From Scilla litardierei (Eukaryota; Streptophyta; Magnoliopsida; Asparagales; Asparagaceae), in NCBI GenBank assembly GCA_030789695.1, contig CM061134.1, forward strand, positions 62,317,334 to 62,381,333: a DNA stretch of 64,000 nucleotides, written 5' to 3'. Shown here in pieces: positions 1 to 64,000 of this stretch; within the stretch, counting starts at the first letter, position 1, and each line of letters begins with the position of its first letter. The notes beneath the pieces were generated by a model that made no database searches, was not told where the DNA came from, and saw only the letters and a list, made by a program, of their open reading frames with translations. The position numbers and the translations under genes are program-made.

Positions 1-2068
1 ACAAAAGAAGAACGAAGGCGCACTAGGACTGGTCACCGGTGTCCTCGTACTCAACGTCAGCAACGGGTTCGGTCTCGTACTCCACAAACTCGTCGCCCTC
101 AACTGTAACTTCTGGCTCAGCAACTAACATGCGTCACCCAAAGAGAAGGGGCACATGTCAGCAAAGTCTACAAGACTTTGTGCAAGGAAACAAAAGAAAG
201 GTAAAAGCAACTAGCAACCTAGAGTATACATGTCATGGCATTTTATGCAATAAAACAGCAACAGTTTTAGTTATGGCATGGTTTTAGCAAGGCAAAGAAA
301 CGTGGCATGGCAAGTAAACAATGACAAGTACAAGGAATTGTAAGCACGTCGTGCACAGAGATTCCGCCCTTTGGCTAGAGTGGCTGTACGGGCCAACTCT
401 TACGCTCAAGTGACCGTTTATCCCTACCCCTCCACGTGTGTCGAGCCAGGGCACTACCCCCGAACACGTAATGCTCGCTTATGGATCACGAGCCAGGAAG
501 TGTTTTTAACACGTATGGCGTAGGGTTGTTCCCGCATAACGGGTGCCTAGCCGGTAACACGGAAACACGGATTTGTACAAGGATTTGTAGCGTGTGCTAC
601 GATGCAACATGCGACATGATAAGTATAATGGATGCACATGAAAGTTAATTGAAATGAAAGTTGGGTACCATTAAAGAAATGTAAACATGACAGGCAATTG
701 TATGAAATGGCATGGCAAGGGAAATTCTAGCTTCGTTGTCAAGCTAGAATTCGAAATTGCGCCTAGACCGCTATCATTTCACGGTCTAGTCTCTTTCACG
801 CTAAACAAAGTATTGGCCTAATAACATGGCCTAAAGAAAGTCTGGCAAGTTGCACTTGTCTGGTACCGAAGTTGTTGATCGACGTGAGTCACGAGATCGG
901 TATCCTACGGAAATAGGGTTCGCTGCTATGGCAAAACAACATAAGAACAATCACCAAATCAGGTTTCATAATAGAACCCTATATCGTCTAATGAATCGTT
1001 TTTAATTAGGTTTTCTAAATTATGGTGAGGGTTAAAAGAGATTAAGGGATAGATCCACTAACCGTAAGAGTAACAAACGAATGACGCCAAAACAGATCTA
1101 GCCTCCGCGACGGAGAGCAATCTCGGAAAGCTACGGCTGCAAATTCGAGATCCGGCGGCCTAAGGAAGGTGGCCGGCGCAAGAAACGACGAGAGGGAAGC
1201 TTCGAGGGGGAAGGTAATGGCTTGAAGAAGGTTGGGGATGATTTGGGGAAGAATTTTGGCTCTGAAAGAATGAAGAAGGAAAGAAAGAAGCGAGAGAATT
1301 AAATAGAAAACGAAACGGCGGCTGCGACTTAACCTAGGTTTACTGGGCTAATTAGTCGGTCAGAGAAGGGTGGTCGACCGACTAGTTTGGGATCTAGTCA
1401 GTCGGTTGTCCAACTGACACCGACTAAAAGCCAAAACGTGAACAGGGTTGGTACAGGTTGACAGATTTAGTCGGTGTGCGAAGGCCCGTCGACCGACTAG
1501 TTTGGGATCTAGTTGGTCGTTGATCGTTCATAGACCGACTAAGAGAGAAATTAGATAGTTATTAAGCACTGAGAATTAGTCGGTCAAAGAAGGAATCTTA
1601 ACCGACTAGTTTAGGAACTAGTCGGTTGGTAATTGTTCTTAGACCGACTAATCATAAACAGTAACTTAGATGGTACAGTAGGACTCAGAATTAGTCGGTC
1701 TGAGTACAAGTCTTGACCGACTAGTTGCGGAACTAGTCGGTCGAAGAATGAGCTTAGACCGACTAAACGTAAACAGTAACTAAGCTGAATTTACTGATTA
1801 GAACTAGCCGGTCAGAGAAGGTTTACCGACCGACTAGATGGCAATCTAGTCGGTTGGCTCCCCTTCACGAACCGACTAAGATGCACCAAAAGTGCCGAAA
1901 TGAAGCGCGAGGCTTCAGGAAGACTTCTATGGCCCATAGGATCACTCTAGCATAAAGATTAAGACGTTATGAAACTAAACGTAAGGATTTCTATCGAGAA
2001 AACACACAAAGAAGGAATCATCCAATATTACTAATATAAAATAGTCATTACAAAAACCGGTCGTTACA
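1..2068 (-). mobile_element. Element D: partial LTR with gypsy-type terminus, runs off the left edge
   Basis: Read on the minus strand, this block begins TGTAACGACC at 2068, a start shared with the LTRs of element C. It interrupts the reading frame of B ORF2 at 2069. Going leftwards on the minus strand it contains U3 sequence, the AGTCGGTC dyad array, a weak TATA-like CTATTTAAT at about 1298-1306, then a pyrimidine-rich leader. Only one end is visible, so its internal region, the other LTR and the target duplication cannot be checked. A short acidic minus-strand reading frame near 39-150 is of unknown meaning. The U3 part is visibly similar to the U3 of copia element A (see findings). Confidence 0.6.
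1351..1879 (-). repeat. AGTCGGTC dyad array in the U3 of element D
   Basis: There are five units with starts near 1352, 1466, 1574, 1691 and 1804, so the period is about 114 bp. Each unit carries an outer pair and an inner pair of the half-site AGTCGGTC / GACCGACT, and a spacer that often contains AAACAGTAAC. The array lies upstream of the TATA-like sequence on the minus strand. Confidence 0.85.
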
Positions 2069-2324
2069 CACGTTCCTCTCAAGTGCGAGGAAACGTGGGT
2101 GAGTGAAGATCGAAGGGGATGGGTCCGAGGGGGTGGAGGATGCGACGACAGAGCGAAGAGAAGCCAGCTCAGTCTCGAGAGCGAGACGAGCGGAAGTGGC
2201 ACGACGAAAGGAGGAGGAGGATGTGGTAGTACGGACCGGAGGGGTGGCGACGGTGGTGATCGGGACAGAAGCCGGAATGGCATGACTAGGACCAGCCCCG
2301 GAGTCTCTCCGGGACGCAGGGATA
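2069..2324 (-). pseudogene. C-terminal segment of element B ORF2, cut off by insertions of A and D
   Basis: On the minus strand, the frame of B ORF2 at 23876 continues without a break into this segment once element A and one copy of its GGATA target duplication are removed. The segment encodes a Ser/Thr/Pro-rich stretch and then a charged Leu-rich helix containing LALETELASL, which looks like a coiled coil. The frame then runs into the start of LTR D at 2068, so the natural C-terminus is not visible. The function of ORF2 is unknown; see the main ORF2 entry at 23876-25057. Confidence 0.7.
2320..2324. other. Target-site duplication of element A (left copy, GGATA)
   Basis: GGATA at 2320-2324 is repeated exactly at 23876-23880, next to the two LTR ends. 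Removing element A and one copy restores the B ORF2 reading frame. Confidence 0.93.
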
Positions 2325-3132
2325 TGTAATGCCCTACGTAGCTACTGCACAAGTACTAGAGGGTGGGGGGGTTGAATAGCACTTTAAAATAATTAAGAAG
2401 ATAATTCCTAATTATCTTGCAAACTCTACCAACAATGCGAAATGCGGAAATGTAAATAATGACAACAAAGAAAACAATCGCAAACAAGCAATTTAACGGG
2501 TTCGGATCCACCCAAGTCTCCCCGACTTGTTCCCGGTGATCCTACGTCCCAACCACCTGGATCCCCTCCGGATACTTGAGTTAGAAACTTCTAACTCAAA
2601 TTTGCACTATGAAATACTTGTAGAAAATCTCTACAAAGTCAAATCATACACAAATCAAATTGTGACTCCCACAACCCGGGATCACAAACAAACTCTCACA
2701 ACCGAGAGTAAAACACTTACAATATGAAAGTAAATGAAATACGAAATTGCTTACCACAAAATACCTATGCCTTGAGTATACTTACGAATTAGGGCAAAGA
2801 TGATTTTGGGGAAGATGAAGGCACCAAACCCTAGCTCCAAGTAGATGATCAGCAATGGAGTCCTAGGTGGATGTTGGTGACCTAGAATCAAGCACTTGGC
2901 TTGGAAGGCTCACAATCAATGAATCTCTCTTTTAAAATAAGAGTGAGGGAGAGATTCAAGATGAGAAATGAATGAGCTTTGAATGAGAATGAATGCCTCT
3001 CTTTGATTCTCTAAAGTTCAATAAATATCAGCCTTGAATGCTATGAATGCAGCACTCCAAGTATATATAGGATAGAGGAAAGAGGGAAAAATTCGTGGCA
3101 TTTAATGCTCCAACGGCTCTATTCTGAAGCAG

Positions 3133-3543
3133 ACTAGTCGGTCAAAGAAGGACCACTGACTGACTAGTTCATCAACTAGTCGGTCGGTCAATCAACATGA
3201 ACCGACTAAGAGGTGAACAGTGAATAGATGAAGTTCAGACTTAAAGAACTAGTCGGTCCAAGAAGACTTGCCAACCGACTAGTTTCACAACTAGTCGGTC
3301 GGTGAGTGTTCATAGACCGACTAACAGAAGAAATATACTAGTCTAAATAGAAGTTGAATTAGTCGGTCCAAGAACAAAGTCTAACCGACTAGTTCATCAA
3401 CTAGTCGGTCGACAAATGTTCTTTGACCGACTAATGATAAACAGTAACTTGGGCTGTTCAGGGAAAGCTCAACTAGTCGGTCTAAGAAGGATTCCTAACA
3501 GACTAGTTTCACTACTAGTCGGTCGGTGAACCTTCTTTGACCG
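3133..3543 (-). repeat. AGTCGGTC dyad array, first part, in the left LTR of A
   Basis: These are four units of about 114 bp with paired AGTCGGTC half-sites. The array is cut at 3543 by element C and resumes at 12875-12999. It sits upstream of the minus-strand TATA box. Confidence 0.9.
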
Positions 3544-5416
3544 TGTAACGCCCCGCTTCCCAAAAGACACCGGAAGCGAGAACGTTACACGGCCCGCTTG
3601 AACTGGAGCGGTGAAGCTCGAGTTCAATAAGCGTCTGTGATAAAAACACAGAAAAGGGTCCTTGCATTTGTGTATCAGAACAACCAGAAAACATTTCATT
3701 AAATTAAATGGGCACTTCCAGAATTGTTCATACAGAAAATAAAACAACAGGGTCTCAGCATGGCCAAAGGAAACTACAACCAAACACTAATCCTACTACA
3801 AGGAACTAAACTAAAACTCAAAGAAATGACGGAAAAGAGACTCTAAGTCTTCTGCAGAAAACGTCTCGACGTCTTCGACAACTCTGGCTCTCCAAGTCAG
3901 GTGGTACTCAAGCTCTGAACCTGACATACATCCACAAACATGAATGTATTTCAGCTAGGGTTCTGCAAGAAAGAGTTAGCATCCCAAGGCGAATTATATA
4001 ACGAGTATATGAAATTTAGAAGCATTTAATATTTTGAATGAAACGACTGCAGCAATTTAACAATTAGCAATTTCGGCACAGAAAGAAACAATCCTAGCAT
4101 GCAGTTCTAGTCGATGGCAAGTTCAAAATTAGATTCTCTGAGTTTGTTAGCATTTCAATATTCACGAAGACCAAGTTAGCGTTACAATGACCATGTCAAG
4201 AATTCACATCTAATCTAGGGTACTCGCCTTTAGGTCGTGATGATAAGGTCGTTCCTCTCACGGGGGCTTACCGTGATTGACACTAACCCACCGCGTCGGG
4301 TGGTGCTCTTGAGGAGAGTACCTTTCATACGCCCAGTGGCCGCTCAACCCTAACCCCACCCAAAAGTTTTGTCGGAACACGAGCCGGCCTAGTCGACTCA
4401 CACGACATCACGATATCACGATACCGCCTTCGAGGCGCACGATTTCACGATGTCCATATTGTTAATCATGTCAAGACTCACTGAATTTCATTGTTGACAA
4501 TATTAAAGTTTATTGGTGGCAGTTCTGTAAAGCGAAAACGGGTCGAACGACCGTTTCCGTAATTTTAAATAATGACGATTACGTCCTTTTTGTTCAACTT
4601 GCTACAGAAACGATTTTTTTCTCTTATTGTTTAAATTGGGGATATATCGTATGATATACCGTTGGATCCCAATTTTCGTCCTAGTCATTATGGTGTCTGT
4701 TTTTCACGTCATTTCATGCCTATTTTTTGAGTTACACAACAATACATGAAGGCGGCGTAAACGTGCCGAAACTTCTAAAATTCATAACAAATCATATACT
4801 TGCCTGATTTTGGCGTTCTTGGTGTCGTCAGAAACGTCTCGACGGTCATGACGCTACGGTGATGACGGTTCGCTGGTTTAATAAAACAAAAATTCAGAAT
4901 AAGCTGTTTTGATCACAACAACATTACAATAAGTTCCTACGTCGTCTAATGATTCGATTTTATTAGGTTCTCGGCCCTAGGAGTGTTCATATCATATATA
5001 CAGCATACTTATATTGGTATTAACAGTTACTGGAAAACGAAACTAAGACACTAACATGTTACATGATTTAATAACAACTAAATTCTAACTAAACTAACAA
5101 TAACTTTCTCTAACTATTATTATAAACAACCCTAACAACAGCATGCTAACTTTAAGGTATTCCCGTGTTAACTAGATTAACAAACAATTTATTAACTTAG
5201 GTAAGTATTACAAAAAGCTAACTCATTGAAATATTCTAACATTACATGACATGTAGGACCAATATAACACATAGAACTACTACATATAAATGTGCAACAT
5301 TCTAATTAACCTGTAGTATGATGACCAACCTTTACTAATCTTACTGATCTGCTAACTATTAAAAGATGTGCATCATCCATGCTAAAACAGAGGTAGTTTT
5401 ATATATTGGTCTAATT

Positions 5417-5479
<63 letters not shown>

Positions 5480-6746
5480 CTCTAACTATTAAACTGAAAG
5501 CTAACCTCTAAAAATGTGTGCTCTTACTTATTTGTGGCAGGTGAGGCTGGCGTGGGTAGGGGCAAGAAAGTGGTCGCTGCGACACTTCCAGGCGATCAGC
5601 ACGCGGGAGGCTGGGTCCGTGTTGGTTGGACGCTGCGAGGAGGAGATCGCTGCGGCGTCGGATCTGCGCGTGGGGGCGACAGGGGGAGGACGGGACCGTG
5701 GCGGCTGCCGGCGTGGAGAGGAGAGGTGGCAGACTGCGGGTGTGTTGGCGTATGCTGCAGGTGGAGGGTGGTTCAAGTGGTGATGGGTCGCGGGGAGAAG
5801 GCACGGGGTGTCGCGAGATGGGTGTCGGGGTGAAGAAGGCGGGGAGGAGCAAGTCGCGGAGGTGGTGGAAGGGGTGTTCGGCGCTGGATGTGGCCTGGGC
5901 ATCGTTTGCGAGGCCAGGGGGGTCGTGCTGGCATTGCGAGGGAGGGGGAATGAGGCCCCGGATGTGTTGGCACGCGAGGAGAAGAAGGAGAAGCAGCTAC
6001 GGGTCTGTGGCGTATGATGGTGGGGAGAAGAGATAACAGGCGGCGGCTTGGGTTTTAGGCCTCTAGGGTTTTTATTAATAAAGGAATAGAGTAGGGTTGT
6101 TGGTTCTAGGGTTTTTAATAGAAGACCTGAGTAAGGCTTTCTTGGTGCACGTGATGAGAGTGTTAGGGTTATAATATTATTTGTGTTGGGTGCTGTGTCC
6201 TAGGTTCTTAGATTTTAGCTTTAGTTTATTTACATAGGAGTAGGTGGCTGTTAGACTATGAAGAAAAGCTTTAGTGTTGGGGGGGGAGGGTTTGAAAAAG
6301 TACAGCCCTAGGCTAGGCTTAGGTCATATATGTATTAGTGTAGGGTCATGTGATATAAATTAGCCTATGTTATCATTTATAAGGAAATGATGTAGGGGAG
6401 CCAGCACGTGGGGAACCCTAGCCTCTATAGGGTTTTAATCAAGAGAAATAAGGGCCCATTAATTAGGTTTAAGTGGGTTTTAATAGGTCTAACAAAGAAA
6501 GCTTTTCAAATGTTTAAAAAAAGTTTTAAATATCGAATTTGAATTTTGAATCAAAAATTAAAGCAATCTCTAAGAATAGACTTTTTAAATAATTCACTAG
6601 AAAGGATAAGAATAAAAATAATAATTTTTGAAAAGAATAGAAATGGGTACGGGTTCGGGTTCGTTACGACTTAACTATGGATACGAAGAAGGATAAACAC
6701 TTGGAGGAAAAACGGTTAAAACGCATCGTGAAAAATGGTCGTTACA
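3544..6746 (-). repeat. LTR of element C (left copy)
   Basis: About 3.2 kb, differing from the right copy by scattered substitutions and by the length of the (AT)n tract at 5421-5479. The GC-rich block 5514-6036 opens frames on both strands, but these have no recognisable domain and look like compositional artefacts. Confidence 0.93.
5421..5479. repeat. (AT)n microsatellite inside LTR C
   Basis: About 29 AT units; the matching tract in the right LTR (11584-11607) is less than half as long, showing change since insertion. Confidence 0.97.
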
Positions 6747-9706
6747 TCCTACCCACCTTAAAAACGATTCCGCCCTCGGAATCATACCGGCTAAAACACA
6801 TGGAAAACGTAAGGGTAACGCTAGTATTTCCTATTCTAATGTACACACACTATGAATAACCCTCGTGCCATATCCAAATAGTATTTCTAATACCAACATC
6901 AACCCAAAAAGTATTATTACTGATAAAATTAATCAACGTCCATGCTAATAGTAATAACAACACACGTACATACATTACCAATTACAAATTAACATAACAC
7001 ATTAAATATAATATCATCATACAAATACTATCCAACCAATATTATACTCGGGTGAATGGTAACTCATTACTACACTACCACATCAATTTACACACTCACA
7101 TTATTACCAATACACAAGGTAATATCATATCTTACACACTCACAATCTATACTGATATAGTACCACAAGTCACATAAACATACCACAAATAGAAATACAA
7201 TCATTCTTTGTCAATTAACATTTCAATCATACCATCACTTTTACACACCGTATATTACTATATACACGTAATAATACATATCACTATACGTATATACATG
7301 GATGTATTACCTTACACCAAACACAGATTTATACACGCCTTATTCATAGTACTAGGGTCGTCGTAATCTACCCACCTTAGGGTCAAGTCCGTCCTCAGAC
7401 TTCCTTTAATAGGCCGACATAGGGGTGAGCGGACTTAGACACTAAGGTCATTCTATCCTGGACACACATACATAATAAAGAAACCATATACATCCATATA
7501 CACACTTAATCATATAGCACACACTTTCAAATTCCCATACATATATCATGTACGTATACATACTCACACTACTCCATTCTGATCTCGCATCTATATAGGT
7601 CACATATACACTCACCGGCATACACAACCATGGCAATCTACATAGGTAAGTATACTATTTCATACATTCACATACACGTAGTCACAACATACAGCTATGC
7701 ATACCTCTTGGTATACACATGCCCACACATCATCCCGTAGGGGTAATATTATAATATTACTATGCATACAACACACTCATTCATATAATACATATATATA
7801 CACACCTATAACTAACCACATACATATATATGTACAAGTACACACAAACATGCCATCACACAATAAATCTGCACGCACAACTATGCGTACACCTATCAAC
7901 ATTGCACTTAACACGCATATCACCATACTAGCATCCAATTACAAGCATCAATAAGTACAACTATGGTACATATACTCCTAGTAACTGGCCAAAACTAAAT
8001 CTAATATTCCTATAATGATGTAGTCAATTACTCGCCTAGGTATAAACACAACACTTGCTATTCTATACCCGCCTATATACATATATGTCACAAATTACCG
8101 TACATGCACATATGACACAATAGATAATCACTCCATAGTAATACCCTGAGTGTAAGCACACTCATACGTGGGCGGTATATAGAGATTAGCATACGCGGGT
8201 CCACAGTCACTATCTATACACATGCACCACAACACCATAATCAAGCTAATGGTCCCACTATACTTAAACTAGAGCTGACATAAGGAAAGATAAGCTCTAA
8301 TGTGAAACTAAGCAAGGTGCGAGAATGAGGCAACGAGTTGATGTTGTGATGGACGGTTTCGAATGTGTCATGGATAAGAGGTCAGCTGGTTGGGTGACAT
8401 AAAATATTTATGAACCGAGAGTAAGAAGATAAGGATGTGTGTGAAAATAATAACATCGTAAAATAGTGAACGTATAGTATAATTTAAAATGTAAAATGTG
8501 ATTAGTCAAATAATAGGTGAAGAGTAATACGGCCTAGTGATGTGATGCTTGTTTTGCAAATGGAAATGGGTTTTAAAAAAAAGTGAAGGCAATGATTTTT
8601 GAAACTGACACACAAGATTTTGAAGTTCTATTTAATTTAGTAAGATATATATATATTTTTAAACTATATAGGAATGACTGTTTTTGAAATATGTTGGTAA
8701 GAGAAGATGATATCTCGAACTAGCAAAATAGAAATAAAGGGGTTTTTTTCTTTTTTTTTCTTCATAAAGGGAAATTCATTACATAAGGAAAATAGAGTGG
8801 CTATACCAGTTTATGCGAAATAGAAGTGCGGAGGATGTATGTTGGAAAATTGATGTAAGATGGTAACTAAAGATCGTGTCGGAAAAGTTCCATAATCAAG
8901 GTTGGGTTTAAGTCGACCGAAGTGTAGAAAATCCAAGTGAAATTTTCGAAAAATTTTAAACTAAGCGAAGAATTCTAATAATGGAATATTGAAAACATTT
9001 TTGAAAGTCTCGTGGTCTGTAATGGGGAAGTTCAAGATTAAAGATGGCGGATCTGAAGAGTTTATGTGAATCGAGGACAAGGATCAGGTTCGATGATTGA
9101 AACGTAAGTACGATTAAGAAGTACTCCGTGGATACGCTACGATGGCTTTCTACGATTATTAACACGGAAGTGTAGTGATTGAAAAAGTAAAATCGGGGGA
9201 AAATGATCATAGATCGACTAAGGTTTAGCACTAAGGTTCGTCAAAGAACTAGACTGTGATAGGGAAGTGGAGGTGGTGGTTCATAGAGGGTCAAGGTCGG
9301 GATCTTATGGGTCTGGGATGTCTTACGTCCCAAAGTCTACTCATGCATGAGTCTCAGGTTTGACTTGCACGGTGACGATCGCTACGTTCGGTTGGGCCCT
9401 AGGTTGGATAAACCTAAGCGAACGATTAACGAAACTCGAAAGTCTAATAAGGTTGGAGCTGGATGATCAATCGACGGGTGACTCCTAAGATGATAATACT
9501 AAGTCGTGGCAAGGGTGTCTAACTAACGAGCACAAGCGTCTAACTAACTCTTCCTATCATCCTGACATTGGGTTCCTATCGTGCTGAGACAAGGCATTCG
9601 AGTAATTTCACGTACGAACTAATTCTGGACGTTTTGGCTAATGAAAAGTGTTCTCCTTGTTCTGAATTTCGCAGTTGCATGACCTGCATGGGCCACCACT
9701 AAAACC
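6747..9706. other. Non-coding internal region of element C
   Basis: About 3 kb. The portion 6850-8280 is A/T/C-rich with many TACACA- and ATATAC-type words. The rest is mixed composition. Open frames here are short and show no domain I recognise. No primer-binding site or polypurine tract is clear next to either LTR. Confidence 0.7.
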
Positions 9707-12700
9707 TGTAACGCCCCGCTTCCCAAAAGACACCGGAAGCGAGAACGTTACACGGTCCGCTTGAACTGGAGCGGTGAAGCTCGAGTTCAATAAGCGTCTG
9801 TGATAAAAACACAGAAAAGGGTCCTTGCATTTTCGTATCAGAACAACCAGAAAACATTTCATTAAATTAAATGGGCACTTCCAAAATTGTTCGTACAGAA
9901 AATAAAACAACAGGTCCTCAGCATGGCCAAAGGAAACTACAACCAAACACTAATCCTACTACAAGGAACTAAACTAAAACTCAAAGAAATGACGGAAAAT
10001 AGACTCTAAGTCTTCTGCAGAAAACGTCTCGACGTCTTCGACAACTCTGGCTCTCCAAGTCAGGTGGTACTCAAGCTCTGAACCTGACATACATCCACAA
10101 ACATGAATGTATGTCCGCTAAGGGTCTACAAGAAAGAGTTAGCATCCCAAGGCGAAGCATATAACGAGTATATGAAATTTAGAAGCATTTAATATTTTGA
10201 ATGAAACGACTGTAGCAATTTAACAATTAGCAATTTCGGCACAGAAAGAAACAATCCTAGCATGCAGTTCTAGTCGATGGTAAGTTCAAAATTAGATTCT
10301 CTGAGTTTGTTAGCATTTCAATATTCACGAAGACCAAGTTAGCGTTACAATGACCATGTCAAGAATTCACATCTAATATAGGGTTCTCGCCTTTAGGTCG
10401 TGATGAGAAGGTCGTTCCTCTCACGGGGGCTTACCGTGATTGACACTAACCCACCGCGTCGGGTGGTGCTCTTGAGGAGAGTACCTTTCATACGCCCAGT
10501 GGTCGCTCAACCCTAACCCCACCCAAAAGTTTTGCCGGAATACGAGCCGGCCTAGTCGACTCACACGACATCACGATATCACGATACCGCCTTCGAGGCG
10601 CACGATTTCACGATGTCCATATTGTTAATCATGTCAAGACTCACTGAATTTCATTGTTGACAATATTAAAGTTTATTGGTGACAGTTCTGTAAAGCGGAA
10701 ACGGGTCGAACGACCGTTTCCGTAATTTTAAATAATGACGATTACGTCCTTTTTGTTCAACTTGCTACAGAAACGATTTTTTTCTCTTATTGTTTAAATT
10801 GGGGATATATCGTATGATATACCGTTGGATCCCAATTTTCGTCCTAGTCATTATGGTGTCTGTTTTTCACGTCATTTCATGCCTAGTTTTTGAGTTACAC
10901 AACAATACATGAAGGCGGCGTAAACGTGCCGAAACTTCTAAAATTCATAACAAATCATATACTTGCCTGATTTTGGCGTTCTTGGTGTCGTCGGAAACGT
11001 CTCCACGAGCATGACACTACGGTGATGACGGTTCGCTGGTTTAATAAAACAAAAATTCAGAATAAGCTATTTTGATCACAACAACATTACAATAAGTTCC
11101 TACGTCGTCTAATGATTCGATTTTATTAGGTTCTCGGCCCTAGGAGTGTTCATATCATATATACATCATACTTATATTGGTATTAACAGTTACTGGAAAA
11201 CGAAACTAAGACACTAACATGTTACATGGTTTAATAACAACTAAATTCTAACTAAACTAACAATAACTTTATCTAACTATTATTATAAACAACCCTAACA
11301 ACAACATGCTAACTTTAAGGTATTCCCGTGTTAACTAGATTAACAAACAATTTATTAACTTAGGTAAGTATTACAAAAAGCTAACTCATTGAAATATTCT
11401 AACATTACATGACATGTAGGACCAATATAACACATAGAACTACTACATATAAATGTGCAACATTCTAATTAACCTGTAGTATGATGACCAACCTTTACTA
11501 ATCTTACTGATCTGCTAACTATTAAAAGATGTGCATCATCCATGCTAAAACAGAGGTAGTTTTATATATTGGACTAATTAACAAATATATATATATATAT
11601 ATATATAACTCTAACTATTAAACTGAAAGCTAACCTCTAAAAATGTGTGCTCTTACTCATTTGTGGCAGGTGAGGCTGGCGTGGGTAGGGGCGAGAAAGT
11701 GGTCGCTACGACACTTCCAGGCGATCAGCACGCGGGAGGCTGGGTCCGTGTTGGTTGGACGCTGCGAGGAGGAGATCGCTGCGGCGTCGGATCTGCGCGT
11801 GGGGGCGACAGGGGGAGGACGGGACCGTGGCGGCTGCCGACGTGGAGAGGAAAGGTGGCAGACTGTGGGTGTGTTGGCGTTTGCTGCAGGTGGAGGGTGG
11901 TTCAAGTGGTGATGGGTCGCGGGGAGAAGGCACAGGGTGTCGCGAGATGGGTGTCGGGGTGAAGAAGGTGGGGAGGAGCAAGTCGCGGAGGTGGAGGAAG
12001 GGGTGTTCGGCGCTGGATGTGGCCTGGGCATCGTTTGCGAGGCCAGGGGGGTCGTGCTGGCATTGCGAGGGAGGGGGAAGGAGGCCCCGGATGTGTTGGC
12101 ATTCGAGGAGAAGAAGGAGAAGCAGCTACGGGTCTGTGGCGTATGATGGTGGGGAGAAGAGATAACAGGCGGCGGCTTGGGTTTTAGGCCTCTAGGGTTT
12201 TTTATTAATAAAGGAATAGAGTAGGGTTGTTGGTTCTAGGGTTTTTAATAGAAGACCTGAGTAAGGATTTCTAGGTGCACGTGATGAGAGTGTTAGGGTT
12301 ATAATATTATTTATGTTGGGTGCTGTGTCCTAGGTTCTTAGATTTTAGCCTTAGTTTATTTACATAGGAGTAGGTGGCTGTTAGACTATGAAGAAAAGCT
12401 TTAGTGTTGGGGGGGAGGGTTTGAAAACGTACAGCCCTAGGCTAGGCTTAGGTCATATATGTATTAGTGTAGGGTCATGTGATATAAATTAACATGTGTT
12501 ATCATTTATAAGGAAATGATGTAGGGGAGCCAGCACGTGGGGAACCCTAGCCTCTATAGGGTTTTAATCAAGAGAAATAAGGGCCCATTAATTAGGTTTA
12601 AGTGGGTTTTAATAGGTCTAACAAAGAAAGCTTTTCAAATGTTTAAAAAAATTTTAAATATCGAATTTGAATTTTGAATCAAAAATTAAAGAAATCTCTA

Positions 12701-12874
12701 AGAATAGACTTTTTAAATAATTCACTAGAAAGGATAAGAATAAAAATAATAATTTTTGAAAAGAATAGAAATGGGTACGGGTTCGGGTTCGTTACGACTT
12801 AACTACGGATACGAAGAAGGATAAACACTCGGAGGAAAAACGGTTAAAACGCATCGTGAAAACTGGTCGTTACA
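9707..12874 (-). repeat. LTR of element C (right copy)
   Basis: Begins TGTAACGCCCC at 9707 and ends GTCGTTACA at 12874, matching 3544-6746 almost base for base. Confidence 0.93.
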
Positions 12875-12999
12875 GACCGACTAACTGTAAACAGTAAGTG
12901 AGCTAGAATTGAAGAAGGCAAATTAGTCGGTTCAAGAAGCTTTGCCGACCGACTAGATCACCATCTAGTCGGTTGGTTCTTCTTCTTGAACCAACTAAC
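12875..12999 (-). repeat. AGTCGGTC dyad array, second part, in the left LTR of A
   Basis: This continues the array broken by element C. The end of unit four and the whole of unit five match 23350-23475 in the other LTR. Confidence 0.88.
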
Positions 13000-13399
13000 A
13001 TGCACAAGAAGTCGCGATCGAAGCGCGAAGCTTCGGAAAAGTTCGTATGGACTTCTACTAAGATCCTAGCTCTAAGATATGAGCGTTATGAAGATTAAAA
13101 CGTAAGACCTACTCAAGGCTTAACATTCTACGGAACAAAGCTAAAAGACTATAAATAAAACTTGACGAACCGTCTACGAAATCTTCGATCGAATCTTCAT
13201 GACTTCTATAATGGTCCTTGAGCTTCAACGAATCTTCAAGCACACGATCACGCGTATTGACAAGTCTTGAGACGTCGCTTTGGATGTTCATAGAAAGTTG
13301 GCGACGATCTCCATAACTGCACTCACAAAGAGTTTGTTCACAATATATTTATGTTTGTTCATCATCCAAAACCAAATCCGGGGAGTCCAATACTCAACA

Positions 13400-13413
13400 T
13401 TCTCCCCCTTTTT
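13400..13413 (-). promoter_or_regulatory. Polypurine tract of element A
   Basis: On the minus strand AAAAAGGGGGAGAA directly precedes the start of the 3' LTR (TGTTGAGTATT). This is the expected site for plus-strand priming. Confidence 0.88.
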
Positions 13414-14329
13414 GGTGATGACAAACCAATATAAATAATAATAAAAAATAATGATTCGATTGAAATTTACTTACTCCCCCTGCATTGATGACCGTTAATT
13501 CCAAAATAATTAATATTCATACGCATCAAGCAGACGAGTAAAGTAAAACATGAGATTTCAATTATTGAAATATCGGATTTGAAATCCATTTTGATATCTT
13601 AACTCCCCCTGAATCTAACATATCAAATTAGATTCACGGTAAATTGCTTTGAATTATCATTAGCACATCATTATTATTAATTCTCTCCCCCTTTGGCATA
13701 AGCAAAAAGAGCGGGAGGAGATCAATGACAACAATGACTAAAAATTAAAGCACGGGAGTCGAAGAATATGACCACGGTTCAAATGACACCAAAGAAAAAT
13801 ACGAAGTAAATCAAAGCGTGTCAATGTGACCTTAGTCGATAATCAAAAAACGAAATCATCAAAACTCAAATAAATTTTACGAATTGAGTTATGGAATATA
13901 CTCTCCAATATCAACATTCTTGGTTAATTTAGTGCATGGAAAACAATTCTATGTTTCCATAGAAATAATTTCTATTTAACCAAGTTATTATCATCGAGCG
14001 ACGAAATCAAACATCAAAGGCAATAATATAATGTGCACAAGAAATAAATGTCAACATCGATGTATATATATATATGAACCATGGGTACATCAAAAGTATA
14101 CATCACCAACATACATAAACGATCCTCAGATCGAGTCACAAAATACAACATCATATCGCAACAGATATCAGAGTATCACAAAACATACAAAAATCTCAAA
14201 ACTCCATATGAGATACATCAAAATACATCCAAAAGTATCAAAAATCATAACCACCCTCTATCCTACCCAACTCTCTCACACTACAAGATCTATCATCCAA
14301 AGTGCACTAGGAGAGTCCTCCAAAGAAGC
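13414..14329. other. 3' untranslated region of element A
   Basis: AT-rich, non-coding on both strands apart from antisense noise. It holds repeated CTCCCCC words, as does the same part of element G near 41057. Nothing else is seen. Confidence 0.6.
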
Positions 14330-15887
14330 TCAGTAGGCAGCAGGAGGATCTGCAGTAGCAGCAGGCTCGACGGAAGGAGTGGTCACTGGGTCAGCAGGAG
14401 TGGAGATCTCTGGCACGACAGGAGTGGTCTCGGGAGCAGCAACAGACGAAGCATCCACCGGAGGAATGGTGGCAGCAGGTTTTGCTCTCGGGATCACCGG
14501 CAGAAGAAACAGCAGCACCAGAAGTACCCTCAGTGGCATGAGCAGCAGCAATACGAGCAAGCTCCTCGATCTCATCCTCATCCAACTCATCCTCGTCAGA
14601 AACTGACGGAGGGATATCAATCCCTAAGTGAGATGCGATGCGAGCGAGAATCTCCTCAGATCGAGCACAACGAGACTCTACACGTTTCAACGAACGTGCG
14701 AGCTCAGCAAGAGTGGGAGAGGGAGCATGAGCAACTGAGGCAGAGGCTGAAGCAGAGGGGGTCGTCCTCTGAACGTGACGAAGCGCCGCAAGAGACTTCT
14801 TGATGGCCGTCGCATTCAGAGGGGAACCGAGGGGACGCTCATCATTGGGAGGAAGAGGGACACGGAAGTGACGGAAGACAAGAGTCAATTTGCACGGGTA
14901 CGGAATGTGGGCCGACTTGGTGGACTTTCGAATACATTCGAAGGAGTCCATCTTGTCGAGAATGATCCATGCCCAATTGATCTCACTCCCCATGAAGACG
15001 GTGTAAATGAGTTTGAGGAATGGCTGGGAAGGCAAGGAAGATGAACCGTACTTCGGAAGGAGGCACAACTTCAGAATGAGGTTAAGCACCCAAGCATTCG
15101 GCTTGAAGGACTTCAAAGGGACGCCAATCATGGCAGGAGGGATGACATGGAAAATCTCGGCGAGCATCACCTGATCAAGCTCAAAAATATCGTCGACAGA
15201 AATATCGGAAGGAAGAAGGCCAGACGAGGAGACACCTATCAAATCCCCTAAGATTTCTGCCGTGAGGACTATCAAGGTCCCCAAGACAGTCGTCTCAATG
15301 GAATGGGTCTCGTCGTACTGACCCCGGACACGGTTCGTGTAGAATAGCTTGACAAGGCGAGGGTATGGATGTGGATTCGCCTTAGGGTCATATCGAAGAT
15401 AATCGATAAGGCCACTAGACGAAAGAAGATCGGCTAGGTGAGGGAAGTCAGAGAACTAAACGAAGTGCTCCAACAGCAGAGGACAGTGCTCGATACGGTT
15501 ATAAGCCGCGAGACATAACGGGTCATCGCGACACAATGAAATATCGACACCGCCAACTGGCATCGGAGCCTTCCCCTTAGGCTGACGTGTGCTAGATTGG
15601 GGTGGAGGAGTAGGATCCCGAGCGGTATGCTCGGTCTCTGGAATATATTCCGTGTCGGAATTAGAGGGAGGTGTGGGAGCATGGAATGAAGCTGGAGACA
15701 CGGGTTGTTTCCTAGGCTGAGATCTAGGCTTGGCGGTCGCCGTCCTCTTCTTCTTAAGAGGAGGCGAAGACGACGAAGGATGGGTGGTCTTGGAACGGCG
15801 TTTGGGTTGCGGGGGGTCCGTAAAAGGTGATTCGACAGTCATAGGTGACGGATGTGAGGGATCGATCGGTATACGTGTTCTTGCCAT
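14330..15887 (-). pseudogene. ORF2 of element A (extra 3' ORF, 'env-like' / plant transposon protein type)
   Basis: The likely start is the ATG at 15885-15887 (protein begins MARTRIP). The order is: a basic Pro/Ser-rich N-terminus with PKRRSK and LKKKRTA clusters that look like nuclear localisation signals; a helical globular core with NPHPYPRLVKLFYTN and EILGDLIGVSSSG; a helix with INWAWIILDK; then a coiled coil around LARSLKRVESRCARSEEIL and an acidic, Ala/Pro/Thr-rich tail. One in-frame TAG lies at about 15454-15456, and a frameshift near 14490 displaces the last 50 or so codons. SIRE elements are known to have an ORF here, often called env-like, but I see no signal peptide or membrane segment in this frame. 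The layout matches ORF2 of gypsy elements B and J. Function unknown; the basic N-terminus suggests a nuclear protein. It lies about 300 bp downstream of the internal dyad array. Confidence 0.75.
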
Positions 15888-16195
15888 AAGCGCGACGAGA
15901 CACAAGAAATCAACTAGTAATCGAAAGATCTGAAACCCTAAACACAAACCCTAAGAACAACCCTAGGCCGAAACCCTAGCAATAGAAATCGATTGGAAGT
16001 TGATAGACCTAACCCTAGAAGCTGAAATCAAGCCATAGGAGCAGTGAAAGAGGGAGGAGATTCACCTAGGGAGGAGATAGGGGAGATCCACGGCTGGAGT
16101 TGGTCGGAAAGACGACCGGAGATCGACAGACAGCGGCGGAGGGAGAGGGGAAGTCGAAGGGTTTTCGGGGGGGGTTGAGCTGGAGAAGAGATAAC

Positions 16196-16467
16196 ACCGA
16201 CTAGAAGGAGAATAAGTCGGTTAGATGGAGTATAAGTCGATCGAAATGCGAAAAGACCAAGCAGTCCCCGTTGCATTTAGTCGGTCACAGTTCAAGCGCT
16301 GACCGACTAGATGACGATCTAGTCGGTCGGCCAATGAGCTTGAACCGACTAAGTGCAAACAGTAACTGAAGCCAAAATTTAGGGCTTGAGTTAGTCAGTT
16401 TGAGTTCATTCACTGACCGACTAGATGATGATCTAGTCGGTCGGTCAATAAACATGAACCGACTAAC
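16196..16467 (-). repeat. Internal AGTCGGTC dyad array upstream of ORF2 in element A
   Basis: There are two full units (from about 16275 and 16391) and extra half-sites at 16196-16240. They carry the same motif and the same paired arrangement as the LTR array, but their spacers differ from it. The array lies between the RNase H end (16720) and the ORF2 start (15887). No clear TATA box follows it. Confidence 0.88.
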
Positions 16468-16719
16468 AGAGTTCAAAAATTTTAGAATTTGAAATTTTGA
16501 GTTCTCTCCTAATCGCACTTGGACGAAACATCGTAATACTCTCATTAATCATTATACTACCCCATTAAACATCGAAAATCTTAAATTTGACGTTCATGAA
16601 TAAATCGAGCATAAATTCCGAAAATTCAACGAAAAATCCAGAAAATTCCAATAAATCTAGCATGCTCAAATATAACGAAATTGAATAGCATGCAAGATTA
16701 TTGAACAAAAATATGAATC

Positions 16720-17492
16720 CTAAATCTCGGATTCACCCATAATCCCCAATTCTCGACGCAACCGCACAAAGGAGTCTTCCTTTAGGGGTTTCGTGAAAAT
16801 ATCGGCGATTTGTTTCTGGGTTTCAACGTACACTAATATGATGTCCTTTTTATCAACATGATCATCTAAGAAATGGTGACGGACATCTATGTGTTTCGAA
16901 CGGGAATGGTGTATCGGATTATTAGAGAGACATATTGCACTTTGGTTGTCCACCATGATAGGGCAAGTATCATAGTTTACACCAAAGTCTTTAAGAGTGT
17001 GTCTCATCCAAAGAACCTGAGCACACGCGGCACCAGCGGAAATATATTCCGCCTCGGTGGTTGAAAGTGATACGGAATTCTGCTTCTTGGAAAACCAAGA
17101 GACAAGAGAATTTCCTATAAAATGGCAAGTGCCACTAGTACTTTTCCTGTCGGATTTGCATCCCGCATAATCTGTGTCACTATATGAGATTAACTCATAT
17201 GTGCTAGATTTTGGATAAAGTAATCCAAAATCAAGTGTGTAACTTAAATAATGGAAAATACGTTTTACCGCTACTAAGTGAGATTCCTTAGGTTGAGACT
17301 GATAACGAGCACATACACATACGGCAAACATAATATCGGGCCTACTTGCGGTAAGATATAATAAACTACCTATCATACCTCGATATAGACGAATGTCTAC
17401 ATCTTTACCGCCGTATCCTTACAAAGATGTGTAGTCGTGCTCATTGGAGTCTTCTTCCCGGAGGCATTCTCCATTCCAAATCGCTTTAGCAA
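16720..17492 (-). pseudogene. Pol of element A: RNase H domain and connection to RT
   Basis: This is the copia-type RNase H. The frame from 17376 shows MIGSLLYLTASRPDIMFAV, the connection motif; then SDTDYAGCKSDRKSTSG with catalytic Asp; STTEAEYIS with catalytic Glu; and DNQSAICLSNNPIHHSRSKH. The domain ends GIMGESEI at 16720. Between the RT stop (17493) and 17376 there is a TAG and a frameshift in the segment corresponding to the RT-RH tether. The domain itself is intact. It would degrade the RNA strand of the RNA/DNA hybrid during reverse transcription. Confidence 0.92.
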
Positions 17493-18896
17493 CTACACCG
17501 TGTACTTGGTTTGGTGGATGAAGATTGCATCGTTCATTTGGTGAATTTGGAGACCTAAGAAATACTTGAGCTCACCCATGTGGCTCATCTCAAATTGATC
17601 CTTCATCACATTAGAAAACTCTTCGCAAAGAGTGAAGTTAGTAGCACCGAAAATGATATCATCAACGTAAATTTGAACTAAAATTATATCATTATTTGAA
17701 TACTTAACAAATAATGTGGAATCAACTTCTCCCATTTTAAAACCTAAATCCAAAACAAAATTCTTTAGACGGTCATACCAAGCTCGAGGAGCTTGTCTCA
17801 AACCGTAAAGTGCTTTCTTAAGTTTGAAAACATGGTTTGGGAATTTTTCGTTTATAAAACTCGGAGGTTGAGAAACGTAAACTTCCTCAACAACATCTCC
17901 GTTTAAAAATGCACTTTTTACATCCATTTGAAAGAGTTTAAAATCTTTATGGCATGCAAAAGATAACAATAATCTAATAGATTCTAATCTAGCTACCGGA
18001 GCAAAGGATTCTTCGAAATCAATACCTTCCTCTTGCCGATAGCCTTGAGCTACTAACTGAGCTTTGTTCCGGACGACGATTTGGTTTTCGTCGGTCTTGT
18101 TCTTGAAAATCCACTTCGTTCCTATAACGGTGTGGTTCTTCGATGGCAATAGAACAAGCTCCCAAACTTCATTCCTCTCGAATTGAATGAGTTCCTCCTC
18201 CATGGCTAAGATCCAAGCACCATCTTCGCACGCTTCATTAATATTCTTTGGCTCAATCGAGGAGGTAAAGGAATAATGAGCGAAGTAGTTGACTTGAGGT
18301 CTCGTCTTGACACTATCAAGGATATTGCCAATGACTTGCTCATGAGGATGGTCACAAATGGTATGAAGCCGTTTGGGAATTCCCTGATCACTAGGAACAT
18401 TCTCAAAAGATTCATTAGTAGGGTTAGTAACATTAGAATCAATAGAATTAGAATTACCAATTGAATCACATAAGACATCCATGGAGTCATCATCATTAGT
18501 AATTCTAGTAGGCAAAAATCCTTCATTAAATGAAACATGAAGTGATTCCTCGATCGTTGAGGTTCGTTTGTTGTATATCCGGTAGGCTTTGCTACGGGAG
18601 GAATATCCAACAAATATCCCCTCATCGGATCTTGGATCAAATTTGTCCAAACTACCATACATGTTTTTAATAAAATATTTTGCACCGAAAACACGAAAAT
18701 GTTTAACTTGAAGCAATCTACCAAACAACAATTCATAACATGTTTGTTTAGTGCCGTGCCTTAAAAGTATCCTATTAAACACATAGCAAGCGGTATGTAC
18801 CGCTTCCGCCCAAAATTGATGGCCAAGTTGGCTATCATCAAGCATAGTGCGAGCACATTCCACTAGCGTCCTATTCTTTCTCTCAACAACACCATT
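17493..18896 (-). pseudogene. Pol of element A: end of integrase and reverse transcriptase
   Basis: The same frame as the integrase segment, after a single nonsense codon at 18897-18899. It starts with the integrase C-terminal part ([31 protein letters not shown]). The copia RT follows: [75 protein letters not shown] and the catalytic YVDD box in [12 protein letters not shown]. It ends in a TAG after HQTKYTV. RT copies element RNA into DNA in cytoplasmic particles. Confidence 0.93.
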
Positions 18897-19822
18897 TTAA
18901 GGAGGTGCACGAGGGAATGAAAAGGTGTGAGTAATACCAACTTCATCACAAAAAGTTGAGAAAGACTCATTCTCAAATTCCCCTCCATGATCACTACGAA
19001 TAGTGACAATGGTGGTTCCAATGAGATTTTGTACTTTCTTAACAAAAATTGTGAAGTTTTCAAAAGCATCATTTTTATTACTTAAGGAAAATACCCAAGT
19101 AAATATAGAAAAGTCATCAACGATGACAAGTCCATAACGTGCATTTCCTAATGAAGCAACTCTAGTTGGCCCAAAAAGATCTAGATGTAAAAGCTCTAGA
19201 GGCCGCTTAGAAGAAATGCTTTTCTTAGGTTTAAATGACGATTTTGGAAGCTTGCCTCGTTGACACGAGTCACAAAAGCTTTTCTTTTGAAAGACTAGCT
19301 TAGGGAAGCCTCTAATAGAATTTAACTTGGAAAGTTTAAAGAATGTTCCGAAGTTCACATGACCAAAACGTCGATGCCATAAGTGTTGTTCACTTGTGTT
19401 GGCAATGAGACATTGTTCATGTGATCTTGGAAGATCTAGAATATATATATCCTTATGGCGTGTGCCGGAAAATAATAAATCATTATTATCTTTTCTCAAA
19501 ATATGGCACATTCCTTTCGCAAAACTAACTTTGTAACCTTTGTCACAAAGTTGGCTTATTGAAATAACATTGTGGTTTAATCCTTTAACAAGGTAAACAT
19601 CACTTATAAATGGTTTAGAAGGATTAGCCACTTTTCCAACACCTATGATGGTTCCGCTCTCGTTGCCTCCAAAGACTACCCGATTTCCATTTGCAATGGG
19701 CACCACTCCGGAGAGCAATTGAGCGTCACCCGTCATGTGTTTTGAACACCCGCTATCGAGTATCCAATTATTCTTGGAGCTAAATTTAGATTTGTTGCTC
19801 CTTTTCTTTTTCTTGAGTACCT
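18897..19822 (-). pseudogene. Pol of element A: protease C-part and integrase core
   Basis: The frame opens after a stop at about 19822. The protease active site DSG occurs in NWILDSGCSKHMTGD just before 19736. The GAG-pre-integrase region and the integrase zinc finger follow (HLWHRRFGH ... CDSCQRGK, an HHCC pattern). The catalytic core shows LLHLDLFGPTR (first Asp), VIVDDFSIFTWV and IRSDHGGEFENES (second Asp and Glu). The frame ends at a TAA where most copia integrases read a Gln codon (after FPRAPP), consistent with a CAA to TAA mutation. Confidence 0.92.
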
Positions 19823-20049
19823 AAAGATAGAAAATATCGTATCATGGTACCCAAGGTCATTGGGTCCAAAAAGATTAGACCTTTGGAAGCCAAGTCCAAT
19901 TGGACTTAGACTTTCCCACATAATTATCACTATGCACGACATTCATAAAATAAGAATTCATATAAACTTGTTTTTCCATTCATGCTTGTGTCCTTTGGGC
20001 TCTAAATAGTGAAAATTTTGGGAGCCCTAATCCTATTGGGAGCATGCAT

Positions 20050-21148
20050 GCGTTGTTGATTTCTACATGATGCATGTCGTGGATAGGCATAAGGCATATG
20101 ATGAAATGGTGCATGATGATACTTATTCATATGATGATGTGGGTGAACATATGCATGTGGAGGAACACGTGCGTGAGGGTGTCACACATGGTGTGCACGT
20201 GCCTGTGGATGTGTAGCATAAAAATCATCATATGTGTGAGCCGGTTGAGTAGGATGTGTGTTCCTACGTGGCATGGTATTGGTGTACATGTAGGCATGTC
20301 CCTTCTTTGGAGGTCCACCCACAGTGGGTTTCTTTCCAAACGAGGGTGTGTACGAGGAGGAAGCACCATTAGTAGATGAACTACCAATAGAGTGTTTGCT
20401 ACCACTCGTTGAAGCATCGAAAGTTGGCCTAACAAAGGTAGTGGCCGATTTGGATGAACTTCCCATCTTATACCCCAAGCCAATGTGGTGATTGGACGGA
20501 AGTAAGTCATTTAGGATTTTATCCAAATGGTCCTTACCCTTATTGAATTTATTAATACGGCCTAATGTGCACTCATATTTCTCGGTGAGAGGATGCATCG
20601 AAGCATCCAAAGTGGATACTTGTGATGTGAGTGCATAAACACGAGATTTGATTCTCATTCTCGATACTCAAAGTTGAGTTCTGACAAGTCAAATCTGCTA
20701 TCTCATGTTCATCCGATTCCTCAATATGAACATGTTCAAGTTGAGACTTGAGATTTACAATCTCATTTCTTAACTCTTCAACAACGGTGTCGTTGTTGGT
20801 GATGATAGTTTTAGGCGAGGTTTGGATGCTAGCTAAATCATCTTTTACTTTAGTATATCTATTTACCAATTTAGTGTATTTAGACCATATTTGCTCATTA
20901 GCATTTCTAAGGTCATCCATTGTTACCTCATCGCCTTCATTGTCACTATCATCGGAGGAGGAATCTTTATCTTGCTCCTCTCTAGCCATGAAGCACGTGC
21001 GTGCTTGCTCCACTTGCTCATCGTCTGACTCTCCATTTGAGGAATCCTCGGAGTCGGTGAATGTCCCGACAAGTCCCTTTTTGTACCCTTTCTTGTACTT
21101 CTTCGACTTGTCGAACTTCGGCGCCTTCCACTTCTCCTTGTGTTTATT
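20050..21148 (-). pseudogene. Element A: gag C-terminal coiled coil and His-rich linker (frameshifted)
   Basis: Two frames continue gag after its TAA. The first (from 21148) is acidic (DSSSDDSDNEGDEVTMDDL) followed by a long heptad-like coiled coil (VEELRNEIVNLKSQLEHVHI). A frameshift near 20650 leads to KGKDHLDKILNDLLPSN and GLGYKMGSSSKS. After another stop near 20180 the sequence is rich in His, Pro and Tyr (VHPHHHMNKYHH). Element G has the same succession of parts, with a longer His-rich section. Confidence 0.75.
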
Positions 21149-22114
21149 TTAAGGACAATCTGCTTTCATGTGTCCTGGCTTATTGCATTTGAAACACAAA
21201 GGAGAGGAGGCGTTAGTAGAACTAAACTTCGATTTGTTTTTGAAGTTACCTTTCCGGAAGAACCGGTTGAACTTCTTTTCCATGAGGGCAATAGATTCAA
21301 AGTCCAACTCCTCTTCTGATTCTTCATCATCGATAGATGTGGATGTAGATGGAGCGGCCATGAACGCAATCGCCTTTTTCTTTGGCTCGTCTTGCTTCAA
21401 GTAGGACTTCATTTTGTCCTGCAACTTTAGTTTGCTATCCTTAAGTACCTCATAAGACATTAAGGTACCCATTAGTTGTACGACAGTATATGTTTTCATG
21501 TCATTACCTTCCTCGATGGCGAATGTACGTTTCTCCCAACAAGAAGGAAGTCCATCGATGATCTTCGAGACTTTCTCCTTTTGGGTGTAGGTTTTCCCAA
21601 GAGCCTCCAACTCGTTGGTGATGTCGACGAAGCGAGCATAGTACTCCTTCATCTTCTCACCCTGTAGCATATGAAATAACTCGTAATCTTTATTTACTAC
21701 TACGAGTTTGGAGTCTCTTACCCTACTCGTCCCTTCATGCAAGATAAGGAGGGAGTTCCATATTTGATATGCACTCTTACATGTGCATATCTTATTGAAG
21801 TCCTCGGGCTCCAAGGCGCATTGCAAGGCGTTCATTGCCTTGGCATTGCTTACCTCCGCGGTGACCTCCGAGGTAGTCCACTTCTCGAAATCTTCTTCGG
21901 CGGGCTCGACATACTCCTTCATCGTGGCTCTCCATAGTGAAGCACTCCGGAGGAAAGTTTCCATCCGGCATTTCCAGTACCCGTAATTGGTACCGTTGAA
22001 GAAGGGAGGCCTCGTTGAGGAGTGTCCTTCCATCACCGAAGAAGCTCCTTCACGGTTCCTGAAGGTGCTATAATCTGAAGGTGGACGAACGGTCTTGTTG
22101 TCGTTGGTAGACAT
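21149..22114 (-). CDS. gag: Gag of element A (copia type)
   Basis: 321 codons from ATG 22114 to TAA. N-terminal part: STRPPFFNGTNYGYWKCRM, the DUF4219-like start of copia gag; middle: the UBN2-type gag polypeptide with AYQIWNSLLILHEGT and MLQGEKMKEYYARFVDITNE; C-terminus: a zinc knuckle CFKCNKPGHMKADC (CX2CX4HX4C). The TAA directly follows the knuckle. In element G the frame runs on at this place, so the stop probably truncates a longer gag, although it leaves the capsid and nucleocapsid parts whole. Gag forms the intracellular virus-like particle and binds genomic RNA. Confidence 0.93.
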   Translation of the reverse strand: MSTNDNKTVRPPSDYSTFRNREGASSVMEGHSSTRPPFFNGTNYGYWKCRMETFLRSASLWRATMKEYVEPAEEDFEKWTTSEVTAEVSNAKAMNALQCALEPEDFNKICTCKSAYQIWNSLLILHEGTSRVRDSKLVVVNKDYELFHMLQGEKMKEYYARFVDITNELEALGKTYTQKEKVSKIIDGLPSCWEKRTFAIEEGNDMKTYTVVQLMGTLMSYEVLKDSKLKLQDKMKSYLKQDEPKKKAIAFMAAPSTSTSIDDEESEEELDFESIALMEKKFNRFFRKGNFKNKSKFSSTNASSPLCFKCNKPGHMKADCP

Positions 22115-22126
22115 AGCTAGGTACTT

Positions 22127-22139
22127 GGCTTTGATACCA
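22127..22139 (-). promoter_or_regulatory. Primer-binding site of element A (initiator tRNA-Met type)
   Basis: On the minus strand TGGTATCAAAGCC starts two bases after the 5' LTR. It matches the usual copia primer site TGGTATCAGAGC with one mismatch, complementary to the 3' end of tRNA-iMet. Confidence 0.9.
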
Positions 22140-22870
22140 AATGTAATGCCCTACGTAGCTACTGCACAAGTACTAGGGGGGTGAATAGTACTTTAAAATA
22201 ATTAAGAAGATAATTCCTAATATCTTGCAAACTCTACCAACATTGCGGAAATGCGGAAATGTAAATAATGACAACAAAGAAAACAATCGCAAACAAGCAA
22301 TTTAACGGGTTCGGATCCACCCAAGTCTCCCTGACTTGTTCCCGGTGATCCTACGTCCCAACCACCCGGATCCCCTCCGGATACTTGAGTTAGAAACTTC
22401 TAACTCAAATTTGCACTATGAAATAATTGTAGAAAATCTCTACAAAGTCAAATCATACACAAATCAAATTGTGACTCCCACAACCCGGAATCACAAACAA
22501 ACTCTCACAACCGAGAGTAAAACACTTACAATATGAAAGTAAATGAAATACGAAATTGCTTACCACAAAATACATATGCCTTGAGTATACTTACGAATTA
22601 GGACAAAGATGATTTTGGGGAAGATGAAGGCACCAAACCCTAGCTCCAAGTAGATGACCAGCAATGGAGTCCTAGGTGGATGTTGGTGACCTAGAATCAA
22701 GCACTTGGCTTGGAAGGCTCACAATCAATGAATCTCTCTTTTGAAATAAGAGTGAGGGAGAGATTCAAGATGAGAAATGAATGAGCTTTGAATGAGAATG
22801 AATGCCTCTCTTTGATTCTCTAAAGTTCAATAAATATCAGCCTTGAATGCTATGAATGCAGCACTCCAAG

Positions 22871-22880
22871 TATATATAGG
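22871..22880 (-). promoter_or_regulatory. TATA box of the 5' LTR of A
   Basis: CCTATATATA on the minus strand, about 65 bp downstream of the last array motif. The same box is present in the other LTR at 3062-3070. Confidence 0.75.
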
Positions 22881-22943
22881 ATAGAAGAAAGAGAGAGCAA
22901 AATTCGTGGCATTTAATGCTCCAACGGCTCTATTCTGAAACAG

Positions 22944-23475
22944 ACTAGTCGGTCAAAGAAGGACCACTGACCGACTAGTTCATCAACTAGTCGGTCGGTC
23001 AATCAACATGAACCGACTAAGAGGTGAACAGTGAATAGATGAAGTTCAGACTTAAAGAACTAGTCGGTCCAAGAAGACTTGCCAACCGACTAGTTTCACA
23101 ACTAGTCGGTCGATGAGTGTTCATAGACCGACTAACAGAAGAAATATACTAGTCTGAATAGAAGTTGAATTAGTCGGTCCAAGAACAAAGTCTAACCGAC
23201 TAGTTCATCAACTAGTCGGTCGACAAATGTTCTTTGACCGACTAACGATAAACAGTAACTTGAGCTATTCAGGGAAAGCTCAACTAGTCGGTCTAAGAAG
23301 GATTCCTAACCGACTAGTTTCACTACTAGTCGGTCGGTGAACCTTCTTTGACCGACTAACTATAAACAGTAAGTGAGCTAGAATTGAAGAAGGCAAACTA
23401 GTCGGTTCAAGAAGCTTTGCCGACCGACTAGATCACCATCTAGTCGGTTGGTTCTTCTTCTTGAACCAACTAACA
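22944..23475 (-). repeat. AGTCGGTC dyad array in the 5' LTR of A
   Basis: Five units start at 22944, 23059, 23169, 23283 and 23397 (spacing 110-117 bp). Each has four half-sites in the order AGTCGGTC, GACCGACT, AGTCGGTC, GACCGACT, with short spacers, and a roughly 40-bp linker often containing AAACAGTAA. That makes about twenty half-sites per LTR. Confidence 0.93.
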
Positions 23476-23875
23476 TGCACAAGAAGTCGCGAATCGAAGC
23501 GCGAAGCTTCGGGAAAGTTCGTATGGACTTCTACTAAGATCCTAGCTCTAAGATATGAGCGTTATGAAGATTACAACGTAAGACCTACTCAAGGCTTAAC
23601 ATTCTATGAAACGAAGCTAAAAGACTATAAATAAAACTTGACGAACCGTCTTCAAAAGCTTCGATCGAATCTTCATGACTTCTATAATGGTCCTTGAGCT
23701 TCAACGAAGCTTCAAGCACACGATCACACGTATTGAGAAGTCTTGAGACGTCGCTTTGGATGTTCATAGAAAGTTGGCGACGATCTCCATAACTGCGCTC
23801 ACAAAGAGTTAGTTCACAATATATTTATGTTTGTTCATCATCCAAAACCAAATCCGGGGAGTCCAATACTCAACA

Positions 23876-25057
23876 GGATATCCTGCACGCCTAAGTGGGC
23901 GACAGGGGAAGGTGTTCTCGAAGCGCCCTGGGGAATGAATGGAAGACAGAGCCCCTCCATAAACTCGAGATCGGGAGGAAATGTCCAATCTGCCGCCAAA
24001 GCAATAGTCATGCGAGCGGGGTTGGGCAGAATGGTATAGGGAGATGGGGGGTGTCTGTAATGGAAGGTGAAGCGACCATCGGGGTGGGGCTTAATCATGT
24101 GAATATGCCACAGGACGTCGAGATCTAGACGTAAGGGTCCTGCGGCAGTGGGAAGGTCTCGGGGGATGACAATGTTAAATCAGGGAGCAGAAACTATGAT
24201 CGTGATAAGGCCCTCGCAACAAAGCATGCCCTTGTCGGCACGACTAATCTCCAGAAGCTTGGAAACAAGCCAAGCACCGGTATGGACATGAACGGTAGGG
24301 GCCCTAACAGAAATCCCGTCATCACCCCGAACGAAGGGAAAGGTCATGGCCCAAAGAATGAAGAGATCAGGGATGGTCACGGTACCTGACTCATCCCTGG
24401 AGAAAACGTGGAAGAAATGATTCGGTGGGCCAGACGGAAGATGGGGTGAATTATGGAGGAGGCCTTGGCCTTACCTCGGGGATAGTCAGGGTGAAGGGTG
24501 AGGCGGAACCAAAACTGATCGACGTCAAATTCGGGGGGATGCCCGGAGGGGCGGATAGCGTCGTCCCCAACGATGGGGAAACCAAAGATGTTATTAATTT
24601 CATTTAGGTGGGTGCGAATAGTTCTGTTACAGACGCGGAAGATGACGATCGACCCTGACTCACAGACAAGTGTGGATAGAAATTCGAGTGTGAGGGAGGG
24701 GTAGGACACCGCGGTGGCGTTTAGGAAAGCTAACCAACCTAAATTGGCAAAGAGAGTATCAACCTCGGTGAATAGGCCAAGATCGATAAGCATTTGGGTG
24801 TGGGTGAATTTGGTCGATAGATGCTCCCGAGCATCAAGTCTATAATAGAAATCTTTATGCTCCTGGTTCATAAAGCGGTATCCACGTGGGCCCATTAGTG
24901 GGTCCTCAACTGGGATCATAGGTTGGGGTTGGGGTTGGGGTTGTGGAGGTTGTGCAGAAGGAGGGCGTGAGTGTGGTGGACGTGTAGTCTTGCGTCTCTT
25001 GCGAGACGACCCCTCCTCTCGCATGATACTCTTACCCCTATCTTGATCCCGAGCCAT
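23876..25057 (-). pseudogene. ORF2 of element B (extra 3' ORF, N-terminal and core part)
   Basis: Starts at ATG 25057 (MARDQDRGK). N-terminus: basic cluster SSRKRRKTTRPP, a likely nuclear localisation signal, then a Pro/Gln repeat. Core: EHLSTKFTHTQMLIDLGLF, LTLEFLSTLVCESGSIVIF, THLNEINNIFGFPIVG, KASSIIHPIFRLAHRI, IPDLFILWAM and HMIKPHPDGRF. A frameshift lies near 24395 and an in-frame TGA near 24178. Element A interrupts the gene at 23876, and it resumes at 2324-2069. The core matches ORF2 of element J and resembles the domain that Pfam describes as a putative plant transposon protein in Athila-type elements (from memory, not searched). Function unknown. It sits 430 bp downstream of its own TATA box and dyad array. 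Confidence 0.75.
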
Positions 25058-25487
25058 GTGGGTGTGTGTGCGCGAGTGAATGCAAAAATATGATGAATGT
25101 ACAACACAAGCGATCGAGCAAGTAAAAATTTCTAGGGCAAAATATGAAATTGAGCTAAGGAGCGAAGTTACCCAAGCAAGACGAAGATCCTTGCTCGTTA
25201 ATGTCCCAATGCAATGCGACGGGGGAAGTGTGGAGCCGCAACAACTACTTTCAGCAAATTTTCGAAAAGGGGGGGGGTTTGGGCGGAATTTAGGGCTTTG
25301 ATGCGGGTGAAATCGAAGAGGGAGGGGGATGGATCGATGGAGAGATGGAGATAGAGGGTTGGGAGATCGACAGAAGGAGTTGTGTGGTCGGTTGAGGGAG
25401 AAACGACGCCGGTTGGAGCTCGGAGGAGTCGAAATGGCGAGAGAGAATCGAGATCGGGCGAGGGGAAAATGAACGGGTGGGGTTGGG

Positions 25488-25497
25488 TTATTTATAG
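25488..25497 (-). promoter_or_regulatory. Internal TATA box before ORF2 of element B
   Basis: CTATAAATAA on the minus strand, about 14 bp downstream of the nearest array motif and 430 bp upstream of the ORF2 ATG. This suggests that ORF2 has its own transcript. Confidence 0.65.
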
Positions 25498-25510
25498 GGT
25501 TTAAGTCGAA

Positions 25511-25852
25511 CCTATCGGGTGAAATGTCATCCGATCGGTTGACTTTTAGGTCGAAAAATTTGCTGAAAATTGGCTACAGGCGAAACGACCGGGTGACATT
25601 TCACCCGATTGGTTGGCTGCTCCACACTTTTTCTCGAAAGTTTAGTACAGCTCACCCGATCAGTCACCCGACCACGCTTTGTATCAACCGACCGGTTGAT
25701 CAATTCCCCAAAATTCCCGAGACTTCTGCACAGCTCAAACAGTCTGCCACCCGGTCTAAGCTTGCTTCATCCGACCGGTTCGTTGGAGCTCAGATACGGC
25801 CATTGTCTGATACGTCTCACCCGATCGGTTGAGTAATCACCCGATCGGGTGA
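25511..25852 (-). repeat. Internal CACCCGATCGGGTGA-type dyad array of element B
   Basis: At least eight full or partial copies, for example ATCCGATCGGTTGA at 25529-25542, CACCCGATTGGTTG near 25602, AACCGACCGGTTGA near 25686, CACCCGATCGGTTGA near 25818 and the perfect CACCCGATCGGGTGA near 25838. The motif also occurs in the LTR of the same element (29940-30392), while the flanking sequence does not match. Confidence 0.88.
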
Positions 25853-25859
25853 GGGCTTG

Positions 25860-26070
25860 TTTCCTGTAAAAATTTACAAATGGCCTAAGTCTCTCGACGG
25901 ATGATCCCGCGGCTGAATTTAATTATTAAAGTAGAAAAAATAAAGATAATAAAAATCCTAAAAATAAAGATAAGAGTTTAGAGCATGGGTTGCCTCCCAT
26001 GAAGCGCTTTTGTTTAACATCGTTTGCTTGACGCCCGTAGGTGATATTCAAGGTGGACGGGGGTGATGCC
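25860..26070 (-). other. Non-coding spacer of element B with conserved Athila-type block
   Basis: Around 25990-26040 the minus strand reads AACAAAAGCGCTTCATGGGA then GGCAACCCATG. A very similar block is common after pol in Athila/Tat elements. In B it directly follows a linker after protease, which marks the place where RT, RNase H and integrase are missing. Confidence 0.6.
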
Positions 26071-26445
26071 CTAAAGTCGGCATCGCTTCAGATTCAGAGT
26101 TGGCGGCCTTCGGTGTCTTCGACGGTGGCAAGAAAAGTTGCTCGACGACCCTCCCTTTGTTGACGGGATCCGGGGCTTCTCCCTTATATTGGCGTCTACC
26201 GCCACTCGTTTCAGGATCCGAATCTCTTCTCCGGTGAGCCCCATGGGCTCTTTCCCTTTCCTCCTCGCCGGAGGAGCATTTAGAAATCCGGGAGGGACCG
26301 TGTGTGCCGCATCCGCTTTTCCAGCAACGTCGTATTTCTTCAGGCCGACTGGTTCTTCTAAGTCCCCCAAGCTATCGGGGGGATTTCTTGAAAGAATTTC
26401 CCTGGAGCTTGCTTCCACAACTCTCTCTTCTTCTAACTCCAGCAT
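26071..26445 (-). pseudogene. Element B: post-protease linker, truncated pol
   Basis: A charged frame (CNMLELEEERVVEASSREIL and onwards) follows the protease in another frame. It has no RT signature (no DYRKLN, no FMDD box) and ends in TAG near 26070. It is probably the stretch between protease and RT, joined to the very end of pol by a deletion. Confidence 0.55.
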
Positions 26446-27044
26446 ATTGCATCTTGGATCATCCGGGGATTGGGGTGCTTCATTGACAACCCTAAGTCAA
26501 ACTCGACTTTTTCGTTGCCGACGTTAAGGGAAAGCTTTCCATTCTTCACATCTATTAAAACGCCGGTAGTGGCCATGAAAGGCCGTCCAAGGATGATGGG
26601 GGTGTGCGCATCTTCAGGCATGTCTATGACGACGAAGTCCACCGGCACATGCACCCCACTTACGTTGACAGGGAGGTCATCTACAACCCCCATCGGATAT
26701 TTGACCGATCGGTCTGCGAGCTGTAAGGTCATACCGGTGGGCTCCAAGTCGCCCATCCCTATCCTCTTATACAGCGACATGGGCATTAAACTGACGCTCG
26801 CTCCAAGATCGACGAGCGCACAATGGATCTTTACCTCCCCGATCGCACAAGGGATAGAGAAGCTCCCCGGATCTTTAAGCTTAGGCAGATTTGCTCTCTG
26901 AATGGGAGCGTTGCATTCCGTCGTCAATACGACCGTCTCCTTTCTGGACCCTCTTGTCACCAAATCCTTTAGAAATTTTGCATAGGAGGGAATCGTCTCG
27001 ATAGCTTCGAGGAAGGGGATGTGCAAGCTTATATCCTTGACCAT
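26433..27044 (-). pseudogene. Aspartic protease of element B
   Basis: The retropepsin-like domain contains CALVDLGASVSLMP, where DLGA stands at the catalytic DTGA/DSGA position, and PIILGRPFMATTGVLIDV, the usual second half (ILGRPFL). DLGAS is common in Athila proteases. The upstream frame (27044) shows IPFLEAIETIPSYAKFLKDL and LPKLKDPGSFSIPC, typical of the gag-protease junction in this lineage. Start and frame are uncertain because of nearby stops. Confidence 0.85.
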
Positions 27045-27232
27045 GGCAAAGAATTTGCCATACTTCTTGTCTATCTTGGCTTGGGCTAGCCATTATGGAA
27101 AAGCCACAACGGGCTTGAATACTTTGAGGCTCCCTTCCTCGGTTTTCTTCTTCTCCTCTTCAGGGACTCCCTCCGGAGTCGTTTGCCTTGGCAACGAAGC
27201 ACCGTCGTCATTCAATTTTTCAATTGGTCGCT

Positions 27233-28774
27233 CTACGACCAACGGTGCTTCCGGTTCCTTTGGGGCACTCTTGTGGGGATTTGTGTCCCGCTTCTCAATA
27301 CGATAGCGGACACATTTGCATTCTCGTGCGTGAGTGCCAAAGTCTGATTTGCTCCCCTCGGGTTCACTTCAGGTTGTGGCGGCAATAGATTCTGCGACCT
27401 ATGAAGGTTCGCCACTTGTAACCCCAGCCGGGTCACCTGATCAGTGAGAGCCCTCTGCCTCATCTCCAGCTTCAAATTTATCTTCTCCTGGTTGGTGATG
27501 TATTGAGTCAAGAGGGACTCAACCGGAGAGATGGCCCTCTACTGGCCATATTGCTGCTACTGAATGGGCTGTTGATTCCTGGGAGCATATTGTTGATACT
27601 GTTGTGGAGGCTGCTGCTGCTGAACTGCTGCTGCTGAGGCCTAGCCGGCTGATATATTAGCTGCTGTTGTTGCTGAGGAGGAGGCTGCTGATACGACGCC
27701 CGGTAGCTAAGGTTGGGGTGGTTCTGGTTATTTGGAGAGTAGGCCGGATTGGAGCTAGTCCGTGGTGGATACGGTGCATTTCTCATAGGATTGTAGAATA
27801 GTGCGCTCGCTTGGTCCAACGGAGGTAAGATGTCACCACCCTCGAAGTCTCCCATGACTTCGGATTCCACCGCCGTAATATGTTGTGTACCGGTGCCAAC
27901 GGCTCCTACCATTAGCGCGGAGATCTTGGTCGACAGCAAGTCAAACTTGCTGGATAATTTGTCGACGTCCTCGACCCTGTGGATGCCCCCAGATCTAGGT
28001 GTGGCTCTCTCGTCACACCACCGCTCATTGTTCGATGCCATATTTTCTAATATGTTCCCGGCATCTTCTTCACTTTTGGACATGAAGGACCCCCCAGCCG
28101 CGACGTCAATCGATGATTTTAAATCATCTCTTAATCCGTTGTAGAACAGATTAATTATCTGCCACTTGGGAAGCTCGTGATGAGGGCATCTTCGCTGCAT
28201 CTCTTTAAATCTTGTCCAAGCTTCATGCAGGGACTCGTGACTGGCTTGGGAGAAGGAGGAGATCTCTCTCCTCAGCTTCATAGTCTTCCCTGGAGGAAAG
28301 AAATTAGTCAGAAAAGCATTTGAAAGATTCTCCCAAGTGTTGAACGTATTTGGGTCCTTCCCCCTAAGCCACAGCTTGGACTTATCTCGCAGAGAGAAGG
28401 GGAATAGCTTCAGACGGATCGCCTCTGTTGTGACACCATTTATCCGGAAGGTGTCACATTTCTCCAAGAAGGAGTCCAAATGTTCGATGGGGCTCTCCAT
28501 GGGTGCCCCCCGAGAATTGACCCTGCTGGATCCACGTCACCAAATATGGCTTAAGCTCGAAGCTTGGCACCGTAATAGCAGGAGGACGGATGGCGGAGGT
28601 GGACTCGATGGATGGCATCGAGTACTCCAGCAGGGATTTATGAGGTGTGGTGTTCTCCCCCATGTCTTCGGGCTCTTCGCTTCTCCGCTTCTCTGCGGCT
28701 AAATGCCTTAGGGTGGCGTTTATCTCCGGATCAACAGGAATCAATTCGTCGAGACTCCTTGAACTCCTGCGCAT
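27233..28774 (-). pseudogene. gag: Gag of element B (Ty3/gypsy, Athila-like)
   Basis: Likely start MRRSSRSLDEL at 28774. The gag core (retrotransposon gag domain) reads PIEHLDSFLEKCDTFRINGV, AIRLKLFPFSLRDKSKLWL, TWENLSNAFLTNFFPPGKT and ELPKWQIINLFYNGLRDDLK. A frameshift at about 28500 separates the N-terminus from the core. A Gln/Pro-rich tail follows, and in-frame stops interrupt it near 27520-27560. The last part (27511-27233) ends with NVSAIVLRSGTQIP, equivalent to the conserved LRSGK motif before protease. Gag would form the particle. Confidence 0.88.
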
Positions 28775-28944
28775 GAAAAGCAACAAACACCCGTGAAGCG
28801 AAAAGTGGGAAACAAACAGATAAAATATAAAACAAAAAATAAGAAAATAAAAACGAAAAAGAAGAATGCGAAAATTATCGCGAGATAGAGATGAGAGCTA
28901 GACTCAAGGGTTCATGAGATCCAAAAATAACAAGCACGTTGCCT

Positions 28945-28961
28945 CCCCGGCAACGGCGCCA
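28945..28961 (-). promoter_or_regulatory. Primer-binding site of element B
   Basis: TGGCGCCGTTGCCGGGG on the minus strand, 7 bp after the LTR end. This is the primer site typical of Athila/Tat elements. Confidence 0.9.
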
Positions 28962-29919
28962 TAAATCTTGACGTCCCCCGCGTTGTGCGTGTCAGATGTG
29001 TGCAATATATGGTTGGGGCGTGAGATGTAAATATTTATAACCGCAAGCGCACGGTGTTGTAGTATGGCTTGGGGTCAAACTCAGGAAGGCGTGGTTGTGC
29101 TTGTGTCAGAAAGGACCGGATTCACCCCATGGGTGAGCTAGCCCGAATCGGTAGATGGGTTGTCACGGAAATAGAATGCGATGGATAAACAATATAAAGG
29201 GAAACCCGGGACTTCGGTTTCCACCCTATCGTGCGATTCTCACCAATACGGCCTACAAGTAGGACAACGATCGGAATTAGGGTCTAATGGTGAGATGTTG
29301 TCTCTAAGAGTGATACCGGCGTCTCATGGGCCCGATATTCCGGTCGGTGCCCAGGATGATACGCCGAACTACCCGGGTTCGGTCAGTGGGCATTCCCATG
29401 TCCATTAACACTGACCGACTCCGGGAGCACTAAGCTCGCAATGATAACTCCCAACGTCTCATCCTGCCGCTCCCACGCGCTAGGATTCGACGTCTATGCT
29501 AAGGGCGTGAGCTATGGCTAGGGAGTCAACCGCCAAGTTTATTCCCCCTTGGCCCAACAGTCAAAGGTGGTCTTTTCCCACCGATGACAATGAAACACCC
29601 CGCGTAACCGATAGATTCCTAATCCCTATCGATTTCCTAGTCCTATGGACGCATCGGGGAGAACCCACGAAGGGGTTTCCACCAAAATCCCAGATTTGGG
29701 AACTACTCACACATATTAGGTAAAAAGCAATCTAAATGAAAATCGACCGTTAAAAGCATGATCAGGCGATTGAATAGTAGTAAGAGTAATGCAAATAACA
29801 CTATATTAAAGTTTGGTAAAGATCAGACAACTTACAAATATCTAGAAAATTACAGCCGTCAAGAGAGAGAAAAACAGCAAAAATAACAACTCTCCCCGTT
29901 TTCTGGAAACCTAGGGTCT

Positions 29920-29930
29920 CTATTTATAGA
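29920..29930 (-). promoter_or_regulatory. TATA box of LTR B
   Basis: TCTATAAATAG on the minus strand, about 10 bp from the nearest array motif. Confidence 0.75.
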
Positions 29931-29939
29931 AAACAATAT

Positions 29940-30392
29940 CACCTGATCAGGTGAAGAATCACCCGATCGGGTGACCTGATGCGAACTTCGACAGCAATCT
30001 TCAAAATTTCACCCGGTCAGGTGACACGGTCGGTTGGCGGAAGCTGCTCGTCGTTTGGATCTTGAGCGTCGTCGGGTGAACCGATCGGTTGATAAATCAA
30101 CCGATCGGTTGGAATTGTAGCCCAAAAATACAGAGACTGTCGACATTTTGGCACGGTCAGCCGGCCATCGGGTGAGCTCTCCGGGTCATCTTCTTCGGGG
30201 AAACGGCTACAGGAGAACCGATCGGGTGAAGATCACCCGATCGGTTGAGTATCAGCTCCAATTTCCAGAGAGAACAGTCGGGTTGAACCGGTCGGTGACC
30301 CGGTCGGTTGACACTTTCGTTGCTTCAGCGGCTGACCGGGTCATGCACGCGTGCATCACCTGATCGGTTGGCTGTGTCCAACCGATCAGGTG
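29940..30392 (-). repeat. CACCCGATCGGGTGA-type dyad array in LTR B
   Basis: About ten to twelve copies, for example CACCTGATCAGGTG at 29940, CACCCGATCGGGTGA near 29959, AACCGATCGGTTGA near 30079 and 30098, AACCGATCGGGTGA near 30216, CACCCGATCGGTTGA near 30233 and CAACCGATCAGGTG near 30379. Copies vary at the arms but mostly keep a CGAYCG core. Confidence 0.9.
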
Positions 30393-30639
30393 GGGGCTGA
30401 AAGATGGAGATCTCTGTCGTATGACCCCCTGATTCATGCGTGACTCTTCCCGTTGCTCCGGGGACTTATGATATCATCGTTAAACGTCCCCTATGCTCGC
30501 AAACTCCTGCAAACACGTAAAAACATGGAGAAGTGAAAGAAAACAAGAAAATACGAGAAAACGGATACGAGACGGGGGAAAATAACGGAAAAACACAAAA
30601 GAAAATGTGCATGAATATATGAAATATAAACGCACGTCA

Positions 30640-30754
30640 CTTCTCCACATATCTTTATGATTCTCTACATATCATTTGGTTTCACCCCCCCCCCCAAACA
30701 GCTACTTCTACCGCATCTATTTCCCAAAAATCCCCAAAGAAAAAGATTGCTTCC

Positions 30755-30814
<60 letters not shown>
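30640..30814 (+). mobile_element. Fragment of element E left of Helitron 1
   Basis: Non-coding. It holds a run of 13 C near 30687 and ends in a (AT)n tract (30766-30820). It is taken as the sequence that continues at 37968, because Helitron 1 lies between two AT tracts. Confidence 0.5.
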
Positions 30815-30823
<9 letters not shown>

Positions 30824-31254
30824 CATTTGACAGAGTTTTTTGAATCCTAGGGCTGACTAGGACAAGCTGACTAGGACAAAGGGGTAGATAAAAGACGGTT
30901 GGGATTTAATCTTGGATGATGAACGGTTAGGATTAAATTTTGATATTTGTGGGTCCAACTTTTTTGAATACTTTATCCTGATATTTGTGGGTCCACTATT
31001 ATCACACGCTTTGGAAATAATAGGGGAAGAGCTTTTCGCGGGAGACGAGGTCTCTTGCTCTTCCCAAAATAGGGGAACGGGGAACGAGGCGTCAATTAGC
31101 AGGCAAAGCCAAGAGGCGTCTCTTGCTCTTCCCTCTCGCCAGTTCATTCCCGTTCGTAGGCAAATCAACGCAGTTCATCTCCATTTCATCTCGCAGTTCA
31201 TCTCCATTTCATCTCCAGCTTCACTCCAGCTTCACTCCATTTTCACTCCAGCTT

Positions 31255-31430
31255 CACTCCAGTTCATCTCCATTTCATCTCGCAGTCAGGCAAGTCAAGA
31301 GGGGAACGGGTCGCGCTTCATCTTCAGTTCATCTCGGAGGCAGGCAAGGCAAGAGGGGAACGGGTCGCGCTTCATCTCCAGTTCATCTCGCAGGCAGGCA
31401 AGGCACGAGGGGAACGGGTCGCGCCTCAAT
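31255..31430 (+). repeat. 54-bp tandem repeat, about three copies
   Basis: The word GAGGGGAACGGGTCGCGC recurs at about 31300, 31354 and 31408, a 54-bp period. Because 54 is a multiple of three, an open frame (30912-31649) reads through it as an 18-residue repeat containing GNGSRF. No known domain; coding is doubtful. Confidence 0.8.
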
Positions 31431-33493
31431 TACGATCATGCCCTAGAACTCGCAGGTATGTCTCCATCTTCTAAAACTTCTCCATATCTCCATCTTCTCA
31501 ATTACGGCATGTCTCCAGCTATTTTACTCCAGTGCTGTCTTGATTCATGCTTATTCTTGGAGATTACCCTTCCATTAGACAGATATTTTACTCCAGTGAT
31601 GTTCTCAATTACGGTATGTTGTTTTGGAAATTGGTATGTTTATTCTTAGTTCTGAAGATTACCCTTCCATTAGGCAGAAGTGTTATTTGCAGAAGTGTTA
31701 TCATCGAAATTGGTAAATTGGTATGTTCTCAGCATGTTCTAAATTGGTAAATTGGTAAATTGGTAAATTTGCAGAAGTGTTATTTGCAGATATTTTTTAG
31801 CTCTCAGCATGTTCTCAATTATTTTTGGGAAATTGGTATGTTTTTTGCATTAATAGATCTCGATTAGAGGCCAGAAGTTTTGGAAATTGGTATGTTTATT
31901 CTTAGTTCTCGATTAGAGGCCAGAAGATTACCCTTCCATTAGGCAGAAGTGTTATTTGCATAAGTTTTATCATCGAAATTGGTTGTTTATTCTTCATAGT
32001 GATAATGTTACCCAAAAATTTATTCAGAGGTGTTACCCAAAAATTTATAAATTTTCAAAGCACATATCTACGTTCTTAGTGATAATGTATTTAGTTGTTC
32101 TTATCATCAGTTTAGTTGTTTATTCTTCATTAAGCTTAGAAATTTGGAAGTGGATTGAAGCCTGCATCATTAAAAGAGATTGGTTTTTAAAAGAGATCAG
32201 GTCACTGGATACTTTCACTTTTTTGATGCGAAATGTTGGTCTCCAGGCCTTTCATCTTTCCACATTTGCAATGATCTGATCTCTTTTTTGAATATATCAT
32301 GGGTTACATATACCTTGGGTTGCATATACCACTTTTGAAGAGCTTCACTTCATCGCCTGAGCTAACTTCTTTCATTGCCTGAGCTTGAATTTCAGTTTAA
32401 AGTAGCTTGACTTTCCTTAAATTTCAGCTTCCTTATAATAAAGTAACTTGAGTTTCCTTATGATGAATTTCAGTAATTTGGAGTCTTCTCACCTTGGCAT
32501 TCTTCTCGCCTAAGCCCTTGGAGAAGGAAGAGGCAATAAGCATCTCGCAGCAAGAGGCAAGAGGTATTCTTCTCGCAATTGGTTGGTTTGAAATTTGTTG
32601 GTTTTTGTAATTTTTTTTCATGGTTAATAAACTGATGTTATCCCACAATGCATACTTCTGTGTTTTGACTTACTTCTGAATTGACATACTTCTGAGTTTT
32701 AAAAATGGGTAACACATGCATACCTGAACTTAGCTTGCATCTGTGTTTTGACTTTCCTTTTTGCAGCTTGCACATATAAACACACTGAATGCTAGCCTGT
32801 ATTGTTGCATGTTATTCATTTCGTAAAATAGAATCATTTCGTTTTATAATTCAGTGTGCTACTAGCCTGATATTTGTTGGCTTAACAATTCATACCGTAA
32901 CACTTCTGTGTTTGAAGAATTATATGCCCTATATAAAAATGGTTTGACATACTTCTGTGTTTTGACTGGATTGACATACTTCTTCTTTTTAAAAAGGGAT
33001 AACACCTGCATCCCTGAACTTAGCTTGCATACTTCTGTGTTTTGACTTTGCCCCTGAACCTTTTTGCAGCTTACACATATAAACACATTGAACATGTTTT
33101 ATAAATTACCACAATTTTGTAGCTTACACATTCTTGCTTATAAGAGACATAAGATTTTGCAACTAGAGACTTAGATATGAATGAATACATGCCAGTGATG
33201 ATACACATTATCTATGTTGTAAACATTCTTTATTATAGTCTTGATTGAACTAAAATTGTTTGTGGAAAATTATATATGGAGTTCTTTAATTTTTTTGATG
33301 ACAACTTCCTGCCCTGTTTTGATAGCAAGCTGATAATTAGTATATTGTCTCTGAAATTATATATTTATCTCAAAACAGCTAATTGGTTTATTAATTTTTA
33401 ATATATCTGTAGTAGTATCATTCCATTCAACTTATTGAAATGTGCATAAAGTGTGTTCTTGAATTTAAATATTAATCATATGAACATCGAAAG

Positions 33494-33612
33494 CAATTGC
33501 TTTCAAGTCACAAAGAAAAGAAAAGTGATGCATCCAAAAAGAGATCTTCTCAAAGGTGTAGGATTGCTTCTCTCGATGAAGAGGTGTTCGATGTGCTCAT
33601 GTTAGTGAAGGT
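33494..33612 (+). pseudogene. Unrecognised exon-like segment in Helitron 1
   Basis: Frame with SQRCRIASLDEEVFDVLMLV followed by a GTAAG donor-like site. It may be a captured exon; the source gene is not recognised. Confidence 0.35.
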
Positions 33613-33912
33613 AAGAGTAGGCTTTAATTTGTTCAGTTATTAATTCTGTTTTTTATTTTGGTTGATATTTTGATGCAGAGATTGGGTCCTGATGTTCGGA
33701 TTTTGGGATTTAATCTTCATCCAGTCCATGGAGAACTGTGATTGATGCATTTGAAGAGGTATCAAAATCTCAAAGCTATGGAGTTTTAAAGTATTTTTTG
33801 TGTTGGGAGTGTGTGAAATTTGTGGTTCTATCTATGCTCTTTGTGCACATGGTTAACAACATTCTGAATTCAATTTTCGTTTTACTCTGAATACAATACT
33901 TTGTTTACATAG

Positions 33913-34148
33913 GTTCTGGTCACTACTTCGAATCGTTCTCCAGATAACCTTTATGAAGGTGGTCTTCAGAGGGATCTATGTTTACCATTAACTGCTACTC
34001 TTACGGTATGGCGGTACGCCTATTCCGTCTGACTTTTTCTCCCTCACAAGTAATAAGTTGCATCTATTTAAACTTTTGTGTATGAATGCAGGAAAGATGT
34101 ATTATCCATGCAATTGGCTCTTCCACAGACTACAGAAAATTGAGTTCA
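33913..34148 (+). pseudogene. Captured fragment of an AFG1-like ATPase gene (two exons, one intron)
   Basis: The first exon, 33913-34005 (93 bp), reads VLVTTSNRSPDNLYEGGLQR and then DLCLPLTATLT. An intron of 86 bp with GT...AG borders follows (34006-34091). The second exon, 34092-34148 (57 bp), reads ERCIIHAIGSSTDYRKLSS. This matches the sensor-1 region and its downstream segment in the AFG1/LACE1 family of AAA ATPases, mitochondrial proteins linked to turnover of respiratory-chain subunits. Both exons stay in phase. No start, Walker A or stop is present, so this is a fragment and not a gene. A genomic (unspliced) copy is the expected signature of Helitron capture, as opposed to retroposition. 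Confidence 0.82.
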
Positions 34149-35592
34149 GTGAGTTTTCTTAACACATGCTTTTGTTGTATTTAACTCTTGCAAGTTACTC
34201 TAGGCAACATGTTTAATGTTTGGCATTCAAAATTTTCATTATTCAAAATTTCTTATGTCCCATTCTGCAAGAGGCATTCTTCAATTGAAGTGAGTATTAG
34301 TGCTTAGTGCTTAGTGCTGGCTAGGATTAGTGCTTTAGGTATGTCAATTTCCAAGTACAGAATGAGTATTAGACAGAAGTGAGGCATTCTTCAATTGAAG
34401 TGAGTATTCTTCAATTTCTAAAACAGAATGACTTAAAATTGTTTTTTTTCCTCTAAAAGAGTTTCCATGGCAAAGCAGGAAACGGTAGGCCTCTAACTCT
34501 GCAGAGTTGGCCTGCAGCAATTTTAATAATAAGCATAGTAATAGAAAAAATTTGAATGGGAGCATTAAAACTGTCATGTATCCATGTTGGAGAGTATTAT
34601 TACTGTTTGGCGTTGAGGAAAAGCTATAATCTGGAATATGCATGACCTTTTTTGTTTAAAAGCTTCTTTTTTGTTCAGAAAATAGGACAGAAAAAGGAAC
34701 TTTTGGGGGAGAATAAAATGGTCTATATATTGATATAATCCCTCAATTATTTTTGGGAAGAACAAGGAAACATAAAGGACATATAGAAACTAAAAATATC
34801 TATAGCATAACAAGAGTTGTGAGATTAAAAGAAATTGTTTCCATTTAATGATCTGAACCTTAGGATCCTACATTTAAATTCCACTCCTTTATTAATGCAA
34901 GAACAAATTTTGATTCACAAGGTCAAGTTATATTATTATTGATGTCTTTCATATTATGGATAAAAATCTTACCTTTTGTCTTCTATTAATTTTTTTCACT
35001 ATGAAATGTAGGTCACAGTGAATAATTGTATGTACTTGCAATTTTGCCTTTTTCTTTTTGAATGTGTATAGCCTAAATTTTGATTTTTTGCATGAAGGTG
35101 TTGTAACTTGGATTTCACCATGCATTTCTTCTTTTCAGTTATATTGGGTTCAATAAAAATTGTTTGTGGACTAATTTGGTGCCGGGTTTTGAATATCTGA
35201 TAGACATTTGCCATGACCTTGATATGAACTTGAGCATTTCCCAACTGAATGTCAGAAGAGGGGTGATAATCCGATAACCTTTCATTTTTGATCATTTGAA
35301 GCTTCTAATGCCAATAAAGCTCGGGTAACAACTTTCTATTGCCATACCTTTAATGAATATCATTCTAATTGTGTACCAATAATTAAATATGCATAATTTT
35401 GAACTGCTTAATGATCCCTCAATTTTCATAATATGGCAAATTCACCCATGTTATTTATAATTTTATACGTCACAACTTGCTATTTAAAATTATTCAATTA
35501 CTTTGACTATTTTTATGCTAGAACTGGCAAATAAATTGATGTTTACAATTTTTTTAAAATTGAGATTTTAATTTGTTTATTTCCTCTCCAAA

Positions 35593-35847
35593 GTGACTGC
35601 CCTTCAACTATCTTGGCCAGTCAGCCACATAAATCTGTTTAATCAAACAACATGTACTTTTTTGGATAAATTTGGTGATGGTTCACATGAACCAATTTGT
35701 CCATTAGAAGATAATGAAAATAAACCAATATATTTGAGAACACAAGAATTTTTAGCAAATCCTTTGTGTGCCAGTGAGGGGATAGGAGGAACATGGAGAG
35801 ACTCGGATTTCCGTTTAACCATATCATTTTGCTCAAAAATCTTTTAA
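35593..35847 (+). pseudogene. Unrecognised open segment in Helitron 1
   Basis: An 84-codon frame with DKFGDGSHEPICPLEDNENK; the opposite strand is also open (73 codons). Strand and origin are uncertain. It could be a captured exon. I do not recognise the protein. Confidence 0.3.
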
Positions 35848-36221
35848 GATCATTATGCATATTATACAGCCATGTTGCTTGATCAACATACTCATGATGA
35901 AACTGCCCCTACACATGATTCTCCCCATTGGCTCTTATATTATTTTAGTTTAGTTTAAATTCTCTGACTTATGAATACTTATATTACCATGATTTAGTAA
36001 TTTGCATATTTAGTTACTGTTTTTCTATTTAATGTTGCTTTTTACTATTCTAATATTCATCATTGTGATTTTGCACTCCTATGTGTTTTTATATCATGAG
36101 ATAATACGATTCACCATCTTCATTAGTCATGATTTTTCTATTCTCAGATTTTCTTATAGAAGAATTTGTCATGTACAAATGATTATTGAGTGACAATTTA
36201 AACTGGTTATTATTTTCAGCT

Positions 36222-36448
36222 TCAGTTGAAGGGTGTATGGGCAACATGCACTGTCCATGGCCAAGCTTGTCGTCAATACCCCCAAGGAAAAAGAAATTGT
36301 TGATGAGATTTTCAGTAAAGCAGTATTGTGCTTGGGAGAGGAAGATAGAGCTGTACGTGCCATTGAGTTAACCACGTGTGTTGCTACCTATGAAATTTAC
36401 AAGGAGAATTTTAGTGTTTCAGTGTCCAAGGTTCTATTTGCTGACTAG
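36222..36448 (+). pseudogene. Unrecognised exon-like segment in Helitron 1
   Basis: Follows a pyrimidine-rich TTTTCAG acceptor-like site. One frame reads KEKEIVDEIFSKAVLCLGEE then DRAVRAIELTTC, an amphipathic helical stretch of ordinary cellular composition, unlike the surrounding AT-rich DNA. Another gene fragment may follow to about 36670. Source not recognised. Confidence 0.35.
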
Positions 36449-37639
36449 CCTAAGGAAATTGGAATCAGTTGGAAGACTAAGGTGGACCTTGCCGGCAAAG
36501 AATCATGCAAAAAACTCTCATTCAGTTGGGAATTAGAGAAATGGTCGGAAAATTGATAAGAAAGAAGTTATCACCAAGTTTATCATGAAGATATCTTGGA
36601 TTCTTTGCAAGCTTCCAATCCATTTCTTAGGAAGCACTTGAGAAATGCATTACAAACTTCCTGGATAGTTCAAAGTTTTTGAGTAAATCATTTTAACAAC
36701 TGCTTTATATTTTTTGAATGTTTGTATTATTATCAAAGAACTTGCATTTAGTGTGTAAAGTTGGAATCTTTGCATTCCAATGTATTTTTTCGCGTTCATT
36801 AGAGAAATGCTACCCACTCATTTATTGTATTTTTTAGTTTTACGGATTAAATTTTTTGGTTCTTCATATTTTGAAATTTAAACTCGGTTTGTGAGATATT
36901 GCTACAATTTCCATTGGTTTATTGTTACGGAGGCTCTCAAAAGTATTGTGTAACTATCATGCTTGAGCTTTATATTGGACAACAAGTACTTTTTGAAAGA
37001 GGTTATTCATAGAAGCAGAAAAATGTACTTATAAAGTGTATCTGGGTAACAATACTGTTAACTATGATGGGTACATTGTTATCCATCAAATTTGAACTCG
37101 AAGCAATAGTTGCAAGTCATAGCATGTTCCTCTTGCAAGACATCACTAAATGCTAACTTTCTTTGTCTTGGTGTGTCAATATTTTTTTGACTAAAGCATC
37201 ATCTATAGCTTGCATGTTCATCATTCTCTTTGATTTTCCATGGATCTGCTTTCAATTGGTACCATGCTACAGAACTGTGAAAGTATGTTGAAAATTAAGC
37301 GAGATATATAGAATTCATTTAGCCAAAATTGATGAATAAAATCAAACATTAAAACAAATCGATAACTAAGTTAGTTTGCAAGTGCTATTTGGTAGAACCA
37401 TGAATGTATTCTAAAAATTTGATTCACAATTAAGATTGTTTTGATTTTTAGAGAAGTTTATTTTAACATTGCCAATTGTGGGTTCATATATTATTTCTAG
37501 CTTCTTATTTTTATCTGCATAAAAATCATTTTTTAAATGTCATCATTCGCTAATTTTTTTGTTCCAAAGAATTGTGGAGAAGCATGATCCATTAAATTAA
37601 ACAAAATAAAAAATTTAGCGTAAAACAATTTAGCGGAAC

Positions 37640-37860
37640 AACAAATTAGTGTAAAAATGCCCTGAGGTTTGTTGCGCCGAAGGCGCCCGCGCCGAAGGCG
37701 CCCCGCTAAATTTTTTTACGCTAATTTGTTGTTCCGCGCCAAAGGCGCTGGCCTCAAATTTGTTGTTCCCGGTTGAATTATTGTTCCGCGCCGAAGGAGC
37801 CTGCGCCAAATTTGTTGTTTCACGCCGAAGGCGCCCGTGCAGCTAAATATTTTTACGCTA
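37640..37860 (+). repeat. Subterminal GCGCCGAAGGCGC dyad repeats of Helitron 1
   Basis: About six copies of a unit like TTGTTGTTCCGCGCCGAAGG followed by CGCC, near the 3' end. Equivalent repeats occur in Helitron 2 (55080-55560) and Helitron 3 (48100-48320). Confidence 0.85.
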
Positions 37861-37967
37861 ATTTATTATGCTGTTAAATTTTGGCCGTGGAAATAATTTT
37901 TCGGGGAACAAAGATTTGCGGGAGAAATCGTAAATGAACCGTGCCCGTGGGCACGGGTTATGACTAG

Positions 37968-38669
37968 TATATATATATATATGAAAAGAAAAGAGAAAAT
38001 AGAAAAAACAGAAAAAAGAAAAGAAAAGAAGGAAAGATAATTATTTCCTATCCCTTTATTAGAAGCTACTACAAATACTTGGGAAAAGACAAAAAATTCC
38101 ACATTATATTCCTAGATGCGACGCCTCGAGCTAAGCTTGGAGGGGGGGAACCAATTGATTATATGAGTGAGTATTACATTAAAGTGGAGATGGTGCACAA
38201 CGGGAAGCTTCGATAATGCTCTAACTTTACAAAATATTTTAGCTTTGAGATTTTTCATGATTTGAAGTGAATATTTGAATGGCATGACCTCTTTCTATTC
38301 TTTATTGCATGTTGGTGTGATCTCTTTATGCTCCACTTGTATCTATTGATTGAAAAGTGCATTGCTAACTCTTTTTATACTAGATTCTATAGATTGCATG
38401 AAATTGATATCAGTTGATGTCATGATTTTAGAAGATCCCTACTTTTGCCTTTATTGCATGCTAGCCATATGATTAGTAAGACTTGGAAATACTATTAGCA
38501 TGTGTTCTATTATTCAAAGCATCGTGATATACTGCTGAGGCTTGAGATCTGATTAAACATTTTAGCACCTCCTTCCATCTCTTATCTCTTTTATTTTCTT
38601 TTATCATCGCCTGGCATGCCTCGTATTCGTCTTCCTCGAGGACGAGTAAAAGGTAAGCTTGGGGGATTT
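37968..38669 (+). mobile_element. 3' internal region of gypsy element E
   Basis: Non-coding, beginning in an AT tract and an A/G-rich stretch. It ends with GGTAAGCTTGGGGGATTT, a polypurine tract next to the LTR. No ORF is seen. Confidence 0.6.
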
Positions 38670-39850
38670 TGATGTGTCCATATTTTCTATCTTTTCATAG
38701 CATCGTTTCATTGCATTTCATGTCACATCCGCATCCAAATCCTGCATTTTCTTACGACATTGCACTTCTAACGCCGTATTCGAGTTTTGTAGAGTTTTGT
38801 GAATTTTCAGGGATTTTGGAGCGATTCGGAGCCATTTTGGGATATGGACACATCCAGCACGTCCATGAGTCCGTTGGCGAGGCTCTATAGGAGTTCGTTG
38901 AGGTTCGGAAGCATATGGGAGGAGAAGAAGAGAAGCTAGCAAGAGAAAGGAGTCTTTATGGATCTTTCCCAGGCGACTTGACCGAGTAGCTCAAGCTACT
39001 CGGTCGAGCTGATACACAAGCCCAGCAGAAAAGAGAATGCGCATCCTACTCGATCGAGCAGAGTGGTGACTTGACCCAAGTCGTTCCTATTTTTCGAGCT
39101 CCATTCCACCAACATCCTGCTCGACCAAGTAGGATCTACTCGACCAAGCCAGCAGACGACTCAACCGAGCAAGGCCTACTCGGGCCGAGTAGGCAGAGCG
39201 ACACTTTGGAAGGAGAGCCCCAATCTACTGACAGCTCGACCGAGTAGGCAGGCTACTCGACCGAGTAGCCCAGACCCCTTCACCCAGCCAGGAGCAGCTA
39301 AGGTGCCTACTCAATCGAAGCAGGCGTCTACTCGACCGGGCTGCTGGCTCGGTCGGCGACATGTGGGCCCCAAACTTCAGATTTTCGGATTTTTTCGTGA
39401 GGGCCCCACCTGGATGTATTAGAGGGAATTTTCCAGACCTTTTGGGAGAGCTGATTTTTTGAGTTTTTGAATTAAGCTTAAGAGTGAGATCTAAAACTAT
39501 TGTAATCTAGAACTAGGTTTTGGAATTGAGTCGTTCTTGGCTAAAGATTACATTTTTATTATCTCTTGCATCTTGGAATCTGCGGAAGTTCTTTGGATCT
39601 TTATTGGCTATCGTTCTTTCTCGTTTTCGATACATAAGATCTTTAATTCTCGCTCGAATCAATTGCTACAATGTTTTCTATGGTAAAAACTACATTTTTA
39701 TTTGTCGTAATTGCTGTGTGTGAGTAGTCTTCCCTAGGGCTGATGGGTTAGCCATAAGACTCTAGGAAGGAGATGTAGATCTGGATTTCTAGGTTGTGTT
39801 GGGAATAAAGGGAGAGTATTTTGGACAATCCATTCAAATCCCTAGGAGAA
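38670..39850 (+). repeat. LTR of element E (3' LTR, right end uncertain)
   Basis: Starts TGATGTGTCCATATTTTC directly after the polypurine tract, a start widely seen in Athila/Tat LTRs. It holds a dyad array (38974-39360), a weak TATA-like GTATTAGAGGG near 39416, and the segment TGTGTGTGAGTAG near 39714 that has a counterpart in LTR H (TTTGTGAGTAG near 57114). No primer site follows, so it is a 3' LTR. The right end is not clear and may be truncated. Confidence 0.7.
38974..39360 (+). repeat. CTCGACCGAGTAG dyad array in LTR E
   Basis: About ten copies of CTACTCGACCGAGTAG and its variants (TACTCGGTCGAG, CTACTCGGGCCGAGTAG, CTCGACCAAGTAG). They lie between the LTR start and the weak TATA-like sequence. 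Confidence 0.9.
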
Positions 39851-40390
39851 CTCGTACTGAGATCATGCCCACGGTCGGTGGAATTGATGAGCTTAAGGAG
39901 TATCTTTAGTATTTAAATAGGGAGTTAGTGGATTCAACTAAGGCTCATGACCATTCTCAACTCGTGCCTTGAGGAGATCAACCGACGAACTATATCACTA
40001 CATTGATGGCTACCACCATTGCGTCAATGAGAGCTACTGAAATACCTCGAAGCTCTAACCCACGAGAGTGGTATGAGCTGAGAGATCAACCCCCTAAACC
40101 TAATGCAACGTAAGAATCCCATTCTAACATCAACCTTCGACAGTCTTAGCGGTGATCCCTAAGGCCCTAGCTCCTCTTTATATCGAACCAACAACACCAT
40201 CACAACCAACCTTCCCAAACCGACTGCTATCTCATTCTGAGATCTAAGATAATCTGAGACTCCAATACACTGTCACTGTCCATGTGGGATTCGACAATCT
40301 TATATACTATAATTTGACACCATCTTCTTGCGAATAGAACCCAGAGTTAACACCTAGGAATCATACTGCGTCCGGTGACTGTGACACAGC
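39851..40390. other. Unassigned stretch between E and G
   Basis: Low similarity to anything else in the window. A short frame with MRATEIPRSSNPREWYELRD (about 40028-40090) looks protein-like but is isolated. I cannot assign it. Confidence 0.3.
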
Positions 40391-40399
40391 TAGGTGGAT

Positions 40400-40960
40400 T
40401 TTAGGTGTGAGTTCAGGGTGCGTTAAGCGTCTGACACATTGTGTGGACGTATAGAATGAGAACTGCATGCATCTGTACTGGGTAGGGTTTTGGAGAACTG
40501 AATATGCATGAGCACCAGGCGTCTGGAGAATAACTACCAGGCGCCTGGTATGCTGAAAAACTCTATTTTGAGTTTATGCAAGTTCTAACCCTATGACACT
40601 CAATGATATAGTTTTGTGAGTGTTATGAGTGATATTCTATCAAGTCTATTCAAGGCCTAACATCCTAATTCAACTAAGAAGTAAAGAAAGACAGATATAC
40701 ATGTTTTATCCTCTTCACTTCATATTCAATTCCTTGAAGACTTCCATTTGTGCTTGTTGAGTCCAACACTTTGATTTTTCTTGCTTTCACTCCTTGATTT
40801 CCAAGCTTCCTTGATTTATGTCATTGCATCAATAATCCGAGTCATCATCTTCATTTGAAATGACAACGATGCTTTCATTAACTACAAACCATGTGGATTA
40901 GTCAAAATTGATTATGTGTGTTTATCAACAAAACCACATTGAGAAAACCAATATTCAACA
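40400..40960 (-). repeat. Partial 3' LTR of element G with CAGGCGCCTGG dyads
   Basis: Ends AATATTCAACA (TGTTGAATATT on the minus strand, like LTR A), preceded by the polypurine tract. It carries ACCAGGCGTCTGG (40514-40526) and the perfect 16-bp palindrome TACCAGGCGCCTGGTA (40535-40550). Confidence 0.7.
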
Positions 40961-40974
40961 TTCTTCCCCTTTTT
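40961..40974 (-). promoter_or_regulatory. Polypurine tract of element G
   Basis: AAAAAGGGGAAGAA-type run on the minus strand directly before the LTR, equivalent to 13400-13413 in element A. Confidence 0.8.
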
Positions 40975-41850
40975 GATGATGACAAATAATCATAACCATG
41001 ATGACAAATAATCATAACCATAACCAATAATTGTGTTTGAATATAAATATACTTACTCCCCCTGCATTGATGCCAAATATTTTAGTCCAAATAATCATAA
41101 GAATAATGGATCATCAATGCTAGTTAATGATATGTGTATCACATAAGTTGTGCATATTTTCATTAAAGCCATCAACATATATGAATACACAAAGCATGAA
41201 GTGTATGATGATACACATAAGAAAATTTGGAGCATGAAAAAGGAGATCAAGTCAATCAACTATATTGAAATCAACTTTAAGAATAAAGGAAAGGATGAAT
41301 TCCAAACCTCCCCCTAAATCATAAAAAAATTTCAAAACTATTTTAGACATGCTGTGATTCATGGAGTTATGATACTTTCATGGTTAGTGCATGAAATTCA
41401 CCGATGGTTACTCTCTTTTCCCCTTTAAGATACATTTGAGAGATGAAATACAAAATCATCAAAATCTCAAGAATACTCCAAGCAAGCTCTCAAAGCTCCC
41501 CCTTATGGTTATATCTCTCCCCATTTGTCATAATCTAACAAGATGGGAGGAATGAACAACAAAAATTAGTGCTAATATAGAATACAACTATGTAATGGAC
41601 AAAGTGATACCAACACACATAAGTGAGGGTGTTCTCATTAACCATTTGACTAAGCTTGTAGCATCAAAACACATAGGAGAAGAGTATTCAACATTCATAT
41701 TGGAAGTGCATAAATAGAGTAATTAGCAATTCAATGGCACATTTCCAACCAGAGGTAAAACTTTCACCAAGCGTATTAGATAAATCTGTCTCGGCACGAA
41801 ACAACAAATTAGTGTAAAAAATCTAAGAGACAGATATATCTGATACGTTT

Positions 41851-41881
41851 AGACGTCTGGTTCGACTACACCAGGCGTCTG
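41851..41881 (-). repeat. Internal CAGGCGTCTG sites of element G
   Basis: AGACGTCTGG at 41851-41860 and CCAGGCGTCTG at 41871-41881, between RNase H and the LTR. This position corresponds to the internal array of A. The rest of 40975-42230 is AT-rich and non-coding. Confidence 0.65.
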
Positions 41882-42204
41882 TCTTATATCTGTAATCTTG
41901 TGTTGAACCTAGGAGAATTTCTATAGGGGTTCTCAAGCTACACGATAGAAATAATCGTCTTAACAAAGCATTTACTAATGCAAATAATGTATACAATCAT
42001 CATATATGATATCTTTTCAAATCAAATATATATATAGTGCTCAAAAGTATCATGGGAAACTTATATATCTCATGAGGTAAATACTCAAATATAAAACCGA
42101 GAGATATATATGTCCAAAAGAAATTGATTTATAACATGAGCATATCATAGTGTGAGATGAAATATACTAGTCAATAGGAAAATGATCTTCTAGAGTTCAG
42201 ATTC

Positions 42205-43683
42205 ACCCATAATACCCAATTTCCTCTTAAGCCTCATAAAAGAGTCTTCTTTGAGAGGTTTGGTGAAAATATCGACAATTTGGTTTTGGGTGTCGATGTA
42301 CTCAAGACAAACATCCTTCTTGAGGACATGATTATTAATAAAATAATATCAATATCAATGTGTTTGGTACGAGAGTGTTGTATCGGGTTCTTGGATAGAC
42401 AAATAGCACTTTGGTTTTCAACCATGATTGGATATGTGCCACACTCAATACCGTAGTTTTTGAGTGTTTGTCTCATCCATAGAACTTATGCACAACCTAA
42501 TCATGTGGCAATTGATTTCGCTTCGGCTATAGAAAGGGATACCGAATTTTGTTCTTGGAGAACCAAGACACAATGGAATTTCCTAAGAAATGACAAGTGC
42601 TACTAATGCTTTTCCTATCGGATTTACATCCGACAAAGTCGGCATCACTAAATGGAACTAGTTCATAAGATCATGACTTAGGATAAAATAATCCATAGTC
42701 AAGTGATTGGTTAAATATCAGAAAATCCATTTGACCATAATCAAATGTGATTATTTTGATCTAAATTAATACCGTGCACATAAGCATACCGAAAACATAA
42801 TATCAGACCTACTTGCGGTAAGATAAAGTAAGCTACCTATCATACTTCGATATTGACAAATGTCAACATCCGTTCCATATTCATATTTATCAAAATGTGT
42901 TGTACTGCTCATTGGAGTATGCTTGGATGAAGAGGATCCCATCCCAAAGCGCTTGATCAATTCCACCGTGTACATTGTTTGGCGAATGAAGTTCTCTTGC
43001 TCCAATTGACGAATTTGAAGTCCTAGAAAGTAGGTGAGCTCTCATATGTGGCTCATATCAAATCCATCCTGCATGGACTTAGCAAACTCTTGACAAAATG
43101 AAAAGTTAGTGGAACCAAATATAATGTTATCAACATATATTTGAATTAATAGTATGTCATGATCGAAATACTTAGTGAAAAGTGTAGAGTCAACATACCC
43201 ATTTTGAAACCCAAATCAACAAGAAAATTCTTTAGTCAATCATACCATGCTCTAAGAGCCTGTGTCAACCCATAAAGAGCTTTCTTGAGTCTAAACACAT
43301 GATTCGGTGATTTTTCATCAATGAAACCACGTAATTGTGAAACATAAACGTCCTTAACTACATGTCCATTTAAAAATGCACTTTTCACATCGATTTGAAA
43401 GAGTTTAAACTTCTTGAATGATGCAAATGAATACAAAAGTCTAATCTATTCTAATCTAGCTACTGGGGCAAATGATTCTTCAAAATCAATACCTTCTTCT
43501 TGCCGGTAACCTTGAGCTACTAACCATACCTTCTTCCAGATGACGACTTCATTTTCATCCGTCCTATTTTTGAAGATCCACTTTGTTCCAATGACATTAT
43601 GGTCTTTTGGAGGAGAAACTAATTCTCAAACATCGTTTCTTTCAAATTGATTGAGTTCCTCTTCTATAGCCATGATCCGTGAG
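42205..43683 (-). pseudogene. RT and RNase H remnants of element G
   Basis: Broken frames show [39 protein letters not shown], the connection MIGSLLYLTASRSDIMFSV and the RNase H segment VENQSAICLSKNPIQHSRTK. Stops and frameshifts are frequent, and parts of RT are unreadable. Clearly inactive. Confidence 0.88.
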
Positions 43684-43716
43684 CTATCTTCACTTGCCTC
43701 TTCAGTGTTCCTTGGT

Positions 43717-45240
43717 TCAATTTTTGAGACGAAGACAATTTGAGAATTGCTCTAGCCTTGACCTTGTACGTACTCCATCTTCAATATTTCCTATCACTTG
43801 ATCATGTGGATGGTTTGAAACCGCAGCAAATGTCATGGGTAACCCAAGATCATTTGGAACAACTTCAACTACATCATTAGTAGGGTTAGTTTCAAGAGAA
43901 TCATCTAATTTAACATTATTCAAGGAATCACTTAGAAATTCAATATTCTCATCAAAGAGATAACGGATTATCTAAATTATCATAAAAAGAAACATGAAGT
44001 GATTCTTCAACCGTCAAGGTTCTTATATTGAATATCCGGTAGTCCTTGCTACGATCAGAGTATCCAATAAATATTTCTTCATCGGAACGTGAATCAAACT
44101 TATCTAAATTTTCGGGTGTGTTCTTAATAAAACATTTTGAACCAAAAACACGGAAATAACATACTTGAGGGGTTTCGTTATAAACTAATGCATAACAAGT
44201 TTTGTTCGCACATGGTCTCATAAGAATCCTATTTAGTACATAGCACGCGGTATGAATGGCTTCCGCCCAAAATTGTGAACCAATGCGACTATCACTAAGC
44301 AAAGTGTGTGCACACTCAATGATTGTTCTAGTTTTCTTTCTACAACACCATTTTGTGGTGGAGCACGCCAGAAGGAAAATGTGTGAGTTATCACGTTCTC
44401 ATCACAAAAATTTGAGAATAGCTCATTATCAAATTCACCTCCATGATCACTACGGATGGTGATAATGGATGTGCCTTGAATTTTTTTGAAATTTCTTAGA
44501 TAATACAATAAATCTGTCAAGAGCTTCATTTTTGCTATTCAAAATGATTACGTAAGTATACCTAGAGAAATCAATAACAACTACAAGTCTATAACATACA
44601 TTTCCTAAAAATGCAACTCTAGTAGGCCCAAATAAATCTAGATGTAAAAGCTCTAGAGGCCTAGAAGTAGATGTTACATTCTTAATCTTAAATGACGATT
44701 TATGAAGCTTGCCTCGTTGGTATGAATCAAAAAAACTTTTCTTATTAAAAGAAAATTTTGGAAATCCTCAAACTAGGTTATGCTTGGACAACTTATGAAG
44801 GTGCTTGAAGTGTACATGACCAAAGCGTCGATGCCACAAAAGTTGGTCATTAGTGTGAGCAACCAAGCATTGGTCTTGTGTGTGTGTGGCATATCCAAGA
44901 TATAAATGTCCTTTTGGTGTGTGCCACTAAACAAAATGTTATCATTAGCATTATTGAAAATACTACACAATCCATTACCAAAACTAACTTTGTAATCATT
45001 GTCACAAAGTTGGCTTATAGAAATAAGATTGTGATTTAAACCATGTACAAGATAAACATTTTCTATAATAGGTTTAGAGAGGTTACCAACTTTTCCAATT
45101 CCTATGATGGAACCCTTCTCATTACCACCAAATGTGACCGTTCCACCATTCTTGATACAGATAATTTCGAAGAGCAAACTAGAGTCTCCCGTCATATATT
45201 TAGAACACCCGCTATCGAGTATCCAATCCTTATTTTTGCA
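43717..45240 (-). pseudogene. Protease and integrase remnants of element G
   Basis: Protease motif WILDSGCSKYMTGD near 45200, then the GAG-pre-integrase region (NLISISQLCDNDYKVSFGNG). Integrase core pieces IRSDHGGEFDNELF and FWRAPPQNGVVERK (44529-44330; here the Gln that is a stop in A is intact). Further integrase C-terminal sequence at 43952-44302 and a linker at 43717-43923. Several frame breaks. Confidence 0.87.
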
Positions 45241-45472
45241 TCTAGAGCAATCTTATCCCATTTTGCTCCTTTTCCTCCACTTGGGCACCTATAGAATTCA
45301 CTATAAGCACATGGTACTTAAGCATGTTGGGTCCAAGGGGATTAGCACTTTGGAAACCAAGTCCTAGTGGACTTTGGCTTTCCAATATAGTTCACATTAT
45401 CTATAACATCCCTAAAATAAGTTTGCATATACATTACTTTGTCATACATGCTAGGATTTTTAGGACCCCTGA

Positions 45473-45961
45473 TCAAATCACTCTTGGAAGTCCTATGCCA
45501 TATGGGTGCATGCATATTCTAATGGAAGCATATGGCATGTGAGCATGTGAATGAATATATGCATTAGGGTATACATACACATGTCGGTGTGTATGTGTTG
45601 GTGTATACCCAAATTGTGACGCATGTATGTAATACATATGAGGGTGTGCATGATTCATAGCAATTGATCTTGCACGATGTGTGTGTGTGTGCACTTTGTG
45701 AGCATACATGTGATTTTTCACATTTGACATATATGCATTAGGTGTATATGAATGTGTAGTATGGTAAGCATGTGGATGAACATGTGTATACACATGAGTA
45801 TGCGGTGGTTGTGCATAACCATGTGCAGGAGTGTTTGTGCAATCATGTGGAAATTTCACGTGAGTGTTTACACGTGCACGAGGGTGTGGTGCATAAAACT
45901 CATTATACGTAGGAGCATGATGTGTAGGTTCTCTCCTATGTGGTTGGGTGCATGTGTACAT
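45473..45961 (-). pseudogene. His/Tyr/Thr-rich linker of element G
   Basis: 162 codons dominated by His, Tyr, Thr and Pro (for example HPHAYHTTHSYTPNAYMS, HTHTHRARS). It lies between the gag coiled coil and protease, where A has a shorter His-rich part. It may bind metal or simply be low-complexity; no known domain. Confidence 0.6.
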
Positions 45962-46020
45962 ATATGTATATCCCTTCCTTGGTTGTCCACCCTTTGTGTG
46001 TTTCTTTCCAAAGGAAGGTG

Positions 46021-47764
46021 TTACCGAAAGGTGCTAGTCTTGGTAGATAAACTACACAATGGGTTTGATGCTCCACTTAGGGATGCATCGGAGGATGGCC
46101 TCCCAAAATTTGCAGTGGCTCCACTATAAGATGTAAGATAGGTGGAACCATTATCCTTTGAATATCCAAGTCCACCGCGGTAATTTGCAAGAAGTTGGTT
46201 TTTCAAAATTGTGTTCATTTTGCCCCTTCCCTTGTTGAACATATCAACATTGGATGACATGAGCTCACATCTCTTTGTGAGAGAAGAGATATTGGTATCT
46301 AAGGTGGATTCTTGTGAATTTAGTTCTTGCACTTGGGATTTGAGAGCAACATTTTCATTTCCCAAAATATGGTTTGAGATCGAAGTATTTCAATCTCAAT
46401 ATCGTCACAATCTCTAATTTGGACTTTGTCCAATTGTGACATGAGGGATATAATCTCATTCTTTAAACTTTCTTTTTGAGAAGCCAAAGTGGCTTTCTCT
46501 TTAACAATAGCATTATGAGTAAACAAGATAACTTTCATATCAAAATCCATGGATGAGGTAGCTATGCTAGTATGTTTGTCCTTAGCAATTATATATGAAT
46601 TAAACAATTTTTTATACTTATCAAATAATTGTTCATTTGCTAATTTAAGTTCATCCATAGTTACCTCATCGGTGTCACTATCATTGTCACTAGATGAGTC
46701 CTTTGGAGAGCTTCCCTTAGCCATGAAACAAGTATGTGCTACATCTCCCTTGTTCTCATCTGAGTCTTCGCTACTCATATCATCACTAGAATCATCCCGT
46801 GTTCCAACTAGTCCCTTCTTCTTTTTGTTCCCTTTGTACACATCTCCCTTTTTGTATTTGTGAGCTTTCCATTTCTCCTTGTTCTTAAGCAAGGGGCAAT
46901 CCATCTTGATGTGCTCTGGCTTATTACAATTAAAACATAAATAAGAATCATTAGTAGAAGCAAATTTTTTTCTTGGTTTGAAGTTGCCTCTTTGGTAAAA
47001 CCGTTGGAACTGAACTTCCTTACCATAAGAACTAAGGATTCCATGTCAATATCTTCATCAGAGTCTTCATTCTCTAAGGTGGTCTTGAAAGCAATTGCTT
47101 TCTTCTTAGGCTCGGGTATTGCTCTTAGTGCATTCCTTTTATCTCTATCCGTCTTCTGAATCTCATAAGCCATGAGGTTTCCTATGCAGGCCTCAACCAT
47201 GTATATCTCCATGTTATTGCCTTCCTCAATGGCCATCGTCTTCTTTTCACATTCCGTAGTCATAGTCATAATGAGTTTCCTTTCCTTTTCTATTTGGGTG
47301 TACTCTTTCCCAAGAGCTTCAAGCTCATTCACGATATCTGTGAATCTTGCATACAAGTTAGAGATGTTTTCTGTTTCTTGCATTTGAACCATCTCAAAAT
47401 GTTGTACAAAAACATGAAAGCTTTGACAACTTTACCTGAGTTGCCCCTTCATGAGTAACTTGGAGATTTTTCCAAATTTGGTGTGCGGTTGTGCAATTCA
47501 ACACTTTGTTGAATTCGGTCGCATTCAATGCACATATAAGCGAGTTCATCACTTTTGCATTGTTTGATTCCACGAGCACTTAAGCCGGTGTCTATTTTGA
47601 GTAGTCTTCAATCGGATCAACATGCACACTCTTTAGGAAGATGATCATTTTTTGCCTTCCAATATTCATAGTTTGACCCATTGAAGCATGGAGGTCGGAC
47701 TGTGAATTGGCCTTTGACAATAAACGAAGCACCATCACTATTGTTGTTATTGCTTGTGGTTGCC
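46021..47764 (-). pseudogene. gag: Gag of element G (frameshifted)
   Basis: Likely start MATTSNNNNSDGASF near 47764. Recognisable parts: VRPPCFNGSNYEYWKAK, AHQIWKNLQVTHEGATQV, YARFTDIVNELEALGKEYTQ, then a damaged zinc-knuckle region, KEKWKAHKYKKGD, an acidic stretch and a coiled coil (KNEIISLMSQLDKVQ). At least four frame breaks. It is the counterpart of gag in A. Confidence 0.85.
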
Positions 47765-47781
47765 ATAGTTTGAAAACCCTT

Positions 47782-47791
47782 GCTCTGATAC
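47782..47791 (-). promoter_or_regulatory. Primer-binding site of element G
   Basis: GTATCAGAGC on the minus strand near the LTR end, matching the tRNA-iMet primer site. Confidence 0.8.
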
Positions 47792-47795
47792 TGAT

Positions 47796-47938
47796 TGTAG
47801 GATCTGAAACTATACTGAGAAAACACTAGAGGGTGGGTGAATAGTGCTTTATAACAATAATAAGGAAATTACGCCAAATTAAAGATCACTTATGCAACCT
47901 TAGTGCGGAATAGAAAGAGATAGCAACGATGAGTGGTT

Positions 47939-47972
<34 letters not shown>
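47796..47972 (-). repeat. Remnant of the 5' LTR of element G
   Basis: Ends CCTACA on the minus strand next to the primer site and shares CTAGAGGGTG-GTGAATAGTGC-like sequence with the matching end of LTR A. It runs into (CA)n (47943-47972) and Helitron 3. No continuation is found further right. Confidence 0.65.
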
Positions 47973-47977
<5 letters not shown>

Positions 47978-48666
47978 CATAACTCGTGTCCGGGGACACG
48001 GTTCATTTAAGATTTTCCCCTGTAAAATCTTTGTTTCCCAAAAAATTATTTCCACAGCCAAAATTGTGAGAAACAACAAATTAGCGTAAACATATTTAGC
48101 AGCATGTGCGCCTTCAACGTGGAACAAAAATTTCGACGTAGGCACCTTCGGCGCGGAACAATAAATTTGACGTAGGCACCTTCGGTGCGGAACAACAAAT
48201 TCGGAGTAGAACAAATAAGGCACGGGCGCCTTCGGTGTAGAACAACAAATTCACCGTGGAACAACAAATTCGTTGCGAAACAACAAATTAGCGTAAAAAA
48301 ATTTAGCGGGCGCCTCCGTCGCGGAAAATTACTCTCATCTTGTTGCCCCATGTGTCGAAGAGACGGTGGGCCCCGTGTTGAGAGATAAATCATTCGATTT
48401 GCAGCAGCATTACGTGCAAGTTAAAGTTTTTTCCCAAATGCATTAATTGCGTGCACTCTGCTATTCCCCAAAAACTTTCATTCCCCAAAAAATTTCATTT
48501 TCCCATAAACTTTCATTTCACCAGAAATGTTTTTCCCTCCAAAACTTTCCACAAAATCTCATCTCAACCATTCATTCCTCAAGATTAAATCTCGGCCGTT
48601 CTTCTATCAACCCTTTTGTCCTAGTCAGCCCTAAAAATTCAAAAACAGACATCAAATGTAATATAG

Positions 48667-48667
<1 letters not shown>
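47973..48667 (-). mobile_element. Helitron 3: short non-autonomous Helitron-like element
   Basis: 695 bp on the minus strand: canonical 5' TC (TCTATATTACATTTGA) at 48667, 3' hairpin with stem CGTGTCC/GGACACG (47985-48000) and terminal CTAG at 47973-47976 followed by T. It contains the same GCGCCGAAGGCGC-like subterminal repeats as copies 1 and 2. It lies between (AC)n on one side and (GT)n on the other. Confidence 0.8.
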
Positions 48668-48730
<63 letters not shown>

Positions 48731-48735
48731 GTGTG
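48668..48735. repeat. (GT)n microsatellite
   Basis: About 33 GT units next to the 5' end of Helitron 3. Confidence 0.97.
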
Positions 48736-48738
48736 GAA

Positions 48739-48892
48739 TTAATGGGTATCAAGTACAATAAAATGGTGTCGCATATGCCCTCTCACATAAAGGGGGTCAA
48801 GTACAATAAGTACAAGCCTATGTGGGCTTGTACTTGCCCCTTTTATGTAAGAGGGCATATGAGACACCTTCTCATATGGCGTATAATACCCG

Positions 48893-48896
<4 letters not shown>
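48739..48896. mobile_element. Foldback MITE, 158 bp
   Basis: Near-perfect full-length inverted repeat: TTAATGGGTAT at 48739 mirrors ATACCCGTTAA at 48886-48896, and GGTGTC-CATATGCCCTCT...CAAGTACAA occurs in both arms. TTA or TTAA at each edge may be the target duplication, which would fit a PIF/Harbinger-type or a TTAA-targeting family. No coding. Confidence 0.75.

Positions 48897-48977
<81 letters not shown>
48897..48977. repeat. (TA)n microsatellite at the LINE 3' end
   Basis: About 40 TA units between the MITE and the 3' end of the LINE. No poly(A) tail is visible. Confidence 0.97.
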
Positions 48978-48979
<2 letters not shown>

Positions 48980-49164
48980 CGAGTAAATGAGTAACTTTAT
49001 TAAAATAAAGCAAAACCAAAACAAAACATTCACTATAGGGCACAGATAGAGAGTCAGAAAGAGAGGGGAGAGGGCACAAGCGCCGTCACCAACTACAAGC
49101 TAAACTCCCCATCAGATACACCTACGTGCAATATGTACAAAGATTCCTAACACTGTACAAATAA

Positions 49165-52100
49165 TCAAAGCCCAGAGAAACCCCAGTTTGCGAAGATTGA
49201 AGCGGATCCCTGATCGTCAAAATCCAAGTCACGCAACAAAATATTTACATCCGCCGAGATAGTTGCAAATAGATTTTCTTTACATACTTCTGAACCCTCG
49301 AATATTCTGCTATTACGTTGCTTCCATATATGCCACACCATGCATGCTAGAGCTGTTTTAGCTAAAATGCCAACACAATCCTTCTTATTGTATAATGAAA
49401 GAATGAGATCTCCCAATCCAGAGAGGGAGGATGGACATGGAATACTAATATCAAGCTTAAGAAGACTCCTGCACAAGATATAACGGCTGTATGGACATTC
49501 AAAGAATAGATGATTCAAAGTCTCCAATGCCCCTCCATCACATAAAACACAATTTGGATCCGCCGAAACGCCCCATTTTTGAAGAATCTCTCTAGTTAAG
49601 AGTTTACCACGGAAAGCGCGAAGAAGGGTAATAGCCCACTTAGGAGTATGGTATCTATGCCAGACAATATGATAGTAGGGGAAGGGGGTACCTCTGGTAC
49701 GAGATCCATCCCAAGCTTCACGAAAAGAGCACAAGGGCCCCGAGATCCAAGCCTAAGAATCAGGACCAGGGGAGAGGCGAAATGCCTGGAGGTAGGGAAT
49801 AGTTGAAGGTGTGAGAGGCACATCCTTCCAACCATTAGGGGACCAGTAGAAGCTCACCAGAGCATTCCCCTCACCTTGAGGAACTTCCTGTAGAAGAGAG
49901 AGTGGTCCACAAGGCAACCAATTATCATACCAGAAAGAAGTAGAGGTACCGTCTCTGACAACTAGCTTAATTAATTTCTGAGATATATTCCGATTACGTA
50001 ATAGAAATTTCCATGTACCAGAGCAATAGGGAGTGAAAACTGCATTGTAGAAAGATTTTCGGCCTTGCAAATATTGGTTCCTCATATAGCATGCCCATGG
50101 CCCGTGAGACGAAAGGAGTCGCCAAGTCAGCCTAACTCCGGAAGCCACATTGAGATCAGAGAGCAATCTTAGACCAACCCCTCCCTCCTCCTTTGGGGTG
50201 CATAAGTCCCTCCAGGCCCAAGTATGCTGGTTCCCCCATATGAACCTCCTACAGGCCGAATTAATAGAACGTAGTACAGAGGGAGGAATCCTGTAGGCAT
50301 ACATCCAAAAAGCCACCATACCATATATTACAGTACGTACCAACTCAATCCTTCCAGCGATGGAAAGGAGAGAGGAAGACCAACCCTGGAGTCTTCTTTT
50401 GCATTTGTCGACCAACCGAGCATACATGGATGACTTTGGATAATTTGACGATAAGGGTAATCCAAGGTAGACAGACAGGGAGGATACCTTTTTAATACCA
50501 AGGACAGAAGCAATCGAGCAAGCATCACGCGTTCCCTTGCTGAAGATAACCGAGCTCTTATCCCAATTCACTTGTAACCCAGTATAAAGATTGAACTTTT
50601 CTAGCAAGGTCTGTAGGCCCTCGAAAGAGTGCTTATTTGCACGGCAAAATACCAACAAATCATCAGCAAATAATAAGTGGGAGATAGCTCCTGATCTTCT
50701 CATAGGCTGAATTGTACCCAAAGATTCTGCATCCGCCATCAAAAGAGAAAAAGTTTCCATCACAAGCACAAAGAGGTACGGGGACAGTGGATCACCTTGT
50801 CGTAGTCCCCTATTTGTTTCAAAGTATCCTGAAGGGGACCCATCTACAAGGGCCGAAAAAGTAGGGGATGAGATGCACTTAGAAATCCAGTTAATGAACT
50901 TGACATTGAAACCCATTTGGTGCATCAAAAATAGAATTAGCTCTCTGTTGACACTGTCAAATGCCTTTCTGAGGTCCAACTTAAGGCAAGCTCTGGAGCC
51001 CATTGGGTTACTGAAATCACGAATCTGTTCATGGGCTAGAAGAGCACTATCAGATAGCATACGCCCTTTACGAAAAGCAGATTGATTAGATGAGATAAGC
51101 TTGTTGATAACCAATTTCAAGCTGTTACATAGGATTTTACTGATTAACTTATAAATGACATTGTAGCAGGCAATAGGCCTGTAATCCCCTAATCCTGTAG
51201 CATTGGTGTTTTTTGGTATCAAAGTGAGGAAAGTATGATTAATCTGGTACAACATATTTCCAGAACAAAAGAAGCTAGAAACAGCTGCACAGACATCTTT
51301 ACCAATAATACTCCAATTTTGCTGATAAAAATGAGCATTGAAACCATCAGGCCCTGGGGCCTTATCCTTGCCCATACTAAAAACTGCCTCCTTAATCTCA
51401 ACATCAGAGACTTTCCTATCCAGCCAAGTAGCAGCATCCTGAGTAAGCTTATGTTTAGGAATAATATTAGGAAAAACATTCCAGTAGTCAACATGGTTGT
51501 AAAGCTTCTGAAAATATAATGGGGCGTCTTGTCTCAACTTCCCTATATTAGAATTTCTGCAGCCATCCACATTAATAAGGTGGTTCAAATTGTTGTAACA
51601 ATACCTAGACTTCATTGCATGGTAAAAAAATTTTGAATTTCTGTCCCCTAGCATGAGCCAATCCTGCCTACTCTTCTGACGCAAATCTGACTCCTCTACA
51701 TCCATAGCATGTGCAAGTTTAAGTACAGCATCATGTTCAAGTTTTTGCAAATTTGGGCAAGAAGAGATACCCGGCTGTGCTTGAATAGAATCTAATTGTT
51801 TTCGGCACACAGAGACACCAACATGATTCCTATGATTCCCAGCAAATTCTCGGAGTTGAATTTTAAGTTTTTTTAATTTATCAACAAGAAGGAACATAGG
51901 CCGAATGCCCAAAAAACTCATAGCAGCCGGGACATGAACGCAATGAGTATTTTCCCAGAATATTTCCATCATCTCACGAAAACCAATATACGTGCACCAT
52001 GCATTGAAAAATTTAAAAGGCTTGGGGTAGGATTTTACCTTTGGTAGGAGGTAGATAATCATAGGAGAATGATCACTAGTCCCCGCAGTGTCATATGCAT

Positions 52101-52749
52101 AATAGGAATTTGGAAGAATACGCAACCAATCCGTATTGCAAAGTGTACGGTCCAACCGCGCCGAAATACGACCCGGTCCGATTCTTCTGTTGCTCCAACT
52201 GTAGCTTTGGCCCACACTTTTAAGATCTAGTAGAAAACAACTACTAATACAGCTATTAAACTCATCAGTCATTCTAGCATCAAGACATCTTCCCCCCACC
52301 TTCTCCGTAGAATAACGAACACAATTGAAATCTCCTCCCACCATCCAGGGCATTGAATTAAGCTTAACGGAGTCATGGATAAGATTTTTCCAGAGGGAAA
52401 TGCGTTGAGAGGCCAAATTGAAAGCATAAACCACCGTTAAAGCCATGACGAATCCTGCTTGATTAGAAAAAATTGCCGAGATATGCTGATCCGAAATGGA
52501 GATTGGGTTGCAATTCCAAACATTATTGTCCACATATATAACTATACGACCACCCGCATGGCAAAGCCTGTTATCAATAGATATCCAAGTTTTGGGAAAG
52601 CATTTAGAAATCCTTCCCGCATGACACGTATCCACTTTAGTCTCTAGCAAGCAAACTATAGATGGGCGATGCTTCTGAACTCTCTGCTTGAGATCGCCTC
52701 TCCTAACAGAATTGTTCAGGCCCCTAGAGTTCCAGATGAATACTGACAT
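49165..52749 (-). pseudogene. LINE ORF2: endonuclease and reverse transcriptase, one nonsense codon
   Basis: ATG at 52749 (MSVFIWNSRGLNNSVRR). Residues 1 to about 230 form the apurinic-type endonuclease (CLLETKVDT, MVGGDFNCVRY, SDHSPMIIY). About 440 to 740 is the LINE RT: KAPGPDGFNAHFYQ, YRPIACYNVIYKLISKIL, LKLDLRKAFDSVNRE, GLRQGDPLSPYLFVLVME and the catalytic FADD box in LLFADDLLVF. The C-terminus (49165-49734) has the zinc-binding RT-associated domain (KWGVSADPNCVLC, LNHLFFECPYS). One TAG (at 49753, after SPGPDS) stays in frame between the RT part and the zinc domain; otherwise the frame is open over about 1190 codons. This enzyme nicks target DNA and primes reverse transcription there. Confidence 0.93.
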
Positions 52750-54619
52750 TAAGCTGGAGGGGAGCTCCTAGACCTCCAGCTAGCCGTGCGCTCTTACGGG
52801 TAGAGGAGGGGGAGACATTTTTCTTTACAGTTTTGTTGGACTTACCGATAGCAGCCTCATTCTGTAATTGAACTTGCTTCTCCAGCCAGTCTGGATTAAG
52901 GATGGCAACCTCATCAGGGAGCGGGAAGTCGCCAGAATCTTGCAAGAGAGAGGGGATAGCTCGGCCCATCTTCAAATTATCAAGGCCGTATTTACCTAGA
53001 AGATGTGTCTTGAGCGGCTCAGCTACTTGGGTTTGAAATCCATTTGAAATGACCATACCACTAGGATTCGGTACTGAAGGGTCTGAACACTTGATATCCA
53101 GATGAGGGCCCATAGGTGAAGCTCCTGATGCAGTCGAAGGTGGGTTGCCCATGTGTACATTACATGTTACTATACCATCTCCAGTGATAGGTCGAATTGA
53201 AGTGCTTGGGATATAAGAACCACCAGCTAACATTAAAGTAGTATCAGTCAGAGCTTTGGACGGACACTCTCCACACTCAACATCTACAGCCACATTAGGA
53301 TCAGATATTTCAGGAATATTGCCATCCAAGATTTCCCCCTCCTCATTAGTATTCTCAACCTCCTCAGCCAAGATTTCCCCCTCCTCAGGTTCTATAACAT
53401 GTACAGCCACATTGGTGTCAACTACAGTCTTCTCACATTTTTGGATTGAAGAGAGATCTCCTTCCACCTTCTTAATAGTGCACTGGATATCAAAGTGCCC
53501 AAAACAGCAGCAAGTATTACACCTTGGAGGTTCGCCCTCAAATATGACATCAACCGATAGGGAAGACCCATCTTCCAATTTCACCAACACCATTTTAGAT
53601 AATGGCCTTCGTGCCTCCACTTCGACTAGGCAACGAGCGTATTTGATACGATCCAAGTTTACAGTTGCGCGATCCAGGCAAATAGGAGTGCCAACTACAC
53701 TAGCGACCCTATTCAGAATATCAAGAGTCCACATATGTAGAGGGAGGGTGTGAATCTGGATCCACACTGGAACCGCCGTGAGAAAATCACGGTCATGCTT
53801 TATAGTAGAACTCCACCGCTGAAGGACAACCAGCCTTCCATCAAAGAGCCAAGGACCTCCATGAAGAATAGTATTGCAATCCTCTTCTTTTTCAAACCGA
53901 AAATAGAAAAAACCATTTTCTTTGCTGAAAATTTGGAGCCCTCCTTTAAGCTTCCAGAGACGATCTGTCCAAGCTTTTATCTGCCCATAGTAGGGAATGT
54001 CTCCAAGCACGTAGCCAACGAGGGAATTTTTCCAACGGGCAGTGCCTGATACCAACAGAGAATTAGGCACTAATGCCGTTGCAATACCATCATCTCCAAC
54101 CACAGGAGGAATATGAGACATAACGAGAGTATCCGCATACTTCCTTCTTGTAGAGCAAATATCAACCCACGAGCGCTTTCCAGCATCAGGATTGATATGT
54201 ATTGCAGCCTCGGGTCTCACAGGCAATCTACCAAACACCTTAAGGACATCACCTTTATTAGAACCCACCTGAGGTCCTCCCAAGAGCTGAGACGAAGGCC
54301 GAGTTTCTCGAGCAATGGAAATGCCTCCAGGTCGATGACGAAATCCAGGTGCGCTGCCTCGAGTTCCATTGTTTTGACGCCATACCCCTCTTCTGTTTCC
54401 ACCATAGGTTACCCGAGTAGACCCACCTTTCATGGCCGCCCTCTTCTTCCCATAAGAAACCTCCTGCCAGCCAACGGAGGAATCAATTCCATCGGAAGAA
54501 GATGGATCAACAATACTTTTTCCCTTAAGATCGATCCCATTGGAAGGACTAGGGTCTGGCAGCTCCAATGGAACGCCAGAATCGCCAATTTGGGGAGCTC
54601 CGCAAAATCCGGCCTTCAT
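52724..54619 (-). CDS. LINE ORF1 protein
   Basis: ATG at 54619 (MKAGFCGAPQIG); the longer upstream open frame is only AT-repeat and Helitron sequence. About 630 residues. The middle part is the DUF4283 RNA-binding-like domain (SLVGYVLGDIPYYGQIKAW, FYFRFEKEEDCNTILHGGPW, DGRLVVLQRW). A CCHC knuckle follows, CNTCCCFGHFDIQC (CX2CX4HX4C). Then an acidic Glu-rich stretch and a basic C-terminus. No stop or frameshift is seen. ORF1 proteins of plant L1 elements bind element RNA. The stop lies 26 bp inside ORF2. Confidence 0.88.
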   Translation of the reverse strand: MKAGFCGAPQIGDSGVPLELPDPSPSNGIDLKGKSIVDPSSSDGIDSSVGWQEVSYGKKRAAMKGGSTRVTYGGNRRGVWRQNNGTRGSAPGFRHRPGGISIARETRPSSQLLGGPQVGSNKGDVLKVFGRLPVRPEAAIHINPDAGKRSWVDICSTRRKYADTLVMSHIPPVVGDDGIATALVPNSLLVSGTARWKNSLVGYVLGDIPYYGQIKAWTDRLWKLKGGLQIFSKENGFFYFRFEKEEDCNTILHGGPWLFDGRLVVLQRWSSTIKHDRDFLTAVPVWIQIHTLPLHMWTLDILNRVASVVGTPICLDRATVNLDRIKYARCLVEVEARRPLSKMVLVKLEDGSSLSVDVIFEGEPPRCNTCCCFGHFDIQCTIKKVEGDLSSIQKCEKTVVDTNVAVHVIEPEEGEILAEEVENTNEEGEILDGNIPEISDPNVAVDVECGECPSKALTDTTLMLAGGSYIPSTSIRPITGDGIVTCNVHMGNPPSTASGASPMGPHLDIKCSDPSVPNPSGMVISNGFQTQVAEPLKTHLLGKYGLDNLKMGRAIPSLLQDSGDFPLPDEVAILNPDWLEKQVQLQNEAAIGKSNKTVKKNVSPSSTRKSARLAGGLGAPLQLNVSIHLEL

Positions 54620-54635
54620 ATTATAATATCCATAT

Positions 54636-54637
54636 AT

Positions 54638-54693
<56 letters not shown>
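54636..54693. repeat. (AT)n microsatellite between LINE and Helitron 2
   Basis: Uninterrupted AT repeats; the 5' ends of both elements abut it. Confidence 0.95.
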
Positions 54694-54696
<3 letters not shown>

Positions 54697-55674
54697 CATT
54701 TGACAACCTTTTTTGAATTCTAGGGCTGACTAGGACACACTGACTGGAACAAAATGGTTGATAGAAGAACAGCTGAGATTTAATCTTGATGTATGAATGG
54801 TTGAGATGTGATTTTTTGGAAAGTTTTGGAGGGAAAAACATTTCTGGGGTAATGAAAGTTTATGTGAAAATGAATATTTTTGGGGAATTAAAGTTTCTGG
54901 GGAATAGAAGAGGCACACAATTAATGCATTTGGGAAAAATATTTTAACTTGCACTTAATGCTGCAGATCAAATGCTTCTGCAGATCGAATGATCTCTCCC
55001 TCAACGCGGGACCCACCATCTCTTTGACGCATGGGGCAACAAGATGAGAATAATTTCCCGTGCCAAAGTTTTTAACGCTAATTTGTTGTCCCGCGTTGAA
55101 GGCGTCCGTGCCGAATTTGTTGTTTTGCACCGAAAGCGCCCGCGCCGAATTTGTTGTTCTGTGTCGAATGCACCTGCGCCGAATTTGTTGTTCCGTGCCG
55201 AAGGCATCTGTGCCGCTAAATTTTGTTTTTTAAATTTTAATATGTTTTGGGGAAAAAAGATTTCGCGGGCACGGATTTGTTCCGCTAAATTTTTGGGGAA
55301 CAAAAGTTTGAACCGTACCCGTCGGCACGGGTTTTTGGGGAACAAAAATTTGAACTGTGCCTGCATGTACGAGTTTTTTTCGTAAATTTGTTGTTCTGCG
55401 CCAAAGGCGCCCACGCCGAATTTGTTGTTCTACGCTAATTTGTTGTTCCGTGTCGAAGACTCCCGCGCCGAATTTGTTGTTCCGCACCGAATTTGTTGTT
55501 CCGTGTCTAAGGTGCCTGTGCCAAATTTGGTGTTCCGTGTCGAAGGCATCCGTGCCGATAAATATTTTTACGCTAATTTGTTGTCCTTTTAAATTTTAAT
55601 AATTTTTACGGGAACAAAGATTTCGTGGGGAAAATCTTAAATGAACCATGCCTGTGGGCACGTGTTATGACTAG
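54688..55674 (+). mobile_element. Helitron 2: non-autonomous Helitron-like element
   Basis: 987 bp. The 5' end TATATATTACATTTGA and the 3' end GTTATGACTAG (CTAG 55671-55674, followed by T) match copies 1 and 3. The terminal hairpin is degenerate (ATGCCTGTGGGCACG). The interior holds many GCGCCGAAGGCGC-like units (55080-55560). Confidence 0.75.
55080..55560 (+). repeat. Subterminal dyad repeats of Helitron 2
   Basis: At least eight imperfect units of the type TTTGTTGTTCCGCGCCGAAG, spaced irregularly at about 30-60 bp. Confidence 0.8.
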
Positions 55675-55690
55675 TGCATACATACATACA

Positions 55691-55726
<36 letters not shown>

Positions 55727-55756
55727 CACATACATACATATATATATACATACATA

Positions 55757-55842
<86 letters not shown>
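55675..55842. repeat. (CATA)n / (TA)n / (CA)n microsatellite
   Basis: Compound repeat: CATA units (55678-55720), TATACA mixtures, then about 39 CA units (55766-55842). It adjoins the 3' end of Helitron 2 and masks the start of LTR H. Confidence 0.95.
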
Positions 55843-55844
<2 letters not shown>

Positions 55845-56089
55845 ACGCTCATCTCATGCGCATTTCACCTCATTTTATTCACCGTTCATTCCATTTTATT
55901 CGCTTTTGTTTCCTCTTTACTCGTTGGTTCCAAATTGTGTTTCAGGAAAAAGGAACGAATTCAGGGTCATATAGCGGAATAAAAGGTGAAAAAGGTTGGA
56001 TTCACATGAAAGGAGCTAAAATTAAGTCAATAGGTGAGAAGGCAAAGCAATGGAGTTCATTTCATGAAGATTTGGCTGGTTCCAAGGCC

Positions 56090-56808
56090 CACACGACCGT
56101 TTGTGGCGACACAAAATGGTCGTGTGGTATGCATAGCAAAGGGAGGCTAAGAAGCAGCTCACACAGCCGTGTGGTAGCCCAACACGGTCGCGTGAGCAAC
56201 TAATGACGAATTCCAGAAGACAACCGCCGCGCGGTCGTTTCGTCCTTTCAAATGGCGGCGTGGAAGAGAGCAAAGAAGAGGTGGAAGAGAGCAAAGAAGA
56301 GGCCAAGGAGCAGAAGTTTCAGTGTGACACGACCGCGTGAAGGTATCCAAATGACCACGTCAAACAGAGTCATGAAGGAGAATTTTGGACCTTAGAGAGA
56401 GAGAACAATGCGGTGGTTTCAATCTAGCGACGCGGCCGCGTACGGAGGCCAAATATCTGTAATTTTGGCCCAAGTTATCCTTTGACGACACAGTCGCGAC
56501 CGCGTCAAACCATCTTTAGAGCCAAAGAAAAGAGGAGCCACACAGTCGTGTGGCTACCCTACACGATCGCGTGGACGAGATATCACGAGAAAGCACACAA
56601 GCCCTGCAAAGATTAAAGATCTGCTCACACCCCCATGGTTATCTTCACTTCTCTTTGTTTTTTTCATTCAAAGAGCGCCTCGTCCCAATTCCAACGTATA
56701 TTTATTTGTATTTTTCTAAGGTCGACGAGATTTTATACATTTTCTAGAAGACGAGACTGCGAGGTTGGAATTTTGACGCGACCGCGTGGATTGCTCCACG
56801 CGGCCGCA
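56090..56808 (+). repeat. CACGACCGTGTG-type dyad array in LTR H
   Basis: At least twelve sites, such as ACACGACCGTTTGTGG, ATGGTCGTGTGG, CACACAGCCGTGTGG, CACGGTCGCGTG, CCGCGCGGTCG, GCGACGCGGCCGCGT, CACAGTCGTGTGG and CACGCGGCCGC, spaced irregularly upstream of the TATA box. Confidence 0.88.
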
Positions 56809-56847
56809 TTGGGTCGGGTTTTTCTCGACCAGTTAGGATTTCTAATG

Positions 56848-56860
56848 GGTTATAAGAGGG
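56848..56860 (+). promoter_or_regulatory. TATA box of LTR H
   Basis: GGTTATAAGAGGG, 40 bp downstream of the last dyad site. Confidence 0.65.
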
Positions 56861-57858
56861 TTTTGTGTATTGGTTTGAAGGGGGGCCGACCCTTGGAGGT
56901 GTTTTCTTCATCTTTTCATATTTTTTCTTAGTTTTAGGAGTATGGGTATGTTAGATTGGGTTTTTGGAGGCGTCCTTTGATCTGTGCAAGCTTGTAATCT
57001 TCATATCTTTGTATTGCAACCATCAATATAAGTTTTTCCTTCTTTTTTTTGATAATTTCTATATTTTTCTATCTCTTCATTGAATCTTTATTATTCTCTG
57101 TGATTCTAAATGATTTGTGAGTAGATTTTTTTCTAGGATTCGGTAGATCCCTTTGTGGAATGAGTTTGGGTTAATCTTGCTTGTTTGGCTTTTGGATAAT
57201 TAGCTAGGGTTATGTTAGGATGATATTATCATTGTAGATCTAATTCACCCCTTTGTGGGTAATTTGATTAATTCACGAATTACATCGGGGTTAATCTAGG
57301 GTCTTCGAATGCATTGATTGATACAATCAATTTGCACAATTGACGTCTGTAATCGATTAGAGCCCTCTTAACATTGACCGAGTTTCTGTCGCCGAAATAT
57401 GGCTGAAAATTGGTTGGGGAAGATTGTCTCTTAATGCATCCGTCGTGTGGCTGCAAACTGTGGATGTGGGTTTAGTTACACGAGGGATAGGCGTGTCATG
57501 CACCACGGAAGTGTGAGGCAAGAGGTAGCATAAGAGAATATCCTGTCATGCACCACGAAAGTGGGAGATATAAGAATGCTCTTAGGTCAGGCAACCTCAC
57601 CCTAGGATGATTCGATAGCCATGCACCAAGTTTATACCCATGCTCAATCCACAATTGGGTGACACCAAGCCTAGATTCCTTTTATTCTATTGTTTCTCCC
57701 TATTCTATTCACACCACATATATCCCTCACGTAGCTAACCACGGCCTAGGATTGAGCTAGTTCTCAATGATCCAACCTCCATGCGAATGACCCATTAGCA
57801 CTACGACGATAGTCGTGTGCTTGCGGTTTATACGTGTAAAAATTCCATAACAAGCTTT

Positions 57859-57873
57859 TGGCGCCATTACCGA
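57859..57873 (+). promoter_or_regulatory. Primer-binding site of element H
   Basis: TGGCGCCATTACCGA, a variant of the Athila/Tat site TGGCGCCGTTGCCGG. Confidence 0.85.
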
Positions 57874-58495
57874 GGAGGCACGTCTTGTTATTAGTTTTAA
57901 CTTTGTTAATAAGCTACACACGTCCTCATCCCACATTCACTTTTTCATTTTTTTTCTTATTCTGCAGGGGAATGCAGGGTTCCATGATGATGTTGGCCAC
58001 TACTAGCACTGTCGCAGTACTTGCAAGAGAGATAGACAACTGGATGTAACGTGTAGCCCAACTGGGGATATGGGCAAGCTCATTCATTCCATTACTGACA
58101 GTTAACTATGAGATCTGTAGCATGCAAGGACAGTTATTTGGCTACTATCAATTTAACAGTTACCCGTACGGTCGACACCCTCATACATACGATCACGAGT
58201 GGACATATTATTCCATCCCCTCATACCAAGATTCCCATGCATATACAACCTCCATGCCTCCACATTTGTCACCACTTGAGATGCTCTTAGAGAGCAGTTT
58301 AGCTGTGTAAGGCTTCAACATCGATGGGTCCTCCACATCTTCGGAACAATCTGTTATCGAACATGAGTCAACCAAGATCCAAGAAGGGGCACCAATGCTC
58401 ATGGAGACATTCTACCGCATAAGCACACTCACGCCATTTTTTGAGGAGCTTCCACTTTAGAGATTCCACATAGACAAAAGCTCCGGACCCATCCT
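57874..58495 (+). pseudogene. Degenerate internal start of element H
   Basis: Only about 600 bp separate primer site and RT. Weak frames such as QLFGYYQFNSYPYGRHPHTY may be the end of gag, but the gag core and protease are absent. Confidence 0.45.
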
Positions 58496-60110
58496 TTGGA
58501 CAAGTTAATTCAGCAGGACCGCAACAATGACATTAATTCCTCAGAAGTAACTTACAAGACCTCGTCATCTCATGACGATGATCCTTCGGGGAGAATGACA
58601 CAACCAGAGGTATCAGAGATTGAGGGCATCAAACCTCCAGAGGTACAACTCAAACCACTTCCTCCTAATTTGAAGTATGCATTTTTAGGAAGGGACTCCA
58701 CTTACCCAGTTATTGTTAATGACTCCCTAACCGACACTGAACTTGAAAGCCTCATGACCATCCTTAAACTATACAGAAGTGTCTTAGGATACACCATAGA
58801 TGATATAAAGGGAATTATCCCGGGTCTATGCACACATAGAATCCATCTCAAGGATGACGACCTGCCTCCATTGAGCCTCAAAGGCGACTCAACCCCAAAT
58901 ATGAAGGAAGTAGTCAAGAAGGAAGTTTTGAAATTTCTTGAAGCAGGTATAATCTACCATTTAGCTGATAGTAAGTGGGTTAGCCCGGTCCAAGTGGTTC
59001 CAAAGAAGGGGGGGCATAACAGTAGTGTGAAATGAGAAGAATGTGCTCATACATACTAGGACCATTACCGCGTGGTGAATGTGCCTCAATTATTGAAAAA
59101 TTAACAAGGCCACCCGTAAGGATCATTTCCCCCTCCCATTCATCGACCAAATGCTTGAGCACCTGTCCAAGTATTCCCACTTCTACTTCCTAGATGGGTA
59201 TTCTGGATTTTTCCAAATACCCATCCATCCCGATGACAAGGAGAAAACCACCTTCACATGTCCCTACTCCCTACGACACCTTTGCCTACTGAAGAATGCT
59301 ATTTAGATTATGTAACGTGCCTGCCACATTTCAAATGTGTATGACCACCATATTATCTGATTTTATGGAGGACATTATGGAGGTGTTTATGGACGATTTT
59401 CTTGTTTATGGTGCAAGCTTCGACATGTGTTTAAGGAACATAACCAGGGTCTTGGAAAGATGCCAATACAAGAGCCTAGTGTTGAATTGGGAGAAGTGTC
59501 ACTTTATGGTGCAAGTGGGTGTAGTACTAGGACACGTCATTTCTTCATAAGGGATCGAAGTTGATAGGTCCAAGATAGATGTCATAGAGGGGATACTGCC
59601 CCCCGGAAAATGTGAAAAGACTTAGAAGTTTCCTTACTCATGCGGTGTTTTACCGTCGCTTTATCAAGGATTTTTCAAAAATTGCACGACCTCTCACGGA
59701 ACTATTGGCCAAGGATGTCCCTTTTGTTTTTACTGATGAGTGTCTAGTAGCCTTTGATGGTTTGAAGACTGGGCTCATCTCTGCACCTATTATTCAGCCC
59801 CCAAATTGGAGCCTGCCTTTTGAGTTGATGTATGACATTAGTGATTATGTTTTCAGAGCATTTCTATGCCAAAAAAAGGATGGTAAACTTCACGCCATTT
59901 ATTACACCAACAAACACTAGATGGGGCTCAGAGAAACTATACCGCTACAAAGAAGGAGCTACTAGCGGTGATCTTTGCCAAAGAAAAGTTCAGGTCATAC
60001 CTTGTAGGATCAAAGGTCATTGTCCATACAGACCATGCTGCACTACTTGCAGAATAAAAAGGATGCTAAGCCGCAGTTGATACGATAGATACTTTTTTTA
60101 CAAGAGTTCG
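58496..60110 (+). pseudogene. Athila-like reverse transcriptase and start of RNase H of element H
   Basis: Pre-RT segment: PPEVQLKPLPPNLKYAFLG, LGYTIDDIKGIIPGLCTHRI, EAGIIYHLADSKWVSPVQVV. RT in several frames: FPLPFIDQMLEHLSKYSHFY, FLDGYSGFFQIPIHPDDKEK, the catalytic FMDD box in EVFMDDFLVYG, and NWEKCHFMV. RNase H start: PNWSLPFELMYDISDYVF, then HTDHAALL. Multiple frameshifts and stops; the sequence breaks off near 60110 within RNase H and integrase is missing. Confidence 0.88.
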
Positions 60111-60119
60111 ACTTAGTGG

Positions 60120-60517
60120 TGTGCTTTCTACAAAGAGTATACAGTAAGGTAATTCTCAAGCGAGTCAACGTTAAAATTCATTCATGAACAATAAATATCA
60201 CATTGGAAGTTCTTTTTCTCAAGTGCACACAAGTATATCGTAAATGATATCAGAAATAAAGACAAGAGTGCTGCGAAAGATATGTGCACAGGTAAAGTGA
60301 ATATTCAAGCTAAATTCATCATAGTGAATTCATCTCTAGCAAAGAAAGTAAAAGAAGTAAGGAAAAAATAAAATCTAACTATATACATGCATGCACTCTA
60401 AAGTAAAGAAAATATGATGTATGGAAAAATGGAAAAATGTGTGAAAATAAGTTCAAAATAAAGAAAAATAAAAATAAAGATGAAAATAGAGAAAATAAAG
60501 GTGTGTGAGTACACTCA
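60120..60517 (-). repeat. Putative 3' LTR of element J (truncated)
   Basis: On the minus strand it starts TGAGTGTACTCACACACC after the polypurine run CTTGGGGGAG (60518-60527). The lower end adjoins the broken H pol; no dyad array is visible here. Boundaries uncertain. Confidence 0.5.
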
Positions 60518-61427
<910 letters not shown>

Positions 61428-63260
61428 CAGATGATGTGAGCAGAATATCGGCAGAAATGGGTACAACAGATGATGTGAGCAGAATATCGGCAGAAGTGGA
61501 GGAGGGTGCAAAGTTCGTGGCAACAGAGGTGGTGACAGACACCATGACGCTCTCAGAGAATACAACGGCGATAGAGATAGGGATATCAATAGGTTGGGTG
61601 GGTATGAAAACTGAAGATAGGGTCATCCTAGAAGTCGATATCTCAAATGAGGTAAGGGTCTCTACGGGCGCAGGAATGGAAGGATCAGCACTCTCAGGAA
61701 TGAATGGGGCAGGATCAGACACATCCATGGTACTCTTGGGGATGGGTGTGGACGTGGAACTCTCAACACGAGCAGAAGTGGAGATAGATTCCAGAGAGTG
61801 GATCAGAGGCAGGCAGAACTATGGGGATCTCAAGTGGGTGAGGCTCAACTGGGTGCTCTTGCTGCTCCTCATCGGGCTCTAGCACATATACAGGTGGGAT
61901 GAGAATGTCCATCGGAAACCTCCACTCTGCACCTGCTTGTCCTACGTGGGTCCGAACGGGGTTCAGAAGAACGATATAATCTGCAGAAAAGGGACCATGT
62001 AGCCAGACCCAATGGCGATGTCTGTATGGTCAGATCATGTGCATGCAGGCCAGAACATAGTCGAAATGGGTAGTAGGGCATATAGCACGTCGCAGGTCAG
62101 TGGGGAACTAAATGTCAAAAATAGGGGCCAGGAGGGTGATTAGATCGCCACAACAAATTGCCTTGGTGGAAGTGGGTGTGGAAATAATGAGGTCGAAGTA
62201 CCAACTAGCGATATCAATAGATATGGAAGGGACTAAGACGTCCCCACCAGCATCATAAGCTCTCTCCCATGTCATCGCCCAGAGCATAAATAGCTCAGGT
62301 GTGGACATAGTCCCAACCTCTGGCCTATCTAGGATGGTGGTCGGCAGATGATGTGAGCAGAATATCGGCAGAAATGGGTACAACAGATGATGTGAGCAGA
62401 ATATCGGCAGAAGTGGAGGAGGGTGCAAAGGTCATGGCAACAGAGGTGGTGACAGACACCATGACGCTCTCAGAGAATACGACGGCGATAGAGATAGGGA
62501 TATCGATAGGTTGGGTGGGTATGAAAACTGAAGATAGTGTCATCCTAGAAGTCGATATCTCAAATGAGGTAAGGGTCTCTACGGGCGCATGAATGGAAGG
62601 ATCAGCACTCTCAGGAATGAATGGGGCAGGATCAGACACATCCATGGTACTCTTGGGGATGGGTGTGGACGTGGAACTCTTAACACGAGCAGAAGTGGAG
62701 ATAGATTCCAGAGAGTGGATCAGAGGCAGGCAGAACTATGGGGATCTCAAGTGGGTGAGGCTCAACTGGGTGCTCTTGCTGCTCCTCATCGGGCTCTAGC
62801 ACATATACAGGTGGGATGAGAATGTCCATCGGAAACCTCCACTCTGCACCTGCTTGTCCTACGTGGGTCCGAACGGGGTTCAGAAGCACGATATAATCTG
62901 CAGAAAAAGGACCATGTAGCCAGACCCAATGGCGATGTCTGTATGGTCGGATCATGTGCATGCTGGCCAGAACATAGTCGAAATGGGTAGTAGGGCATGT
63001 AGCACGTCGCAGGTCAGTGGGGAACTAAATGTCAAAAATAGGGGCCAGGAGGGCGATTAGATCGCCACAACAAATTGCCTTGGTGGAAGTGGGTGTGGAA
63101 ATAATGAGGTCGAAGTACCAACTAGCGATATCAATAGATATGGAAGGGACTAAGACGTCCCCACCAGCATCATAAGCTCTCTCCCATGTCATCGCCCAGA
63201 GCATAAATAGCTCAGGTGTGGACATAGTCCCAACCTCTGGCCTATCTAGGATGGTGGTCG
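61428..63260. repeat. 917-bp tandem duplication inside element J
   Basis: 61428-62344 and 62345-63260 are near-identical direct repeats. The junctions lie in a short repeated word (CAGATGATGTGAGCAGAATA), which suggests unequal recombination or slippage. 917 is not a multiple of three, so the duplication breaks the ORF2 frame. Confidence 0.92.
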
Positions 63261-63911
63261 TCAGGAGGAGCTTTGCAAGATGTAGGCAGGGGTGGACTAT
63301 GGAAGAGGCCTTCGCCCAACTTGGGTCGAAGTGTGGTGTGCCTGTGATCTGCTCCCCGAATCCATCAGTAGAAAATATGGAAAGGGTGAGGTGGTTATGG
63401 CCATATGCTCTATTGGTGTTTAGGACAGGGGGCCAGTGAAAGTATGCACGGACCATGTCATGCAAGATCTCGCACTCCTGGTCCATGCGTTGAAAGTAAT
63501 AGCCCCTAAGAGTCCTACGAATAGAACTCAAGACCTCGAGTGTCGGACAAATGTATGTGCTCTCTGACACAGACAAAAAGTCACCCCAATGAATGTTATC
63601 GTACATCTGGTGCAGCCCCTGGAATACCCCTAGGTGCTCTAGTGTCTGAATATAAGCAAACCTAGTGGGGATGATCTGACCCTGGAGATCCTCTCAAATT
63701 TGGCACGGTGTGCACCATCTTTGGAAGTGATCTTATAAGTCTCTATGGGTATAGGTGGCTGTGTTGGCGGTGCAGGAGGTGCTGTCAATGCATGGATGGG
63801 GTCGCTATGTGGAGGAGGAGGCGCTGTCCCAGAAGAAGAAGGACCGGGGTCACCAGTCTTCTTCCTCTTGGAAACAGGCTGCCTACCACTAGATCTACTG
63901 CACAGAGGCAT
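62330..63911 (-). pseudogene. ORF2 of element J (extra 3' ORF, Athila-like)
   Basis: Starts near 63911 (MPLCSRSSGRQPVSKRKK) with a basic cluster SKRKK and a Pro/Ser linker. Core: PTRFAYIQTLEHLGVFQGLH, MYDNIHWGDFLSVSESTY, KASSIVHPCLHLAKLLLTTT, TPELFMLWAMTWERA, CCGDLIALLAPIFDI, HMIRPYRHRHWVW. Tail rich in Ser, Thr, Pro and Ile (STSTPIPKSTMDVSDP). Breaks: a frameshift near 63650, an in-frame TAG near 63027, a frameshift near 62700, and the 917-bp duplication. The core follows ORF2 of B motif by motif. Function unknown. Its upstream promoter would lie beyond the right edge. Confidence 0.72.
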
Positions 63912-64000
63912 CGTGTAGTGCCGTGAATATGATGCACTCTACAAGAAATGCAAGAATATCACTCGAGAATAATAAGGAACGACTGTACATAGCAAACGAT

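What the first reader, a model, noticed from the sequence alone, without database searches (positions are those of the whole stretch)
25488..30392. Element B repeats this design with a different motif and an internal TATA box
B is a gypsy element, not copia. Its LTR array (29940-30392) and the array before ORF2 (25511-25852) share CACCCGATCGGGTGA-like dyads, and each is followed within about 10-15 bp by CTATAAATA. The sequences around the two arrays do not align. So two superfamilies show the same LTR-plus-ORF2-promoter pairing, each with its own motif. This is the strongest hint of an undescribed regulatory system in the window.
Basis: partly seen in the sequence, partly recalled or inferred. 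Interest (0 to 1): 0.88.

Follow-up and report, generated by a model that had tools for sequence, protein, structure and literature searches.

The report
Family-specific DNA locks in plant retrotransposons
Plant jumping genes of two different classes carry clusters of mirror-image DNA words both in their main promoter and in front of one extra gene, and where both clusters could be read they match within a family and differ between families, as if the extra gene's protein reads its own family's password.

Summary
Element B (minus strand) is a gypsy-type, Athila-like element with gag, protease and ORF2 but no reverse transcriptase. It has 12 dyads in its LTR and 8 before ORF2 (YSAMC-CGRYCG-GKTSR), each array ending 9 bp from CTATAAATA. 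Other copies in the 3.68-Gb host genome agree: internal array in 29 of 30 copies, 9-bp gap in 13 of 14 LTRs and 19 of 30 ORF2 promoters, LTR and internal arm profiles r=0.99. With dyads masked the two arrays do not align. A second Athila family (C; ORF2 29% identical to B's) has CACT instead of CACC/CAAC in both its arrays (half-site position -1: T in 46 of 46; B has C in 291 of 328). Two further gypsy LTRs carry CTACT and CCAC[G/A] versions. Dyads often form doublets about 21 bp apart. ORF2 is under purifying selection (dN/dS about 0.25).

The layout is published for Sireviruses (copia; Bousios 2010), so element A is not new. The Athila version, shared scaffold and within-family concordance appeared in none of my literature searches. 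Best explanation: ORF2 encodes a family-specific DNA-binding regulator of the LTR and its own promoter. No binding was shown; ORF2's fold is unknown; three families only show both arrays.

The parts
28969..30640 (-). B 5' LTR (right edge approximate)
   Evidence: Ends next to a tRNA-Asp-type primer site (tRNA recalled); pieces of it recur upstream of gag in other copies
29939..30393 (-). B LTR array, 12 dyads YSAMC-CGRYCG-GKTSR
29921..29929 (-). B LTR TATA box CTATAAATA, 9 bp from the last dyad
   Evidence: sequence; other copies
28944..28961 (-). Primer-binding site TGGCGCCGTTGCCGGGGA
   Evidence: sequence; match to tRNA-Asp is recalled
27508..28536 (-). B gag
   Evidence: PF03732, E 4.8e-23; dN/dS 0.22 in 15 copies
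26433..27092 (-). B aspartyl protease
   Evidence: PF13650; dN/dS 0.20 in 15 copies
25507..25852 (-). B ORF2-promoter array, 8 dyads of the same motif
   Evidence: in 29 of 30 genome copies
25489..25497 (-). B ORF2-promoter TATA box CTATAAATA, 9 bp from the last dyad
   Evidence: sequence
24377..25057 (-). B ORF2 (N-terminal part, cut by the insertion of A)
   Evidence: PF03078 ATHILA; dN/dS 0.25 in 30 copies
2325..23875 (-). Element A (copia) inserted in B's ORF2, itself interrupted by another insertion; GGATA on both sides (2320-2324, 23876-23880)
22945..23486 (-). A LTR array, half-sites TAGTCGGT/ACCGACTA alternating 24 and 18 bp
16190..16485 (-). A array before its ORF2, same half-site
14391..15455 (-). 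A ORF2 fragment, PF20167 Transposase_32
   Evidence: E 3.4e-12
1352..1887 (-). D LTR array with A's motif
38974..39343 (+). F LTR array, CTACT-CGRYCG-AGTAG, 9 dyads
56089..56811 (+). G LTR array, CCAC[G/A]-CGRYCG-[C/T]GTGG, 12 dyads
63025..63693 (-). C ORF2 fragment, PF03078; its promoter array lies just outside the window (L051 434-803)

Best explanation
Each family carries a two-part module. ORF2 encodes a nuclear, sequence-specific DNA-binding protein. Arrays of its dyad target sit upstream of the TATA box in the LTR (which drives gag) and in a separate internal promoter (which drives ORF2). The protein binds as a symmetric dimer, cooperatively on doublets about two helical turns apart, and switches on, or keeps unsilenced, the LTR and its own gene. 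The gypsy families share one target scaffold (CAC-x-CGRYCG-x'-GTG, TAC in F) and differ mainly in base x, so each protein acts on its own family. Shown: both arrays, their shared and family-specific base preferences, TATA spacing in B, doublets, purifying selection on ORF2. Inferred: that ORF2 is the binder, that binding is dimeric and cooperative, and that the outcome is activation or anti-silencing rather than repression.
For: LTR and internal arrays have the same tolerated bases at -5 to -1 (r=0.99; sites picked by core only) and no agreement beyond (r=-0.27), yet do not align when dyads are masked in B and two C copies. The base at -1 is C in B (291 of 328 half-sites), T in C (46 of 46), T in F (10 of 12), A or G in G (14 of 14). 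TATA box 9 bp from the last dyad in 13 of 14 B LTRs and 19 of 30 B ORF2 promoters. Doublets of 19-23 bp: 19 of 44 successive spacings in five gypsy arrays, about 3.6 expected. Whole genome: TCACNCGATCGNGTGA 9510 matches against 1 for the reversed control, all 50 listed sites symmetric at the free base; CTACNCGAYCGNGTAG 3783 and 3949 on the two strands against 19 and 18. dN/dS 0.25 for ORF2, 1.1 in the frame-shifted control. Basic N-terminal cluster SSRKRRKTT exact in 21 of 30 ORF2 copies.
Against: No recognised DNA-binding domain and no usable structure model (pLDDT 39 and 42). Both arrays were read in only three families (A, B, C); no ORF2 promoter was found for F or G. A and B ORF2 are not demonstrably related. 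Dyad positions in B's internal array are not significantly more conserved than the rest (48 of 336 shifts do as well). The LTR and internal arrays of B differ slightly at -1 (Fisher P=0.014). TATA spacing is not shared by other families: about 80 bp in the C LTR of L059 and 16-18 bp in C promoters (read). A-type arrays do not show the 19-23 bp spacing (1 of 49 in A and D).
Confidence: 0.58

Rival explanations
1. The dyads are binding sites of host transcription factors. The element keeps them in both promoters so that gag and ORF2 answer the same host signal; ORF2 is not the binder.
For: LTR boxes bound by stress-related host factors are known, and Bousios 2010 found such database matches for Sirevirus motifs (passages). 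No DNA-binding domain was recognised in ORF2.
Against: Four gypsy families in one genome use four versions of one scaffold, and in B and C the LTR and internal arrays changed together; a shared host factor would rather hold the motif constant. A host-factor family with several specificities would still fit.
Confidence: 0.22
2. The palindromes act as RNA hairpins, for example as small-RNA sources or RNA-processing signals, not as protein-binding DNA.
For: In maize Sireviruses an excess of small RNAs maps to palindrome clusters (Bousios 2016 as cited in PMC10760457; passages).
Against: A hairpin needs pairing, not fixed bases. Here the tolerated bases are shared between arrays, and no arm position shows a clear excess of symmetric pairs; at the A/C position symmetric sites are fewer than expected (15 against 24.8 of 52 in the internal array, 21 against 27.1 of 64 in the LTR). 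The arrays lie upstream of the TATA boxes in B.
Confidence: 0.08
3. No trans-acting protein is needed: the arrays are copied from one place to the other by conversion or recombination, so they stay alike within a family.
For: A's LTR and internal arrays and D's LTR share longer repeat units; with half-sites masked A and D LTRs still score above all 200 shuffles (29 against 25), A LTR against A internal does not (24 against 26).
Against: In B and in two C copies nothing outside the dyads is shared, which copying of segments would leave behind unless old.
Confidence: 0.1

Closest known systems
Repeated motifs of Sireviruses (Ty1/copia), Bousios et al. 2010, PMC2829016 (passages and section 9 read)
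   Same: Palindromic CGG-CCG motifs, element-specific, in the LTR upstream of a TATA box and in a second cluster upstream of the extra (ENV) gene.
   Different: B, C, F and G are gypsy-type; the dyads share one scaffold with a family-specific base, occur as about 21-bp doublets, and LTR and internal profiles were compared across copies; B lacks pol. No trans-acting factor is named in the passages read.
VANC anti-silencing proteins of VANDAL (Mutator-like) DNA transposons, Hosaka et al. 2017, PMC5735166 (passages read)
   Same: Element-encoded protein, short target motif repeated in the element's own non-coding regions, related families with different motifs.
   Different: LTR retrotransposons, palindromic targets next to TATA boxes in two promoters; binding and demethylation are shown for VANC and only inferred here.
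Retand antisense TRP28 ORFs, PMC11963269 (passages read), and Grande's accessory gene with its own promoter and nuclear product (title as cited there; not read)
   Same: Extra ORFs of plant gypsy elements suspected to be nuclear DNA-binding regulators.
   Different: Those are antisense to gag-pol; B's ORF2 is in sense. The passages read link no such ORF to a repeated target motif.
Athila ORFs with PF20167/PF03078, for example sunflower Athila 14, PMC11728184 (passages read)
   Same: The same Pfam families in Athila elements.
   Different: No promoter array or function is given in the passages read.

Membership tests
Athila-like Ty3/gypsy (element B) | gypsy-type gag and Athila ORF | tested here: met
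   PF03732 4.8e-23, PF03078 1.8e-12
Athila-like Ty3/gypsy (element B) | reverse transcriptase of the Athila lineage | tested here: not met
   No RT: protease and ORF2-promoter array are 564-597 bp apart in all 16 of 20 fetched stretches that hold a same-strand protease. B is filed as Athila-like and non-autonomous, not as a complete Athila
Sirevirus-type repeated-motif layout (what it works like) | palindromic motif array in the LTR upstream of TATA | tested here: met
Sirevirus-type repeated-motif layout (what it works like) | second array upstream of the extra gene | tested here: met
   B, C, A
Sirevirus (as a member) | copia-type polymerase | tested here: not met
   B has gypsy gag and no RT. 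Element A has copia RVT_2; its Sirevirus-specific marks (polypurine and primer sites) were not tested
VANC-like system (what it works like) | element-encoded protein binds the motif and removes silencing | not testable with these tools
   needs binding and methylation assays
VANC-like system (what it works like) | motif arrays in the element's own non-coding regions, different between families | tested here: met
VANC family (as a member) | sequence homology to VANC | tested here: inconclusive
   Pfam scan to E 10 gave only PF03078, PF20167 and a weak tRNA_bind_3 match; VANC itself was not compared

The most novel reading that the evidence does not exclude
Plant LTR retrotransposons of both superfamilies run a lock-and-key system: an accessory DNA-binding protein and a promoter-proximal array of its dyad target, used twice per element, whose specificity base changes in step in both arrays as families diverge. 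This would be a retrotransposon counterpart of VANC that lets families escape silencing, or regulate themselves, without cross-talk, and lets a pol-less family (B) persist as a regulated gag/protease/ORF2 element.
Probability: 0.48. Interest if true: 0.85.

Novelty: new variant of a known kind. Interest (0 to 1): 0.72.

Why it matters
The extra ORFs of Athila- and Sirevirus-type elements are common in plant genomes and are often called env-like or putative transposase without a demonstrated function (PMC7264820 part 1). A predicted target, read from the element itself and differing by mainly one base between families, makes their function testable by a simple binding assay. If confirmed, retrotransposons, like VANDAL DNA transposons, would use self-specific regulators, and the palindromic LTR arrays that attract small RNAs would have an explanation.

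Tried and rejected
Structure models of A's ORF2 (single sequence) and of B's ORF2 with C's (two sequences): pLDDT 38.7 and 41.8, not used for fold searches. Homologous-protein searches with B and A ORF2: no hit at E<=0.001. Viral-contig scans with both: no relatives. A-to-B ORF2 homology: no support by BLASTP or hhalign of B+C against A; a paper calls the two Pfam families related, which I could not confirm. Conservation of dyads in B's internal array: a first test was positive (P=0.0016) but its column choice was biased; the fairer shift test is not significant (48 of 336). The mask used for A covered 95-99% and is void; redone. Arm symmetry as evidence for hairpins: none clear. The genome search with Pfam PF03078 and the genome count of CCACNCGAYCGNGTGG did not complete.

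Literature: none of the listings of searches showed a report of such paired arrays in Athila or other gypsy elements. Subscription papers are not held; Bousios 2016 and Gomez-Orte 2013 were seen only as cited.

Rows dropped: the 30 B loci are the best of 150 scored. For LTR statistics 14 of 20 fetched B stretches were used (L033, L039, L048 nested or rearranged; L036, L040, L045 with no LTR array in the stretch). In one search, 5 of 30 ORF2 promoters gave no TATA distance: L024 has no array; in L001, L008, L018 and L023 the scan took a later weak match as the last dyad (my inference; L001 is the window copy, 9 bp by eye); 6 gave 7, 8 or 10 bp. For C, 4 of 150 scored copies were fetched, chosen among those without stops in the match: promoter arrays in 3 of 4 (with the window copy via L051, 4 of 5), C-type LTR arrays in 3 of 4 (the fourth stretch held a B-type array), both arrays in the same copy in 2 of 4.

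Full report
What is there. The window is nested plant retrotransposons at C5:62317334-62381333 of a 3.68-Gb assembly. Element B lies on the minus strand: LTR with array, primer-binding site, gag (PF03732), protease, array, ORF2 (PF03078). Its ORF2 is interrupted by element A, a copia element (2325-23875) flanked by GGATA on both sides. Other copies repeat B's order: of 20 upstream stretches fetched, 16 hold a same-strand protease, and in these 16 the first dyad of the internal array lies 564-597 bp after it, so there is no room for RT or integrase. B is thus a high-copy (150 scored ORF2 matches, a lower bound) pol-less family whose gag, protease and ORF2 are under purifying selection (dN/dS 0.22 and 0.20 in 15 copies, 0.25 in 30; frame-shifted control 1.1). 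The ORF2 copies were picked by protein similarity, which lowers their ratio; gag and protease were only required to align over 80%.

The dyads. In the window the two arrays hold 12 and 8 dyads; the pattern search gives 27 strand-matches against 0.12 expected, all in these arrays. The internal array is present in 29 of 30 genome copies. Taking sites by the 6-bp core only and reading the unselected flanks, LTR and internal arrays show the same preferences at -5 to -1 (T/C, C/G, A, A/C, C; r=0.99) and no agreement at -8 to -6 (r=-0.27), while other cores in the same stretches fit less well (r=0.63). At -1 alone the two B arrays differ slightly (84% and 93% C, Fisher P=0.014). With dyads masked the arrays share nothing above shuffles. 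CTATAAATA begins 9 bp after the last dyad in 13 of 14 LTRs and 19 of 30 ORF2 promoters (unscored rows in Tried and rejected).

Other families. C's ORF2 (29% identical to B's over 140 residues) has its promoter just outside the window, with 8 dyads of CACT type. The genome holds at least 150 relatives, 60-76% identical apart from the window copy. Of four further copies fetched, three have promoter arrays of this type and three have LTR arrays of this type; in two copies both were read in the same element. F (38974-39343) uses CTACT and G (56089-56811) CCAC[G/A]. The half-site base at -1 is C in B (133 of 158 LTR, 158 of 170 internal), T in C (14 of 14 LTR, 32 of 32 internal), T in F (10 of 12), A or G in G (14 of 14). 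C, F and G samples are small (16 and 7, 6, 7 distinct sites). In five gypsy arrays 19 of 44 successive spacings are 19-23 bp, about 3.6 expected; A-type half-sites instead alternate 24 and 18 bp. Whole genome: TCACNCGATCGNGTGA occurs 9510 times per strand against 1 for the reversed control; all 50 sites listed (the first of the genome) are symmetric at the free base (46 C, 4 T) and 8 pairs lie exactly 20 bp apart. CTACNCGAYCGNGTAG occurs 3783 and 3949 times on the two strands against 19 and 18; 97 of the 100 rows listed have T/A.

What it most likely does. A target that is non-homologous in position but alike in tolerated bases, present in both promoters of an element, close to TATA, and different in step in both places between families, is best explained by one trans-acting protein per family. 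ORF2 is the natural candidate: it is conserved, carries a basic N-terminal cluster (SSRKRRKTT exact in 21 of 30 copies), is served by one of the two promoters, and goes with the motif. That ORF2 is the binder is inferred. Whether binding activates, represses or protects from silencing is open; the place next to TATA and the retention in a multicopy family favour activation or anti-silencing.

Against. No recognised DNA-binding domain; no usable model; only three families with both arrays (A, B, C); A and B ORF2 not demonstrably related; no significant excess conservation of dyad positions within B; TATA spacing differs between families (about 80 bp in the C LTR L059, 16-18 bp in three C promoters, no match in a fourth, none within the C LTR stretches L060 and L061, none found before A's ORF2).

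What is known. The same layout was reported for Sireviruses by Bousios 2010 (passages, section 9), including clusters before ENV and a TATA box after the LTR cluster; maize Sirevirus palindromes attract small RNAs (passages). VANC proteins supply the functional precedent (passages). PF20167/PF03078 ORFs in Athila elements are described without function (passages), and Retand TRP28 ORFs are suggested to be DNA-binding regulators (passages). A 2026 paper asks whether ORFs of Athila elements shape their methylation and leaves it open (PMC12844716; passages). The Athila arrays, the shared scaffold with one family-specific base and the concordance of both arrays appeared in none of the listings searched.

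Scores.

Noticed in passing
window 24377-30640; L031-L050: B is a high-copy family that keeps gag, protease and ORF2 under purifying selection but lacks RT and integrase, so it must be mobilised by another element's pol (inferred).
   Followed up: partly
window 1-2066: Element D has an LTR end unlike A's (...GTCGTTACA) but shares A's U3 array (73% over about 650 columns), which could be an exchanged regulatory region between families.
   Followed up: partly
window 3544-12874: An element with about 3.1-kb direct repeats (probable LTRs, start TGTAACGCC) sits inside A's left LTR; no dyad array was detected in it by the repeat-word scan.
   Followed up: no
window 61428-62644: Near-identical 917-bp-spaced duplication (98% over 300 bp) within the C ORF2 region.
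   Followed up: no
window 49753-54859: Minus-strand ORFs of 1004 and 711 aa that look like a plant LINE; no domain search was made.
   Followed up: no
window 48121-48289 and 55080-55556: Tandem arrays with AATTTGTTGTTCCGCGCC-like units on both sides of the LINE-like ORFs.
   Followed up: no
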